Source of the DNA: Hymenopus coronatus
Taxonomy: Eukaryota; Arthropoda; Insecta; Mantodea; Hymenopodidae
Reading direction: 5' to 3'
Assembly: GCA_030762935.1 (NCBI GenBank)
Contig: CM060900.1
Span: forward strand, 283,794,284 to 283,858,283
DNA length: 64,000 nt
Translations under genes and position numbers: made by a program
Shown here: piece after piece, positions 1-64,000 of the stretch
How positions within the stretch are numbered: position 1 is the stretch's first letter
Layout: every line of letters starts with the position of its first letter
The notes under the pieces: model-generated
The model's input: the letters and a program-made list of their open reading frames with translations, nothing else
The model's database searches: none
Told to the model about the DNA's origin: nothing

Positions 1-2061
1 TGGTAAGTGGCACAGATTGTAAGCACACCAGGACAAAGGAACCACCATGCACATAAGAGCCCACATCCAGTTCCAGATTAAAGCAAACCAGTGTGTACCT
101 CATAAAGCAAATGTATCTCAAGGACGAAGCTTTGTATATTCCACTGGAGGAGGACTATAACGAGGATTGTAAGAAGACTAGTTTTCATTATGCGTGCACT
201 AGTAAAGAAGGAATCAAATCAATGGTTGGCCTGGGTGGTTTGGTTCAGTTTTATTTTATATTTTTCACTGGGCTTCAGCTCATTTCAGTGTGGCTGCCAA
301 TCTGTAATGAATCCAGATTACCATTGCTGGTATTGGTGTCCAAACAAGTAATTAGGGTGCGGTTAGGAGAGTTGAAACAATTTTTGGGATGATGGTGGGT
401 GATTTAGGATGGTGCAATCAGGAACAGAGGCAGAAGATGTATATGGTACAAAAGAAGATTGTGGTAATGGAGTAGCTTTAGGAGGTGAAACACTGTCAGA
501 GGAGGAATCTGTCTGTTTACCTATGGACACATGGGAAGCAAAGTACTTGAAGGTGGTGGTCAGATTAGGTATTGAGATAATGCGCCACTTGAAAATTTAA
601 ATGTTCTTTGGCTCTTATTTCCTGGATCACCTTCCTCTCGAGAAAATGTGAACACTCCTTAGATTGGATGTATACTCCTTTTAACAGTTGACACAGGTGG
701 AGCCTTGGGCACATACAGATCCATTGTGTGCTTTTTACCCACAGTGAGCACAAACAGGCAAATTGGTACAACATTGTTGTGTATGTCCAAACTTCTAATA
801 ACAGTAACAGCGCATCAGGTTAAGCATATATGGGTGCACAGTCTCTCTCTCTCATAACCCCACATGATGTAAGCTGGCATTTCAGTCTACTCAAATATCA
901 AAAAGACTGTACAGGGTAGGAACAGCTTGTCATCCCATTGATCAATTAATCCGTACATAGGGATAATAGCTTCACTATTTCGTTGTGTATTAATCCATTC
1001 AAACCTACAGTTTTCACTACACTTTGGCTGCTATTCAAGGCATTGTGCTTTTCTACCTTAATAGGGTAAGAAACCAAAAGAGAAGCACTTGGCTGGTTGT
1101 TGAGAAGTGCTACCTCAATTAAGAGTGTGCCATCTCTACATTATGTGGCATTTGTAACCTTCCTATGAATTTTGTCCATTTCCTTTTGGATATAAAATGG
1201 ACTGAATTTCTTTATAGTCTTGATCTTGCACATTAGTCGCACAACAGAAAATGTGTTGAAAGGGGTAAGCACAGAGGAGCCAAGTGTATAGTGCCCTATG
1301 CAGAGCCATTGGCATCAGCGTACCATCTGAGGGATACAACAAATAGTACACCTAAATCTTCCTGTCTGTGCCAGCATGAAGCACCTACTACAGGTGTGAT
1401 CTCAAGGAGTATTACAGATGAATTACCCTCCAACTATCGCTCCTTATGGTATTGGACATTTACAACCAAGGCAGGCTTGACTTTATGCCCCTAGCACTGG
1501 AATAATTGCCAGTGTCCCCCCACTATAGGCCATGCTGCCTCAATGGAGTCAGCATGGATTCAGGGGACTAGCAGTTTATTACATTGGAGCCCAGACAGTG
1601 GTAACATGTTGGGTCACCTGAATCAACCCAGCCACTCACGGTCACTGAGCCCATGAAGACCTGGCCCCTTGGGAGCTAAATGAGTGTACATAATATTAGA
1701 AGAACTTTGCACCTTGTGTTCACAAAAGGGGTAGTGAGGAGGGTCTACTCAACCTTCATATTTGAGACCTTCAAACAGCACACATGCTGAAAGCTGCGCC
1801 AAAATGTTGGGACAGCAACCATAGTGATAGGAAAGATTCCTGTTGGTGAGAAAGGAGTTCATAATCCTAAAGACCTTAAACTTAAGAGGTTTATAAACCT
1901 ATAAGAGGAAGAGCCTATAATAATGGGGAATGTAACATAGTTCACATGAAATTGAGTAATACGTGGCTGTAAGATATGGGAATGAGCAGATGACAATGAG
2001 GTCGACTGGCTTGGAAACCCCAGGTATGCCAAATCCATACTCACATAGTGAGCCTCTGGGG
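1..2061. other. unassigned AT-rich sequence, no gene recognised
   Basis: Only short open frames with no recognisable domain or motif occur here, and I see no splice-framed exon, tRNA-like head or terminal repeat. It lies upstream of the first host exon, so it may be intron of the same gene. Old transposon debris too decayed to name is possible. Confidence 0.5.
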
Positions 2062-2437
2062 GAATGAAAGATTAACTTTAATCTAAAAAATAGATTTGGT
2101 GAAATATTCTAATGTAAAAATCACAGGACAATGCACACTTAAAATGCAACAAAATGAATTTATACTATAAATTGAACATTTAATATTATGACAACAACTG
2201 TGGTTTCATATGCTAATGTTTGGTAAATATGCTTTCCTTAGCAACCCTTGAATGAAAGATTAACTTTAATCTAAAAAATAGACTTGGTGAAATATTCTAA
2301 TGTAAAAATCACAGGACAATGCACACTTAAAATGCAACAAAATGAATTTATACTATAAATTGAACATTTAATATTATGACAACAACCGTGGTTTCATATG
2401 CTAATGTTTGGTAAATATGCTTTCCTTAGCAACCCTT
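2062..2437. repeat. tandem duplication, two 188-bp units
   Basis: Units 2062-2249 and 2250-2437 are direct copies that differ at two positions by eye (agattt versus agactt, and aactgtgg versus aaccgtgg). The near identity indicates a recent duplication. It sits about 250 bases upstream of the host exon. The unit has no coding potential or transposon ends that I can see. Confidence 0.93.
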
Positions 2438-2684
2438 AATAACAGAAAAATTACAATGGAAGCAAAAAGTGTAAGGTTTTTGCTGCTGTTTGATCTCATG
2501 TGGAATGGCCTAGATATAGCAGTACATGCATTCACAATTTACAAATGGTTCAAGTAACAATATTGTCTTGAAATTCAGAACTTCAAGTTATTTTCTTTGT
2601 AATTATGCTTATATCTTAAAGCAATTAGTGTCAGATATAGAATGAATGAATGAAAATAACAGCTACTACTTTAATGATATAAAG

Positions 2685-2916
2685 GCCTGTGCTGTCAGAG
2701 AGTGATGACTCTTCACTGAATAGTATGGACATGGATGCCGCAGTGTATGTGGACAGTGATACTGGCCTGGAAAGTATGTCTAGTGCTGAGACACCTCACA
2801 AAGCCTGCAGCCTTTGCCTGGATGCTGGTGAACCAGGAAACAGACAAGCTGAAGCACTTAGACAAGAAGTAACAAGGTTGAAATGTGACAAACTGGATCT
2901 CTTGCGACAAAATGTA
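2685..2916 (+). CDS. host-gene exon encoding an acidic Ser/Asp-rich segment and the start of a coiled coil
   Basis: The open frame gives a Ser/Asp-rich stretch (LSESDDSSLNSMDMD), then a short Cys pair (ACSLCLDAG), then a heptad-like segment (EALRQEVTRLKCDKLDLL). It stops at a consensus donor: GTAAGT begins at 2917, phase 0. The acceptor is uncertain: AG at 2683-2684 or at 2696-2697 would both keep the frame, while a stop codon lies just upstream at 2680-2682. The frame joins in phase 0 to the exon at 44155, and the coiled coil continues across the join, which is the main reason to believe both exons. Codon usage is ordinary and there is no stop or frameshift, unlike the transposon fossils around it. 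I do not recognise the protein. It looks like the C-terminal end of a larger cytoplasmic or cytoskeletal regulator, but that is inference. Confidence 0.7.
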
Positions 2917-4538
2917 GTAAGTAATTATAATGTGTAAATATCAAGTGTACTATTTTACCTCAAAATCCCTTGTCTTGTTTATTGTATTAATAGTATGCTC
3001 ATAAATTTTCCATCCTTTGATTAAGAGTACATTACAGTCAAGGTAAAATTTAATTCAGTACATGTGATTAGGTAAGCCTATATTATAGAACTACACAATA
3101 AAAAACATCATCATAATAGTACTGGTTAATATAATATTTATTTAGCATATCCCACTGCTATTACAGAAATAATTTTTATGTTATATCATAAAATTCAGGG
3201 ATAAAAGAAACAAAAGCTTGCCTGCTGTGATAAAGTATAAATTGTTTTCATGTTCTGTTCTGCTTGTGACAAACAGTAAAACACAAGGCAAAAATTATAA
3301 AAATAAATACAAAATAAATTATTTATATATATATATATATATTATGATTCATTTGCAACTGCCCAAAATCAAAATAAAAAAGAAGTTCTTGGCTGAAGAA
3401 GCAAGGTCACTTTGAGACCTGAACCAGATAATAGTTCCCATTGGGAATCAAACCTGATCCTCAGTCTGAAATTTGTTGCCTACCTTGGTGTGATCATGGT
3501 GGACTTCAACTTCATTAGAGGTGTTTCTATATTATTTCTATGCAGGATTAATTAGTCAGCCATAGTTAATTCCTCTGCAGTAGTATACTTCTTGTAAATA
3601 ATAATCCATTTCTGTGCAGCCACCTAATAATTAGATGCTATACAAATATTGAGAATCTGTGATTGTCTTAAAAATAGTGATTTCATACAGACATGAAAGC
3701 AGAATGAAATAGAAATGCTCCAGTAAAGAGCTGAGATGCTATATTGTCACTTGGCAGCAATTTGAAAACAGCAAGTCTATCCAAAGTTCTATAGTGTTGT
3801 TTGATATATTTAGATTTTTTTTTTTTTTAAATTTTGGTTTTCGTAATTTAATTTTTTTCTCAGATGAGTTTGAAATGAATTACATTAACATGAATTATGA
3901 GCACATTGCTCTTATGTTGCTCAATTTTAACTAATGCTCTAATATAAATCTTATTTGCTGAACAGTAATGTTTTATAGCTGGAAGCTGTTTATAAAACTA
4001 TATTTAGTATAAAATTTTCATGTAATACCATCTTCAATAAAGTGAAATCAGCATCAAGCCTATATTATGTTATATTCTTGCTAATATTATGGCTAATATT
4101 ACTGGAATTTTAGGATTTTGTAATGCAAAAGGGTATACATTTTGTTCTTCAATAATTCAGGTATAATTTTTGGCTAATTTTCTGCCTAGCCTACTAGAAC
4201 CTTTATGTGCCATATATAATAAGAATTCTATAAATTACATACATGCGTAAAAAAATAAAAAATAAATAATGAAGTATATGGCACAAGCTGGGGGTTTGCA
4301 AATGTGGAAGTTTCGTATGTGTGCATGTGGGGGTGTGGGTGTGTGGGTGGCTGGGTGTGCGTGCGTGCATGCACTTTTTTTTTTCCTTCAGGGATTACAG
4401 AGGAGCAATAGGTAAACATTTTGAATTTGGACATTTATGGTCTTTGAAGTCACAGTCAGTTGTAACAGATCAAAATCAATAATGGGCCAGTACACCATTG
4501 ATAAAACTTCTCTTGAGTCGTTATTATAGTCATGCACA
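2917..4538. other. AT-rich intron sequence with simple repeats
   Basis: No gene recognised. It contains a short (TA)n run near 3319-3344, a poly-T run near 3815, and a GT-rich simple tract at about 4315-4375. Confidence 0.5.
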
Positions 4539-4640
4539 GCGAAGGGCAAGATAGCCAAGTGGTAAAATTACGGACATCATAGTGTTGTTTACATGGTTGA
4601 TATCTCAGAGGTTTAAATCAAAACAGTAATTATTTATTTT
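4539..4640 (+). repeat. possible tRNA-derived SINE head, degraded
   Basis: A box-A-like stretch (TAGCCAAGTGGTAAA) is followed about 45 bases later by a box-B-like stretch (AGGTTTAAATCA) and an AT-rich tail. The spacing suits an internal RNA polymerase III promoter. It is too decayed for a tRNA gene, and no target duplication was found. Confidence 0.35.
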
Positions 4641-4708
4641 TTATCCTTATTTCAATTGATGTACCATGCAACACTTAATATGATCCATTTCATGTGCTGA
4701 CCAGTGCT

Positions 4709-5003
4709 GAAAAATGGCATGTTATTTATGGACGCTCTTTAACTGCTGTGGTTCTCAGCGTCCCATTCTATATTGGGCGTGAAAGACCGCTTAATTTTGC
4801 TCAGAGGCCTCTCTATCAGGCTTGAGGTTCTTTTACGTACCGTAAATCTACGACACGGGACCAACGGCTTTACTTCCCTTCCGAAGGAAGCCATGCTAAG
4901 GATTTTTACGCCCGAAAAAATCCATCATCCTCCGCCGGGTTTGAACCCGCGACCTTGGGTATATGAAGTCAGCATGGTAACCATTACACCACGGAGGCCG
5001 ACA
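4709..5003 (-). mobile_element. tRNA-derived SINE (family B), full length with 12-bp TSD
   Basis: On the minus strand the element starts at 5003 with a tRNA-like head. Box A is TGGTGTAATGGTTA and box B is GGTTCAAACC, inside a pseudo-tRNA ending in CGGCGGAGG. A body of about 220 bases follows, with an AT-rich tail at the low-coordinate end. The duplication CTGACCAGTGCT flanks it exactly at 4697-4708 and 5004-5015. A headless copy of the same body lies at about 31140-31320. The head cannot be a functional tRNA because it continues directly into the SINE body. Confidence 0.88.
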
Positions 5004-5350
5004 CTGACCAGTGCTATTAAACTTAACAGAGGAAATAATTTTACAGAGCAATGAACACCACACTCTTTCTTTATGGGTGCAAAAGGGAGAGAAAGAAAAG
5101 ACATTAAAGTCTGTTCTCGTTCACCTCAGGGCAGAGGAAATATGAAGCAGCATTACACAGAAATACATTTCTTACTCATTTATAAAAATAAAATGTGCAT
5201 GCAGATATGAGAGGGATGAACAATAGCTAATAAGTAAAGGGTTTATGTTATCTGCACATTCCATGTAAAAATTCAGAAAAAAATAAGGAAATTTATTTTT
5301 CTATTTACTCCCCTAATTTGGAGAGCTGAAAACAATGTAGAAGAAGAAAA

Positions 5351-5689
5351 ATGAATAAGGAGAGACATCCAAACTTGTTGATCACACTTCAAAATTATCA
5401 GAATGGCAGAAACTTTGGGATAACAAAGGAGAAACCAACTTTAGAATCATTATTCATACTGCAAGATAAGGACATTCCTGATTCACTAAAAAGAGTAAAG
5501 AAACCCAAGCTTCTTATTTGTGCCTCAAGTCAGAGGACATATAATTGTGGTGGTGGTGGTGGTGGTGGTGGTGGTGGTGGTGGTGGTGGTGGTGGTGGTG
5601 GTGGTGGTGGTGGCAGTGGCAGTGGTGGTGATCAGAGTTCTAGAAAGTTTGAAATAGCATGGACAAAAATAATGAAAACAAACTTGTAG
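5351..5689 (+). other. open frame through a (GGT)n microsatellite, probably not a gene
   Basis: The frame is open only because a GGT repeat at about 5546-5612 reads as polyglycine. The flanks show no domain, no clear splice sites and no similarity I recognise. It is listed so a reader does not mistake it for a glycine-rich protein. Confidence 0.4.
5546..5612. repeat. (GGT)n trinucleotide microsatellite
   Basis: Uninterrupted GGT repeats of about 22 units, followed by GGCAGT interruptions. Confidence 0.95.
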
Positions 5690-5852
5690 CTCCTACTTTT
5701 GAGCAAAGGTGAACTAAAGAAATTGTTCAAAGTGACATCCTTCTACATCCATGCAGAGTTTGCATCTTCAAATAAATCTGTCTCGTATCCTTTCAAAGAT
5801 GTTTGGAGTTTTATGAATTATGTTACATACAGCCAGTATTCTCAAATCCTCA

Positions 5853-6420
5853 TCAGAGCTGATATGAGGCTCTTGATGTGTCCCCACAGAAAGTAATCAG
5901 GAGGTGTGAGATCAGGGGAGCGTTGTAGCCAAGTAATATCATCACCACATCCAATCCAACGTCATGGAAACATGTTATTAAATAGTCTATGTCATTCCTG
6001 TCAAAGTGTGCAAGAACTCCATCATGCTGGAAACCACCTTCAGCATCATACATAAAGAGGGATTCTCCCAGAAACCCAGGTAGTGCATCGACTAGGAGCT
6101 GGCAGTACAAGTTCTTATTTAACCTCAGTGGAAGGAGGTACAGGCCATTTATGTAATTTCAAACTATGCCAGCCCATATATTGACTCCGAATGTTTGTTG
6201 GGAATTTATTTCAACAATCAAGATTTACATGATCCCAGACATAGCTGTTTCTTTGGTTTACTGTCTTGCTTCCCTTGTGAAACAACACTCGTCGATAAAC
6301 AACCTCAGAAAATAAGTCCAGCTGCTCACCATGTCACTCAGAAACCCAGTTAGAAAACTGCACATTTTGGAGTGTCAGCTGGTGTCAAGGCCTGTACCTT
6401 CAGAAGAAGAAAGGGATAGA
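5853..6420 (-). pseudogene. mariner-like DDE transposase fossil
   Basis: Read on the minus strand, pieces of a mariner-type catalytic region appear in order across frameshifts and stops: a DECCFTRE block near 6290, NSYVWD, NVxIWAGI near 6180, then GGFQHDG and AHFDRN near 6015-6040 (the second Asp block). A shifted frame then gives the SPDL/LWGH-like block near 5890. At least three frame breaks make it non-functional. The same superfamily occurs at 41990-42480 on the other strand. No terminal inverted repeats were identified. Confidence 0.7.
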
Positions 6421-6797
6421 ATCTATTACTCACCATATGCCGACATGATTTATGCCCATAGTATGTGCAATAGCACATGGGTACTGGTGGAATGACTATT
6501 GTGAATCCTTTTGACCACCTCTTCCTTGAAACATGGTGTGTGATGGGTTGTCTTGCACCAAAGGCCTATGCACAGCAGGGATTCAGTTTCCTGTAGGCAC
6601 TAGTGAATAGCCTGGAAGGTAGAATGATGCAGTTGATGTTGAAAGTATCTGACTGCAGAGAGCCATGCTGCTTCATGTGATTTTCCTCCTGCCACCCCAT
6701 AAGCAAAATGCAGATTATTTTAACTTCAAAAAAGAGCATGGTTGTGATGTGAATAACTCAGTTCCAGTCACAGACAGAGCAACAATGCAACACATGT

Positions 6798-7420
6798 GCT
6801 ATTAGTCTGAAATTACCTTGAAAATATGTATGTGCAGCTATTAGGGGCACATGTGCATACCTATTACCTCTCATTGACTCATGCCACAAGCCTTGCACAA
6901 GCAAAATTGAGTAATGTATCCTATGTGCAACATGTTCAAATGCACCATGAGAGTACTTCCATAAAATTTACTTAAATTTTGAGAAAAGACCATAAATGAA
7001 AATTGGATTCACCCCAAACTTATTCCATTCACCTGATTTGGGGGGAAAAAATGACAGCTTGAACATGGTTTGGACCCTGCAGCATCTAATTTAAAGTGAA
7101 ACACGGTACTGACTGTATCACTGCAGATGAGTAATGTACTTTGAGTAATAATAACAGAAGTAGTGAAACACACATGCTATTAGTCTGAAAATATTTTTAA
7201 AGTATGCATTCACATCCACATACCCGATGTCGGCAAACCATATTACAAACCATACACAGGAAGAACAGAAAGAATTTCCTTTTTTCTGTGCAATATGTTA
7301 AAACATAACATGTGAGTAGCTCCATAAAATCACTTAACAATTTTAAAGAAACACTAAGAATAAAAACTGGGTTTACACCAAACGTTCGCTATTATGTCCA
7401 TGGGGGAAAAAAAAGTTTAT
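6798..7420. repeat. diverged direct repeat, two units about 375 bp apart
   Basis: Segments starting at about 6798 and 7176 share a series of anchors in the same order: GCTATTAGTCTGAAA/T, the CATAAAAT block, the block of TTTACACC/TTCACCCC followed by AAACTT/GTTC, and a GGGGGAAAAAA run. They are clearly older than the 188-bp duplication at 2062. Origin unknown; possibly the tail of the mariner-like remnant next to it. Confidence 0.55.
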
Positions 7421-7844
7421 GATTTTGAGTGAGATATGAAACAAGGCCTACCCAGAAATACCAGACTGGGAGACAAGCTTGCTTCTGACAGCTCTATTGC
7501 TGTACAGCAAAGAAATGCCCCTCTCTAATTCATACAATTTTCCACAATGTGAATCAGGAGCTCAATGGTATACTGGCCCTTCTGATGGTGCATTTTCTTC
7601 AGAATAGCAATGCTCATAACTTCAAAAATACCACATTGGTAGCTATTTTCTCACTTGTGTGGCAGAATATAATTACTTTGGAACTGTAGGTGCCATTTTA
7701 TGTATGTACAATTATCAGTATGAATATTCTAGAGCAAAATCATTACTTAACTGCAAAGTTTGTTGCCGCAGATCATAGGTGTCTTATCTCAGTGTGATCC
7801 TAAACTCTTTTTCTGTAACCCCTGAAGGTTTGTCGGTTGAATTC
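7421..7844. other. no feature recognised
   Basis: AT-rich sequence between the diverged repeat and the LINE. Neither strand shows a credible frame or transposon end. Confidence 0.5.
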
Positions 7845-7856
7845 TGTAACAGCCTG

Positions 7857-8399
7857 CCCCCCAGGGGCCTACTTCGGCAGGCACAGGTTAGGCAAACCCT
7901 GGGGTCTTGAGCAACCTTGACTCTCTCAGTGGGTAACCTCTGAGTGCTGAGGAGGTCAATAGGTAAAAATGTCCACCCATGTGTAGGCTGTGTGTGGAGA
8001 CCCGTGTCGGTGGGAAGGAATATCCTGGTTGGTTGAGGGTTGCGTATCTGAGCCTGGACTTCCGTTTTTCAGCAATTGGGGAGGGTGCGCAACCTAATAC
8101 ACCATTTGGTTTCTGCTTTGCCTAAACGGGAGGCTAGGGACTAACCCACCCCTAGTCAATCGGCCAGGACTAGGTATTATACCGAACTCCAGGGTGAGTG
8201 GGACGGCGTGCCCGCTATATCCCCCTCAATAGCCCTCTCACCCCAGTGGGGTGACCCTGTGTTGGGCTCCGTGATGGGTGGGGAGCACTGGGGGATGAAT
8301 TTCTATGTACCTTTATTGCACCAAAAAACAAACCAAACTACTAGTAATATGGGGAAAGAAGTAGTCAAGTCATGTGGTCCTCGCTACTTGGTGATAAAT
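7857..8399 (+). promoter_or_regulatory. LINE 5' UTR with internal-promoter position
   Basis: This GC-richer block is conserved in the second copy from 62963, including the stretch ending in CTAGGTATTATACCGAACTCCA and a GTGGGTGGGGAGCACTGGG-type block. Non-LTR elements normally carry an internal promoter here, so the function is inferred from position and conservation. No specific promoter motif is claimed. Confidence 0.6.
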
Positions 8400-8411
8400 C
8401 GGACAGAGGAA

Positions 8412-8654
8412 CTTTTTTGTAGTGTTTAACGCCCGCTTTAACTACTTATGGCACCGCAGGCGGTGACACTGATGATACATGAATGATGATGGAGTACCGG
8501 TGGAATGCGATGGCGGGGGAAACCGGAGTACCCGGAGAAAACCCACCCCAGCGCCGTTTTGTCCACCACAAATCTCACATGTGGTTGCTTGGGATCGAAC
8601 CCCGGCCGTCTAGGTGAGAGGCGAGTGGTCTAACCACTCGGCCACGGCGCGGCC
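8412..8654 (-). mobile_element. tRNA-derived SINE (family A) inserted in the LINE
   Basis: On the minus strand it starts with a tRNA-Ser/Leu-like head: box A is TGGCCGAGTGG and box B is GGTTCGATCCC. A body ending in an AT-rich tail follows. A 12-bp duplication, CGGACAGAGGAA, flanks it at 8400-8411 and 8655-8666. The second LINE copy carries this position without the SINE (GGACAGAGAAGG near 63471), which confirms insertion into ORF1. A related copy lies in the core of the giant element (17401-17602). Confidence 0.92.
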
Positions 8655-8666
8655 CGGACAGAGGAA

Positions 8667-9701
8667 GGAAAACTTTTTCACGGTGAGCCCTTCTATAATT
8701 CAAAAGTGTCTCGACGCAATAGCTGGCTCTGTGAAATCCTATATTACAGCCCGCAATGGCACGTTACTGGTTGAGGCCTTCTCCGCATCCCAGTCTGCCA
8801 AAATATTGAAAGCGAAACTGTTAGCCAGCATCCCCATGAAGGTCGAACTGCATAAAACGTTAAACTCCTCACGCGGTGTGATTACCACCCGCGTTCTTGA
8901 CGGACTGGGTACTGAGGAGATTCAGGAGAACATGGCGGATCAAGGCGTAACATCTGTGTATCGGGTTCAGCGTAAAGTCAATTCATGCCTACCCGTACCC
9001 TGTTCCTTATTTTTGATCGGGTAGATCTCCCACAAAAGATTAAGGCAGGGTACGAAGTCATCGAGGTTAGGCCTTATATACCGAACCCGCTCAGAAGCTA
9101 TAAGTGTCAACGTTTTGGCCACACGCGTGATTTTTCTAAGGGCAAATCCACCTGCGCCAACTGTGGTGACATACCCCACGATGGTGTGTGTAGTTCACCT
9201 CCACCGTGCGTTAATTGTGATGGCGAACATCCATCTAGTTCCCGAAACTGTCCCCGTTTTACAGAGGAGAAGGCGTTCCAGGAGATCCGAGTGAAAGAGA
9301 AGGTGTCCTTCTCGGAAGCCCGGACTCTCTTGCGACTCCGCCAACCCTCTGTCCCGAAGTCCGGTACGCTTAGCTCTTTTGCAGCTAAACCGGTGCCGTG
9401 TCGGGAAATCGCAACCCAAACTAGCGATGTAAACGAGACAACTATCGCAGAAAATGTCCTTGTAGCCAGAACAGTGCCCAAGCCTACGTTACCTTCCAAG
9501 TCAGCATTAACATATGCCAAATCTGTCAGCCTACAGAGCAATTCAACAACCTTCTCACCTAAAGCTTCGACCTCGGGAAATAAAATATCTAAGTTTGCGA
9601 CGTCCTCTGCTCCTGCTAAGCAATTCAAGACCAGCTATGTCCGGCAAGACTTTCTCAAAGATAGTGTTAAGACCGCTCCCAAAACATCTAAGGGAAAGTA
9701 A
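8667..9701 (+). pseudogene. LINE ORF1 (gag-like, zinc-knuckle protein), broken
   Basis: ORF1 proteins of this type bind the element's RNA and form the particle needed for retrotransposition. The N-terminal part is readable from about 8675 (SPSIIQKCLDAIAG), then the frame breaks near 8975. The second part (8985-9701, 238 residues) begins VPTRTLFLxFDRVDLPQ-like and carries three retroviral-type knuckles: a degraded first one (SYKCQRFGHTRDFS, first and last Cys changed to Ser), then CANCG...H...C and CVNCDGEHPSSSRNC. A Ser/Thr/Lys-rich tail follows. Comparison with 63781-63840 shows the break at 8975 is a small deletion in this copy. The SINE at 8412 separates the N-terminus. Confidence 0.82.
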
Positions 9702-10025
9702 AGTCCACGCCACTCTCCACGGAGATCCTCCTCTCGGGGAAGTACTGATCGGCCACTACCATCTTCGCCGATCATACCTCTAATCGGTTCGAGGTTCTCA
9801 AACCGAAATTTTCTATGGGAAAATGGTCTTCCCCCCGTGGAAGAGATGGATCAAGAGGATTCTGTCGCCAGTGGCAAACGCACAGTGCGTAAACGACCGA
9901 ATCGTGCTGCTGAACAAAGTGTTAGTCCAACACCAAAAATAAATAAATAAATAAACTGAACCGACCAGCGCCACCCAATATACAGAAACGGCTTTCAATT
10001 TAGAACTTATCCCATCATAAAGACT

Positions 10026-12144
10026 ATGGCTATCCTACAGTGGAACATGCGTGGAGTTAGATCACATCGACCAGAGCTTGAACTGTTGCTAAATCTGCAT
10101 CGGCCCTTGGTGGTTTGCTTACAAGAGACCAAGTTCCATCCTCGGGACACCGCTACCATTAGGCAGTACTTCTCCATACGCTGTGGTTTATCACCGGAGG
10201 AGGGTATCCCAGTTCATGGAGGCACTATGATGCTTATCCGAGATGGTATATTTGTCGAACCCGTACCCTTACAATCTGACATCCAGTCCGTCGCTGTGAG
10301 GATTCAGTTTCCCTCCGCCATTTTCACCATTTGTAGTCCCTATCTATCTCCATCTGCTGACCTTTTACACACGGACTTAGAAGATCTAGTTGCGCAGCTG
10401 CCTCCATTTCTATTGGTAGGAGATGTGAATGCCCATCACCCACTTTGGGACTCGCCTCGGGCGTGTGTGAGAGGTAACCTCATTACAAACTTCTTGGACA
10501 GTAATAACTTAGCTCTCTTGAACACCGGAGAGCCCACATTTCTTTCTGACGCCTTTCATACTGTTTCATACCTTGATATAGCTATTTGTTCACCCCAGTT
10601 AGCAATTTCCTTAAGTTGGAATATCATATCTGATTTGCATTCTAGTGACCACTTCCCATGTCTTATTAGTCTCTTGACGCATCCTGCATGTTCCACCCGT
10701 TTACCAAACTGGCGATCGATCAAGCCAACTGGGATTTGTATTCCCGCTTGGCTGATTTTAACCATGATGAGCACGCCTCTGTGAACTATTTAGTTGACCA
10801 CTTCTCAGAGATAGCTCTATCCTCTGCTGAAAAATCAATTCCACGTTCTACCGGCCAAACTCGTCACTTTCCGGTACCTTGCTGGACTGACGAGTGCCGG
10901 ACTGCTATTCGTGCCCGCAGGGTGCTCTCAGGGCTTTCCAGCGTCGCCCTACACTGGAAAACCTAATACAATATAAGAAAATGCTTGCTCAATTTCGACA
11001 AGTTATTAAGGATAGCAAAAAGACATCCTGGAGCAGCTTTGTAGCTTCCTTTAGTAGACATACCCCTTCCTCTGTCGTGTGGGATAAGTTGAAGCGTGTG
11101 GCCGGCAAATCGACCCATATGCCAGTCGCTGGTCTCAGAACCGCTACCGATGTTGTTGCTAACACATTTGACGTGGCTAACACTTTGGGTAGTGCTTTCG
11201 CTCAGGTATCTAGCTCAGACAATTATTCCCCTGAGTTCCTTAGACTTAAGCATCAGGTGGAATCTCAAGTGTATTCGTTTCGTTCCGGAAACTTTGAGGA
11301 TTACAACCGTATTTTCACCATGGCAGAGTTAGACTATGCACTGCAATCTTCGCGGAACTCTGCGCCTGGTCCAGATGGCATCCAAGTTTAAATGTTGCAA
11401 CATCTCTCTTCTGATGGCAAGGCTTTTCTACTCGAGGTGTATAACCGTATCTGGGTTGACGCCACTTTTCCAGACAGATGGCGGAGGGCCACCGTTATAC
11501 CTATACTGAAGCCTGGGAAGGACCGTCATCTTCCTTCCAGCTACTGTTCTATTTCCCTCACGAGCTGCATATGCAAGGTGATGGAACGCATGATCAATGG
11601 ACGGTTGGTCTGGTGGCTAGAATCCCACAATCTAATGACTAATGCCCAGTGCGGTTTTCGACGGCGTCGGTAGGCAGCTGACCATTTTGTATCGCTATCG
11701 ACACAGATAATGAACGGCTTTCTTAAAAACTGTCAAACGGTTGGAATATTTTTTGACCTTGAGAAAGCTTATGATACGTGTTTGCGAGCAGGTATATTAC
11801 GTTCCCTCCACAACTGCAATTTTCGTGGACGCCTACCGTTATTCATTCAGGAGTGTATGCGGGACCTAGCTTTACGAGTAAGAGTCGACTCGGTTTTCCC
11901 TACCCACTTTATTCAAGAGAACGGTGTGCCGCAGGGCTCTGTACTAAGCGTGACGCTGTTTGCTATAGTGATTAATTCCAAACTGCAATGTGTTCCCCCA
12001 AGTGTCTCATCCTGTTTATTTGTGGATGACTTTGCCATTTGCTGTACTTCTCAGCGTACACCGTTTTTGGAACGCCGCCTCCAGCGGTGTTTGTACAATC
12101 TCTATGATTGGTGCTCGAAAAACCGCTTTCGTTTCTCACCTCAG
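10026..12144 (+). pseudogene. LINE ORF2, 5' part: endonuclease and reverse transcriptase, broken
   Basis: The start at 10026 (MAILQWNMRG) suits the conserved N-terminus of AP-type endonucleases. The QWN, QET, GDVNAHHPLWD and SDH motifs are visible in residues 1-215. A frameshift near 10710 moves the reading to WDLYSRLADFN, and another occurs near 10900. The reverse transcriptase follows with APGPDGI (11370), ILKPGKDRHLPSSYCSISL (11500), FDLEKAYD (11755), GVPQGSVLS (11925) and FVDDFAI (12022). In-frame stops lie at 11389 and 11672. The sequence ends abruptly in RFRFSPQ at the giant element's insertion point and resumes at 28434. The motif order and RNase H downstream identify an I-group polymerase. 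Confidence 0.9.
12135..12144. repeat. left 10-bp target-site duplication of the giant element
   Basis: CTCACCTCAG here and CTCACCTGAG at 28434-28443 differ at one base. Either copy restores the reverse-transcriptase frame (SPQKTVC or SPEKTVC). Confidence 0.85.
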
Positions 12145-13157
12145 TAGTGAGAAGATGAGAGAGCTAAAATTCGAAGAAAATGCCGCCAATGTAAAACATG
12201 ATGTCGTACAAGATAACACTTAAGATAACATCTGCCAACAGACCACTCACAGAGCGCTGCCTCTTTGCCAAAACAACAATCTAAAAGCTTCCCCATGTCA
12301 AAGTAGGTGCTGCCAGGTACAGCCCCCCTCCCCCTTTGCCAAACCACCTGTCTAAAAGGTTTCTCTTGCAGGGCTGTTAATCGTTTGAACAATCATCTTT
12401 CACATTCCCAGATCAAATTTAATTTCATCCATTGACCACGCCCACGCGGAAAAAACCCGCGTATTTCTAATTTTTCGAGCTAAACGGCTCATCTGCATAT
12501 CAAATGGACGTAGTTTTTCACGGGGTATCTGAATCTTTAATCATAAATGCAAACTGCTATTCATTTCTATTCGATAGCATTTTTAATTAAAAATATGTCG
12601 GATTTCCCTATCTCTTGCAAGGCTCATTTGCATGACAAACCGGACTAACTTTTCACAAGGAATCTGAATATACATAGTTCAACTGTCTTGGCGAAATAAA
12701 AAACTCCATATAATTACTGAGTAGAATATTTAATATCAATTATTTGATATCGCTTGAGCATGCGTTTGCGGTAATATTTTCGCAAAGAATTATAACACTC
12801 ACACGGTTGAATACGTTAAAAGCTTTATTATGCAATACCAACATATGAAATGGAAAAATAGCCAGAGAGAATTGCGTTTATAACACCTACTAATTCATCA
12901 TATCAAAACCAATATGGCGGCGAAGTGATTGAGTTTCCAACGAGCAGAGTGCCAACCTAAGACCTCTCTAACAATGAGAATGCCAACATCATTCCAACAC
13001 CAGACGTTATATCTTAATATCGTCTCTTACACGGAGACCTATAATCAACTTTCAGTGGGGGTTGCAACCACGCGACTTTACGGCTATGTATAATTAAACA
13101 ACCGCAAAAAGGATTGAATGTAGAACACAATTATAACACTCGCTATAAATAAAATCT

Positions 13158-13690
13158 GTTCTTATTCCCTTATAAGCCCCTATCCAGTACAAGAATTAAC
13201 TTAACGAATTATCAAGAAACTTTAATGACATTTACACTAATTAAAATGACAGTAACGCTTAAAGAATTGAGGTTACAATAAAACGCCATAATACTTTTCA
13301 TATTCCTTTATCAGCCCATACCCAGCACAAGTATAAGATACAGATTGGTTAATTTAAGATTTTAATTTACAATTACGCCAATTAAAATTACAATAACGGT
13401 TAAAGAATTGAAGCCACAATAAAACGCCATAACACTTTTCTTATACCTTAATCAGCCCATACCCAGCACAAGTATAAGATTCGTGATTGGGTACTTTAAG
13501 AAATTTTTAATTACAATTACCCCAATTAAAATGCCGTTTAACGCTTAGAGAATTGAAGGTACAATAAAACTATATTAGTCTTTTCTCAATCCTTTACCAT
13601 CCCCTATTCAGTACGAGTATTAGATTCGCGATTAATCCAATAAATTTTAATCACAATTATTTCTTTACTTTAATTAAAAACAGCAAATAA
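13158..13690 (+). repeat. tandem array 1 in left arm, about four ~140-bp units
   Basis: Each unit has the same order of blocks: a CCAGCACAAGTATAAGAT-like block, a TAATTACAATTAC..AATTAAAAT block, a GCTTAAAGAATTGA block, and ACAATAAAACGCC followed by a TTTTC-rich joint. The units are diverged, so the array is older than the arm duplication. The mirror copy is at about 26880-27430. Confidence 0.8.
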
Positions 13691-14434
13691 CAGCTCCATT
13701 TGCAACGCTATAGCGAAATGAGAAGTACAGATTCATCACGAAATTACATCTACATGCCAATTACTACTTGGATTATATGCCTAGTGTATTCAAACATTCT
13801 TCGTATAACTATCACAAGACTTCTATAAAATGCTTTTATTTACGCAAATGTCAGTCCTATTCCAAAAATCTGATGTTCCATTCACATGACTTTCTCTACT
13901 TCTTTGCAACAAATTATTGTTAAAAAGCTTGTACCTTTATGTACTTCATGCTAATCTTGTAAAAATTAGTAGAAATAGTCTTCATACTTGCTTCCTTGTC
14001 AGTAGAAGCGAAATAAGGGAGTACCATAGGTTAAAGTGATAGTCATAGTCAAAAGTTGGTTGCTAAGTCACTGAAGTTCCTTTATTTGTATGGACAGCAG
14101 TTGAGAAACCCCTGTATGAGAAAAGTGTGCGTTTTTAAAGCTGAAACAAAAAACCAGGAATATTTAAAAACATACAACTCCACGAAAAAAGTATTCAACA
14201 CAAATTGTGTATTTTAACCTACTCTACATTTTTTGTACAGTAAGCTTTTATCTATCTCTTACGGTTTAGCAGTTATGCAAAATTTCGTAAAATTCACTCT
14301 GAACAAAGTAGTCTTCAAATGCTATTCCCAGAAATGTCAAAATATACATTTCATTTGTAGGTTAAATATATTTAATATACAATATTTTAATCAAAATCGT
14401 TAGTCATTTTTTATAAAATCAAAAATTTCGAAAA

Positions 14435-14735
14435 AAGTTCCACGTGAAGGGTAGTTTGGGGTGGGGGACTTTTCTCAAAATCTTCGTATCGCATCCCTGG
14501 AAGATACTTAACTTAAATACTAATTTTGGTATTTTACCGACTTTTCGTTTTTTGAGTTATGGTGTTCACAGACACACGACACACACGGGCTTTTTTCTGA
14601 AAATATCTTTTTGGAAACAGGGGACCCTAAAACATATTTCCAGTGAAATCTCGATATCGAATTTTTTGGTGGAGTGCAATACCTTCTCTATACAATATGT
14701 ACATAGTACGTGTAGAGAAAGTAAAAACAACAGAT
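14435..14735 (+). repeat. arm module also found outside the element at 40.15-40.5 kb
   Basis: The block contains a GGGGTGGGGGACTTTTCTCA segment, a GAAGATACTTAACTTAAATA segment, a GT/CA-rich short tract and an AGAGAAGGTATTG-type block (in reverse complement). All four recur in the same order at 40150-40500. It is thus either an older transposon captured by the arm or a sign of related elements elsewhere. Confidence 0.7.
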
Positions 14736-14739
14736 AACG

Positions 14740-15660
14740 TTGCTTGAAATCACTTAGACAGTCTACAACTGACTCAGTAGTATTCTCTATTTTCAGCACT
14801 GAAGTATAAGTTATGACTTGAAGCGCTCATCACATGAAAATTTTCAACAAGGGAACACCATACCAAAAACAAACATTGCTTGAAATCACTTAGCCTACAA
14901 CTGACTCAGCAGTATTTTCTAATTTTAACACTGAACATTTTCAACAAGGGAATACCATACCAAAAAACAACAACAAACATGGCTTGAAATCACTTAAGAC
15001 TGCCTAAAACTGACTCAGCAGCATTCTCTAATTTCTACACTGAGGTTTAAGCTGTAACTTGAAGCACTCAACACATTACTTGATAATTCTGCATACATAA
15101 ATATCTTCAAAAGAAATACCATACAAAAACAACAGCTAACATTGCTAGAAATCACTTACAGCCTACAATTGACTCAGTTATATTCTCTAATTTCAACACT
15201 GAACACTTTCAACAAGGGAATACCATACCATAAACAGCAGCTAACATTGCTTGAAATCACTTAGACAGCCTACAACTGACTCAGAAGTATATTCTAATTT
15301 CAACACTGAAGTATAAACTATAACTTGAAGTATCACGTATCTTGACGATTATGCATAAATACATACCTTCAAAAAGAAATACCATACCAAAAACAAAAGC
15401 TAACATTGCTTGAAATCACTTAGACAGACTATAACTGACTTAGCAGTATTCTCTAACTTCAACACTGAAGTATAAGCTATAACTTGAAGCACTCATCACA
15501 AAACTTGACGATTATGTATAAAGAGATATCTTCAAAGAAGAAATGCCATACCAAAATACAACAGCTAACATTGTTTGAAATCACTTAGACAGCCTACAAC
15601 TGACACAGCAGTATTCTCTAATTTCAACAATGGCGTATAAGCTATAACTTGAAGCACATG
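14740..15660 (+). repeat. tandem array 2 in left arm, about seven units
   Basis: The shared core reads GCTTGAAATCACTTAGACAG, then CCTACAACTGACTCAGCAG and TATTCTCTAATTTCAACACTG. Units start near 14746, 14875, 14975, 15140, 15245, 15405 and 15570, with spacers of variable length containing CAAAAACAACAGCTAACATT. The mirror copy is at about 24940-25850. Confidence 0.85.
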
Positions 15661-16000
15661 AGACCGTTATTTAACCCTGTAGTAATAACTATCAGTCTAT
15701 TAATTATATATATTTATAGGTAACGAGAGTTAATGTTCAATAAATTGTATGCATAGGGTGCAAGAACCAGACTGGATAGAGGGGTGAGAAATTGCTTCTT
15801 TTGTGAAAGTCACGTTTGAGTTTAGTTTAAGGAGAAACCATAGCTTAAAGCTCACAAGGGGACTTCTCCTTCATATTCGTTGTATCACGTGATTATTATG
15901 ACGCATTCTGGGAGATTTGCAATGATTTTTGGGTAATGATGGTGTCACTTTTGTGGACCTTCTAACCACTCAGAAAAAAGCCAACATGACACCGTTTTTG

Positions 16001-16010
16001 GTATATAAGA
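16001..16010 (+). promoter_or_regulatory. inward-facing TATA box, left arm
   Basis: GTATATAAGA stands about 20-30 bases before the 37-39-bp array and is conserved in the right arm at 24535-24543 on the minus strand. It would drive transcription into the core. Inference from sequence only. Confidence 0.45.
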
Positions 16011-16030
16011 CGTAAGATTCAGCAAATCAG

Positions 16031-16380
16031 GGTAGTTGCTAAGAAATCACCCGTGAGAGACGCCACGTCGGTCGTTGCTAAGAAATCACCCGTGGGAGAT
16101 GCCACGTCGGTCGTTGCTAAGAAATCACCCAAGGGGGAGGCCACGTCGGTCGTTGCTAAGAAATCACCCATGGGAGACGTCACATCGTCGTTGTTAAGAA
16201 TTACGCGTGAGAGAGGCCACATCGCCTTTGTTAAGAATTACGCATGAGAGAGGCCACATCGCCGTTGTTAAGAATTACGCGTGAGAGAGACCACGTTAAC
16301 CGTTTGTTAAGAATTCGCCAAAGAGAGGTCACGTCGGACTGTTTGTTAATAATTCGGCTGTGAAGTAACGTAACGTCGCT
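16031..16380 (+). repeat. tandem array 3 in left arm, nine 37-39-bp units
   Basis: The first four units begin GTTGCTAAGAAATCACCC and end CCACGTCGGTC. Later units drift to GTTGTTAAGAATTACGCG and GTTTGTTAAGAATTCG. The right arm has about seven units at 24260-24530, so the arms differ in copy number. Directly abutting units with no spacers exclude a CRISPR array. Confidence 0.88.
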
Positions 16381-16670
16381 CGCGATTACGTGAAAGTGAA
16401 TTGGGCCATGTCCTCAACGAAAGTAGTGTAGTTAAGAGTAGTTGTGAGTCAGTGTTAGAGGGCATCCTTCAGCTGTATAAAAGTGTATAACGAGGTGCTT
16501 GTCATAAATTTCCTTCATAATAAACAAGTACAAGGTTTGCAAGTGTTTTTCTTAATATCTACAAGAACACTCCTACGACTCTACCCACTAGCTAAATCCA
16601 CGCCTGGGAGAGTCACGATTCGTGCAAGACTGCGCAACGCCGTGGTAATCCATCCCGGCGGAACTTCAGT

Positions 16671-16681
16671 ACCAGGTACGT
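16671..16681 (+). promoter_or_regulatory. consensus splice donor in left arm
   Basis: ACCAG|GTACGTGAG is a near-perfect 5' splice site on the inward strand, with the GT at 16676-16677. The corresponding position in the right arm (minus strand, 23948) reads ACCAG|ATACGTGAG, so the GT is lost there. This suggests that transcripts start in the arm and are spliced into the core. The matching acceptor is not identified. Confidence 0.45.
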
Positions 16682-17400
16682 GAGAGTAGCGGATTATTTG
16701 GAAGTGACAGTTAGTTACGTTGCACCTAAGCACACAACGTGCGGCAATAACTACAAATTCAAACCTTACGCTTCATATGACTTCCCAACCTGGTGAGTAA
16801 AAGCAGTAACGCAACAACACCCACATCAAAAGTACCCCTGCATATTACTGACTAACGTGGAGCCTGCAACAACAAAAACACCGCTGCATATGACGCGGAG
16901 ACAGTCTTATTTTCTTTATTATAACTAAGTGCATTGAATGTTTTTATCTTGTTTTTTGTATTGATTGCAGATCTGATTAGAAGCAGTGGTTGTAGGAGTG
17001 TCCATTTAAAATTGCGGGTTCGGTTTAGTTCTATCAAACATAAATGGGTTTTCATTTTCTTCACTTTTATATGAGTTTTAGTGTAATAAAAAGCTCGACG
17101 AGAAACCATGAGTTCACCTGTGGTATTCTTTTTGGCGTGATGTAGGTGTAAGGAAATATTCTTTTGCAGAATCCTGCACAAGGGTTGAGATTTCATGATA
17201 GACAGTATTAAAATAATAATATTCTTCTATTACTTTATACTGTTCAAGAGAAACATTTTCCAGAAGAAATGTTCTTGTTCAATTGTTCCTTATAAATAGG
17301 GACATTAGCGGAATTTACTAGGTTAGTCAGATTTTTTATAATGCATAGCCCTGCGATTCTCATTGAAACTCGGTTCACTTTTTAATGTGTTTAGCCTGAT

Positions 17401-17602
17401 TTTACTACTTGTGGCGCCGCAGGCGATGACACATGGAATGATAAGGGAACATCGATGGAATGTGATGGCAGGGGGAAACCGGAGAAAACCCCGCCCCTGC
17501 GCCGCTTTGTCCACCACAAATCCCACATGCTGTTGCCTGGGGTCGACTCCAGGCCACCTTGGTGAGAGGAGAGTAATCTAACCACTCGGCCATGGCGTGG
17601 CC
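17401..17602 (-). mobile_element. tRNA-derived SINE (family A), second copy
   Basis: The same family as 8412-8654. On the minus strand the head begins at 17602 with box A TGGCCGAGTGG and a degraded box B (GAGTCGACCCC), followed by the shared body containing GGGATTTGTGGTGGACAAAG. It sits in the core of the giant element, so the SINE family was active after the core was assembled, or the core carried it along. A clean target duplication was not found. Confidence 0.85.
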
Positions 17603-19311
17603 TCACGAAATGTATTGACATGAGTAAACCAATAAAAATGAAACGAAATATCACTTCCAGTTAAAGAGAGTTGAAGTAGTATAAATCTGAAGTCAATAAA
17701 ATTGAGTGTTTAAGTTATACTGTACCTACCCCTAATATTTTTCTGAAAATGCTCAATTGGTATTTTCAGACGATCAGTGTCCTTGTGCTCCTGCGCCCAT
17801 GACTTGAATGATTCGGCTATCATTAAAATGAGATTTTCTTTTATATATAATTCACGATTATAACTCTAAATAATAGCAGAATGTTTTCACTACATGTTAC
17901 TCCATTGTACATTAGAAATAAGAAAGTTAATGTGCTAAAGCACTTCAATATCATATGAAAAGACCGCGTTGTTTGTCTCTACGAATTTGTGTATTTTTAG
18001 AGGTTTGCTGTTTCACATACACTCACTCGGACACTATACTTTGTCTAAAACTTGCTTTTTAAGTGTTCGGTCACCCTCAAATCGTGTATTCATTGTAAAA
18101 CCCTTTGTATCGAATTTACTTGTACAAATTCTCTTTTGTAGAAAGTTTTGTAGAAATATATGAAGTATGTAGTACAACTTTTTTCTCGTGAAGCTAGTCA
18201 ATTACTTGTAAAGTTTTCTGAAAAAGTGTTATAAGTAAATTAAGCTATCGCTGCATATTATACATTTAAGTACTAGGAGAGCGTAATTTTTTAAAAATCT
18301 TACCAGCCGTTTCAAAGTTCTTGATTGATTATATTTCTTCTTTTTGCGAATTAGCTCACAATTTTTCATGTGATTCCTACCAATCTCTGCACTGAGGCCT
18401 TTTCTCTAAATTCAGTTATCTGATATCTGTTTGTTCCACTTTTATAGATGGACGCTTGTATTAAGACGTAAATTTGATTGCTTATAGCACTTGTAGCACT
18501 TGTTGAAACTGTTTTTCATTGGTCGAGTTAAGTATTATTTACACTCGTGTTTAGAGAAGTGTGATAAAAAGTAAAGCTGAAGAAACGGGTTATTTCCTGT
18601 ATGAATGCTAGTAAACAAGAAATGCCCTCTAGATATCTGGGACTCAGCATGCTGAACGTCTATCACCAGAAATTACAATATTAAATTGTCTGATTATACA
18701 CAATAAGGTATTTACCTACAAGCTCTTATCGCATGTCATGTAATCGATAATTTAAATGTTCAATTATGCAAAGGAATAGGATATTTAAAATTTGTATTTG
18801 TTTTTGTGGAAGAAAAACATTAGTGGGATTATATATACACAATCTTTTTATTTATAGGTATTTTCATTTCATTACTTCTCCATGTTCGTACCTTTTCAAG
18901 ATGTTTTTATTTGCATTAGATTAAATAAATATTTGCTTATAAATGTGCCAGCTTCTTTTACATCTTCATTTTTTAAATCCTACACATCCTTTGTTTATAT
19001 TTGCATTAAAGAGTCTAGTGGCTTCGTTTTTTTTTTTTTTTTTTTTTTCATGAATGCAATAAATCATGATACATTTTTAATATATTCACAATGTACGCAC
19101 TTTGTCTTTTGTGCACATACAGAATTCAGGGAGTCATAGACGCCCTTTGTATATGTGATATATATCACATTAGGATCACTGCTGTTGAGAAGCACTGGTA
19201 GTTCATAATAAAGCGCTACACTAGAACTATTTGTTTTGGATATGTAGAATTGGATGGATTCGTTTTGTTGGTCTGCTGCTGGTTCCATATTTCTCTATGC
19301 TTGCCTCTCGT

Positions 19312-19400
19312 TTACAAATGTTGTGCATGCGGTCTTCCAGCAATCTCAACTTCCTGAGATGATAGCAAAAAGGTTTTTCTTCTCTTGTATCTCCCTGGAT
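19312..19400 (-). CDS. core gene, exon D (basic C-terminus)
   Basis: The acceptor GATGTTACAG precedes 19400. Joined in phase to the donor at 19541/19540 it continues as NPGRYKRRKTFLL and ends HAQHL-stop at 19312-19314. The KRRK run could be a nuclear signal. The alternative is that the transcript is not spliced here and ends at the stop near 19509 after SNQISMRV. The predicted intron (19401-19540, 140 bp) is similar in size to the other two. Function unknown. Confidence 0.5.
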
Positions 19401-19540
19401 CTGTAACATCAAAATTATTGAAAATTAGTAAATGTTATTACTTTTCCTGTGGCTCGATCACTGCAGTGGAAATAAGGTTAGGTTCTTTATTGATGTAATA
19501 GCAAGATATTATACTCGCATTGATATTTGATTCGACGTAC

Positions 19541-19674
19541 TCGTATTCGGAATGTCATCATAATCTTGTACAGGGAAGGTGTTCCATGGGTTTGAAATAC
19601 AGACATCCACCTTGTCAACGTCAGCCCTATCAGGGTCTGTGAGCTCTGACGGTAACGGAATTGACTCTCGAACA
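19541..19674 (-). CDS. core gene, exon C (acidic segment)
   Basis: The acceptor is CTTCTTTCCAG, ending at 19675. The exon completes a Ser codon with the AG left by exon B, then reads VRESIPLPSELTDPDRADVD and an Asp-rich stretch to DYDDIPNT. It ends either at the donor GTACGT (19540) or runs on to a stop near 19509. The phase agreement across the 99-bp intron (19675-19773) supports a real exon. Confidence 0.65.
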
Positions 19675-19773
19675 CTGGAAAGAAGAATGAGGGTTATTAG
19701 TTGTTTTTTTTTTTCTTCAAGAAACAAGTGTGTGGTGTGCTTATCACTTGTCGTATTTTTAGTTTGTAATTAC

Positions 19774-19986
19774 CTGTGTCGCATATGCCTTGACAAATAC
19801 ACGCTGCAGGTCAAGTTGCAGATGAAATATGATGTTATTCTATCATGCACTGCGGGTTTTGAACAAATCACCACATGAGTGCGACCGTTGCATAATTCTA
19901 TGTGATCTTCAATCTCATGTGCTGATCTAAACATATCCGTTGCATCTATGGTATCTGAATCGTGAAGCTCTTGGGTGTTCCTACCC
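19774..19986 (-). CDS. core gene, exon B (second Cys/His repeat)
   Basis: The acceptor is TTTTTTATATGCAG ending at 19987, and the donor GTAATT starts at 19773. The exon encodes GRNTQELHDSDTIDATDMF and then a repeat with the pattern CNGRxH, C, H, I, C, CSVY. The same spacing is found at the end of exon A. It joins exon A with a Leu codon split 2+1 across a 94-bp intron, without stop or shift. One copy of the repeat per exon suggests exon duplication. Not similar to any transposase, zinc-finger or envelope family that I can name. Confidence 0.75.
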
Positions 19987-20080
19987 CTGCATATAAAAAA
20001 TGTATTGGAATTAGTCAACATTACTCGAATACAGATGTAGTACTAATAATAGTAGAAAGACGTGAACGTGTTATACTTAC

Positions 20081-20390
20081 AATATATTTCGCTCGTAGAC
20101 ACTGCAGTCATCGGTACAGGGGTTGCTTGAAGGTATCTGATTATGGTAAACAGGATATGTGCATGTAATCGAATGCATTCGTCCATTGCACGATCCTTTG
20201 TGAAAGTATGTATAATGATGCGAATGTTCAGCGCACTCTCTCCTGTATTCGTTCATATCCTCAAAGGTTTTGACGATTTTTTTTTTCAAGAATGCTTTTT
20301 CACGGCGGCTATATCTAATAAGTAGCACTATATTGCAGACCTTCTGCTTATATAGCTGCTCAAATAAAAACATATTTTTTCGGTGTATAC
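20081..20390 (-). CDS. core gene, exon A (first Cys/His repeat), start uncertain
   Basis: It ends at the consensus donor GTAAGTATAA (20080-20071). The C-terminal half reads SCNGRMHSITC, then a PVYHNQIPSS block and CTDDCSVYERN, preceded by a His-rich run (HSHHYTYFH). The N-terminal half is basic (SRREKAFLKKKIVKTFED). A possible upstream acceptor is CTCCCTTAG ending at 20391 or GAGCAG ending at 20356. Alternatively translation starts at the Met near 20409. Further 5' exons in the right arm are possible. Role unknown: a DNA-binding or accessory protein of the element is a guess from Cys/His content and the basic patch. Confidence 0.7.
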
Positions 20391-20800
20391 CTAAGGGAGG
20401 GGAATGCATGTATCTGCGTGTTCTTAGCCTGTAGGGGCCGAGTGAGGATGTTTTTCTAACGTAAAGCTCTGAACAGGAGAGGCTAGGGTATTATGTTTAA
20501 AATGTCGCCAGCATTCTTTATCGTCTGAAACTGGTTGGGTCATGCTTCCCTATTGTAAGAGTAAGTCTCAGTTTTTCCTTGTGGTATATGTTAGCCAAGA
20601 GGTGAGCAGCCTTGCGTGGTTTTTATTCATAGAGATTGTGATAAATGTCTACTAAATATTTCCCCTTTTATGATAATATTTATTTATGAACAATCTTCAA
20701 GTTATGTGATAAGTGTGCAGCGGTGTTTTCGTTGCGTTGTTGCCCCACGTTATGTGCGCCATATGCAGCGGTATTTTTGTTGTTGCAGGCTCCACGTTAG

Positions 20801-23763
20801 CAGGGGCGGCTCGTCCTTACGTGCTGAAGAGCTGCAGCACGCTACTTTTTTTTCTTCTAAATTACATAACAGACATGCTGAAGGACCATGTAACAAACAT
20901 AACACATTATGGTAGTAATAAGAAAGGCAGCACTGCCAATGACGAACTCTCGAAGCAAGGTAAACACGCAAGTTTAGCTAATGGAATGCATCCACGTGCT
21001 CAAAGCGATCAAGCACGGTAGGTGAATATTGCGCTTGCGTAGAACCTTCCCCTCTTACCCCCCCTGACGGTCGCTGTCCCATCGTTTTCGCACTGCTAAA
21101 GCACGGAATCAATGAAATCGCTACGAGTGTTAGTTCTTTTCCTTATAATCGTTTTGGCAGCAGACGAAACAGCCCTGCCACACTCACCTAAGTGCCACAC
21201 TAAACATCAGAATTTAGTGAAATTAATTAAAGCGTATTACAACGTTTTATTTTAGTTATAATAACTAATTATATCTTTGTGATACAAACTGAGCCATAAA
21301 AGGACTATTATCTCCATACCTTATTCACATTGGAACGTACAGAACATTGTTTGTTATATTGTTTGTTAACATTGGTAACCATAAGTTCATATTGGCGCAA
21401 TGTGTTACTTCCGCAAATGTGAAATCTAACAGGCCCACGTGTATCACATTGAAACAAAGTGTTCTGTTGTGTAAATGTTATTCAGTGTCAGTTTTCAGTT
21501 TATTTCCAACTGTGATCGCACTTTATTATATTTCAGTATCATTCAGTGTAGGTTTGTGTTACTTTCATAGGTAAGAAAACTTTAGTCATACATAATGAAT
21601 ATAGTTGATGAGCTGTTAAAAACTCCCTTTTCAAGGCGATCGTTAGATGAAAAGATCAGGATAAAAAATTTAGGGCGACCTACTCCTGATCTAAAAATTG
21701 AACAGAAAGCAAAAGGAAGTAAAAATTCTATTTACACAAGAAAGTTTAACACAAATATATATGACAACAGTGACTGGATCTGTGGTTGTGAAATCAGAAA
21801 CGCGCTCTTTTGCTTTCCTTGCCTCTTGTTTGGAAGTACAGATTCGTGGTCTACGACTGGTGTTAAAGATATAGGTCATGTTAATGAATATATAAAAAAA
21901 CATTCAAATAGCAAGAAGCATATGAAAAACTCGCTTGACTTCTCAATGCTTGGAGGTGTAAATATTGCAACGCAGCTAAGCAGGGCATATCAAGATGCTA
22001 CACAAAAACATAATGAACAGGTTGAGAAAAATAGATACATATTATCCAGGATAATAGACTGCATCAAATTTTGTGGGGCCTTTGAGCTTGCTTTGCGTGG
22101 ACATGATGAGACGGAAACGTCAGATAATCCCGGCGTGTTTTTAGGCCTTATAAATCTATTGGGCAGTATAGACAGTGCGATGAAAGAGCATACCGAAAGC
22201 AATAAGGTGTTCAAAGGATTATCTAAGACCATCCAGAATGAACTACTTGATTGCATGTTGGAAGTGTGCCACGAAGAAATTGAAAGAGAAATGAAGGAGG
22301 CAGCCTATGTTGCTATCATGGCAGACGAAACCACTGATATCACTGAAAAAATTCAGTTGGCATTAATTTTTAGATATGAAAGGAACGGCTTTATTTATGA
22401 ACGGTTTTGGGGATTTTTTAATCCATCTGATCAGACCGCTAATTCTATTGCCGGTTGCATTTTGAAAGAAGTGGACACCCTTTTTAAGGATGATCGCCAT
22501 AAAATCATCGCCCAGACTTATGACGGTGCGTCTGTAATGAGCGGCAACACAGGAGGCGTGCAGATCAAGGTGAAAGAACACTATCCTCTCGCACAGTATG
22601 TACATTGTTACGCCCATCAATTAAATCTGGTTATGGAGAAAGCAGCTTCTCAAAATCAGTCCGCCAGAATATTCTTCTGCAGTCTCTCAGCTTTTCCAGC
22701 ATTTTTTTCAAGATCTCCACAGCGTTTAGCAGCATTGGAAGCAACTGTTGCTCGAAGAGTTCCTCGAGGATCTGCAACAAGATGGAATTTCAAGTCTAGG
22801 ACTGTTAACACCGTATATGAACACAGAGAATCTCTGATCGATTGTTTTGACGAATTAGAACAATCTTTATCAGATAGGACAGTGCAAGAAGCTCGTGGCC
22901 TGCGGCATAATTTGGAGGATGGAGAATTTAATTTCTGGCTTGCTTTTTTTCAGAAAATAATGCCACATGTAGACATTTTGTATAATCAGCTACAAGCAAG
23001 ACAGATGGATGCAGTGAAGGCAAAAAATGCAGTCCAATCTTTTGCCAAAGCAATTGATTCCGTGCGAAGTAGAACGGATGATATAGCACACCAGATTCAG
23101 ACATCTAACGTCCACGTTACAAAAAGACGTCGTAGGGAAACTAACTTAGGAGTAGATGCCAAGGAAGTATGTGACCGAATAATATCGGAGGTACACAGCC
23201 GCTTTGAGTCCACAGAACATCTTGATGCTGCAAAACTATTGGATGCAAAAAACTTTGAATTATTTTCTCAAGTTTTTCCTGAAACAGAACTCGGCATTGT
23301 CTGTGATCGATACAAAGATCTCGACAAAAACAAGCTCCGAACCGAACTTAGCATTTTATATGAGCATCCGGAATTCAGGAAAGTAGAAGGTGCTCTTCCA
23401 CTCTTGCAGTTGACACTAAAAAATAATCTGCAAAAAACTTTTAGTGAAGTGACAAAGGTTTTAAGAATTGTTGTGACTATTCCCATGTCAACTGCAGAAC
23501 CAGAACGATGTTTCTCCTCTTTGAAGAGGATAAAAACCTTTCTGAGGAACACCATGTGTCAGGATCGCCTTACCTCTCTGGCCATGCTATCCATAGAGAA
23601 GAAATTCGTTACAAGTATCAGGGATTTCAACGTCAGAGTGATGGACAAATTCTGCATGAAGAAACATCGGCGTATGGACTTCATTTTTCGAAACTAGGTG
23701 GGTTGCATGCATTTTTTTTCACCCGTGCAGCACGCTACTTGTTTTAGGCACGAGCCGCCACTG
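20801..23763 (+). mobile_element. complete hAT transposon (Tip100-like), nested in the giant element
   Basis: The terminal inverted repeats read CAGGGGCGGCTCGT (left) and CAGTGGCGGCTCGT (right, reverse complement). A second shared block, GCAGCACGCTAC, lies just inside each end. The 8-bp duplication CACGTTAG is perfect at 20793-20800 and 23764-23771. The left arm of the giant element carries the corresponding empty site once (CTAACGTG near 16850). The element is 2963 bp with a single uninterrupted transposase frame. TIRs of the CAGGGGCGG type and a TTF-finger transposase fit the Tip100 branch of hAT; the assignment to that branch is inference. Confidence 0.96.
21595..23697 (+). CDS. hAT transposase, TTF zinc finger / ZMYM1-like, intact
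   Basis: The 700-residue protein cuts and pastes the surrounding element. Residues about 61-112 hold a TTF-type finger (WICGCEIRNALFCFPC, then the HSNSKKH pair). The RNase H-like core follows: IMADETTD at 241-248 gives the first Asp, QTYDGASVMSG at 307-317 the second Asp, and CYAHQLNLV at 338-346 is the conserved helix. A long helical insertion domain precedes the C-terminal dimerisation block, where AEPERCFSSLKRIK (634-647) supplies the catalytic Glu. The length is normal for the family and no stop or shift is present. The ATG at 21595 is the first in frame, with stops upstream. It could still be functional, since TIRs and TSD are also intact. It is not the giant element's own transposase, because it lies wholly between hAT ends. 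Confidence 0.96.
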   Translation: MNIVDELLKTPFSRRSLDEKIRIKNLGRPTPDLKIEQKAKGSKNSIYTRKFNTNIYDNSDWICGCEIRNALFCFPCLLFGSTDSWSTTGVKDIGHVNEYIKKHSNSKKHMKNSLDFSMLGGVNIATQLSRAYQDATQKHNEQVEKNRYILSRIIDCIKFCGAFELALRGHDETETSDNPGVFLGLINLLGSIDSAMKEHTESNKVFKGLSKTIQNELLDCMLEVCHEEIEREMKEAAYVAIMADETTDITEKIQLALIFRYERNGFIYERFWGFFNPSDQTANSIAGCILKEVDTLFKDDRHKIIAQTYDGASVMSGNTGGVQIKVKEHYPLAQYVHCYAHQLNLVMEKAASQNQSARIFFCSLSAFPAFFSRSPQRLAALEATVARRVPRGSATRWNFKSRTVNTVYEHRESLIDCFDELEQSLSDRTVQEARGLRHNLEDGEFNFWLAFFQKIMPHVDILYNQLQARQMDAVKAKNAVQSFAKAIDSVRSRTDDIAHQIQTSNVHVTKRRRRETNLGVDAKEVCDRIISEVHSRFESTEHLDAAKLLDAKNFELFSQVFPETELGIVCDRYKDLDKNKLRTELSILYEHPEFRKVEGALPLLQLTLKNNLQKTFSEVTKVLRIVVTIPMSTAEPERCFSSLKRIKTFLRNTMCQDRLTSLAMLSIEKKFVTSIRDFNVRVMDKFCMKKHRRMDFIFRN

Positions 23764-24259
23764 CACGTTAGTCAGTAATATGCAGGGGTACTTTTGATGT
23801 GGGTGTTGTTGCGTTACTGCTTTTACTCACCAGATTGGGAAGTCATATGAAGCTTAGATTTTGAATTTGTAGTTATTGCCGCACGTTGTGTGCTTAGGTG
23901 CAGCGTAACTGACTGTCACTTCCAAAACATCCCTCTAATCTCACGTATCTGGTACTGAAGTTCCTCCGGGATGGGTTACCACGGCGTTGCGCAGTCTTGC
24001 ACGAATCGTGACTCACCCAGGCGTGGATTTGGCTAGTGGGTAGATTTGTAGGAGTTTTCTTGTAGATATTAAGAAAAACACTTGCAAACCGTGTACTTGT
24101 TTATTATGAAGGAAATTTAAGACAAGCACCTCGTTATACACTTTTATACAGCTGAAGGATGCCCTCTAACACTGACTCACAAGTACTCTTAACTACACTG
24201 TTTTCGTTGAGGACATGGCACAATTCACTTTCACGTAATCACGAGCGACGTTACGTTAC

Positions 24260-24530
24260 TTCACAGCCGAATCATTAGCAAACAGTCCGACGTGGCCTCT
24301 CTCTGTCGAATTCTTAACAAACGGTCAACGTGGTCTCTCTCACGCGTAATTCTTAACAAAGGCGATGTGGCCTCTCTCAGCGCCTAATTCTTAACAACGA
24401 CAACGTGACGTCTCCCAGGGTGATTTCTTAGCAACCGACGTGGCGTCCCCCTCGGGTGATTTCTTAGCAACGACGGACGTGGCGTTTCCCACGGGTGATT
24501 TCTTAACAACTACCCTGATTTGCTGAATCT
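24260..24530 (-). repeat. tandem array 3 in right arm, about seven units
   Basis: Mirror of 16031-16380 with about two fewer units. The units match the same GTTGCTAAGAAATCACCC and TTGTTAAGAATTACG types in reverse complement. Confidence 0.85.
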
Positions 24531-24534
24531 TATC

Positions 24535-24543
24535 TCTTATATA
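24535..24543 (-). promoter_or_regulatory. inward-facing TATA box, right arm
   Basis: TATATAAGA on the minus strand, mirror of 16001-16010. It points toward the minus-strand core gene and toward the hAT insertion, which now lies between this promoter and the core. Confidence 0.45.
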
Positions 24544-24939
24544 CCGAAAACGGTGTCATGGTGGCTTCTTTCTGAGTGGTTAGAAGGTCCACAAAAATGA
24601 CACCATCATTACCCAAAAATCATTGCAAATCTCCCAGAATGCGTCATAATAATCACGTGATACAACGAATATAAAGGAGAAGTCCCCTTGTGAGCTTTAA
24701 GCTATGGTTTCTCCTTATACTAAACTCGAACGTGACTTTCACAAAAAAAAAAAGCAATTTCTCACCCCCCTATCCAGTCTGGCGTCATGATTCTGAGTAA
24801 CTTTCCAGTAAACAACTTGCTTCTTGATCTTTATGCATACAACTTATTAAATATTAACTCTCGTTACCTATAAATATATATATAGATAATTAATAGACTG
24901 ATAGTTATTATTACAACGGGGCTAATTAACTGTCCCAAG

Positions 24940-25850
24940 TGCTTCACGTTATGGCTTATACGCCAGTGTTGAAATTAGAGAATACTGCTGTGTCAGTTGT
25001 AGGCTGTCTAAGTGATTTCAAACAATGTTAGCTGTTGTTTTTTTTTTGGTAAGGTATTTCTTCTTTGAAGATATCCCTTTATTCATAATCGTCATGTTAT
25101 GTGATGACCGCTTCAAGTTATAGCTTATACTTCAGTGTTGAAATTAGAGAATACTGCTGAGTCAGTTGTAGTCTGTCTAAGTAAATTCAAGTAATGTTAG
25201 CTGTTGTTTTTGGTACAGTATTTCCTTTTGAAGGTATTTAATTATGCATAATCGTCAAGATACGTGATGCTTCAAGTTATAGTTTATACTTCAGTGTTGA
25301 AATTAGAATATACTTCTGAATCAGTTGTAGGCTGTCTAAGTGATTTCAAGCAATGTTAGCTGATGTTTATAGTATGGTATTCCCTTGTTGAAACTAGAGA
25401 ATATAACTGAGTCAGTTTTAGGCTGTAAGTGATTTCTAGCAATGTTAGCTGTTGTTTTTGTATGGTATTTCTTTTGAAGATATTTATGTATGCAGAATTA
25501 TCAAGTAATGTGATGAGTGCTTCAAGTTACAGCTTAAACCTCAGTGTAGAAATTAGAGAATGCTGCTGAGTCAGTTTTAGGCAGTCTTAAGTGATTTCAA
25601 GCCATGTTTGTTGTTGTTTTTTGGTATGGTATTCCCTTGTTGAAAATGTTCAGTGTTAAAATTAGAAAATACTGCTGAGTCAGTTGTAGGCTAAGTGATT
25701 TCAAGCAATGTTTGTTTTTGGTGTGGTGTTCCCTTGTTGAAAATTTTCATGTGATGAGCGCTTCAGGTTATAACTTATACTTCAGTGCTGAAAATAGAGA
25801 ATACTACTGAGTCAGTTGTAGACTGTCTAAGTGATTTCAAGCAACGTTAT
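24940..25850 (-). repeat. tandem array 2 in right arm
   Basis: Mirror of 14740-15660, with the shared core CAGTGTTGAAATTAGAGAAT followed by CTGCTGAGTCAGTTGTAGGC, in about seven units with variable spacers. Confidence 0.83.
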
Positions 25851-26879
25851 CTGTTGTTTTTACTTTCTCTACACGTACTATGTACATATTGTATAGAGAA
25901 GGTATTGCACTCCACCAAAAAATTCGATATCGAGATTTCACCGGAAATATGTTCTAGGGTCCCCTGTTTCCGAAAAGGTATTTTCAGAAAAAAGCCCGTG
26001 TGTGTCTGTGTGTCTGTGAACACTATAACTCAAAAAACGAAAAGTCGGTAAAATTAGTATTTAAGTTAAGTATCTTCCAGGGATGCGATACGAAGATTTT
26101 GAGAAAAGTCCCCCACCCCAAACTACCCTTCACATGGAATTTTTTTCGAAATTTTTGATTTTATAAAAAAATGACTAACGATTTTGATTAAAATATTGTA
26201 TATTAAAGATATTTAACCTACATATGAAATGTATATTTTGACATTTCTGGAAATAGCATTTGAAGACTACTTTGTTCAGAGTGAATTTTACGAAATTTTG
26301 CATAACTGCTAAACCGTAAGAAATAGATAAAAGCTTACTACAGAAAAAATGTAGAGTAGGTTAAAATACACAATTTGTGATAAATATTTTTTCGTGGAGT
26401 TGTATGTTTTTAAATATTCCTGGTTTTTTGTTTCAGCTTTAAAAACGCACACTTTTCTCATACAGGGGTTTCTCAACTGCTGTCCATACAAATAAAGGAA
26501 CTTCAGTGACTTAGCAACCAACTTTTGACTATGACTATCACTTTAACCTATGGTACTCCCTTATTTCGCTTCTACTGACAAGGAAGCAAGTATGAAGACT
26601 ATTTCTACTAATTTTTACAAGATTAGCATGAAGTACATAAAGGTACAAGCTTTTTAACAATAATTTGTTGCAAAGAAGTAGAGAAAGTCATGTGAATGGA
26701 ACATCAGATTTTTGGAATAGGACTGACATTTGCGTAAATAAAAGCATTTTATAGAAGTCTTGTGATAGTTATACGAAGAATGTTTGAATACACTAGGCAT
26801 ATAATCCAAGTAGTAATTGGCATGTAGATGTAATTTCGTGATGAATCTGTACTTCTCATTTCGCTATAGCGTTGCAAAT

Positions 26880-27430
26880 GGAGCTGTTATTTGCTGTTTT
26901 TAATTAAAGTAAAGAAATAATTGTGATTAAAATTTATTGGATTAATCGCGAATCTAATACTCGTACTGAATAGGGGATGGTAAAGGATTGAGAAAAGACT
27001 AATATGGTTTTATTGTACCTTCAATTCTCTAAGCGTTAAACGGCATTTTAATTGGGGTAATTGTAATTAAAAATTTCTTAAAGTACCCAATCACGAATCT
27101 TATACTTGTGCTGGGTATGGGCTGATTAAGGTATAAGAAAAGTGTTATGGCGTTTTATTGTGGCTTCAATTCTTTAACCGTTATTGTAATTTTAATTGGC
27201 GTAATTGTAAATTAAAATCTTAAATTAACCAATCTGTATCTTATACTTGTGCTGGGTATGGGCTGATAAAGGAATATGAAAAGTATTATGGCGTTTTATT
27301 GTAACCTCAATTCTTTAAGCGTTACTGTCATTTTAATTAGTGTAAATGTCATTAAAGTTTCTTGATAATTCGTTAAGTTAATTCTTGTACTGGATAGGGG
27401 CTTATAAGGGAATAAGAACAGATTTTATTT
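26880..27430 (-). repeat. tandem array 1 in right arm
   Basis: Mirror of 13158-13690, four diverged units of about 140 bp. Confidence 0.8.
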
Positions 27431-28433
27431 ATAGCGAGTGTTATAATTGTGTTCTACATTCAATCCTTTTTGCGGTTGTTTAATTATACATAGCCGTAAA
27501 GTCGCGTGGTTGCAACCCCCACTGAAAGTTGATTATAGGTCTCCGTGTAAGAGACGATATTAAGATATAACGTCTGGTGTTGGAATGATGTTGGCATTCT
27601 CATTGTTAGAGAGGTCTTAGGTTGGCACTCTGCTCGTTGGAAACTCAATCACTTCGCCGCCATATTGGTTTTGATATGATGAATTAGTAGGTGTTATAAA
27701 CGCAATTCTCTCTGGCTATTTTTCCATTTCATATGTTGGTATTGCATAATAAAGCTTTTGACGTATTCAACCGTGTGAGTGTTATAATTCTTTGCGAAAA
27801 TATTACCGCAAACGCATGCTCAAGCGATATCAAATAATTGATATTAAATATTCTACTCAGTAATTATATGGAGTTTTTTATTTCCCCAAGACAGTTGAAC
27901 TATGTATATTCAGATTCCTTGTGAAAAGTTAGTCCGGTTTGTCATGCAAATGAGCCTTGCAAGAGATAGGGAAATCCGACATATTTTTAATTAAAAATGC
28001 TATCGAATAGAAATGAATAGCAGTTTGCATTTATGATTAAAGATTCAGATACCCCGTGAAAAACTACGTCCATTTGATATGCAGATGAGCCGTTTAGCTC
28101 GAAAAATTAGAAATACGCGGGTTTTTTCCGCGTGGGCGTGGTCAATGGATGAAATTAAATTTGATCTGGGAATGTGAAAGATGATTGTTCAAACGATTAA
28201 CAGCCCTGCAAGAGAAACCTTTTAGACAGGTGGTTTGGCAAAGGGGGAGGGGGGGCTGTACCTGGCAGCACCTACTTTGACATGGGGAAGCTTTTAGATT
28301 GTTGTTTTGGCAAAGAGGCAGCGCTCTGTGAGTGGTCTGTTGGCAGATGTTATCTTAAGTGTTATCTTGTACGACATCATGTTTTACATTGGCGGCATTT
28401 TCTTCGAATCCTAGCTCTCTCAGCTTCTCACTA

Positions 28434-29990
28434 CTCACCTGAGAAGACAGTCTGCGTTAACTTCTGGCGCCGTAGGTGGCGACATCCTCCATGTCTACGA
28501 CTCGGGCTGGATTTGCTTCCATTCGCAGATGAGGCGAGATTCCTTGGGTTGATCTTCGATCGGAAACTTTGTTGGTCACCACATATAGCAGGTTGAAAGG
28601 GCGATGTGACCGTTCTCTCAATCATTTACGGTTACTAAGCGGTAAAACCTGGGGAGCGGATCGAACAGTGCTGCTTCGTCTTTATGGCGTACTGATTCGA
28701 TCGAAGTTGGACTATGGATGCATTGTTTATTCTTCAGCACGACTATCAGTGCTCAAAAGATTAGATACAGTCCATAATCAGGACATTCGTGTGGCGGTTG
28801 GAACTTTTCCAACCAGCCCATTTGTTAGACTCTACACCGAATCGGGTGAACCCCCTCTGCGACATCGGCGCGATGTCCTGCTAGCTAATTATGGATGTGG
28901 GCTCAAGTGCATGCCTGGTCATCCAACTTTCCATGCGTTTTTCTCCCCCGAGCTGGACGAACGATATCGCCACCACTCCCTTAATCCAAAGCCTACAGGT
29001 TTTCGTTTTCGTGACCTTCGGCTACATGATATTGACATGCTGAGGCTGTTTCCCAAGGTGGAGAGGAGGTTCCCTCCTTGGATTCGTGCTGCCTCTCATG
29101 TCAATCTGGGGATGACGGTTTACGGGAAATCTGCTATGCCAGCTTATAGTATCCGTAAGTTTTTTTTTTTGTTTTTTTTTAGAAATACAGTGGCTATATT
29201 TGTATATATACCGATGGCAGTAAGTTCCCCGACGGTGTTGGTGTACCTTCGTCCATGGTTCCGAATCTTTTACTTTCGGTTTGCCTAGTAGCACATCCAT
29301 ATATTCTTCCGAGCTGTATGCTATTTTGTATATTCGCCGCCGAAAATTAAGTGACTGCCTTATTCTTAGCGATTCCCTCAGTGCCCTTCAGAGCATTCGT
29401 GAGCTGTACAATTACCATTCTTTAGTGCAGTGCATCCAGGATGCCCTCCACATTTTGCAATCCTCTGGGGTTAGTATGGAACTAGCATGAATCTCTGGAA
29501 GCGTTGGACTTCCAGGGAATGAACTTCCAGATTAGGCAGCGAAATCGGCAGTCACAGAGCCCAGGGTTAATATTACCATTGCATCTACGGAAGATCTTAG
29601 GGCTGTTGTGCGGAGAGCTGTATTTTTTAGCTGGCATGCGGAGTGGTCGGCTCTCCAAAGTAACAAGCTTTGGGACGTAAAAGATCATCTTGTCACCTGG
29701 GCAACCTCCTCACGTCCTTCTCGCCAGGAGTAGGTGCAATTGGCTCGGTTGCGAATTGGCCACTGTTATTTTACCCATTGTTTCCTTTTTAATAGTTATC
29801 CTGACCCTGTCTGTCCGCTCTGTGGCGCAGCACTGACAGTAGCACACGTGCTGGTAGAGTGTGCTGTTCTGCTATCTTTTCGCATCACTCTCCAGCTGCC
29901 AGCCTCCCTAGCGGAGGTCCTTGGCAATGACGGGGCTGCTCTTGACAGAGTTTTTAAATTTTTATCTACAGTAAATTTTACATTCAGGAT
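28434..29990 (+). pseudogene. LINE ORF2, 3' part: RT thumb, RNase H and zinc finger, broken
   Basis: It resumes the reverse transcriptase after the insertion with EKTVCVNFWRR and ARFLGLIFDRKL. A frameshift near 28585 leads into LKGRCDRSLNHLRLLSG and YGVLIRSKLDYGC. RNase H is visible as FVYIYTDGSK near 29200 (first Asp) and SSELYAILYI near 29303 (Glu), then LILSDSLSAL (Asp). The C-terminal finger CPLCGAALTVAHVLVEC (29812-29862) is a CCHC type common in I/R1-group elements. T-rich runs at 29160-29180 and several frame breaks show decay. About 250 bases of 3' UTR follow to the TCA tail. Confidence 0.88.
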
Positions 29991-30258
29991 CTAGTGGTTT
30001 TTATAAACTTCTAAAACATTTAGTGTTACTCGTTTTTATCCAGTTTTACACCATTGTTTTAACTGGTCTTATGGATATTATTACTTAAATGCTGTTTTGT
30101 TTTTACCGTTTCGTTTAGATCTATTTTTAGCATACTTTTTACCATTTTAAGGCATTTTTAGATTCCATCTCATGCCCCGTTTACTTTTCTAAGGGCACTG
30201 ATAGTGCTGGTAGTTGAACGCCCTTAAACCCCAATCATCATCATCATGTAACAGCCTG

Positions 30259-31130
30259 TATAGTTCACTCCTTAATGTTTATATAGGTATCTAAAAACTT
30301 GCTTGAATGCAGCTTGCTAAATTGCACACTTCAGGGTGCACTTTGCACTTAGGCTGCTCTCCAAAACTGGACTAAACCTTTATTAGTGAAAATGGCACAT
30401 TATTATTGGCCATGAGTAAAAGAAAAAATATTAACAAATGAATAGGGTTTACTGGTACCAAATTTAACGCAAAACCACAGAATAGATGGACAAAGTTATC
30501 CAAAACTCATTCTTCTATGTGCAAGAAAAATTATACAAAAGGTATGAAGTCTCCAAATTAGGTTATGGGTGTGATAAATAATATTACTATAAAAGTATTA
30601 AAAATCATGCAGAATCTGTAGTAAATAGTAATAAACAACAGTGTAAAAGCAAGAGATGTAAAACCAATGTATATAAATCATATAAATACAAATATAGTAT
30701 TGGTTTGTGAGGTTTAAAAATTTGTATTTGTAGATGTAAACAAGTAGATAGGATTGATTGCTTAGGGAGAGATGGATTACATGTCAAAAGGAAAGGAATG
30801 TACAAATTAGGAAATATGATGAAATGTGTAATAAAACTATGTATGGGGCAGGTAAACTAATATCAAAGGGTGGTGCAACAAATCAAACAGAAGGAATGAA
30901 AAATTGTCATATAAATGAAATACAATCACAAATAGGCAAGGTAAGTGGTGTGTGAATCTTTACTCAAAGGCAAATGAGTATTTTAAACTTAAGAATAATA
31001 ATACAATTTTTTACCAAAATATTCTACATATTGCAAATAAATGAACAGCAATTGAACAATCATGGCTTTATTACCAAGTATATGTAAATATATAAATCCA
31101 TGGAACATTCATATACATAAGGTCACAGAT
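30259..31130. other. AT-rich sequence, no gene recognised
   Basis: Between the LINE and the SINE fragment. Short frames only. Nothing with a motif or terminal repeat was seen. Confidence 0.5.
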
Positions 31131-31139
31131 TGTGGATGT

Positions 31140-31320
31140 TGAATTTTTTGGGCATAAAAATCCTTAGCTTGGCTTCCTTTGGAAGGGAAGTAAAGCCATT
31201 GGTCCCATGTCATAGATTTATGCCCGTAAAAGAACCTCAAGCCTGATAAAGAGGACTTTGAGCAAAATCATGCCCAGTATAGAATGGGGCATTGAGAACC
31301 ACAGCAGTTAAAGAGCATCT
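31140..31320 (+). mobile_element. SINE family B fragment lacking the tRNA head
   Basis: It matches the body of 4709-5003 in the opposite orientation. Shared blocks are AAAATCCTTAGC, GGAAGGGAAGTAAAGCC, AAAAGAACCTCAAGCCTGAT and TGAGAACCACAGCAGTTAAA. The tRNA-like 5' head is absent, a common 5' truncation. More diverged than the 4709 copy. Confidence 0.8.
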
Positions 31321-31399
31321 ATATATAAAACTCTGTTTCCATTTTTCCCTTGGCACATGGATTAAAGTATGCTGAAATTAATGCAAACTGCTATGATAA

Positions 31400-32357
31400 C
31401 TATACTCTGTCAGCTATTTATTGTAGAGAAGTACATAAAAGTAGGGATTGTGCAATTTATGTCATGAGGTAAGGAACTGGGTTGTGAATTGTGTGGAGGT
31501 AAAGTAATGTTAAAAAAAAAAGGAAACTTGTAGCATTGGGAGCCTATAGCCCTCCAAAAGTGGAAAAATTAAGTTCCTAACTAAACTGGACATATTTCTC
31601 AGAATTTATTGAAAAATAATAAAGTTATAGTTGTAGGGAATGTGAATGTAAATGTTTAGTTGCAGTTATGAAAAAGAGGTCAATGTTAGAGTTGCTACAA
31701 TGAAATAATCTAAACAAAGAAAGACAGGCTCAACTAGAGTAATGAAAACTTTCAATTGAATTGACCATGCATACACAAACTTCAAAGGGGAAGTTCTTCA
31801 TTTTCTTCAGTAGTTAGGGGAGTACTTGGAGATCATTATGAGCAATTAATATAAAAATAAGACTTAAGGTGTACAAAATATGGAAACAAAAATATTAACA
31901 CAAGTTATAAGAATCATAAATAATAATACTTTAAATTCATTAATAGTCAATATGAAACATTCAATGAGGATATAAAACTATAATAACACAATATAAGTTC
32001 AAACTCGTCATAAATACATTAAAAGTATTTTTAAGGAAGTCTATACCTCTATGTAAATTGCCCTATAGTAAACATAAAATTAACAAGTGGTCTACTAAAG
32101 GCATAAATAAATCCAAAATGAGAATGTAATTCCTAAACAGCCTAACATGTAATATGCTAAATAAAAAGTTTCACAGGCATTAAGAAAGCTATAAAAAACC
32201 TAAATAAAGGAAGAAATGAAGCATAAAGGCTGCATAACAAAAGACTTTCTCTATAATGTTGAAAATAAAATAAAAACAGCACAGGATGAAATTAAGATGA
32301 GTTTTAACAAACCCCTTCGACATGGATAGAAGATCTTAAAATTATGAAAGAAAGTCC
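31400..32357 (+). pseudogene. decayed non-LTR retrotransposon, endonuclease-side fragment
   Basis: Across many frame breaks the plus strand gives LGAYSPPKVEKLS near 31530, VIVVGNVNVNV near 31630 (in the place of the GDFN motif) and a GDHYEQL block near 31820 (in the place of SDH). Low-quality basic residues resembling the linker before reverse transcriptase follow. These positions fit an AP-type endonuclease domain. The piggyBac remnant starts at the end of this segment. Confidence 0.45.
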
Positions 32358-33060
32358 TTAACCCTAGAAAGGTGGCACTAGTATGTCTTACATTAGTGGT
32401 GGCGCGGGGTCACCTGCGACCCCAGGAGTAAAATGGTTACTATACGTGAGCTAAATAGATGCTTTTGTAAAATTATTGCTTATATTTACTTAGAAAAGCA
32501 TAATAAATTAAAATAACTGTTGGTAGTACAAAGATTAGTTTAAAAATGAAAGCTAAACTATTACAATAGATGTTACCTTGTAAAATTCCAGGAAATTGGA
32601 ACTGAAGTGCAGCACAATACACAGACTTAAGTGTTCACTTCACTTGTATAATGATAATAAGTCACAGTTAATAATTTTTGTTTATCTCAACAGTAAAAAC
32701 ACATGTTTTTAGCACTTTTATAATTTAAACACAGCTCTTACACATGATTACACTGTGGTCTCAGCATACTTGCTCTTTGTATTTTGTGCATCCAAGTTTT
32801 GTTTTTCTGTCTGCAGTTCTCGGACATATAGTATACCTTGTTCTTTTCTTCACTGGAAGTTCCTGATCTTGATGTTCTGGCTCTGCTACATTTATAAAAT
32901 GTTGTATTTTCTCAATCAATAATTTTGGCATTGTCGTGCTGTTTACTCTGTGCTGCATATGTTCGCGCATTAGACTAAGTGCCATTTTTTTCAAATACTG
33001 CCGCCTTGTCTCACACAGTCCAGTATATAAAAGTATAAAAAAGTAAGTGATGTAGTGTTA
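32358..33060 (-). mobile_element. piggyBac remnant: 3' end and transposase C-terminus
   Basis: TTAA at 32358-32361 is followed by CCCTAGAAAG, the classic piggyBac terminal sequence. On the minus strand, 32761-32994 encodes the end of the transposase: KKMALSLMREHMQHR, then the Cys-rich C-terminal domain CPRTADRKTKLGCTKYKEQVC with stop at 32760 (shown here as motif only). The frame extends a little upstream (LCETRRQYL). The catalytic part is missing, truncated near 33060 where the hAT fossil begins. Confidence 0.8.
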
Positions 33061-33339
33061 CAAAATCGACTCAACTAAATTTTAATTGTTAAAACACATC
33101 ACTGTCTCAAAGTCCACCATATATCAGGATAGAAAATGTATTCTTTAGAACATGGTTGCACAAACAGCACTCTTTGAGCATGACTGCTCGGTAGGAGCGG
33201 GAGGACTACAATACAGCTCGTAGAATGCTGACTGTGTGATAGAGAAGAATGATGTAGGGCAGTTTTAAAGCAGTTTTCTGGTGGACTGTGTGTTGTGTGC
33301 AGCCAGTTGCTAATGCTCCGTGCTTATGTATCCTTCTAT

Positions 33340-35205
33340 AATGGAGGAATCTAAAAGGCAGAAAAGTGACCATCAGGCAAATACTTTCAATGTTGTGTGC
33401 AAAAGTGATTACTTTTTCATAGCAACTGGAACAAATTCTCAGAGCCTTATATGTCAGAAAATTTTGAAATTTAGAAAAAAGCATAATATAATGCATCACT
33501 CTGACAAAACACATAAAGATGTTTACAGTGTTTGGTGAAGATTGCAGTAAAAAGGTTCAGGAGTTGAAGGTTGCACTATTACCTGAGGTAGGTTGGAATT
33601 CATAATACTTTATTACTAGTGAAGTTAGTTTCCATGTTTATAATATCACGAAAACATGGAAAATTGTGAATGTGAATACATATTTATTTATTATTTAAAG
33701 GAGAGTGGCAGAACAACAGTGTTCAATGAGGCAATGCTGGGCGTGAGTTACAAACTGTCATATGATATTGCAGCAACAGGTAAACCATTTACTGAAGGCA
33801 ACTTTATAAAACACTGTATGATTAATGCTGCAGAACCATTGTGTCCTAACAAAGTATATCAGTTTGAAGCGATTCCACTCTCACGTACCACAGTTGCTCG
33901 CCGCATCAGAGAAATGGCACAAGGCGTGCAGTTTCAACTCATACTAATGGCAACACAGTTTGTGGCGTATTCTTTAGCACTCAATGAGTCAACAGACATG
34001 TCTGATACGGCCCAGATAGCTATATTTGCGCGCAGTGTAGACAACAATCTCCACGTTACAGAAGAATTGTTAGATTTTTTCCCATTAAAAAACACTACTG
34101 CAGACGGAAATATTTTTCACAGTGTTGAGGATTCTTTAAATGCCATTGCACTACCATGGGATCGCTTGGTATCTGTAAGAATGGATAGAGTTCCAGCAAT
34201 GTGTGGCCGACGTTCAGGGTTTGTGAGTTTTGTTCGGGAAAAGATTAAAAATGCTGGTGGCTCTGATGTGATTGGAGTCCACTGTCTTATTTATCAACAT
34301 GTTCTCTGTTCCAAAGTAGCGAAGCTTGGTACTGTAATGGAAACAGTGGTAAAACATATTAATTATTTAAAATCACATGGACTCACACACCGACAGTTTC
34401 AAGAATTTCTCTGTGATGTCTATGCAGAGATTGAGATATTCTCTATTATTGTGCAGTCCAATGGCTAAGCAGAGGCAAGATGTTAGAAAGATTTCACCAT
34501 CTTCATAATGTCATTTGTCAATTTCTTGAAATGAAGGGGGAACCCGCACCAGAACTCAGTGATCTCGTCTGGGTAGCCACCTTGGATTTCTTGTGAATAT
34601 TACTGGACACCTCAACAAATTAAATATTTCTCTTCTAAGAAAGATTCAGCTCATTCTCAATATGATGAATGAATTATGGGCTTTTCGTCGCATACTTATA
34701 CTTTTCATAAGTCAGTTATGGTGTGCCAACACGGCGGCTCAATTTCCAACCTTACAAAGTGCTTGTGATGGAGTGGTGTTCAATGATTACGTTGAAGTAT
34801 TAATTGAAATTCAAAATGAATTTGATTCTAGATTTCAAAACCTTGATTCACTGGAGAAGGAATTTCAAATTCTTGCAATTCCTTTCTCAACATCAGTTGA
34901 AATAGTGTCTTATGATTTGCAGCTTGAACTTATGGATCTTCAGTGCGATATAAGAGCTAAAGATCATTTCAACAATACCACTAACCTGAATGATCTTTAC
35001 AAGATTGTACCTTAACAAAAATATCCACGACTACACAGGCTAGCTGCAAAAATGATCTCAATATTTGGTTCAACATATACCTGTGAACAACTATCTTCCA
35101 TCATGAACTTCAATAAAAACAGGTATCGAACATCTATGACTGATGTTTCAGTAAGGTCAGTTCTTTTTCTTTCAGCTGCCAATCACATAAAACCACACTA
35201 GTTTG
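33340..35205 (+). pseudogene. hAT transposase fossil of the GTF2IRD2/ZBED type
   Basis: The order of parts is right. A degraded N-terminal finger region lies at 33340-33538 (CKSDYFFIA, LICQKILKFRKKHNI), then a long frame at 33656-34468 with SYDIAATGKPFTEGNFIK, SLALNESTDMSDTAQIAIF (Asp block), VRMDRVPAMCGRRSGFV and GVHCLIYQHVLC. The frame shifts near 34460, then 34593-35015 continues with SLLRKIQLI and a C-terminal region. Near 35050 a shifted frame gives MISIFGSTYTCEQLSSIMN and NRYRTSMTDVSVRS, the dimerisation block. At least three shifts make it inactive. Clear terminal repeats and a TSD were not found. Confidence 0.8.
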
Positions 35206-35544
35206 TATGCGGATTTAACCTGCTATAGAAGGCAATAATTTGTTTAAAATAAATATTTTTCCTAACCATAAATTAATAAAATAATATTTTGAGGAATCAT
35301 TTATGAAAGCTTACACTTCTTTTCATGTCCATACTGTAAGATACCTTTCCTCTCTGTACACTCATAAACAAGAGCGCTGCTAGTACCTGTACTCTGTTTG
35401 CAAACTGTGAGCCGGCTTCGGGAGTGCAAACCCTATGCAGGGCTGCTTTAGAACCATTATTTCCAATACAGTCATCCAATGGAACCATACTTGACTAAAA
35501 TAAAGATCATCAGTATGAGTTTTAGATACTGAAATAATACACAT

Positions 35545-36240
35545 GTTCAATGCTTATGCAACATCCCAATGGTGGCACCATTACACTAAAAATGAAAGGG
35601 TGGAGAAACTCGAGGATATAATAGCAGAACTAAATTTAATTATTAAAAATAATCAAACAACCCTCCAACATATGGAAATTGGATAGGTGCAAAATCAGAT
35701 AATGATGTTAGCCTGTAATTAAAAAGCAGACAGTTAAGTTATAAATTGTAAAGTTGGACAACATCTTACATTAAGTGAACATTGATTAATGCATTTTAAT
35801 TATTGCATTGGAGGAATATAAAGGAGAGTAGTTATAAAAGAGTATTATGCATTAAGTTATTGGCAGGAAATAAACAATGTTTTTGATAAGAAACTTCTAG
35901 AATTCGTGTAACTTCAGTTGACCAAGAAAGTGTTAAATTAGTAAAAGCAATCAAGTAAACTGTGTTACAATCAGCTCTAAAATAGAAACCCAAATTTGCT
36001 AAATTTTGGACAGCTGCTCCACACTAAGCTAGAAGTAGTACAAGGAAGATGAAGAGAATATCAAAAAGCCATTGTAGCCAAAGAACATGAAAATATAAAT
36101 TCAAGAAATTTGACCACAGATAAAGAAAATAACTTTACTAAAAAAAAGAGTAAATTTATGAAACATTTTGTGGAAAATAACTCGAATAACAATATTTCAG
36201 AAGTAAGTAAAATTATAAAATTATTTTAGAGGAAATTAGA
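35545..36240 (+). pseudogene. decayed LINE endonuclease fragment
   Basis: The plus strand near 35550 reads NAYATSQWWHH, then ERVEKLEDIIAELNLII, in the place of the GDxNAHxxxW motif and the helix that follows it in I/R1-type endonucleases. HLTLSEH near 35770 stands in the place of SDH. Many stops. It may belong with the RT fragment at 37165. Confidence 0.45.
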
Positions 36241-36315
36241 AAACTTAAATTTCTGACTATGCTAAATAATTAAGATGGAACAATGACTACAAATTAGAAG
36301 GATTCCATAAGCAGG

Positions 36316-37160
36316 GTCAGCTCCAGGAGTTTTGGAACCCTGTGCAATCATTGAAATTGCTGTCCCCCCTTCCCTTTCCTAATTTTTATCTGTTATGCAA
36401 ATTGTCCATGACTACCTCTTCTCATACAACATGTTTATACATTTGTATAAAAACACATGCAAAATTAAAATACATTGGATGGTCTTTGCAGTGGTTAATC
36501 ATCATCTCTATTAGTTCTCTTTCATTTTTCTGGTGTCACTTCACTTACTGCTTCCCTTGTGAGATGTTCCACTTCCTCCAAAGAAAATATGTTGTTGTAT
36601 CCTGTGACACAGCCTTTTACTTCTGCCCAAATTAGTTCTTTGGGGTTGAAATGGTAATAATATGGGGGTGATTGACAGTTTCTTTTGCTAGTTCATCTAC
36701 AATATGATTTGACCTGGACTTGTCATTAGTTGCAGAAGTTAAAAGGTTCCCCTTTTTTCATTGTAACATTAAATGCTACATTGTGACAAGTGAGGCTCTC
36801 TACAATAAAACTTTAGTGTTATTGTTAGTGTGTGCTTATTTATTTGGACACATGATGTAAGGCACTGTTCATAATAATAACACAAACTAATAGTTAACCC
36901 ATATGTAGTAAGTTGATAGAATTTATGTATAGTTTGTAATAGATTTTGCCAAACCTAAAACCTGCCTGGGCAGGTGTCATGGCTTGACACCTGCTTCAGC
37001 CTGCCATATCTTAAGTGTGACACCTGCTTCAGCCTGCCATATCTTAAGTGTACTATTATATAAATTGTTCCATAGGCATGATAGTTAAGTTGCTGAAGAA
37101 GCAAATAACAGAATCTTGCATACAATAAAATAAAGTTATTTACACTTTTGATATTACCAA
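36316..37160. other. inserted segment, possible hAT end, short tandem duplication
   Basis: CAGGGTCAGCTCCAGGAG at about 36314 resembles the CAGGGGCGGCTCC type of hAT terminal repeat, but I found no matching partner. At about 36986-37053 a 34-bp unit (GACACCTGCTTCAGCCTGCC...) is directly duplicated. It separates two LINE fragments, so it may be an insertion. Confidence 0.3.
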
Positions 37161-37164
37161 AATT

Positions 37165-37554
37165 ACACTTATATAAAAAGCTCAAGAAAGAGAAGGCAGC
37201 CGTTCCTGATGGAATAATAAATGAAGTTTTTACCTACTTGGAAGGGAAATTAACACCCTTCATATACAAACCCTTTTAATGATTATATATGGCAGGGCAC
37301 ATTTCCAAATTATTAGAAAGAAGTCAATAAATAATCTTGAAGAAAGTCACAAATAAGGATCCAAAAGATCTTATATTGATTAGACCAATATGTTTATTGA
37401 ACATAATTTGTAACTATTTTGAAAAGTCAATCTGCAAATGAATTACAGAGTTTAGAGCTATGATTGGAATAAGGTAATTTGCTTCAGAAAAGGAAAATTG
37501 ACAGATCACAAAATAAACAGTTTTAGAGTCTTAGATTATCAAAAACACAATATG
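37165..37554 (+). pseudogene. decayed LINE reverse-transcriptase fragment
   Basis: KKEKAAVPDGIINEVF near 37180 is the RT block with the PDGI motif. LIRPICLLNIICNYFEKSI near 37380 matches the YRPISLL block. FASEKENxQIT-like residues near 37490 follow. It is cut at 37555 by the Tigger insertion. Confidence 0.55.
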
Positions 37555-37556
37555 TA

Positions 37557-39693
37557 CAGTTGAACCTGATTTATACATAACCCAGTTGTAAGTAATTCAC
37601 ATTTATATGTAAATGTTCGTAGGTCCCGGCAAAATGTAATTTAGAAACTGTTAACAGAACTTTATTTATATGTAATGCATTTAATGTAATTTGCTGTTAT
37701 GCATATTAAATTTCAGTGAAATACAACTAAGTTTTAGGTAATTATAATGAGCATACGGCATACACTATCTTAAAAGAAACTGGAGAGTATTTGCCTTATC
37801 TCTGTTGACAAAGACACAAGCTGAGCAGGCAGCTTTTAGCCTTGGAAACAAAAGACAGTAATACATTTGGTGGTAAAGCGCAACAATGCAGCAACAAACG
37901 AGAAGTAAAGATAAAAATGTTCGGTATCTGGTATTTATTGTTAAACAGCAGTTTGTCTTTCAGTTCTCAGTTGCTTTTAATCAGCCACGGTGAACAGAAA
38001 AAAGAAATGTTTTATGCTAGATCAGAAAGTGAAATTCATATGAAAGGTGGAGCTTAATCCACACCAAACCAAAACCGAAATTGCTTCAGACTTAAGAATG
38101 GCTTACTCCATGCTATGTACAGTCATCAGTAACAAAAATGTTATTTTGGATGAGTTTTAAAAATTGGGTGCCAAAACAACAAAATGCAGCCGTCGGCAGG
38201 AAGGGAGTTATGCTGATTTGGAAATGGCACTTTTCATGTGGTTCCAGCAGAAACAGGCTGCAGCTCTACCAATCAGTGGCGACATGCTGAAAGCAAAAGC
38301 GATGGATTTAGCTAAAATAATGAACATCATGGCTGGTTTCAAGGCTTCATCAGGATGGTAGCAGGGATTTAAAGATCATCATGGAATCACAGGGAAAACA
38401 ATTTGTGACAAGTCGAATGCTGTGGATGACATCACGGTTCAACACTGGAAGGAAGAGCTTCTATCAGGAGTCATAAGGGATTATCACCTCAAAACATCTG
38501 TAACTGTGATGAGACTGGCCTATTCTACAATCTCCTTCCCAGCAAGACATTAACTGGAAAGTGACTCATGCCATGGAAGGAAGAAAAGTAAAATTTGCTT
38601 AACAGTTCTTCTTGCCACCAATGTAGACAAATCAGACAAACTTCCCCCACTTGTGATAGGACAATCCAAGAATCTGAGGTGGTTTAAGGGTGTGAAAACA
38701 AAACCTACGGAATATGAATCCAATTGAAAGTCTTGTATTACTATGATTTTAATGGAACAGTGGTTAAAGAAACTGGATATTAAATGAAAAAGAAACAGAA
38801 GAAGATCCTTCATTTTATGGATTGATGTACAACACATCCACCTCAAATAATTTTGGAAAATGTTCAAATGGAATTTTTCTCTCCTAACTGTACCAGTTGT
38901 CCACTGCCACTTGATTTGAACATCATTGCAAATTTCAAAGTTCATTATAGAAAAATGCGATTTCAACTTTTAATAACACTGACTGATGTAGGAAATGAAA
39001 ATCTTGCCATTAATTTACTACAAGGCATGGAATTTATTTCGGCTGCCTGGAAGCAGGTGTCATCCTCCACAATCAAACACTGCTGTCTCTGGTGATGGTG
39101 ATGATATTGGTAATGATGAGCCTATAAATGAGCCAGCTCTACTGAGGGTGCAAATTTTGATACCTTTGTGCATTTTAATGGCAATCTAGCTATGTGTGGG
39201 AACTACAGGATGAGGAGATTATTGCTGATGTGTGCCAAAGACATGGTGGTGATCTAGAAAGTGGAGCAGCTTCAAGCAACACTGATAGTAATGTGGATGA
39301 TGACTCAACTATTGAAATACCTAAGGTGAGTGAAGTGTTAAGTGCAATAAATGTGTGTAGGCATAACACCAGTGCTAAATGTGGTAGTGAAAAAGCTCTA
39401 AATTCATTAATAAGTTTACAAAATGAGGTTTATGCACTTGGTGCAAGAAAAATGAAACAAGCTAAATTAACTGATTTCTTTTAAGCAGGACCAAGTTCAA
39501 AATAATGTTTTCTTCATACATATCTTTGTTGTTTGTAAAATTTTGCACATGTAGGCCCACTGTATTGCCTTTTTTTTTTTTTTTTTTTTTAATATGTATG
39601 ATGCATTATCAAAATCTCAGTTATAAGTAATTCTGAGTTACAAGTTATCTTCCCTTGTTCTCTTGATATATATGCATAAATCAGGTACAACTG
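37557..39693 (+). mobile_element. Tigger/pogo transposon, complete ends, broken transposase
   Basis: The terminal inverted repeats match: CAGTTGAACCTGATTTATAC on the left, and CAGTTGTACCTGATTTATGC in reverse complement on the right. Both are flanked by TA (37555-37556 and 39694-39695). It is 2137 bp. It inserted into the LINE RT fragment just upstream. Confidence 0.93.
37800..39484 (+). pseudogene. Tigger/pogo transposase (CENP-B/jerky type), broken
   Basis: The pieces in order are as follows. The CENP-B-type second helix-turn-helix near 38200 reads LEMALFMWFQQKQAAALPIS, then FKASSGW with a stop after it. A DDE core with the positions of NADETG degraded (SVTVMRLAY near 38505) follows, then LTVLLATNVDKSDKLPP near 38600 and IIANFKVHYRK near 38925. 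The C-terminus MKQAKLTDFF ends at 39484 and is typical of Tigger proteins. Multiple stops and shifts make it inactive. Confidence 0.85.
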
Positions 39694-39695
39694 TA

Positions 39696-40139
39696 TTAGG
39701 AATTTTTGTTAATTATCTGGAGTCTTTGATAATTTGTGGTAGTCTTTGTTTTTTCAAAGATTACTAAAGAAATAATTTTCTAAATATCTTTGTGCATTAT
39801 TAATGAATGATTGTATTAATAGGAGAATTCACATAAAATGTGTACAAAAATAACTCGTTAATAAACAAATAATAAAATGATATCTCCAGGAGTCAGCATT
39901 AGGATCGAATTTCCAGGACATTATTTCAAAAACATTACTGGATATGTTACATAACAACACCAAAGGAATTAACACTACAGCCTGCACTGATATATGCAGC
40001 AAATAGAAATAAACTTAGTGGATGAGATATAAATGTTGCCACTTCAAATTCTTGTTTTATGATTTTCAAAGTGAACGTAAAAGGGGATGCAATTTTAAGG
40101 GGACACATACTGCATACAGAAATGATTTTTGTTAATATT
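39696..40139. other. no gene recognised
   Basis: AT-rich sequence after the Tigger element. It could contain the rest of the interrupted LINE fragment, but no motif is readable. Confidence 0.4.
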
Positions 40140-40144
40140 AACTT

Positions 40145-40500
40145 TTTGCTTTCTCTGCATGTATAATCTACATAGTAGGTAGAGAAGGTATTGTATTCCA
40201 CCCAAAAATTTGATACTGAGATTTCATAAGAAATGAATGTTTTGAGCTATCCTGAATCATCAATTAAAAATATTTTTAGAAAGCGCTCCACATGTATGTG
40301 TGTGTGTGCAAGCGTATGTGCGTGTGTGGGGAAGGGGGGGTTTATGTTGGTGAGTGGGGGTTTCGTGGGAGTATGGGTGTCGGTGTGCATAACTCAAATA
40401 CAAAACTTCTGTTAAATACCATACTTGATATTTAAGTTTAGTATCTCCCAAGGATACGACACAAAGATTTTCAAGAAAATCTCCCCACCCCATAATATGC
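40145..40500. repeat. diverged relative of the giant element's arm module
   Basis: Matches the right arm at about 25855-26140 in the same strand and order: TTTGCTTTCTCTGCATGTA versus TTTACTTTCTCTACACGTA, then GTAGAGAAGGTATTGTATTCC, TTTGATACTGAGATTTCA, a GT-rich tract, ATAACTCAAA, then TATTTAAGTTTAGTATCT and CCCCACCCCA. Divergence is much greater than between the two arms. No inverted partner is visible nearby. Confidence 0.75.
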
Positions 40501-40745
40501 ATTACTTGGAAAACTTAGAAAGAGCTTCACATGTATGTGTGTGCGTGCATGCATGTGTGCATGTGTGTGTGTGTATGTGTGGGGGGGGCAGGGTATGTTG
40601 GTGAGTGGGAGTATGGGTGTGGGTGTGCATAACTCAAATACAAAACTTCTGTTAAATACCATACTTGATATTTAAGTTTAGTATCTCCCAAGGATATGAC
40701 ACAAAGATTTTCAAGAAAATCTCCCCACCCCAAAATATGCATTAC
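40263..40745. repeat. ~240-bp direct tandem duplication within the arm-related module
   Basis: Two units (about 40263-40502 and 40503-40742) share the GT-rich tract, GCATAACTCAAATACAAAAC, TTCTGTTAAATACCATACTT and CTCCCCACCCCA almost identically. The second copy contains a shorter GT tract. Confidence 0.85.
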
Positions 40746-40756
40746 TTGGGAAACTT

Positions 40757-41080
40757 GCATAAGCTTCGGCGGCTAGTGTCCATTGTGTCTAAGTCTTCCA
40801 GGAAGGCTGCGTATTGGTTGAATTTCTTGTTGACATTTCGCCTCACTATGTGGGGCTTCATCAGGGCTTGTTCTCTCTCCATGACAGTTGCCAGGTGAAC
40901 TGTACTGACCATGTGGTTGCGCACTATTTATACTCTGGTGCAGGGGAGGGGGTGAGAGCTGGTCCCTCTCAGGCTTATTTTGCCAATCCCCACATTCCTA
41001 ATTAGCATCTGCCAGATAGTGTTAAGATGTCTGCCGTTGTCTCACGGTGTTTACCAACCTTGACAAGTAATTATATTGTG
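40757..41080 (-). mobile_element. Penelope-like element end (fragment)
   Basis: On the minus strand it shows the typical order of a Penelope-type terminal region. A TATAAATAG-containing promoter-like part (about 40926-40936) comes first, then CCCTGATGAAGCCCC, a short stem, CGAAATGTCAAC and a downstream AGAAATTCAACCAATACGC block. The CTGATGA...GAAA arrangement at 40835-40864 resembles a hammerhead core. No GIY-YIG or RT frame remains. Family assignment rests on familiarity with this arrangement and is moderately secure. Confidence 0.5.
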
Positions 41081-41789
41081 TTGAACAAAAGGAATGTCCA
41101 CAATCACATGTTTTATAGTTGGCAAAATCATTGAAACCACTGTTTGTATTATGTCATTTTGAATTCAATTATATAATCCTTTAAACTCAATAGATATTCC
41201 TAAGCAGACACTGCACTAAAAGAGAATCATGTTTTAACAGTTCTACACAATTGCCTTGATTAATAGAATTCGCTGCTTGAACATGTCCTTGAAAGGCCAA
41301 TTCTTGGTGTTCAGAAAACTTACTGTCCTATTAAGCCTTTTAGAGATAACCCTGTTTACGCTTATTTATTGTTTATATTTCATTTTAAGCTGGTCATCAA
41401 GCGCAGTTTCTATTCTGCTGTTTCTAAAAACCGTTGTAGGTACAGATGATCTTAGATGCTTAACAGTTTGTGTTCAGCTGCTGATCACTGAATATCTCAA
41501 ATGCGTTTACCTAGACTGATACTCTATGTTATGTTATTACTGTTAACTCCTCTCCAAAGCTTGCTTCTTTGGAGCAGTGAAACAGGCATACAGCCCGTGA
41601 CCTTCAGAGATGTGCTTGCAACAAGTTCTCGCTGCTCAGTAGAAGATAGAAGGAAGGCGCTTCAGCTGGCTCACAATCATGGTAATGTAACGTATTAGAT
41701 GATTGTGTTTGGGAGAAGCGTTATGATTTATCTAGATATTTTTCAATAATTATGTGATTATAATGATATATATTATTAATATATCTGAT

Positions 41790-41870
41790 ATTGTCTGTCT
41801 CCGTGTCGTTCAGTTGTGTTAGTTTGCTAGCCCTCTGACAAAAATTCCCGGTTCAATTCTCACACTTATT
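41790..41870 (+). repeat. possible tRNA-like SINE head
   Basis: A box-A-like stretch (GTTCAGTTGTGTTAG) and a box-B-like GGTTCAATTCTC stand at normal spacing. Not a functional tRNA by eye. No body copy found elsewhere in the window. Confidence 0.35.
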
Positions 41871-41989
41871 GCTGTTACTACTGAAGCAGTGTTTCAGTTG
41901 CTTCCCCTGAATGCACGCACTGACAGAGAGTGATGTTTGCTAGGTAGATTGTACAACAAACTAAACAAGATCCACATTTTTTGGCAGCT

Positions 41990-42480
41990 ATGTTACTCAC
42001 AGACGAAGCAGAGTTCCACAACACAGGCTATATAAATTGCCAAAACATGCATTACTGGAGCATTGCAGATCCACATTGGATTCAATAGGTGGCCCCTACT
42101 AGTGCAATGGGGTTTCAATATTTGTGCTGGTATATTCAGTCAGCATCATCTATATGCCTGTACTTTTATGATGGCCAACTCACTGGAAATTGCTATATCT
42201 ACTTCCAACAACACCAGCTGCCTACTCTAGTGGATGGAGTGCTGTCTCAGAACAGACTAACTAGGTGGTACCAACATGATGGGGCACCAACTTATTTTGC
42301 CCATCATTGAAAGCTGAACAATGGATCAGACAGCATGGATCAATAGGGTGACCAGCATAGTCACCAGATATAGACTTGTTAGATTTTTTTGGGGGTTGTC
42401 TTTAAAAATATTGTGTACAGAGTGACCAAATAACCCCTCAACAGCTCACAGAATGCATCATCTCAGCTTGTCGTGATATC
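41990..42480 (+). pseudogene. mariner-like DDE transposase fossil, second copy
   Basis: TDEAEFHNTGYINCQN at 41999 is the first Asp block. MGFQYLCWYIQ stands in the place of VWxGI. RWYQHDGAPTYFAHH at 42265 is the second Asp block. A following frame reads WSPDIDLLDFFGG-like residues near 42360. Stops occur throughout. Same superfamily as 5853-6420, but a different lineage by eye. Confidence 0.72.
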
Positions 42481-44154
42481 ACAATGGCCATGTTGCACCT
42501 GGTTAGACTGGCGATGATGGTTAAACTGAGATCTTGTATCTGCCAGCATGGTGATCAGTTCAAACACCTATTACAACCACATGGTAGAAATGTTTAAATT
42601 GTAAAATTTATTTGTGTGATGGTCCGGAATGATGTCATAGTCACTGTTAGATGCACTACTTTAGGAATCAGAGTTCACAATAATCATAATATGGGCTTGC
42701 AAACATTATCTAGTTTGTACTGCATTTTGTACACTCTCAGGATAATTTATTGGCTTTATTTTGTATGAAAGAATACTTTTAAATAATAAAATATAATTTC
42801 ACAATGTCTTATGTACATAGGTTATAATTACAATGTTTTGTTCATTTATTTATGATGTTCATTACAGCATATTCTATCATGTAACAGTTTCTGTTTTAAT
42901 GAAATTTACATAATTAAGTTAATTAAATGAATGACACTTCCGAGTCAAATTATCAGTTCTTGTTAAATTTACTAAACATAAAAGGTACCTTCAAGTGGCA
43001 GTATTTAAACCTGGGACCCTCACCACTGAAGGCTAATATGCACACTGTTGCACTACGAGAGCAAATCAGTTCACACCAAGTAGTGCAAAGTAGTTATTTT
43101 GGCTGAAATTCATACAATGCAATGCAGTAGATAGTGTTTGTGGCATAGCCTGTAATGGGATTGCATAACTTCTCAGTCTGCAGGCCCCAAATACCTCTAC
43201 TTTTAACGTACTCTGACAGTCTTTCATCTTCCAGAGTGGCCATCAGAATGACTCCCATGTTGCATATAATTTCTACTATTCCTCTTCCCCATTTTATCAG
43301 ATTTATGTTTTCACTTTGTTATTTCACTACTGATTTGACTTCCAGTTCTTCTTTGTGAAGTTAAAACATTTTATTTAAAATATCTGATTTTATCTCTTAG
43401 AGCTTCTGTTTCTGTATATTTATGAATCATCAATTCTTCTTCCCCCAATTGCGTTTCCATCTTCAGTACGTTGTATTCAAATTAAAGCTACATTTATTAA
43501 TTATATTTAACCTATATGTAAAAAAGAAGCCAGTAACAGTGAAGTAACACAAATGTTAATATTGTAATAATTTGTTACAATTGTTCACTTATCTTTTTGG
43601 AATCCACAGGTCTAGTTTCACAAGCAAAAGATTTATTGCATCGTCAGCTAAATTTCTTTTTACTCTTGTTGTTTATTTACATTGTTATGGTTACTGCTAC
43701 TACGTGAATTGTGTACTAAGTCACTGCTAACTATTGGAATCAAAACAAATTTGGTGAGAGGATCAATTGGTGGTATATCAAAATTCATTGCATGATTTTT
43801 ATTCTTTAAGGTAAATATCTTCTCCAAAAATATTAAACCTATGGGTCCATTTAAATGTTTTAATAACTTAACATCTAGATTTGTTTCATGATTAAATTTC
43901 TAAAAATGTTCTCCCATTTATCTATTTGTTTGTATTCAATATTTCTAAAGTGCTCCTTAACTCTGGTTAATTTTAATTTTTGTTTATTACTTTTTGCATA
44001 TGATCTTGGTTTGTAAATCTAGTATTGTAACTCCCAAGTTCATTTTAAGCATTTATCTTCATGGTTATCTCCTCTATACACTTTTCTGTAATTCTGGAGT
44101 TACATAAATGCATTTGTTTGTGTTTTATTTCTTTTAATTTTATTTATTTTCCAG
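42480..44154. other. intron sequence, no gene recognised
   Basis: AT-rich. A possible tRNA-like SINE head lies on the minus strand at about 42990-43075 (box-B-like GGTTTAAATAC). The last 60 bases form a T-rich tract leading into the acceptor at 44154. Confidence 0.45.
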
Positions 44155-44295
44155 ACATGTCAACGGGATATAAAAAGATTGAGAGAAAAGGAATTACAGC
44201 TGCAATCAGAACTGGCTAATGCCTCAAAGCAGATCCTGCATCTCCGTGAAATGCTAAAGGACTTCACTAATGGAGGAGAGAATTCACCTGTTTGA
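44155..44295 (+). CDS. host-gene terminal exon, coiled-coil C-terminus
   Basis: It starts after a T-rich tract and CCAG. It encodes TCQRDIKRLREKELQLQSEL, a continuing heptad pattern (ASKQILHLREMLKD), and ends GGENSPV with TGA at 44293-44295. It joins the frame of the 2685-2916 exon in phase 0, extending its helix. The strong heptad pattern argues for dimerisation or partner binding. The gene's identity is unknown to me. A polyadenylation signal was not clearly located in the following 250 bases. Confidence 0.75.
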   Translation, partial: TCQRDIKRLREKELQLQSELANASKQILHLREMLKDFTNGGENSPV

Positions 44296-45628
44296 GTCCA
44301 AATATGTTATTTTACCTTTGCTTTGAGCTACCATTGATAATTAAGATTGAGTATTATAATAGCATAGGCAAAGCAATATATGCAGCCTACATAAATAACT
44401 TAGAATCCTAAAGAAAGGAAACACCAAAGTGAATATTTCATTCATCACATTAGTTTATTTATCATCAGATCAGCTTCACAAGTGGTCACCATTCTAAAGA
44501 TCAATAATTATTGCTTTATAAACTCTTGCGCTACATATGTGTGATCATCAGATCACATAATCGCACGTGTGAAAACAACACATAAGCAAAACTGTGAAGT
44601 ACTTTAAATGATAAGCAAGATTCCCTTATGAGTTTAACTAGAGGAAGCACTTATTTAACTCTATAAACAAAGAGCAGATCTAAAAGCCAACCTATCATTT
44701 CTCTAAAACTAGATGATAGGCATCATTTCACAGCAGCTTTTAAAATTAATGAATGATATCCTGCCTTATCAAACTGAAGATTTTGAACAAATACACAATT
44801 CTGACAGCAACTCCAGGACAGTGTGAACACTGATAAATGTGCTGGTTTTATCCATTTATGTAAATGCAATGATGACAAAATAATTATGTATAATAATGAC
44901 GTAAGCATGTAATGCTCAGACTATGAAAACACAAAATTAATGAAAGGTGACTTTATTTGTATAACTAAGCACCCTAATTTTCAGAAGTTAATTATAGATT
45001 GTAATTCTTTGATTTTTGTGTGGCCTAATTTATAATTAAAAAACTTGGATATAAAAAGAAATTACTCACTGCCATAAATCCTGCTAATTAGATTGGCAAT
45101 ATTCCTGCTAAAATAATTACATTGATTTGTTCATGGACTGCTATGGGATACAGAAACATCATCATTCATCATGGTAGTTTTTAATATTAGAAATGCATCT
45201 CCAGGTCCCAGTGGTGTATATGTATGCCTCAAAGTTCACTAATAGACAATCAACCTTTTGTTGTTGGTTGTTTTTTTTCTCTTCTAATAATAGCCGTTCT
45301 TACCTCATATGAACCACCGAGAGTAGACACTTACAATATGCAGTAAAATGATAATTGGAAAAGGAAGTGCTTAGGATATATTGCTGGCATCTACTAGTAA
45401 GGGGCACCAAGGAAAACCTGGATAAAATATCAGTCATGGCTCAGACAGGATTTGATCCATAGATCCCATATGTCTGTGGCATATCTGACTGAAAGTTAAT
45501 GAAGGTCGAGTTATAGGATGAAAATAAATTGCTATGTCCATAAGTGGTTTCACACAATATGAGTGAAAACAGAGGTTTTTTTTTTTTTTTTTTTTTTTTT
45601 TCCCACACTTATCAATAGTTTGTTACTA
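44296..45628. other. 3' UTR and flanking sequence, no gene recognised
   Basis: The first part should be the 3' UTR of the host gene. No clear AATAAA close to the stop codon. A 27-base poly-T run lies at about 45576-45602. Confidence 0.45.
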
Positions 45629-47850
45629 CAGTTGAACTTGGCTAATCTTGAATGGACCAGGAAAAAAATAGAATTATTCAGGATTTTGGATTACAAAAGT
45701 TTGATTTTTTAAAAATGTTTTTAATTACAACAGGTCTAAATTAAATGAAATTATAGGAAGGACAACATTGGAGTATGTACTTACAGTTTTGTAATGATAA
45801 AACTCAGATTCAGTTCAGATTCAAAGTTTTTTAAAGAAACTTGATATCTTTGTTTGTTTTTAGCATTTAAATTTTGATTCACACAAAACACTTCTAGTTT
45901 ATTGAGTGATTGGACATTGTTTCACTCACATTATGTTGTCCCTCAGCATAACACCTAAATTGTTGTAATTGATCCATGGCCTCGGCAATTGTAGGAATTA
46001 TTTTCACAGGTTGTTCTGGTTCTTCTTCATCTGAAGATAGGGAGGCAGTTTGTGTGTTCATGATGTCGCCCAAAATGTCCATGTCCGTTAGCTCCCCACA
46101 AACTGCCAATTCATCATCCATGTGCACAAAAACCTCATAGAGAACACCACTTTCAGAATTTACATCTTCCCAGTATTCAAGTGTAGGCGCAATCATTTCG
46201 TTTTCTTCAAGACCCTCAAGTCCAATATGACAGAATCAGCCTTTTGAAAACAGTTGGCTTAGGTGTTTGGTTTCATTTGGTCCCATGCACTACTACACAT
46301 TGAGCTTCTTCAAGCACATTTATTTTGAATTTGTCACTTTTGTCCAAATTTGCATCTAACAGAAGATTCTGGACTACCAGGCACCTGTAGAAATGCTTGA
46401 AATTTTTTTATTATTCCCTGATCATTTGGTTGCACTTCTGACATCATATTAGGGAGGGAAAATGAAATTTTAATGTTCCGTAACAATGGAATACTGTTAT
46501 GTGCTGTAAAACTGTGCAATTTTGTTTGCAACAGTTTTTGTCTAGCCTCAAGAGCCATCTTCTAAAAATTTCACTCATCATCCAAGCTCTTTTATTAGCT
46601 TTATATTCCACTGGCTTAAATTTAATATTTTTAAAGCACCTGGGATTGGCTGACTTTCCAATCATTAGTAATGGAAGTTTTTCAGTGCCATTTATATTGG
46701 CACCAATCAGGAGTGTGATACATTCTGTGCTAAGTTTTCCCCCACTACATCATTCTCCTTTAAATGCAAGTGTTTTATCTGGTGTATTTATAAAACAGCC
46801 CTGTCTCGTCAACATTGGAAATATCTTTTGCATTTTTGTCTTGAAACCCCTCTACCAAGCTCATTTTCCAATCACTGGCTGCTTGATGGTCAACAACTCC
46901 ACTTTTTCCACAAACAGTTTTAAAGGAAATGTTGTTTCACTCATCAAAGCCATCCAGATATCCACTGCTTGCTTTAAAATTAGTTTTTCCCAATTGTGCA
47001 AATTCTGCTGCTTTTGTTGTGTTAAGGGGTCCACTTACTGGACTATTTTTATCCCATGCCTGCTTGATACACTTTTTAACGCACTCATCAACCTTAAGAT
47101 TTTCAAGTCCTTTTGCTCTTTTTTGTTTTTACTTTCATCACTGTTTATAACCACTGTTTTCAAAATTTTATCCTTATTTTTTAGGTACGTAGACAACACA
47201 TTCTGGGGAATTCCAAAATCTTTTGCGATGTTACACTTTATTTTATAAACCTTTTACCACTTTGTAAACAGTTGCTGCCTTTTCAGCTAAAGTAAGAGTT
47301 TTGAAATTTACATGCTTAGGTTTGGGGAGAGCCATTGTTGGCTCAGTTCACTACTTAAACACACACTAATGATTTTGATGTAACTGTTTATACTGTTTAA
47401 AAATGCTCACTTTACTGCATGGGAAGTTATTTGCTGCGAACATCGGCCAACATGTGACTGCAGATAGACCAAATGGAAAGGGGCAGTGTCCACAATGACA
47501 AGTGTCTTGGCTGGCAACGGGTTCCTAGAATTGCCAAAGAAGCTTGAGTAATTCACATTCCTTACCAGTAGGAGAGGGAATTTGAAGTACAATATTTCCT
47601 GGAATTTAACAAGGGAAGGGAATGGGACCACAGTATGGCACAATTCCTGGAATTTATCCAGCAAGTGTGATTAATCTATAATTTTTTCACTCACTCTCAT
47701 TGAATATTTCATCAAATTATCAAAAAAAAAGATTGATTTACAGAAGACGTTTTAACATTGCTTTGTAGAGGACTGTTAAGGGACCATGCTAAAAGCTCAA
47801 ATTATTCATAATTTTGAATTAAAAACATTCAAATTAATCAAGTTCATCTG
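45629..47850 (-). mobile_element. Tigger/pogo transposon, complete ends
   Basis: The ends are CAGTTGAACTTGGCTAAT on the left and CAGATGAACTTGATTAAT in reverse complement on the right, flanked by TA at 45627-45628 and 47851-47852. It is 2222 bp. Related to but distinct from the Tigger at 37557. Confidence 0.92.
45894..47335 (-). pseudogene. Tigger/pogo transposase, broken
   Basis: From 47335 on the minus strand: LPKPKHVNFKTLTLAEKAA (first helix-turn-helix), then KKCIKQAWDKNSPVSGPL near 47070 and FKASSGYLDGFDE near 46965, then KDISNVDETGLFYK near 46825 (the first Asp block, well preserved). MMSEVQPNDQGIIKKF near 46420 is the second Asp region, and 46196-45894 is the acidic C-terminus (IIPTIAEAMDQLQQFR). 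Several stops and shifts. The long plus-strand frame over 46499-47248 is its antisense shadow. Confidence 0.88.
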
Positions 47851-47852
47851 TA

Positions 47853-50800
47853 TTTATCCTTCAATTTGGAAGACCCAGATACTTTGGAGAACTGCCTTTT
47901 GACACCAGTCCCTTTTTCTTTTTTTTTACATTGGAATTATGGTCTAACACTGCCATCATCAGTAGTATATCATGAATATTTTTGTGGGTAAGCAAAATAG
48001 TATTTGCCCATATATTGCATTAAAATACATTAAACATGGAATACATTCAATTCGCCTCATTTACGTTGCAAGTATATTATCTTACAATCTATTTGTATGA
48101 ACTTGTTCATTACCATATTGTAGAAGGCTCTGCAGTACTTAAAACAAAAAGTAGTTCTTTATCAATCAACACTAAAGCAGCTCTTTCTCATTGACATGGG
48201 CACTAAATCTGAGAGTCCATCCTGAAGCTGAAAATTTCTGATGTAATCTCTTCATAACTGAAAAACTTTACTCCACTGCAGCACTTTTAGCTGGGGTTGC
48301 TAGTTTCATTATACATAATAATGCTACCTCACAGGATGCATTCTGCAGATTTTTAGACTGTGAAAACAATAATCACTCCAAATATTTGTCAGTGTATTAA
48401 GAGTAAAAACACTCAAACTTCACTGTTGAAATAAAGTAATTTCACTGAATCTCCATTGAAAATGGCAGCAACAGCTGCCAAAACATGTCCAAAGTAAGCT
48501 ACTTTATTTCAAGAATGAAGTTTGAGTGTAATCTGTGTATTTACTCTTAATTGATTAATTACTTCACTGTGCATTCCCAATAAAGTTTTAAAGTTTTTCT
48601 GAAGCTTTAAAGTGTCAGGTGAAGCTTATTTCCTTAAAATTCCTTCAGAATTTGGAATCTCAATACAGGAAAGTTTCTGTTTTATTGCTTATAACTCTTC
48701 TCATTCAGAAGTACTTGAAATTGAAATGCATCCAAGTTATGGAACCTATCTTCCAAAATTCAGAACTGAACTTACTTAGTTGAACCTATTCTACCAGCTG
48801 GCATAAAAACTGCAGTTCAACATTCCCAATTTCAGAGTATATGCTCCAGCACAATGTTTATATAGCACATTCTTCAGACATGTTTTTGCCATTTTTAGGC
48901 TGGTTCCTGTTACTAAAGTTAAATGTACTTTCTGAAGATTTCCAAAATTGTTCACATTTTGCTTTAATAAGCCTTGAAATCCTTTTACTTTCACACTACA
49001 ATAGTTCATATTATTACTGTTTGCCTGTAGAATATAAAATAATCTGGCAGTATGAGGAAAAATGTCTGCAAACTCATTTAAAGAAAATTAAATTTGAAGT
49101 CTTGCAGCAATACTCTAAAACTGTAAGCAACATTGTAAATGTTAGTTCCATTTTTTTTTTTAAGTGCTGATGATTTTCAAGAATAATGTCACAAGAAGTT
49201 TGTGTATTAATTCACTCCTTTCTTTAGAAAAGAACTGTAGTTCCAGAGGGTTGATGCAAAATTTGGCAGTCTTCTGCATATTTCTTTGTGTAGTACCTCG
49301 GTTCAATTTGTAAATTTATTAATAAAGAAAGCTAACCCATTCAATATTTAAAAGAAAAATAGTGAAATAGCTGAAACAGCTTGAAATAATACTAAATTTT
49401 CCTATGAGCATAGCAATACACAAAAGCATGCGGGAAAGTTTATTTTCTTTTATCTGAAGATCATTTAAATGGTACAAAAATACAGCACCATCATTAGTTT
49501 GAATCATTATTTGGTCTCCCCCTCTGAAGCTGTGAAGGAACTGTACAACAATATTGTAAAGTGCATCTACCAAGTGATTTTCTGGCATGTTTCAAAAACC
49601 TCAAAATCTCCCTCTTGATCAGTAAGTTAAAATACGGATGACATCTGGCAAAATTGGTTATGTCCCTCATTCTTGTACAGCTGAATAGCTACAATTTTTT
49701 TTTCATTTACTTATTTTCTTCCAGCAGAGAGGGCTTTGCACACAGAAACAATTGAAGCATTTTGAGTCAGGTATGATAAACCTATAAACAATGAGGAATT
49801 AGCCAAACTATGCTTTAAGTTGTCATTGTATTTGCAGATTAAAGCAACTAATTCAACCTAATTTGCTTTGTTTTTTTGAACAAGGAAATGATCAAGCAAT
49901 GTGAACCAAATATGATAAATCTGTAAATGCTGAGTATTTCTCTAAATGATGCTTTAACTTCTCATTGTATTCACTGACTAAATTAACTGATTTAACATAA
50001 TTTTCTTTTAATATATATTAATTATTTTATTAAAGGTTAAGCCTGACCTGAGGGACTAACTATAGCATTTCCTTTGTTTGTTGATTCCTTTGTTTCATGA
50101 TATCCTTAAATACTAACTCCTGTTTCTCTAAAAGACAACATAAAAAGTCACTTCAGATTTCTGTGTTTACTCATTCATTATACAAAATGTCTGATTGTTC
50201 TTTTCTGACCAACCAACTTGAGGTCAATTTTGTTTTTCAAATGTATTTTGCAAGATTATAGCAGGAATATGCTATGATTACTAATAATCTGGTGTATATT
50301 TCCCACATCACTCTAAACACCCTCATGTCCAATACACACTTCTCATTGGTAAAGAGAAAGCAAAACAAATAGTTTGGTTTCTGAAATTTAGGGCAAGTAA
50401 GTCATTCGTGACACATATACATATGAATGTTGAATTCCCTAATGCAGGTTTTATGTTTATTTTTAATTCAATTATTTGTTGGTTTTTTTCTTCAAAATTA
50501 TAGGAAAAATGGTCTTGTTTAAAATAGTTTCTTCAATGCGGTCACATGTTGCACTATGTTCCCTGTGTGAGACTGTTCTAAGTTCAAGATCCATAACCAT
50601 TGTTGTACATAAAACTCTGAATTGCTTACCTTTACAAGCTTAAACAATGCATCATATTCAAGCATATGTGTAAAATAATGATAAAGTATTATATAACACA
50701 CACACTGCAATGTTCAATTTGTATAGTGACTAATAACATTTCTGTGCATTAGGCCATTACTAGTTATTGTAGTGCGTTCCATACTTTACACAGATAGGTA

Positions 50801-50888
50801 TGCAGATTATAGACAGCTGACCCCAAAGAAGAGCAAGAGGAGAAATAACGAACAATGCATTTAAGATGAGAAGTGTTGTCAAGGATAG
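47853..50888. other. no gene recognised
   Basis: AT-rich with short frames only. A TAGTTGAACCTATTC-like stretch near 48778 recalls a Tigger end but has no partner. Confidence 0.45.
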
Positions 50889-51416
50889 GTGATTACTAGA
50901 GCCCGAATTTTTATGTGACATCATGGTGCGAAATATGTACATATTAATGTAACAAAAAGCTTCAAAATATGTAATGAAATATGTAATATCAACAAAGTAT
51001 GTAAAATTATGAAATATTCTAAATGCTAAGATTACCACCTCAAATCTAAATGCAGACTGCAAATTACCCAGAATTTTGTAATTTGATGGGTGTATAAGTA
51101 TATAAATTAATTACAATGAGTTCAAATTTAAAAACTAAATATAGAATTAATTATGTTTTGTTTTATGCAGAATTTACCTAAAATTTATTTTCAAGTAGGT
51201 AATTACGAAACAACAAATATGTGTTTTGGATTAAATTTATTAAAATTACTCATTTCACATAATGATTTTACTTAAATCTTAGACCGTAAAGCAATGTTGA
51301 AATACTGAACCAATTTATCAATGAGTGAAACAATCAATTCAAAACAATTAAATTTTATAATGAGGATACATTTTCAGCTTTCTATCTCTTGACATACAAT
51401 GAACAACTAAGCATTT

Positions 51417-52860
51417 TCATTTTGAGTCTTTTGCTTCTTTCGACGTACAATTAATAATCATATACTTTTCCATATTTTCAGGGGTGATTGTTTGTCTCCC
51501 ATCAGATAAAATGTTCTTATAAGCAGAGAAGCTTCTCTCCTCGTCACACAAAGTAACAGGAGCATATTTTAGCATAGGAATCTGATTTGCAGAGAAATGT
51601 TTTGGGAAATCGACACAGTTACCATTTGGCATTTTAGATATGGACACAAGTGTAGAGGAACCTGGATTCCTGTTTAGCACAGCTTTGAATTTTTCACCTA
51701 CCTTCCTTCCTACATCCCCTGCAACTACACTAAGCTTCTGTGATGCACATTCCATTAAATCCATAGATTTGTAAAGAAGGGAGCCTGATGTTTTCAACTG
51801 CTTGATGGTGCTAGGCAACCAGCCGAAGTTACTTTGGATGCAAGCACAGGAACCTGCCACTTTCGAATCTTTAAAGATGTCCTGAGATTCACATATGGAA
51901 ACAGCTACTTCTGAAGAGAACATGTTCACCACTGACTGGACTCAAAATGTTCACAATAGAAGTTCACAGCCACATACCCCATCTTGTAAGTGCTGACTAA
52001 GGAGACAAAGGGACATGTTGGAGATGATTTTTATAGTACTGAATCCTGTGTGATGCTTTCAGTAAGACCTTTTTGTTGCCGATATCAACTTATTCACACA
52101 GGGAAAATTTCTTCTTACTTCTTCAGCAACAGGTTGCAGTGCATGGGTCAAGCAGGTGAAGTGAAGTACATTTGGATAGAAAACCTTAAGAGCAGTTACA
52201 GCTTTAATCATGTATGCTGTAGCACCTTAAAACCTTTCCCTCTCTCACACATGCATGCATGCACGCACACACACACACACACACACTCTCACTCTCTCAT
52301 ACTCTCACTCTCTCACACTCACACTCTCACACACTCACACACTCACTCTCTCACACACACTCTCACTCACACTTCTGGCCACAGAATCTTCATCTCATCA
52401 TTTATGAATCTTTCAATTGTAGAATGATTTGTTTGTTATAACACCTTACAGCATATTGGAAAATGTTTTGTTGAACTTTGGGAATCTAGTTTTCCTACTA
52501 CTAAATTTGCTATGTACCGACCCATGTCATCTGTAGTTTCATCGGTGGCAAACCAAATACAGGAGTCTCCAATTTCATTCTGTATCTGAGCAACTGCTTC
52601 TTCATAACAGACATGAAGATACTTTTTTCTCAGAGTAGATTGGTCAAGAATAACCTTCTTGCAATATTTTTCTAGATAGGAGCGAAATTGAGGAATTGGA
52701 AGTTTATGCCACGGAATGTTAGCTGCAACCATTGCACTGCACAGGTCTTTAAAAACATCATTTCCAGATGGTTCCTGTTGCATTTTTGTGTCAACAGAAC
52801 TTGCTTTTAGAAGACTGTAGGTGTTTGTTGCATATGTGAAGAGCACTCTTGGTATGTTGT
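51417..52860 (-). pseudogene. hAT transposase (CGBP1-like), broken
   Basis: The N-terminal half at 52436-52846 reads IPWHKLPIPQFRSYLEKY, LRKKYLHVCYEEA, then IWFATDETTDDMGRYIANL with the first Asp. The C-terminal half at 51417-51932 contains PMLKYAPVTLCDEERSFSAY in the place of the Glu-bearing dimerisation block. The middle is interrupted by stops and by the CA/CT repeat. The BED-type finger upstream of 52860 is not readable. Related to the fossil at 61100-61500. Confidence 0.82.
52247..52378. repeat. (CA)n/(CT)n microsatellite
   Basis: Mixed ACAC and CTCT units. The open frames across it (Thr/His/Ser-rich) are not genes. Confidence 0.9.
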
Positions 52861-53570
52861 TCCAATTGAGATTTCATGGAACAGCCAATTCTTTTACCGC
52901 ATGCTTGACAGACTGTTATTTTTCCATCAGTTGTAAAGGCGCTATCTAATTTCACCCATGAAGTCAACTTTTAGGATAGCAAGGACGCAATTGGTGCCAT
53001 TTTACTAAGACTTGCAAGAAACTAACTGCAGTATTATCACCTCGCTATATTTTGATGGTTATCCAGTGGCTCACTTTGTTTCCTCGTAGCTATTATATTA
53101 CAAGATGCCCACTAGCGTGACAATGGTAACAATCAATTTCTCCAGTCCTTCTAAATGCCCAAAGCGCTATGAGAAACATGACACTGGAGGTCAACATACT
53201 AGAGCAGCACCTGCTTTGATATAAACAGACAATAATCAGAGCAAGGCGAGGCGGTTATTATCACGTTCTTAATTTAATTTGCATCCTATTTCGCAAATTG
53301 ATTTTTGTTGCTTTCAGCAAAACTTGTGAAAACAGTATGTTATAATGTGACAGCAATATTTTTTTAAAAAATAATAAAATTGTAACGAAACACAGAAAAT
53401 ATGTATGTTTTATGTAACATCATTAAAATATGTAGAAATGTGCAAAAAATGTAAAATAACAATTTGTAAGGGCATCCAAAATGATGTAACCAAAATTTTT
53501 ACTTCTCATTGAAATATTATACAGGATTTAAAATATGTAATTACATAATAATCAGGGCTCTAGTGGTTAC

Positions 53571-55130
53571 AGTGGTAGTCAAGTCACTTAGAAGCAGCAA
53601 CATGTAAACATTAATGAGGCATATGAATCCCAATTTGGTTGGAGCTGTTCATTGTTCTATAACTAGCAGATATGCTGATTTTCTTGGGTAAGCAGTGCTT
53701 ACCTTGCTTCCATGCAATACAGGCCTTTGGCACTCATGGATCTAAGCTAAAGGCCATTATATTAAGAACATATCTAAAACAAAAACTGTGATAACTTTGT
53801 AAACTGCCAGTATTTATATGTCACATACAAGCCAAATCAGTTTTAAGAAGGTACTGTTTCAAAATAATTTTCGTCAACAGATTATGTATTTGATTATTTA
53901 TGTTGAATGATTATATTAAAATGGTAGTGTTCTAATACAGTGTTGTGTACTCCAGCATAAACAGTTATATGCTTCCTTTTAATCCATCAGCTCTGAGAAT
54001 TCTTTTCTGCAGTTTTAATTTTTGTTAATTAGACTTTTAGACGAATGCCATATATCAGTCATGATCAACTTCTGGATACTGCGTTTATAACAGTATCTTA
54101 CACTTTATGTTTCTTAGAGAGAAAAACTTAAATTTTAGTATTTCCAATTTTACAAACCATTGTCATCAGAAGACCTTCCCAAATTGCCTTTCAACACACC
54201 TCTGTAAAGAAGTTAAAAAACAACAATGTTATGGAAATTTAAATCCATGACAGAATATACATACCAAGTGTTTGGCTGAATGTCCTGGGGAATTATACTT
54301 ACCATCCCCTGTCAACCACAGAGGTTTACCTGTATCTTTTAATAAATCCAAGTTCTTTTTTCATTCTTAACCCCAAAATGTTCCATCAGTTATTGCTGCC
54401 ATATTTCGAATGGCTTTTCAAATGTAGGTCTTGAAACATTGTCAAACCCATTGCTAAAGCAGTATACCAGTTATAATAAAAATTTACTATTAAAACTTTT
54501 CCTTCCAGTTTCTTTCCTGATAAGTCTTTTGACTTCCACACAATTGTATTACAATAGTGACACACTGTTTTAATACATAAACAAGACCCAGTTTTTTAGG
54601 TTCTACAAAATTAAAATTAGGTTCTACCTTTTTCTCCAACAACAACTCTTTATGCTTGCACAAATTAATTAAATTTGCTCACAAATAACTGTTTTTCATA
54701 ACAATTCAGTGGAATACTTTCTTTCTGACAACAGAGCTCGCTACAAAATTCCCATCCAACTCACTCAACTGTAGCGTGTGATGCATTCCCAGTGAAAGCT
54801 TAACACTCAGTAGTTGCCTCTTTTTATATCTTTTGTCATGTCACTGGAAATTTCCAGAAGCCACCATGTGCAGTACAACTCTGTACGACTTCAAGGTCAA
54901 AGCACCTTCCAAAAGAGCTCATGTCCACTCCTGCATTTGTAACAATCACAGCTGCGATGTCAAAAGAACTTACTGCAGCTCAGGTGTTCACTAATGCACA
55001 TGTGTAACAATGGATGCCAACAATCAGCTATGACTTACAAAGCAAGCCATGTTTGGTAATTACAGCCTCAGGGTATAGGCACATTGCTCCCTCTTCAGGG
55101 CTGGTCTTCCTGACCAGCACCATCATTATA
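53571..55130. other. no gene recognised
   Basis: AT-rich. No motif, terminal repeat or tRNA-like head seen. Confidence 0.45.
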
Positions 55131-55134
55131 CACT

Positions 55135-56260
55135 AGACAATCCTGGTACTACTAAACTCTTACCTCAAGGCAGCTTTTGGATGTGGTAGACAACATCATT
55201 CATCCTCTTCACCACAAGGTACAGCCCTTGCCATGATTGTATAGCTTGGGACAGCATCCCTTGTTCCTGGTAGGACAATATAGCCACACTAAACCACCCT
55301 ACTGGAAACATTGGCTGATAGCATGTCGGTCATAACAGGTCTTAATTCGGTAGCTCGCTATCTGGATGTGTTTACATACCATCTCATGCATATTTTGAAG
55401 TTGGTGTACAAGATTCTTCAAGCAGTCGACTATTGGCTGCCCTGCTTCTGGAGGACTTCCAAAGATCAGATCACATGGTAGATGCAACTCCCTGCCAGAT
55501 ACCAAACTGACTAGTGTCAACCTGGTGATATTGTGTGTTGAAGAGTAAAAAGCCAGCAAGAAAAGTGGCACCCTCACATCCCAATCTCTCTGGTAGATTG
55601 GCCAAAATCTTCCTCAAATGTTCTTCTAGAGTTTTGAAGTACTGAATTACCATGCCGTGTGAAAGTCTTGTACACTCCAAGTTGCTCCAATGTCTGTCTC
55701 TCATCAGGTAAGACTTGGAAATTGCTGCCCTGATCACTGTGCAGCTCTAAAGGTATCCCAAAGCAATAGAACAGTTCTTCTACCAGGCAGTTGGTTAGGG
55801 ATGGCATATACCTCCAGACACTTGTTGAAGTAAACCAAGGTAACAAACAGATACTCTTTGCCCCTGTCTGATAAAGGGAATGCTCCAGCTACATCAATGG
55901 CTATGGGTTCAAAAGGTGCTCCCGTGTTTGTGACCCCTACTCCTGGTCTGCAGGCTGTGACATCCTGCACACACATACATTGGCAGCACCACCTCTCAGC
56001 GTCTGCCCACAGACTCAGTCAGTAGTACTCTTGTCTGAGCTTGTCAGTGGTTTGGTTGAGTCACAAATGTTCTCCCAAAGTCTCTGCACTTCCTACAGTA
56101 TTCCAGCAACCTTGCTCAGCTGCACTTTCTGGATCTTCTGACCAGGCAAATCCCATACTTTGAACAGTACCTCTTCCTTGGTCTTCAATGAGTCCTGCCC
56201 ATTCTGTTAGCTCATACTAGCCGGACATGCAATGCCAGGTTTCATCTTTATACTGTCAAC
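55135..56260 (-). pseudogene. Ty3/gypsy retroelement fossil: integrase region
   Basis: On the minus strand the order fits the 3' part of a gypsy pol. A zinc-finger-like end and APFEPIAIDVAGAFPLSDRG (first Asp of the integrase core) lie near 55910. YFNKCLEVYAIPNQ near 55830 follows, then FGIPLELHSDQGSNFQ near 55735 (second Asp). Shifted frames give FLLAFYSSTHNIT and PEAGQPIVDCLKNL near 55450. The tail WQGLYLVVKRMNDVVYHIQ near 55185 is the GPY/F module. At least four frame breaks. No LTRs were found. Confidence 0.82.
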
Positions 56261-56770
56261 TGAAAGTTCTAGGCCTGATTTTAGTTTAAATGTATGTCAA
56301 GAAATGTTGGTGTTTTTTAAAATTATTTGTAATATAGGATTGTCTGTTTTCTATAGATAAGATCCGAACTCTCTATGCTTTACACACAATCTATACTTTG
56401 ACTTTTCAAAAGGAAATTACATATACTTTTATAGTCTGAAGTCTGAAATATAATACTAGAAATATTTCGAATTGAACTTCTGATTTATATATTCAACCAT
56501 ACAATATACAATAATGAATATATTGAGCGTTTGGTGGTTTGGTATAAAATTGTACATAATAAAGTATAAATTTCATGAGAAGCAGAAGTCTTAAGCAACT
56601 GTAGAAATATCTCAGCCACATTATAATCAGTTTTTCTTAACCATTACACTATATTTTTAGTACCAGAGCTTGACGAAATTTGAAACTAAAAGTACCATGT
56701 ATGGTCTATTAGTTCATAAATGTTATTAATTGTGAACTATAGAATAAATACAAAGCAGAAATGTGTAATA

Positions 56771-58435
56771 CAGAGTGGACCGAAAGTTTCTCACCCCCCC
56801 AAACATTTCAGCGTGCCATTTCCTTTACTTCACAGTTTTAAATGCCATCACCTTTTGGCATCCAATATACCTCTTGTAAGACAACAATGTGTGTTGTATT
56901 GATTCCAGTTACTGTTATTTCCATTGTTTACGTAGTGCGAGTGTGACCTTTATATGTGTTGGATGTTATGTCTGATACATGTTTTTTCTTACTCTGCGGG
57001 GGAAGCTGGTTAAGTGAAGCTTAAAGGTGAGTTAAAGAATGAAATTTCAGGTGGTATTTATCTTCAAAGATCAGTGATCTGCATTCAATCAAATAATGTT
57101 TACAGAGCTGTTGATTTGCACATCACAGCATGGGTTAAAATAAACCATAAGTTTCTCACCTGGGTGAGAAACTTTCTGACCCTATAGAGTTCTTTTATCC
57201 TTATTATTGTTAGTTAATTTATAAACGGGTATAGGGTCTTAAATCTTTTTTTTTTTTTTTTTTGTTTTTTTTTTTTTTGTTTTCGACAGATGTTACCCAC
57301 AGCAAGGGAATATTTATGCACAAAAATTCAAATTTTTAGTGTACAACTGGAGTGAATAAAAAAAAATTACACGACGTCTGAAGGAAACACTGACAAAGTG
57401 GGCTAGAACAGAGGAGGGGGATGTCGAGGATGAAAAACGAAGTGGTACAACATCTAAAGTTACTCCAAAAACAAAAAGAAGAATCAGAGGGATCTGTAAG
57501 GATAAAGTTGCAGGCATGCGAAGCATTGTCAAGAAACTGAATTTTTTGACTGAAATTCCAAGACAGTGCAAAGGAAATTGGGGTCACAACATGAGGCGCT
57601 ATGTAAGGTCCACTGTTTGGAGTAAAACTGGATATAAGGAACCAGTCAAGCCTTTGCTCAGTGAAAAAGATATCAGTGATTGAATGAAATTTTGTGCAAG
57701 ATTAATCCGGGAAGGTTTTGTTGACGACATTCCAGAAGAACATGTAAAAAGAGCACATATCCTTTTTACAGATGAAAGCCCCATTGAACTCAACCCCAAA
57801 CCAAACAGATAAAATCGTAGGATCGGTATGAATGATCCTTCCAGTATTTCACCAGTCCTTGTTCCAAAATTTTCCCTGATAATCATGGTCGCAGGTGGCC
57901 CATCATGGTATATCCCACAAAATCGGACTGTCAATGGTGAATATTACAGACTGTCAATTTTTCCAATATTCAAGAAGACTATGAATGACCCGTCCCAGTT
58001 TCCCAAAGGTAATATGGGTGTTTTGATGCAGAATGGAGCAACAGCTCATACTGCGAAGACAATCTTGAAGGTGATAAGGGATCACTTCAACAACGTTTGG
58101 ACTGACTGACCAGGAAATTCGCCTGATCTCAATGTCATTGAGAACTTGTGGGCCAAACTTCAAGATAGTATTTTTAGACAAACCAGACCATGAAACAGGA
58201 TTAATTTATCATCAGGGTTCAAGAAACATTGACTAGAACACCACCAAGGATTTGGTGGAAAGTTTTGTTTGACGCATTATTGCATGCCATGCCAACAACG
58301 GCAGACACACAAAGTTCTAAATTTGGTGTGTGTTAAACAGATACATGATGTTTATGATTTTGAAAAAATAAATTGCCTAATTATAATTTAAAGGATGTTA
58401 TTAGCTGGGGGGTGAGAAACTTTCGGTCCTCCCTG
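56771..58435 (+). mobile_element. Tc1-like transposon, complete ends
   Basis: The inverted repeats read CAGAGTGGACCGAAAGTTTC on the left and CAGGGAGGACCGAAAGTTTC in reverse complement on the right, continuing as TCACCCCCC. TA flanks both ends (56769-56770, 58436-58437). It is 1665 bp, a normal size for Tc1 elements. A long T-rich run at about 57248-57280 is probably a later expansion. Confidence 0.95.
57000..58335 (+). pseudogene. Tc1 transposase, inactivated
   Basis: Readable parts are RRIRGICKDKVAGMRSIVKK near 57480 (second DNA-binding helix region), then HILFTDESPIELNPKPNR near 57760 (first Asp), VLMQNGATAHTAKTI near 58020 (second Asp block, Asp changed to Asn), and PGNSPDLNVIENLWAKLQD near 58110 (third acidic block, after a stop in place of Trp). 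Stops occur at 57681 and 57811 among others. The first half is badly decayed. Confidence 0.88.
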
Positions 58436-58437
58436 TA

Positions 58438-60240
58438 TAAGCTGTAGGTCAATGTGTCACTATCACTATCCAATGTGTCAACTTTGACATACTGTTCAGA
58501 ATATTCTAACGGTTTCTCATAATCTTCCATAGCAACAAATGTTATCTTTTGTTGTTCATTTAATGTAGTTTCTTCTTTCCTCCCAGCTCACGCACATAAG
58601 ATAACTAAACATAAATGTAAATAACTCTTGAGATAACATTGTCCTTGAGCCAAACAGGACTAGCTTGTAACATAGTTCTTCTCCTGATTCCTGTAAAATC
58701 CCATCATCCATCAGAACCCATTTGATGAGCTATATATGAGCAACTTAAATGCTCTAAATAAACGGGAAAATAATACTGCTGAATACTCATATACTAGGCA
58801 ATGGTTATGCAACATTTGGTACATAACATAGAAAACCATCTTGGTGCCTACATCCTGTATCCATGTCACATTTTTCTCAGTGTATGGAATGCCATTTTAA
58901 AGCAGAGTAGTCAAGACTTCTCTTATTAAAACCAACACTGTTTTGGAAATGTGTAAATTGTGTCAGTTCTCTTATAAATATGAAGTTCACGATTACAAAG
59001 TACCTACTTTACTAATTAACTTACATTCTCAGTTCAAGTAAAATGAGACGTGTCAGCAAAGCTATTCAACCTTTAATGAAATTATTCTTGAATTATAAGA
59101 GACTACATACTCTATGAATGTTCTGCAGAAACAGAATTGTTCCATACAGTCAAATTTGTTTATACCTTTAAGCAGTTACCCGAGTAATTCATATAATCAT
59201 TTCATTGCAATTAAATTTATGTTTTCATTTATTAACATGTATATTATCAGATATTGGTACAGCCTCCCTTCAGAAAAAAAGTGACTAAAGATAAAAATGA
59301 ACTACTGTAATGGTGTAAGGTAGTCAACTGTGCTCTTTGAAGAAATTTGAAATATAAAGTAACGACCAGGTCTTAAAATTATGAATGTTATTCGCCACGA
59401 GTTTTGTGCCTGTGTAAATTGAGTAAAAATGGTTAAGGCACATCTTCCCCATGCAACAATGGAAGTTGCCTATTGTTGTAAGATGACAAACCATTCAGCA
59501 TCTTATTTTGTTGTGAACCTTTGCCTACTGAAAACGTCATCGAAGCAAATGGTGTCAGTGGGAAGCAGAAAGCACACAGACTGCATGTAGTGAAGGCAGA
59601 ATTAAGCAAAGTTTCTATTACACTTTAAAACCTCTCATTACTTTGCCCTTCCACTCAGTTGCAATTCATTCAGTCAGAAATCTAAACAGATCAGGTTTGC
59701 TTATTTATGAGTGCTTTTAAGGTATCATTTTCAATTTAATATTATCACGCTTCACGTAATAGACCACAGGCAGAAGACCAGGCCATTAAAAACATCCTCC
59801 AAACTTCCCTCAATATCTCCAATAGCTGTTGGAAAAAATCAGAAGGTATGCTAAAATGCTTCATTTTTATTACTTTAGAATGTTATTTGCATTTTTATTA
59901 GTTTTGTAGCATAATCACTACCTTGGGATGGATGCACTTGCTAGAATCATTTTGACCTTCTGCTCCTGTAACAAATTGTATATTGTCATGAGTTTGAATT
60001 AATAAAAATATTTTCAAATGAAATGTGTTAATGTGTTGACAAACACAGTAAATATTGAAAAAAAAAATAGAATAACAAATTATGGTCTTTGCCTTCTATC
60101 TATCCCTCCACCCTCCAATATCTGCAAATTGGAACAAAATTTAAAACCTGAATTACGTTTATTCTTTTTGAATATTTGATTTTGTGATTTGCTGACTGAG
60201 TATTACCAGTGAAGATGACATGCTTTCCCATGCTCATTAT
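58438..60240. other. no gene recognised
   Basis: AT-rich intergenic or intron sequence. No supported feature. Confidence 0.45.
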
Positions 60241-60264
60241 TTGCACAGGCGCCACCACCGCCGC

Positions 60265-62126
60265 CGCTGTTCGGAATTTTAGGTAAATAGGTATTTTGTT
60301 TGCATCCTAATGAGAACTTTAAACTGAGTATAATGTTCAGGGTATGTACAGTAGACCAAACATTTTAAGTTTTATTGCACATAAAAATGCATATTTTCTG
60401 ATTTCTATGTAAATAAATATTTTTTTTTATATTCACATAAATTACACGAAAATCGCATAAAGTAAGCGTTTTTAAAATAATTTTCACATAATTCAAAATC
60501 TTCTCGGGCTTCTAGCCAGGTAATAACTTGGCTTGACACCAACGTTTCGAAGAAGTGCATCTTCCTCGTCTTCAGGGTGAACAGGGTGATCAGTTCACCC
60601 TGAAGACGAGGAAGATGCACTTCTTCGAAACGTTGGTGTCAAGCCAAGTTATTACCTGGCTAGAAGCCCGAGAAGATTTTGAATTAACACGTCGCCAGGA
60701 AAGCTATAGTTCTTATTTTAATTTTCACATAATTTCAAAAAATCACAAAGCAGCTCCAGCAGAATTATTTTTAACAAGTAATGTTCCACTTCTATAATGT
60801 TCAATTACACATGCTAAATGATGTAATTTGCTGCTAATTATTGGAAGAACTGATATGTCAGCTATAGTATCCCTTCAGTTTGAAGAAAATATAAACATCC
60901 TGCTTTCCTTAATTACATGAGTTCGCAAGATAAGAATGGGAATTCCTCCACTGCTGTATGCTTGAAATAAATAAACACCTGTTATCGTTTCACACCCCGG
61001 CTAGTATATACACTGATACTTGCTAAACTGTATAGTCAATGAGTTACTCATTTGTCATTTCTGAATCCCTAAGTTTTAGACAACCTGGTTGTGTTGGGAA
61101 GTTACATATCGACAGTTTTGACTTCACTGTGGATTAAACATGCCCAGAATGAAAAGTAGTGCAAGATATGTGTGCAACAATATGCTGCGGAATTTATGGA
61201 TATTTTCAGTTCTGATGGTAAAATCCTGTATTGTCAGCCATAAGGTATAGCTATAATGGCAGACCAAGTTTTGCAAGTGATACAACATTTCAGAGGTAAC
61301 AAACATAAGGGCAACTATTTCGTGCTTTACGAAAAAACAATCCTTTATTAACTATCCAGTGCCAAATACTTCAACAGGGCCTTCTAAATTTTCAGTGTAT
61401 TGTAAGAAAATGCAAGGCAGTGCTCGAAAATAATAGTGGATTTAACATTGGGTGAAGGGCTATCTTGTAAACCTAAGTTTGCTTGTATAGGCATATTCTA
61501 AAAAAAAAATTTAAACTTTATTTGTGGAGCTTAATTTCACTGCACTAATCTGGAATCAAATTCAACATCTCAAATATCTAAATATTATTAACCTCAATAT
61601 CACTGAAGTCCAATCGTTTTTAAGCAGTTCAAGTAGTTCAGGATGTGGAGAAGAAAACAATGTGCTTTCTGGTCCTGCAGCACAAAATTTAAAAAGAAAA
61701 TGCGAGGAAGTGTTAAAAAATAATTAGCATAATGTATAAAATTTAAAATATGTTGGATGGGCAACATGAAGAAGCTATTGATGTTAGTGACCTTTCATGT
61801 TATAATTGCGCAGATTTATTTCTTGTGTCGTGGAGCAATAATTTTCTAAATTTAAGGCACTTCTTCATCACATTTGTGAATCTTTCGGGATGGAAAATTT
61901 GAAGAAGCATGTGGTCGTATACTGCAACTCTACAGTATTTGGTGATCTCTCCCACGAATGATGACTGGTGAGTACCACGTAATTTCTATTAGAAAAGCCA
62001 TTCAGATCTTTAAAAAATATTTTATTTGTTTTGCACATATTTTTTACCTTTTAGTACATATTTTTAACATTTTAGTGCATAAAAAATAAATATTTCCAAG
62101 TTTTAGCACCTAAAATCCCAAGCCCT

Positions 62127-62128
<2 letters not shown>
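60265..62128 (+). mobile_element. CGBP1-like hAT fossil, ends tentative
   Basis: From about 61140 the plus strand gives, across breaks, YAAEFMDIFSSDGKILYCQ and VIQHFRGNKHKG, a BED-type finger (Cys then two His). Residues like FSVYCKKMQGS follow near 61400. The right end CTAAAATCCCAAGCCCTA (62111-62128), in reverse complement TAGGGCTTGGGATTTTAG, resembles the hAT end at 53562. A similar GGAATTTTAGGT stands at about 60272-60284 on the left. No TSD confirmed. The palindrome at 60490 lies inside. Confidence 0.55.
60490..60685. repeat. perfect hairpin: 93-bp arms, 10-bp loop
   Basis: 60490-60582 and 60593-60685 are exact reverse complements by eye, with AGGGTGATCA between. Each arm contains a block of Penelope-end type (CTGAAGA, short stem, CGAAACGTTGG, then AAGTTATTACCTGGCTAGAA). 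The two arms are thus the same element fragment joined head to head. Confidence 0.93.
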
Positions 62129-62207
<79 letters not shown>

Positions 62208-62263
62208 TATCATTATCATCACCACTATTATTATTCCTGCTACAATTCTATTACAATTATAAA

Positions 62264-62336
<73 letters not shown>

Positions 62337-62962
62337 GTTATTATTATTATTATTGTTGTTGTTGTTATTATTTTTATCATTACTATCAGTATTATCATTA
62401 TTTTATTATTATTATTATTATTTTATTACTATTATTATTATTATTATTAGTAGTAGTAGTAGTAGTAGTAGTAGTAATAGTGGTAGTGGTGGTGGTGGCG
62501 GCGGTGGCGGAAGCAGCGGCAGCAGCAGTAGTATTATTGATATTATGATTACTATTATGGCTACTATTATTATTATTATTATTATTATTACTATTATGGC
62601 TACTATTATTATGATTATTATTATTATTATCATTATTTTAATAAACATTATTAATATGATTATTATGATGATTATAATGATGATTATTACTACAATTGTT
62701 TATACTATTAATATCATTATAGATACTATTATTGATAATAATATTTTTAATATTATAATGATTATTATTACTCTTATGATTACTATTATTTTATTGTTAT
62801 AATAAATAATATAAATAATAAATATAATTATTAATATAATTATGATAATGATTATTACTATAATTGTTAATCCTATTATTATAATCATTATTAATAATAA
62901 CAATAATAATAATAGTAATAATAATAGTAGTAGTAGTAATAACAATAATAATAACAATAATA
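62129..62962. repeat. long trinucleotide-repeat tract (ATC)n then (TTA)n/(ATT)n
   Basis: (ATC)n runs from 62129 to about 62206, (TTA)n from about 62262 to 62336, then impure ATT/GTA/GGT/GCA variants up to 62962. The long hydrophobic open frames across it (poly-Leu, poly-Ile) are artefacts of the repeat. It starts at the hAT end and stops at the LINE start. Confidence 0.95.
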
Positions 62963-64000
62963 TGGGCCTACTACGTTAGGTACGGTTTGAGTCCCAACCC
63001 AATTTTGCCTCCTTCTGTGTGGGGAGGGTGGCAGTAGGTGAAAATGCCCAGCAACGTGTAGGCCGTGCGTGGAGTCCTGTGTCGGTGGAAACGGTTAAGG
63101 GTTGCATACCTGAGCCTAGACTGCTGGCTTTCAGTAACTGGGGAGGGTGCGTCGCCTAATACATCACTTTGGCTTCTGTTTCATCTAAACGGGAGGCTAG
63201 GGACTAACCCACCCCTAGTCAATCGGACAAGGCTAGGTATTATACCGAACTCCAGGTTGAGTGGGACGGCGAGCCTGCTATATCCCCTGTGTAGCCCTGT
63301 CACCCCAGTGGGGAGACCCCTCGTTGGGCTTCTTTGTGGGTGGGGAGCACTGGGGAACTAATATAAATTATATTTTATGGCACCTAAAGCTAAACCTTTC
63401 AATATGAGTAAAGACGTAGAAAAGAAATATTCGAGGAGTTATGTGGTCCTCGTTACTTGGTTTTTTATAGGACAGAGAAGGGAAAGCAGTTTTCAACCAT
63501 AAGCCCTTTTATTATTCAAAAGGGTAATGACAACATTGCTTGTCCAGTAAAGTAGAGCTCAACACGGCACTCCCCTGTTCGAAGCCAATTGCGCTTCCCA
63601 GGCAGCTAGAATACTGAAAGCCTCAATGTTAGCCAGCTATCCCGTAAAATTCGAAGTGCATAGATCGTTAAACTCCTCACGTAGTGTAGTAACCACCTGC
63701 GCACTAGACGGTTTATCCGTTGAGGAGTTAAAGGAGAATCTTTCGGCTCAAAATGTTGTATCTGTTAATCGGGTTCAGCGCAAGGTGAATGATGAATTCG
63801 TGCCTACCCGTACCCTGTTTCTGACTTTTGATCGGGTTGACCTCCCTCAAATGATCAAGGCAGGGTATGAAGCTATCGAGGTTAGGCCGTATATTTCAAA
63901 CCCGCTCCGGTGTTACAAATGCCAACGTTCTGGCTACACCAGCGAGATGTGCAACGGCAAATCCACCGGCGTCAACTGTGGTAACGTCTCCCACGATGGT
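62963..64000 (+). mobile_element. second copy of the I-group LINE, 5' end (runs off the window)
   Basis: The 5' UTR is shared with 7857-8399, including the GTGTCGGTGG block, the AAACGGGAGGCTAGGGACTA block and the CACCCCAGTGGGG block. The first about 90 bases differ, so promoters may vary. It lacks the SINE found at 8412. The 3' part lies beyond 64000. Confidence 0.93.
63421..64000 (+). pseudogene. LINE ORF1 of the second copy, broken and truncated by the window end
   Basis: Across shifts it reads CGPRYLVFYRTEKGKQFST, then FIIQKG near 63530, then a stop-containing stretch near 63555. The frame recovers at 63781 with QRKVNDEFVPTRTLFLTFD and continues to a zinc-knuckle region (CYKCQRSGYTSEMC, where His is Tyr). 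This copy retains residues deleted in the first copy near 8975 but is itself inactive. Confidence 0.82.

Follow-up and report, generated by a model that had tools for sequence, protein, structure and literature searches.

A long-armed, foldback-shaped element of Hymenopus coronatus as a probable non-autonomous derivative of resident Polintons/Mavericks

Polintons/Mavericks, as described for vertebrate Mavericks, have ends of the form 5'-(AGT)2//(ACT)2-3' along with target-site duplications (TSDs) of 6 bp (PMC8097293). ‘Foldback’ elements, that is, elements with long inverted arms, include Tetris of Drosophila virilis, which resembles the element considered here in being non-autonomous, in varying among copies, and in possessing outer, tandem-repeat, and inner arm domains, but which differs in that its terminal inverted repeats (TIRs) reach only 1.7 kb, its TSDs are 8-10 bp, and its authors assign it to Mutator (PMC4079207). 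Tm1, a Mutator/foldback element of root-knot nematodes, similarly displays foldback arms of variable length and non-autonomous copies, but has a 9-bp TSD and a Phantom-type MULE transposase (PMC3169594). More generally, MULE TSDs are 8-11 bp in length (PMC6446971). Teratorn differs in combining a piggyBac-like transposase with herpesvirus genes over 41-182 kb (PMC6431247).

The ‘window’ here is the whole stretch of DNA that was analysed, 64,000 nucleotides from H. coronatus (contig CM060900.1); its features have no strand assigned unless one is named. Within it, and with boundaries based on comparison with other family copies, an element of about 16.3 kb extends from 12143 to 28435. The preliminary description of this DNA, which was made from the sequence alone, thus was right as to a span of 16 kb, though 2.97 kb of that is a later, nested hAT insertion, without which the element is about 13.3 kb with 4.7-kb arms. 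Its exact ends are AGTAGTGAGAAG, with AGTAGTGAG present at both, i.e., an AGT-type start and ACT at the 3' end as is seen with Polintons/Mavericks. Ends originally placed at TAGTGAGAAG have to be moved, as copies elsewhere in the genome put them at AGTAG(T), two bases further out. The TSD copies are CACCTC on the left (12137-12142, by comparison with family copies) and CACCTG on the right (28436-28441), agreeing at five of six positions. A 10-bp duplication had been suggested instead, and the underlying 9/10 match is real (12135-12144 versus 28434-28443), but the family copies indicate a TSD of 6 bp; the longer match is inflated by the element end, which contributes two bases to each 10-mer, and these happen to agree with the flank.

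The insertion appears to interrupt a LINE reverse transcriptase, as had been proposed (11674-12142, plus strand, resuming at 28442; Pfam and flank reading). The left fragment matches RVT_1 (E=2.5e-17), and SKNRFRFSP and SPEKTVCVNF join in one frame across the flanks. Comparison of the LINE protein, read across the insertion, with solved structures gave nothing useful, an Rfam scan of the window returned 0 matches, and a 25-mer from the arm had 0 matches in collections of genome contigs and of viral contigs.

The left arm, starting with AGTAGTGAG, occupies 12143-16896 (plus strand; self-alignment and family comparison). The right arm (minus strand) consists of an outer portion, 23772-28435, terminating in ...CTCACTACT and recognised by self-alignment, and of an innermost piece, 20756-20800, that is separated from the remainder by the nested hAT. 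Without the latter, the arms are 4752 and 4707 bp at 94% identity (93.8-93.9% by BLAST, far above chance), in agreement with the approximately 4.7 kb first described. Their divergence, 128 substitutions plus 16 gaps, is distributed unevenly, with 3 substitutions in 12169-14190 versus 122 in 14196-16893 and 3 further substitutions in the outermost 24 arm bases. Within the arms are tandem repeats of 141 bp (13214-13633, mirrored at 26944-27363), of about 91-266 bp (14864-15657, mirrored inside approximately 25110-25861), and, in the inner arm, of 39 bp (16031-16354, mirrored at 24268-24510); inverted arms of such length, with tandem repeats inside them, are the anatomy of a foldback element. The core between the arms, 16897-20755, has long matches at 82-90% in most other loci read and contains a SINE-like repeat (17377-17602, 77% to 8411-8654). 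Near-identical inverted arms are typical also of folded, chimeric reads that have been built into a palindrome, but it is scarcely credible that such an assembly artefact accounts for arms differing to this extent, about a unique core, with a hAT on one side only, with TSDs, and with family copies on many contigs.

Short TIRs of hAT elements follow a CAGNG-type rule. The nested element (20801-23763, plus strand, inside the right arm) has such ends, CAGGGGCGGCTCGT and ACGAGCCGCCACTG, a perfect 8-bp TSD, CACGTTAG (20793-20800 and 23764-23771), and an uninterrupted 700-aa transposase ORF (21595-23697, plus strand) matching DUF4371 (E 5.6e-15) and Dimer_Tnp_hAT (E 5.3e-12), and hence is a hAT. A transposase therefore is recognisable inside the larger element, where none had been reported. 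It is not the larger element's own gene, because it lies within a nested hAT possessing its own ends and 8-bp TSD. That this hAT moves all 16 kb might be considered as its transposase is the sole ORF of more than 200 aa inside the element. The right arm nevertheless resumes beyond the hAT, the hAT was not found in 20 stretches read from 13 other family loci, and copies without it show 6-bp TSDs. The hAT as engine is thus ruled out, its residual probability being vanishingly small; it landed in the element later.

A TIR search of the genome scored 40 matches among 648 candidates, two of them the window's own. The other family loci compared number 13, i.e., 9 inverted pairs and 4 others, with loci L003-L008 left out. 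Among 12 two-ended copies, including the window and leaving out the one-ended C21d and C21e, 11 have a 6-bp TSD beside AGTAG-type ends, those ends having been fixed by inspection of the very copies whose TSDs were then scored. The match is 6/6 in six copies (C21a, C44, C4, C13, C17b, C21b) and 5/6 in five (window, C11, C21c, C9, C9s). The left end of C4 deviates, as ATTAGG, and C5s keeps the family ends with an unconvincing TSD of only 3/6. Copies lacking the shared ends or TSD would have counted against the preliminary description; apart from the TSD of C5s and the varying end of C4, the copies retain both.

The preliminary description suggested a relative of MULE/Rehavkus/foldback elements, which, if moved by a Mutator-type transposase, could explain long arms with internal tandem repeats as well as the 9/10-bp flank repeat, and the 8-10-bp TSDs of Tetris and 8-11-bp TSDs of MULEs (PMC4079207, PMC6446971) would seem to agree. 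The family TSD, though, is 6 bp rather than 8-11, on which ground that identity was rejected, the ends are of AGTAGT type, six-frame Pfam scans of the core plus left arm contain no MULE domain, and the TIR is held in common with a Polinton. Mutator-type movement consequently is very improbable.

Polintons indeed are resident in this genome. Three that bear polymerase genes (polB) have AGTAGT at six of six ends and perfect TSDs (AACCCA, TGCGAC, GGTGTA), as found in a search that scored 76 of 1496 candidate loci, such that counts are lower bounds. A further Polinton, of 19.6 kb (C17:29272034-29291652), has a TIR of 1084 bp at 99.8% identity, ends of AGTAGG, and the TSD CCCGTT twice. That TIR matches the window at 81% over about 1 kb (12180-13155 of the left arm, plus strand, mirrored at 27422-28398) and each of the 13 other family loci at 80-96%, including copy C13 at 96.1% over 1.04 kb; it has no match at E 1e-3 in the three other resident Polintons. 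A single TIR family in this genome thus includes coding as well as non-coding members, and element and coding Polinton have a TIR in common, as is expected of a non-autonomous Polinton derivative. The outermost approximately 37 bp of the window's element are unlike this Polinton apart from AGTAG, so that none of the Polintons read is the exact partner of the subfamily to which the window's copy belongs. The integrase of the 19.6-kb Polinton is an uninterrupted 319-aa frame (rve, 1.1e-10), with 37-39% identity to those of the other Polintons (best E 1.5e-71). Of the 150 integrase matches scored from among 1605 candidates, at least 20 have an open 319-aa frame and 94-95% identity, these counts too being lower bounds. 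A 783-aa ORF of the 19.6-kb Polinton bears a weak resemblance to the polB of the others (best E 1.7e-5), with no polymerase recognised by Pfam in the ORFs read, covering all but about 3 kb. Copies C9 and C4 of the TIR family contain decayed integrase and polB-like pieces.

The window copy itself lacks detected integrase and protein-primed DNA polymerase B, genes which an autonomous Polinton possesses, as judged by six-frame Pfam searches of core plus left arm, which gave no match at all, and by comparison of the window with ORFs of three Polintons, also without a match (capsid, protease, and ATPase not having been queried by name). It differs from Polintons/Mavericks in addition by the spliced orphan gene of its core and by its arms of 4.7 kb, where the four resident Polintons measured have 172, 361, 214, and 1084 bp. 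The likeness lies in end motif, 6-bp TSD, shared TIR, and 13-16-kb scale. Because of the AGTAGT-type ends with 6-bp TSDs, the TIR shared with a Polinton, and the decayed Polinton genes of two copies, the element very likely, at a probability of roughly 0.88, is a non-autonomous, foldback-shaped derivative, or satellite, of the Polinton/Maverick lineage resident in the same genome. The original phrase ‘non-autonomous giant’ was apt in this regard, whereas an undescribed transposition system, offered as the other option, is unnecessary since the TIR is also that of a resident Polinton whose integrase frame is uninterrupted. Going by ends and TSD, such elements probably are moved in trans, as gene-poor passengers of Polintons.

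The core gene (19227-20373, minus strand) has four exons, 20373-20081, 19986-19774, 19674-19519, and 19400-19227. In the window it is damaged, with the third splice donor lost and the last exon frameshifted, while in C13 all four exons are open. An initial model of three exons and 235 aa was discarded, as L043 and C13 showed its start and last exon to be misplaced. L043 is a younger family copy. No chain as long as that model had arisen in 8 control stretches or, at any of three thresholds, in 400 dinucleotide shuffles per threshold, though the splice threshold of 3.5 was picked after the donor score of 3.7 was known; raising the threshold to 4 left a best chain of just 414 nt, exceeded in 1 of 100 shuffles. 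Its frames in other copies had stops and no codon-position bias, and the model looked rejected. After correction of the frames, 14 aligned rows, among them both arms of C13 and both of C21a, include 7 with an open exon 1 and 12 with an open exon 2 (one of the latter after a 1-base deletion). A crude dN/dS-like ratio versus C13 is 0.68 overall (exons 0.79, 0.72, 1.74, and 0.34), and exons 1 and 2 still show little difference among codon positions. No homologue was found in Pfam, among solved structures, or in two protein searches. Judging from reading frames, the set likely is a real gene, an orphan, under weak constraint.

Arm length within this one TIR family ranges from 0.35 kb up to a full, 17.7-kb palindrome. 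The latter, C13, is palindromic to its centre, with 2 mismatches and 1 gap over 8.6 kb of arm, 91.6% self-complementarity even in the central 573 bp, and a perfect TSD. A search for inverted pairs of the core gene scored 40 matches of 522 candidates, counts again being lower bounds, and among these 6 of 10 pairs are spaced by 9470-9490 bp (9586 bp in C13 itself), as if transposition had multiplied one palindromic form.

Arms such as these may have grown through chromosomal processes, namely gene conversion, unequal exchange, or break repair, acting between the two inverted halves or between adjacent copies, with Polinton integrase still mobilising the result. Such growth is a serious contender, if at somewhat less than even odds, and consistent with it are the tandem arrays inside the arms along with the sharp step at about 14191 of the window, outside of which the arms are 99.85% alike over 2 kb and inside of which they differ by about 4.7%, as would a conversion-like tract. 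Less readily accommodated are a C13 that is palindromic to its centre with a perfect TSD and six near-equal gene spacings resembling one multiplied form.

Adenoviruses give rise to palindromic, defective ‘snap-back’ genomes, for which a mechanism has been proposed that would apply to protein-primed linear genomes. Those are virus genomes, whereas the elements here are chromosomal insertions. A Polinton's protein-primed polymerase probably would replicate the satellite, since the latter is linear with Polinton TIRs, and Polinton integrase would insert it in trans. A displaced strand, folding back upon itself and being copied, could lengthen the arms, and repeated snap-back could yield the series of arm lengths up to the full palindrome. 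Gene conversion may then keep arm stretches alike, for example the window's outer 2-kb tract. Only tentatively, then, might these satellites be viewed as chromosomal counterparts of snap-back defective genomes, replicated by Polinton polymerase and inserted by Polinton integrase, with palindromes becoming ever longer, with a spliced gene of their own that perhaps acts on host or helper, and with one palindromic form, bearing the gene in both arms, having recently multiplied.

Non-autonomous Polinton satellites seem to be little described, with none named in the open-access literature searched, subscription papers and repeat databases lying outside of that scope. Foldback shape alone, moreover, does not imply Mutator. 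Because coding and non-coding members coexist here, with arms from 0.35 kb to 17.7 kb, a single genome allows direct tests of how foldback arms originate and of how a virus-like transposon is parasitised.

Searching the genome (3.13 Gb, 384 contigs) with the outer 256 bp of the window's foldback-shaped element yields at least 40 matches (scored, among 648 candidates, two being the window's own), many of them in inverted pairs. The 13 other loci fetched, labelled here as C4, C9, and so on, end in AGTAG or AGTAGT, the exception being the left end of C4 (ATTAGG). Flanking repeats are perfect over 6 bp in C21a (TGCGAG), C44 (GTGCTG), C4 (GTTAGG), C13 (ATCCAC), C17b (AACATA), and C21b (AGTTTC), match at 5 of 6 positions in C21c, C9, C9s, C11, and the window, and at 3 of 6 in C5s, with those of C11 and C5s judged by eye. 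The chance of a 5/6 or 6/6 match at a fixed place is about 19/4096. As 6-bp repeats thus lie beside AGTAG/AGTAGT ends across the family, the window element is placed at 12143-28435, i.e., instead of at 12145-28433 with a 10-bp duplication, as in the preliminary description. By those latter ends, the element minus its nested hAT is 13,318 bp.

AGTAGT ends with 6-bp duplications are described as well for Mavericks/Polintons (PMC8097293), and polB genes are many in this genome (at least 76, scored among 1496 candidates, with frames up to 1296 aa). Three polB loci possess TIRs of 172, 361, and 214 bp, AGTAGT ends, and perfect duplications (AACCCA, TGCGAC, and GGTGTA, respectively); two integrases scanned from these Polintons consist of rve plus a chromodomain. 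Upon comparison of their 68 ORFs with the family, integrase pieces match C9 and C4, with E values as low as 1e-31, and another ORF matches C4 weakly (1.8e-5), with no match at E 1e-3 to the window element or remaining copies. C9 and C4 have in common a decayed core, the 146-aa integrase piece of which scores rve at 1.3e-9 and is 94-95% identical to at least 20 places with an open 319-aa frame, among 150 matches listed. One such place, C17:29272034-29291652, is a coding Polinton, its sequence examined except for about 3 kb, with TIRs of 1084 bp (99.8%), AGTAGG ends, and the duplication CCCGTT. A coding partner is thereby present in the genome. Its TIR is shared with the family: 81% with the window, 80-96% with all other fetched loci, and 96.1% with C13, with no match to the three other Polintons. 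The integrase of the C17 Polinton shows 37-39% identity to those of the three (best E 1.5e-71); a 783-aa ORF of the same element, in which Pfam recognises no polymerase, is weakly like their polB (best E 1.7e-5). Among the matches listed, many integrases about 75-77% identical to the C9 piece have a single in-frame TAG, which may be read either as an amplified dead form or as a readthrough codon.

The core found between the window arms occurs in 11 of the 13 other loci (short in C11), is missing from C9, and is reduced to a 178-bp match in C4. The core holds a four-exon, minus-strand gene, every exon of which is open in C13 (277 aa, with hand-set junctions). The window copy of this gene is damaged, most copies retain the splice signals, and constraint is weak (0.68); no family or homologue of it was found. 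A recognisable transposase, reported initially as lacking, does exist, but inside a nested element. The sole ORF exceeding 200 aa within the large element (21595-23697, 700 aa, frame uninterrupted) shows similarity to DUF4371 (5.6e-15) as well as to the hAT dimerisation domain (5.3e-12). The nearest database protein is 78% identical; among named proteins, the closest is ‘zinc finger MYM-type protein 1’ of Anabrus simplex (53%), followed by Schistocerca and other animals, which points to an insect host. That hAT element occupies 20801-23763 (2963 bp), has the ends CAGGGGCGGCTCGT and CAGTGGCGGCTCGT, and is flanked by an 8-bp duplication, CACGTTAG, identical on both sides. About 45 bp of the right arm (20756-20800) resume to its left, and therefore it jumped into the arm. 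It was not found in 20 stretches of the 13 other loci (C21d and C21e being partly read), and, because its transposase frame is uninterrupted, it may have been recently active.

Elsewhere in the window, a LINE carries a SINE-like insertion (8409-8655) flanked on both sides by the 12-bp repeat CGGACAGAGGAA, whereas a second LINE copy (63014-64000) is without it. A stretch of about 200 bp (60489-60686) is its own inverted repeat (96%), and long ATC/ATT trinucleotide tracts span 62128-62962. Arm segment 13864-14728 (arm positions 1722-2585) is a repeat occurring elsewhere in the genome, with several copies, in both orientations, beside Polintons at C4:45.45 Mb and C7:47.77 Mb; it is found outside, and partly also inside, the C17 Polinton.

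Arms of approximately 4.7 kb, as originally described, are borne out by self-comparison: 12133-16862 matches 28445-23761 inverted, at about 94%. Aligned base by base, with the nested hAT left out, they differ by 128 substitutions and 16 gap events over 4648 aligned bases, the substitutions being unevenly spread: the outermost 24 bases hold 3, the stretch 12169-14190 another 3, and the part further in 122. This likeness is far from chance and, given such divergence, is unlike the folded read of an assembly artefact. Aligned arms of single copies form a series: C11 0.35 kb, C9s 0.8, C44 about 1.0, C4 1.3, C5s 1.4 (83%), C9 about 2, C17b 2.1, C21b about 2.3, C21c 2.4, C21a about 4.6, and the window 4.7 (pieces summed for C44, C9, C21b, and C21a). 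C13 is palindromic over its whole length (8588 aligned bases, 2 mismatches, 1 gap), its central 573 bp self-complementary at 91.6%, and the core gene is present in both arms of C13 and of C21a. A 213-bp core piece has at least 39 further matches at 96-97% (40 scored among 522 candidates), these 40 including 10 inverted pairs, 6 of them spaced 9470-9490 bp, near the 9586 bp of the C13 pair. Going by pair spacing rather than by end sequences at those six places, one palindromic form appears to have recently multiplied.

Among known foldback systems, the Mutator assignment of Tetris rests on its TSDs (PMC4079207), Tm1 has a MULE transposase, and Galileo is named as a P-type foldback (both PMC3169594). 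No paper on non-autonomous or defective Polintons/Mavericks was found in the open-access literature searched.

The main rival explanation, as regards the arms, is that these were shaped by gene conversion. Snap-back genomes, for their part, exist in adenoviruses. Ends, duplication, shared TIR, coding partner, and the series of arm lengths are all observed; beyond these, the window element would be mobilised in trans by a Polinton integrase and replicated by a protein-primed polymerase, with its arms presumably growing through snap-back copying.
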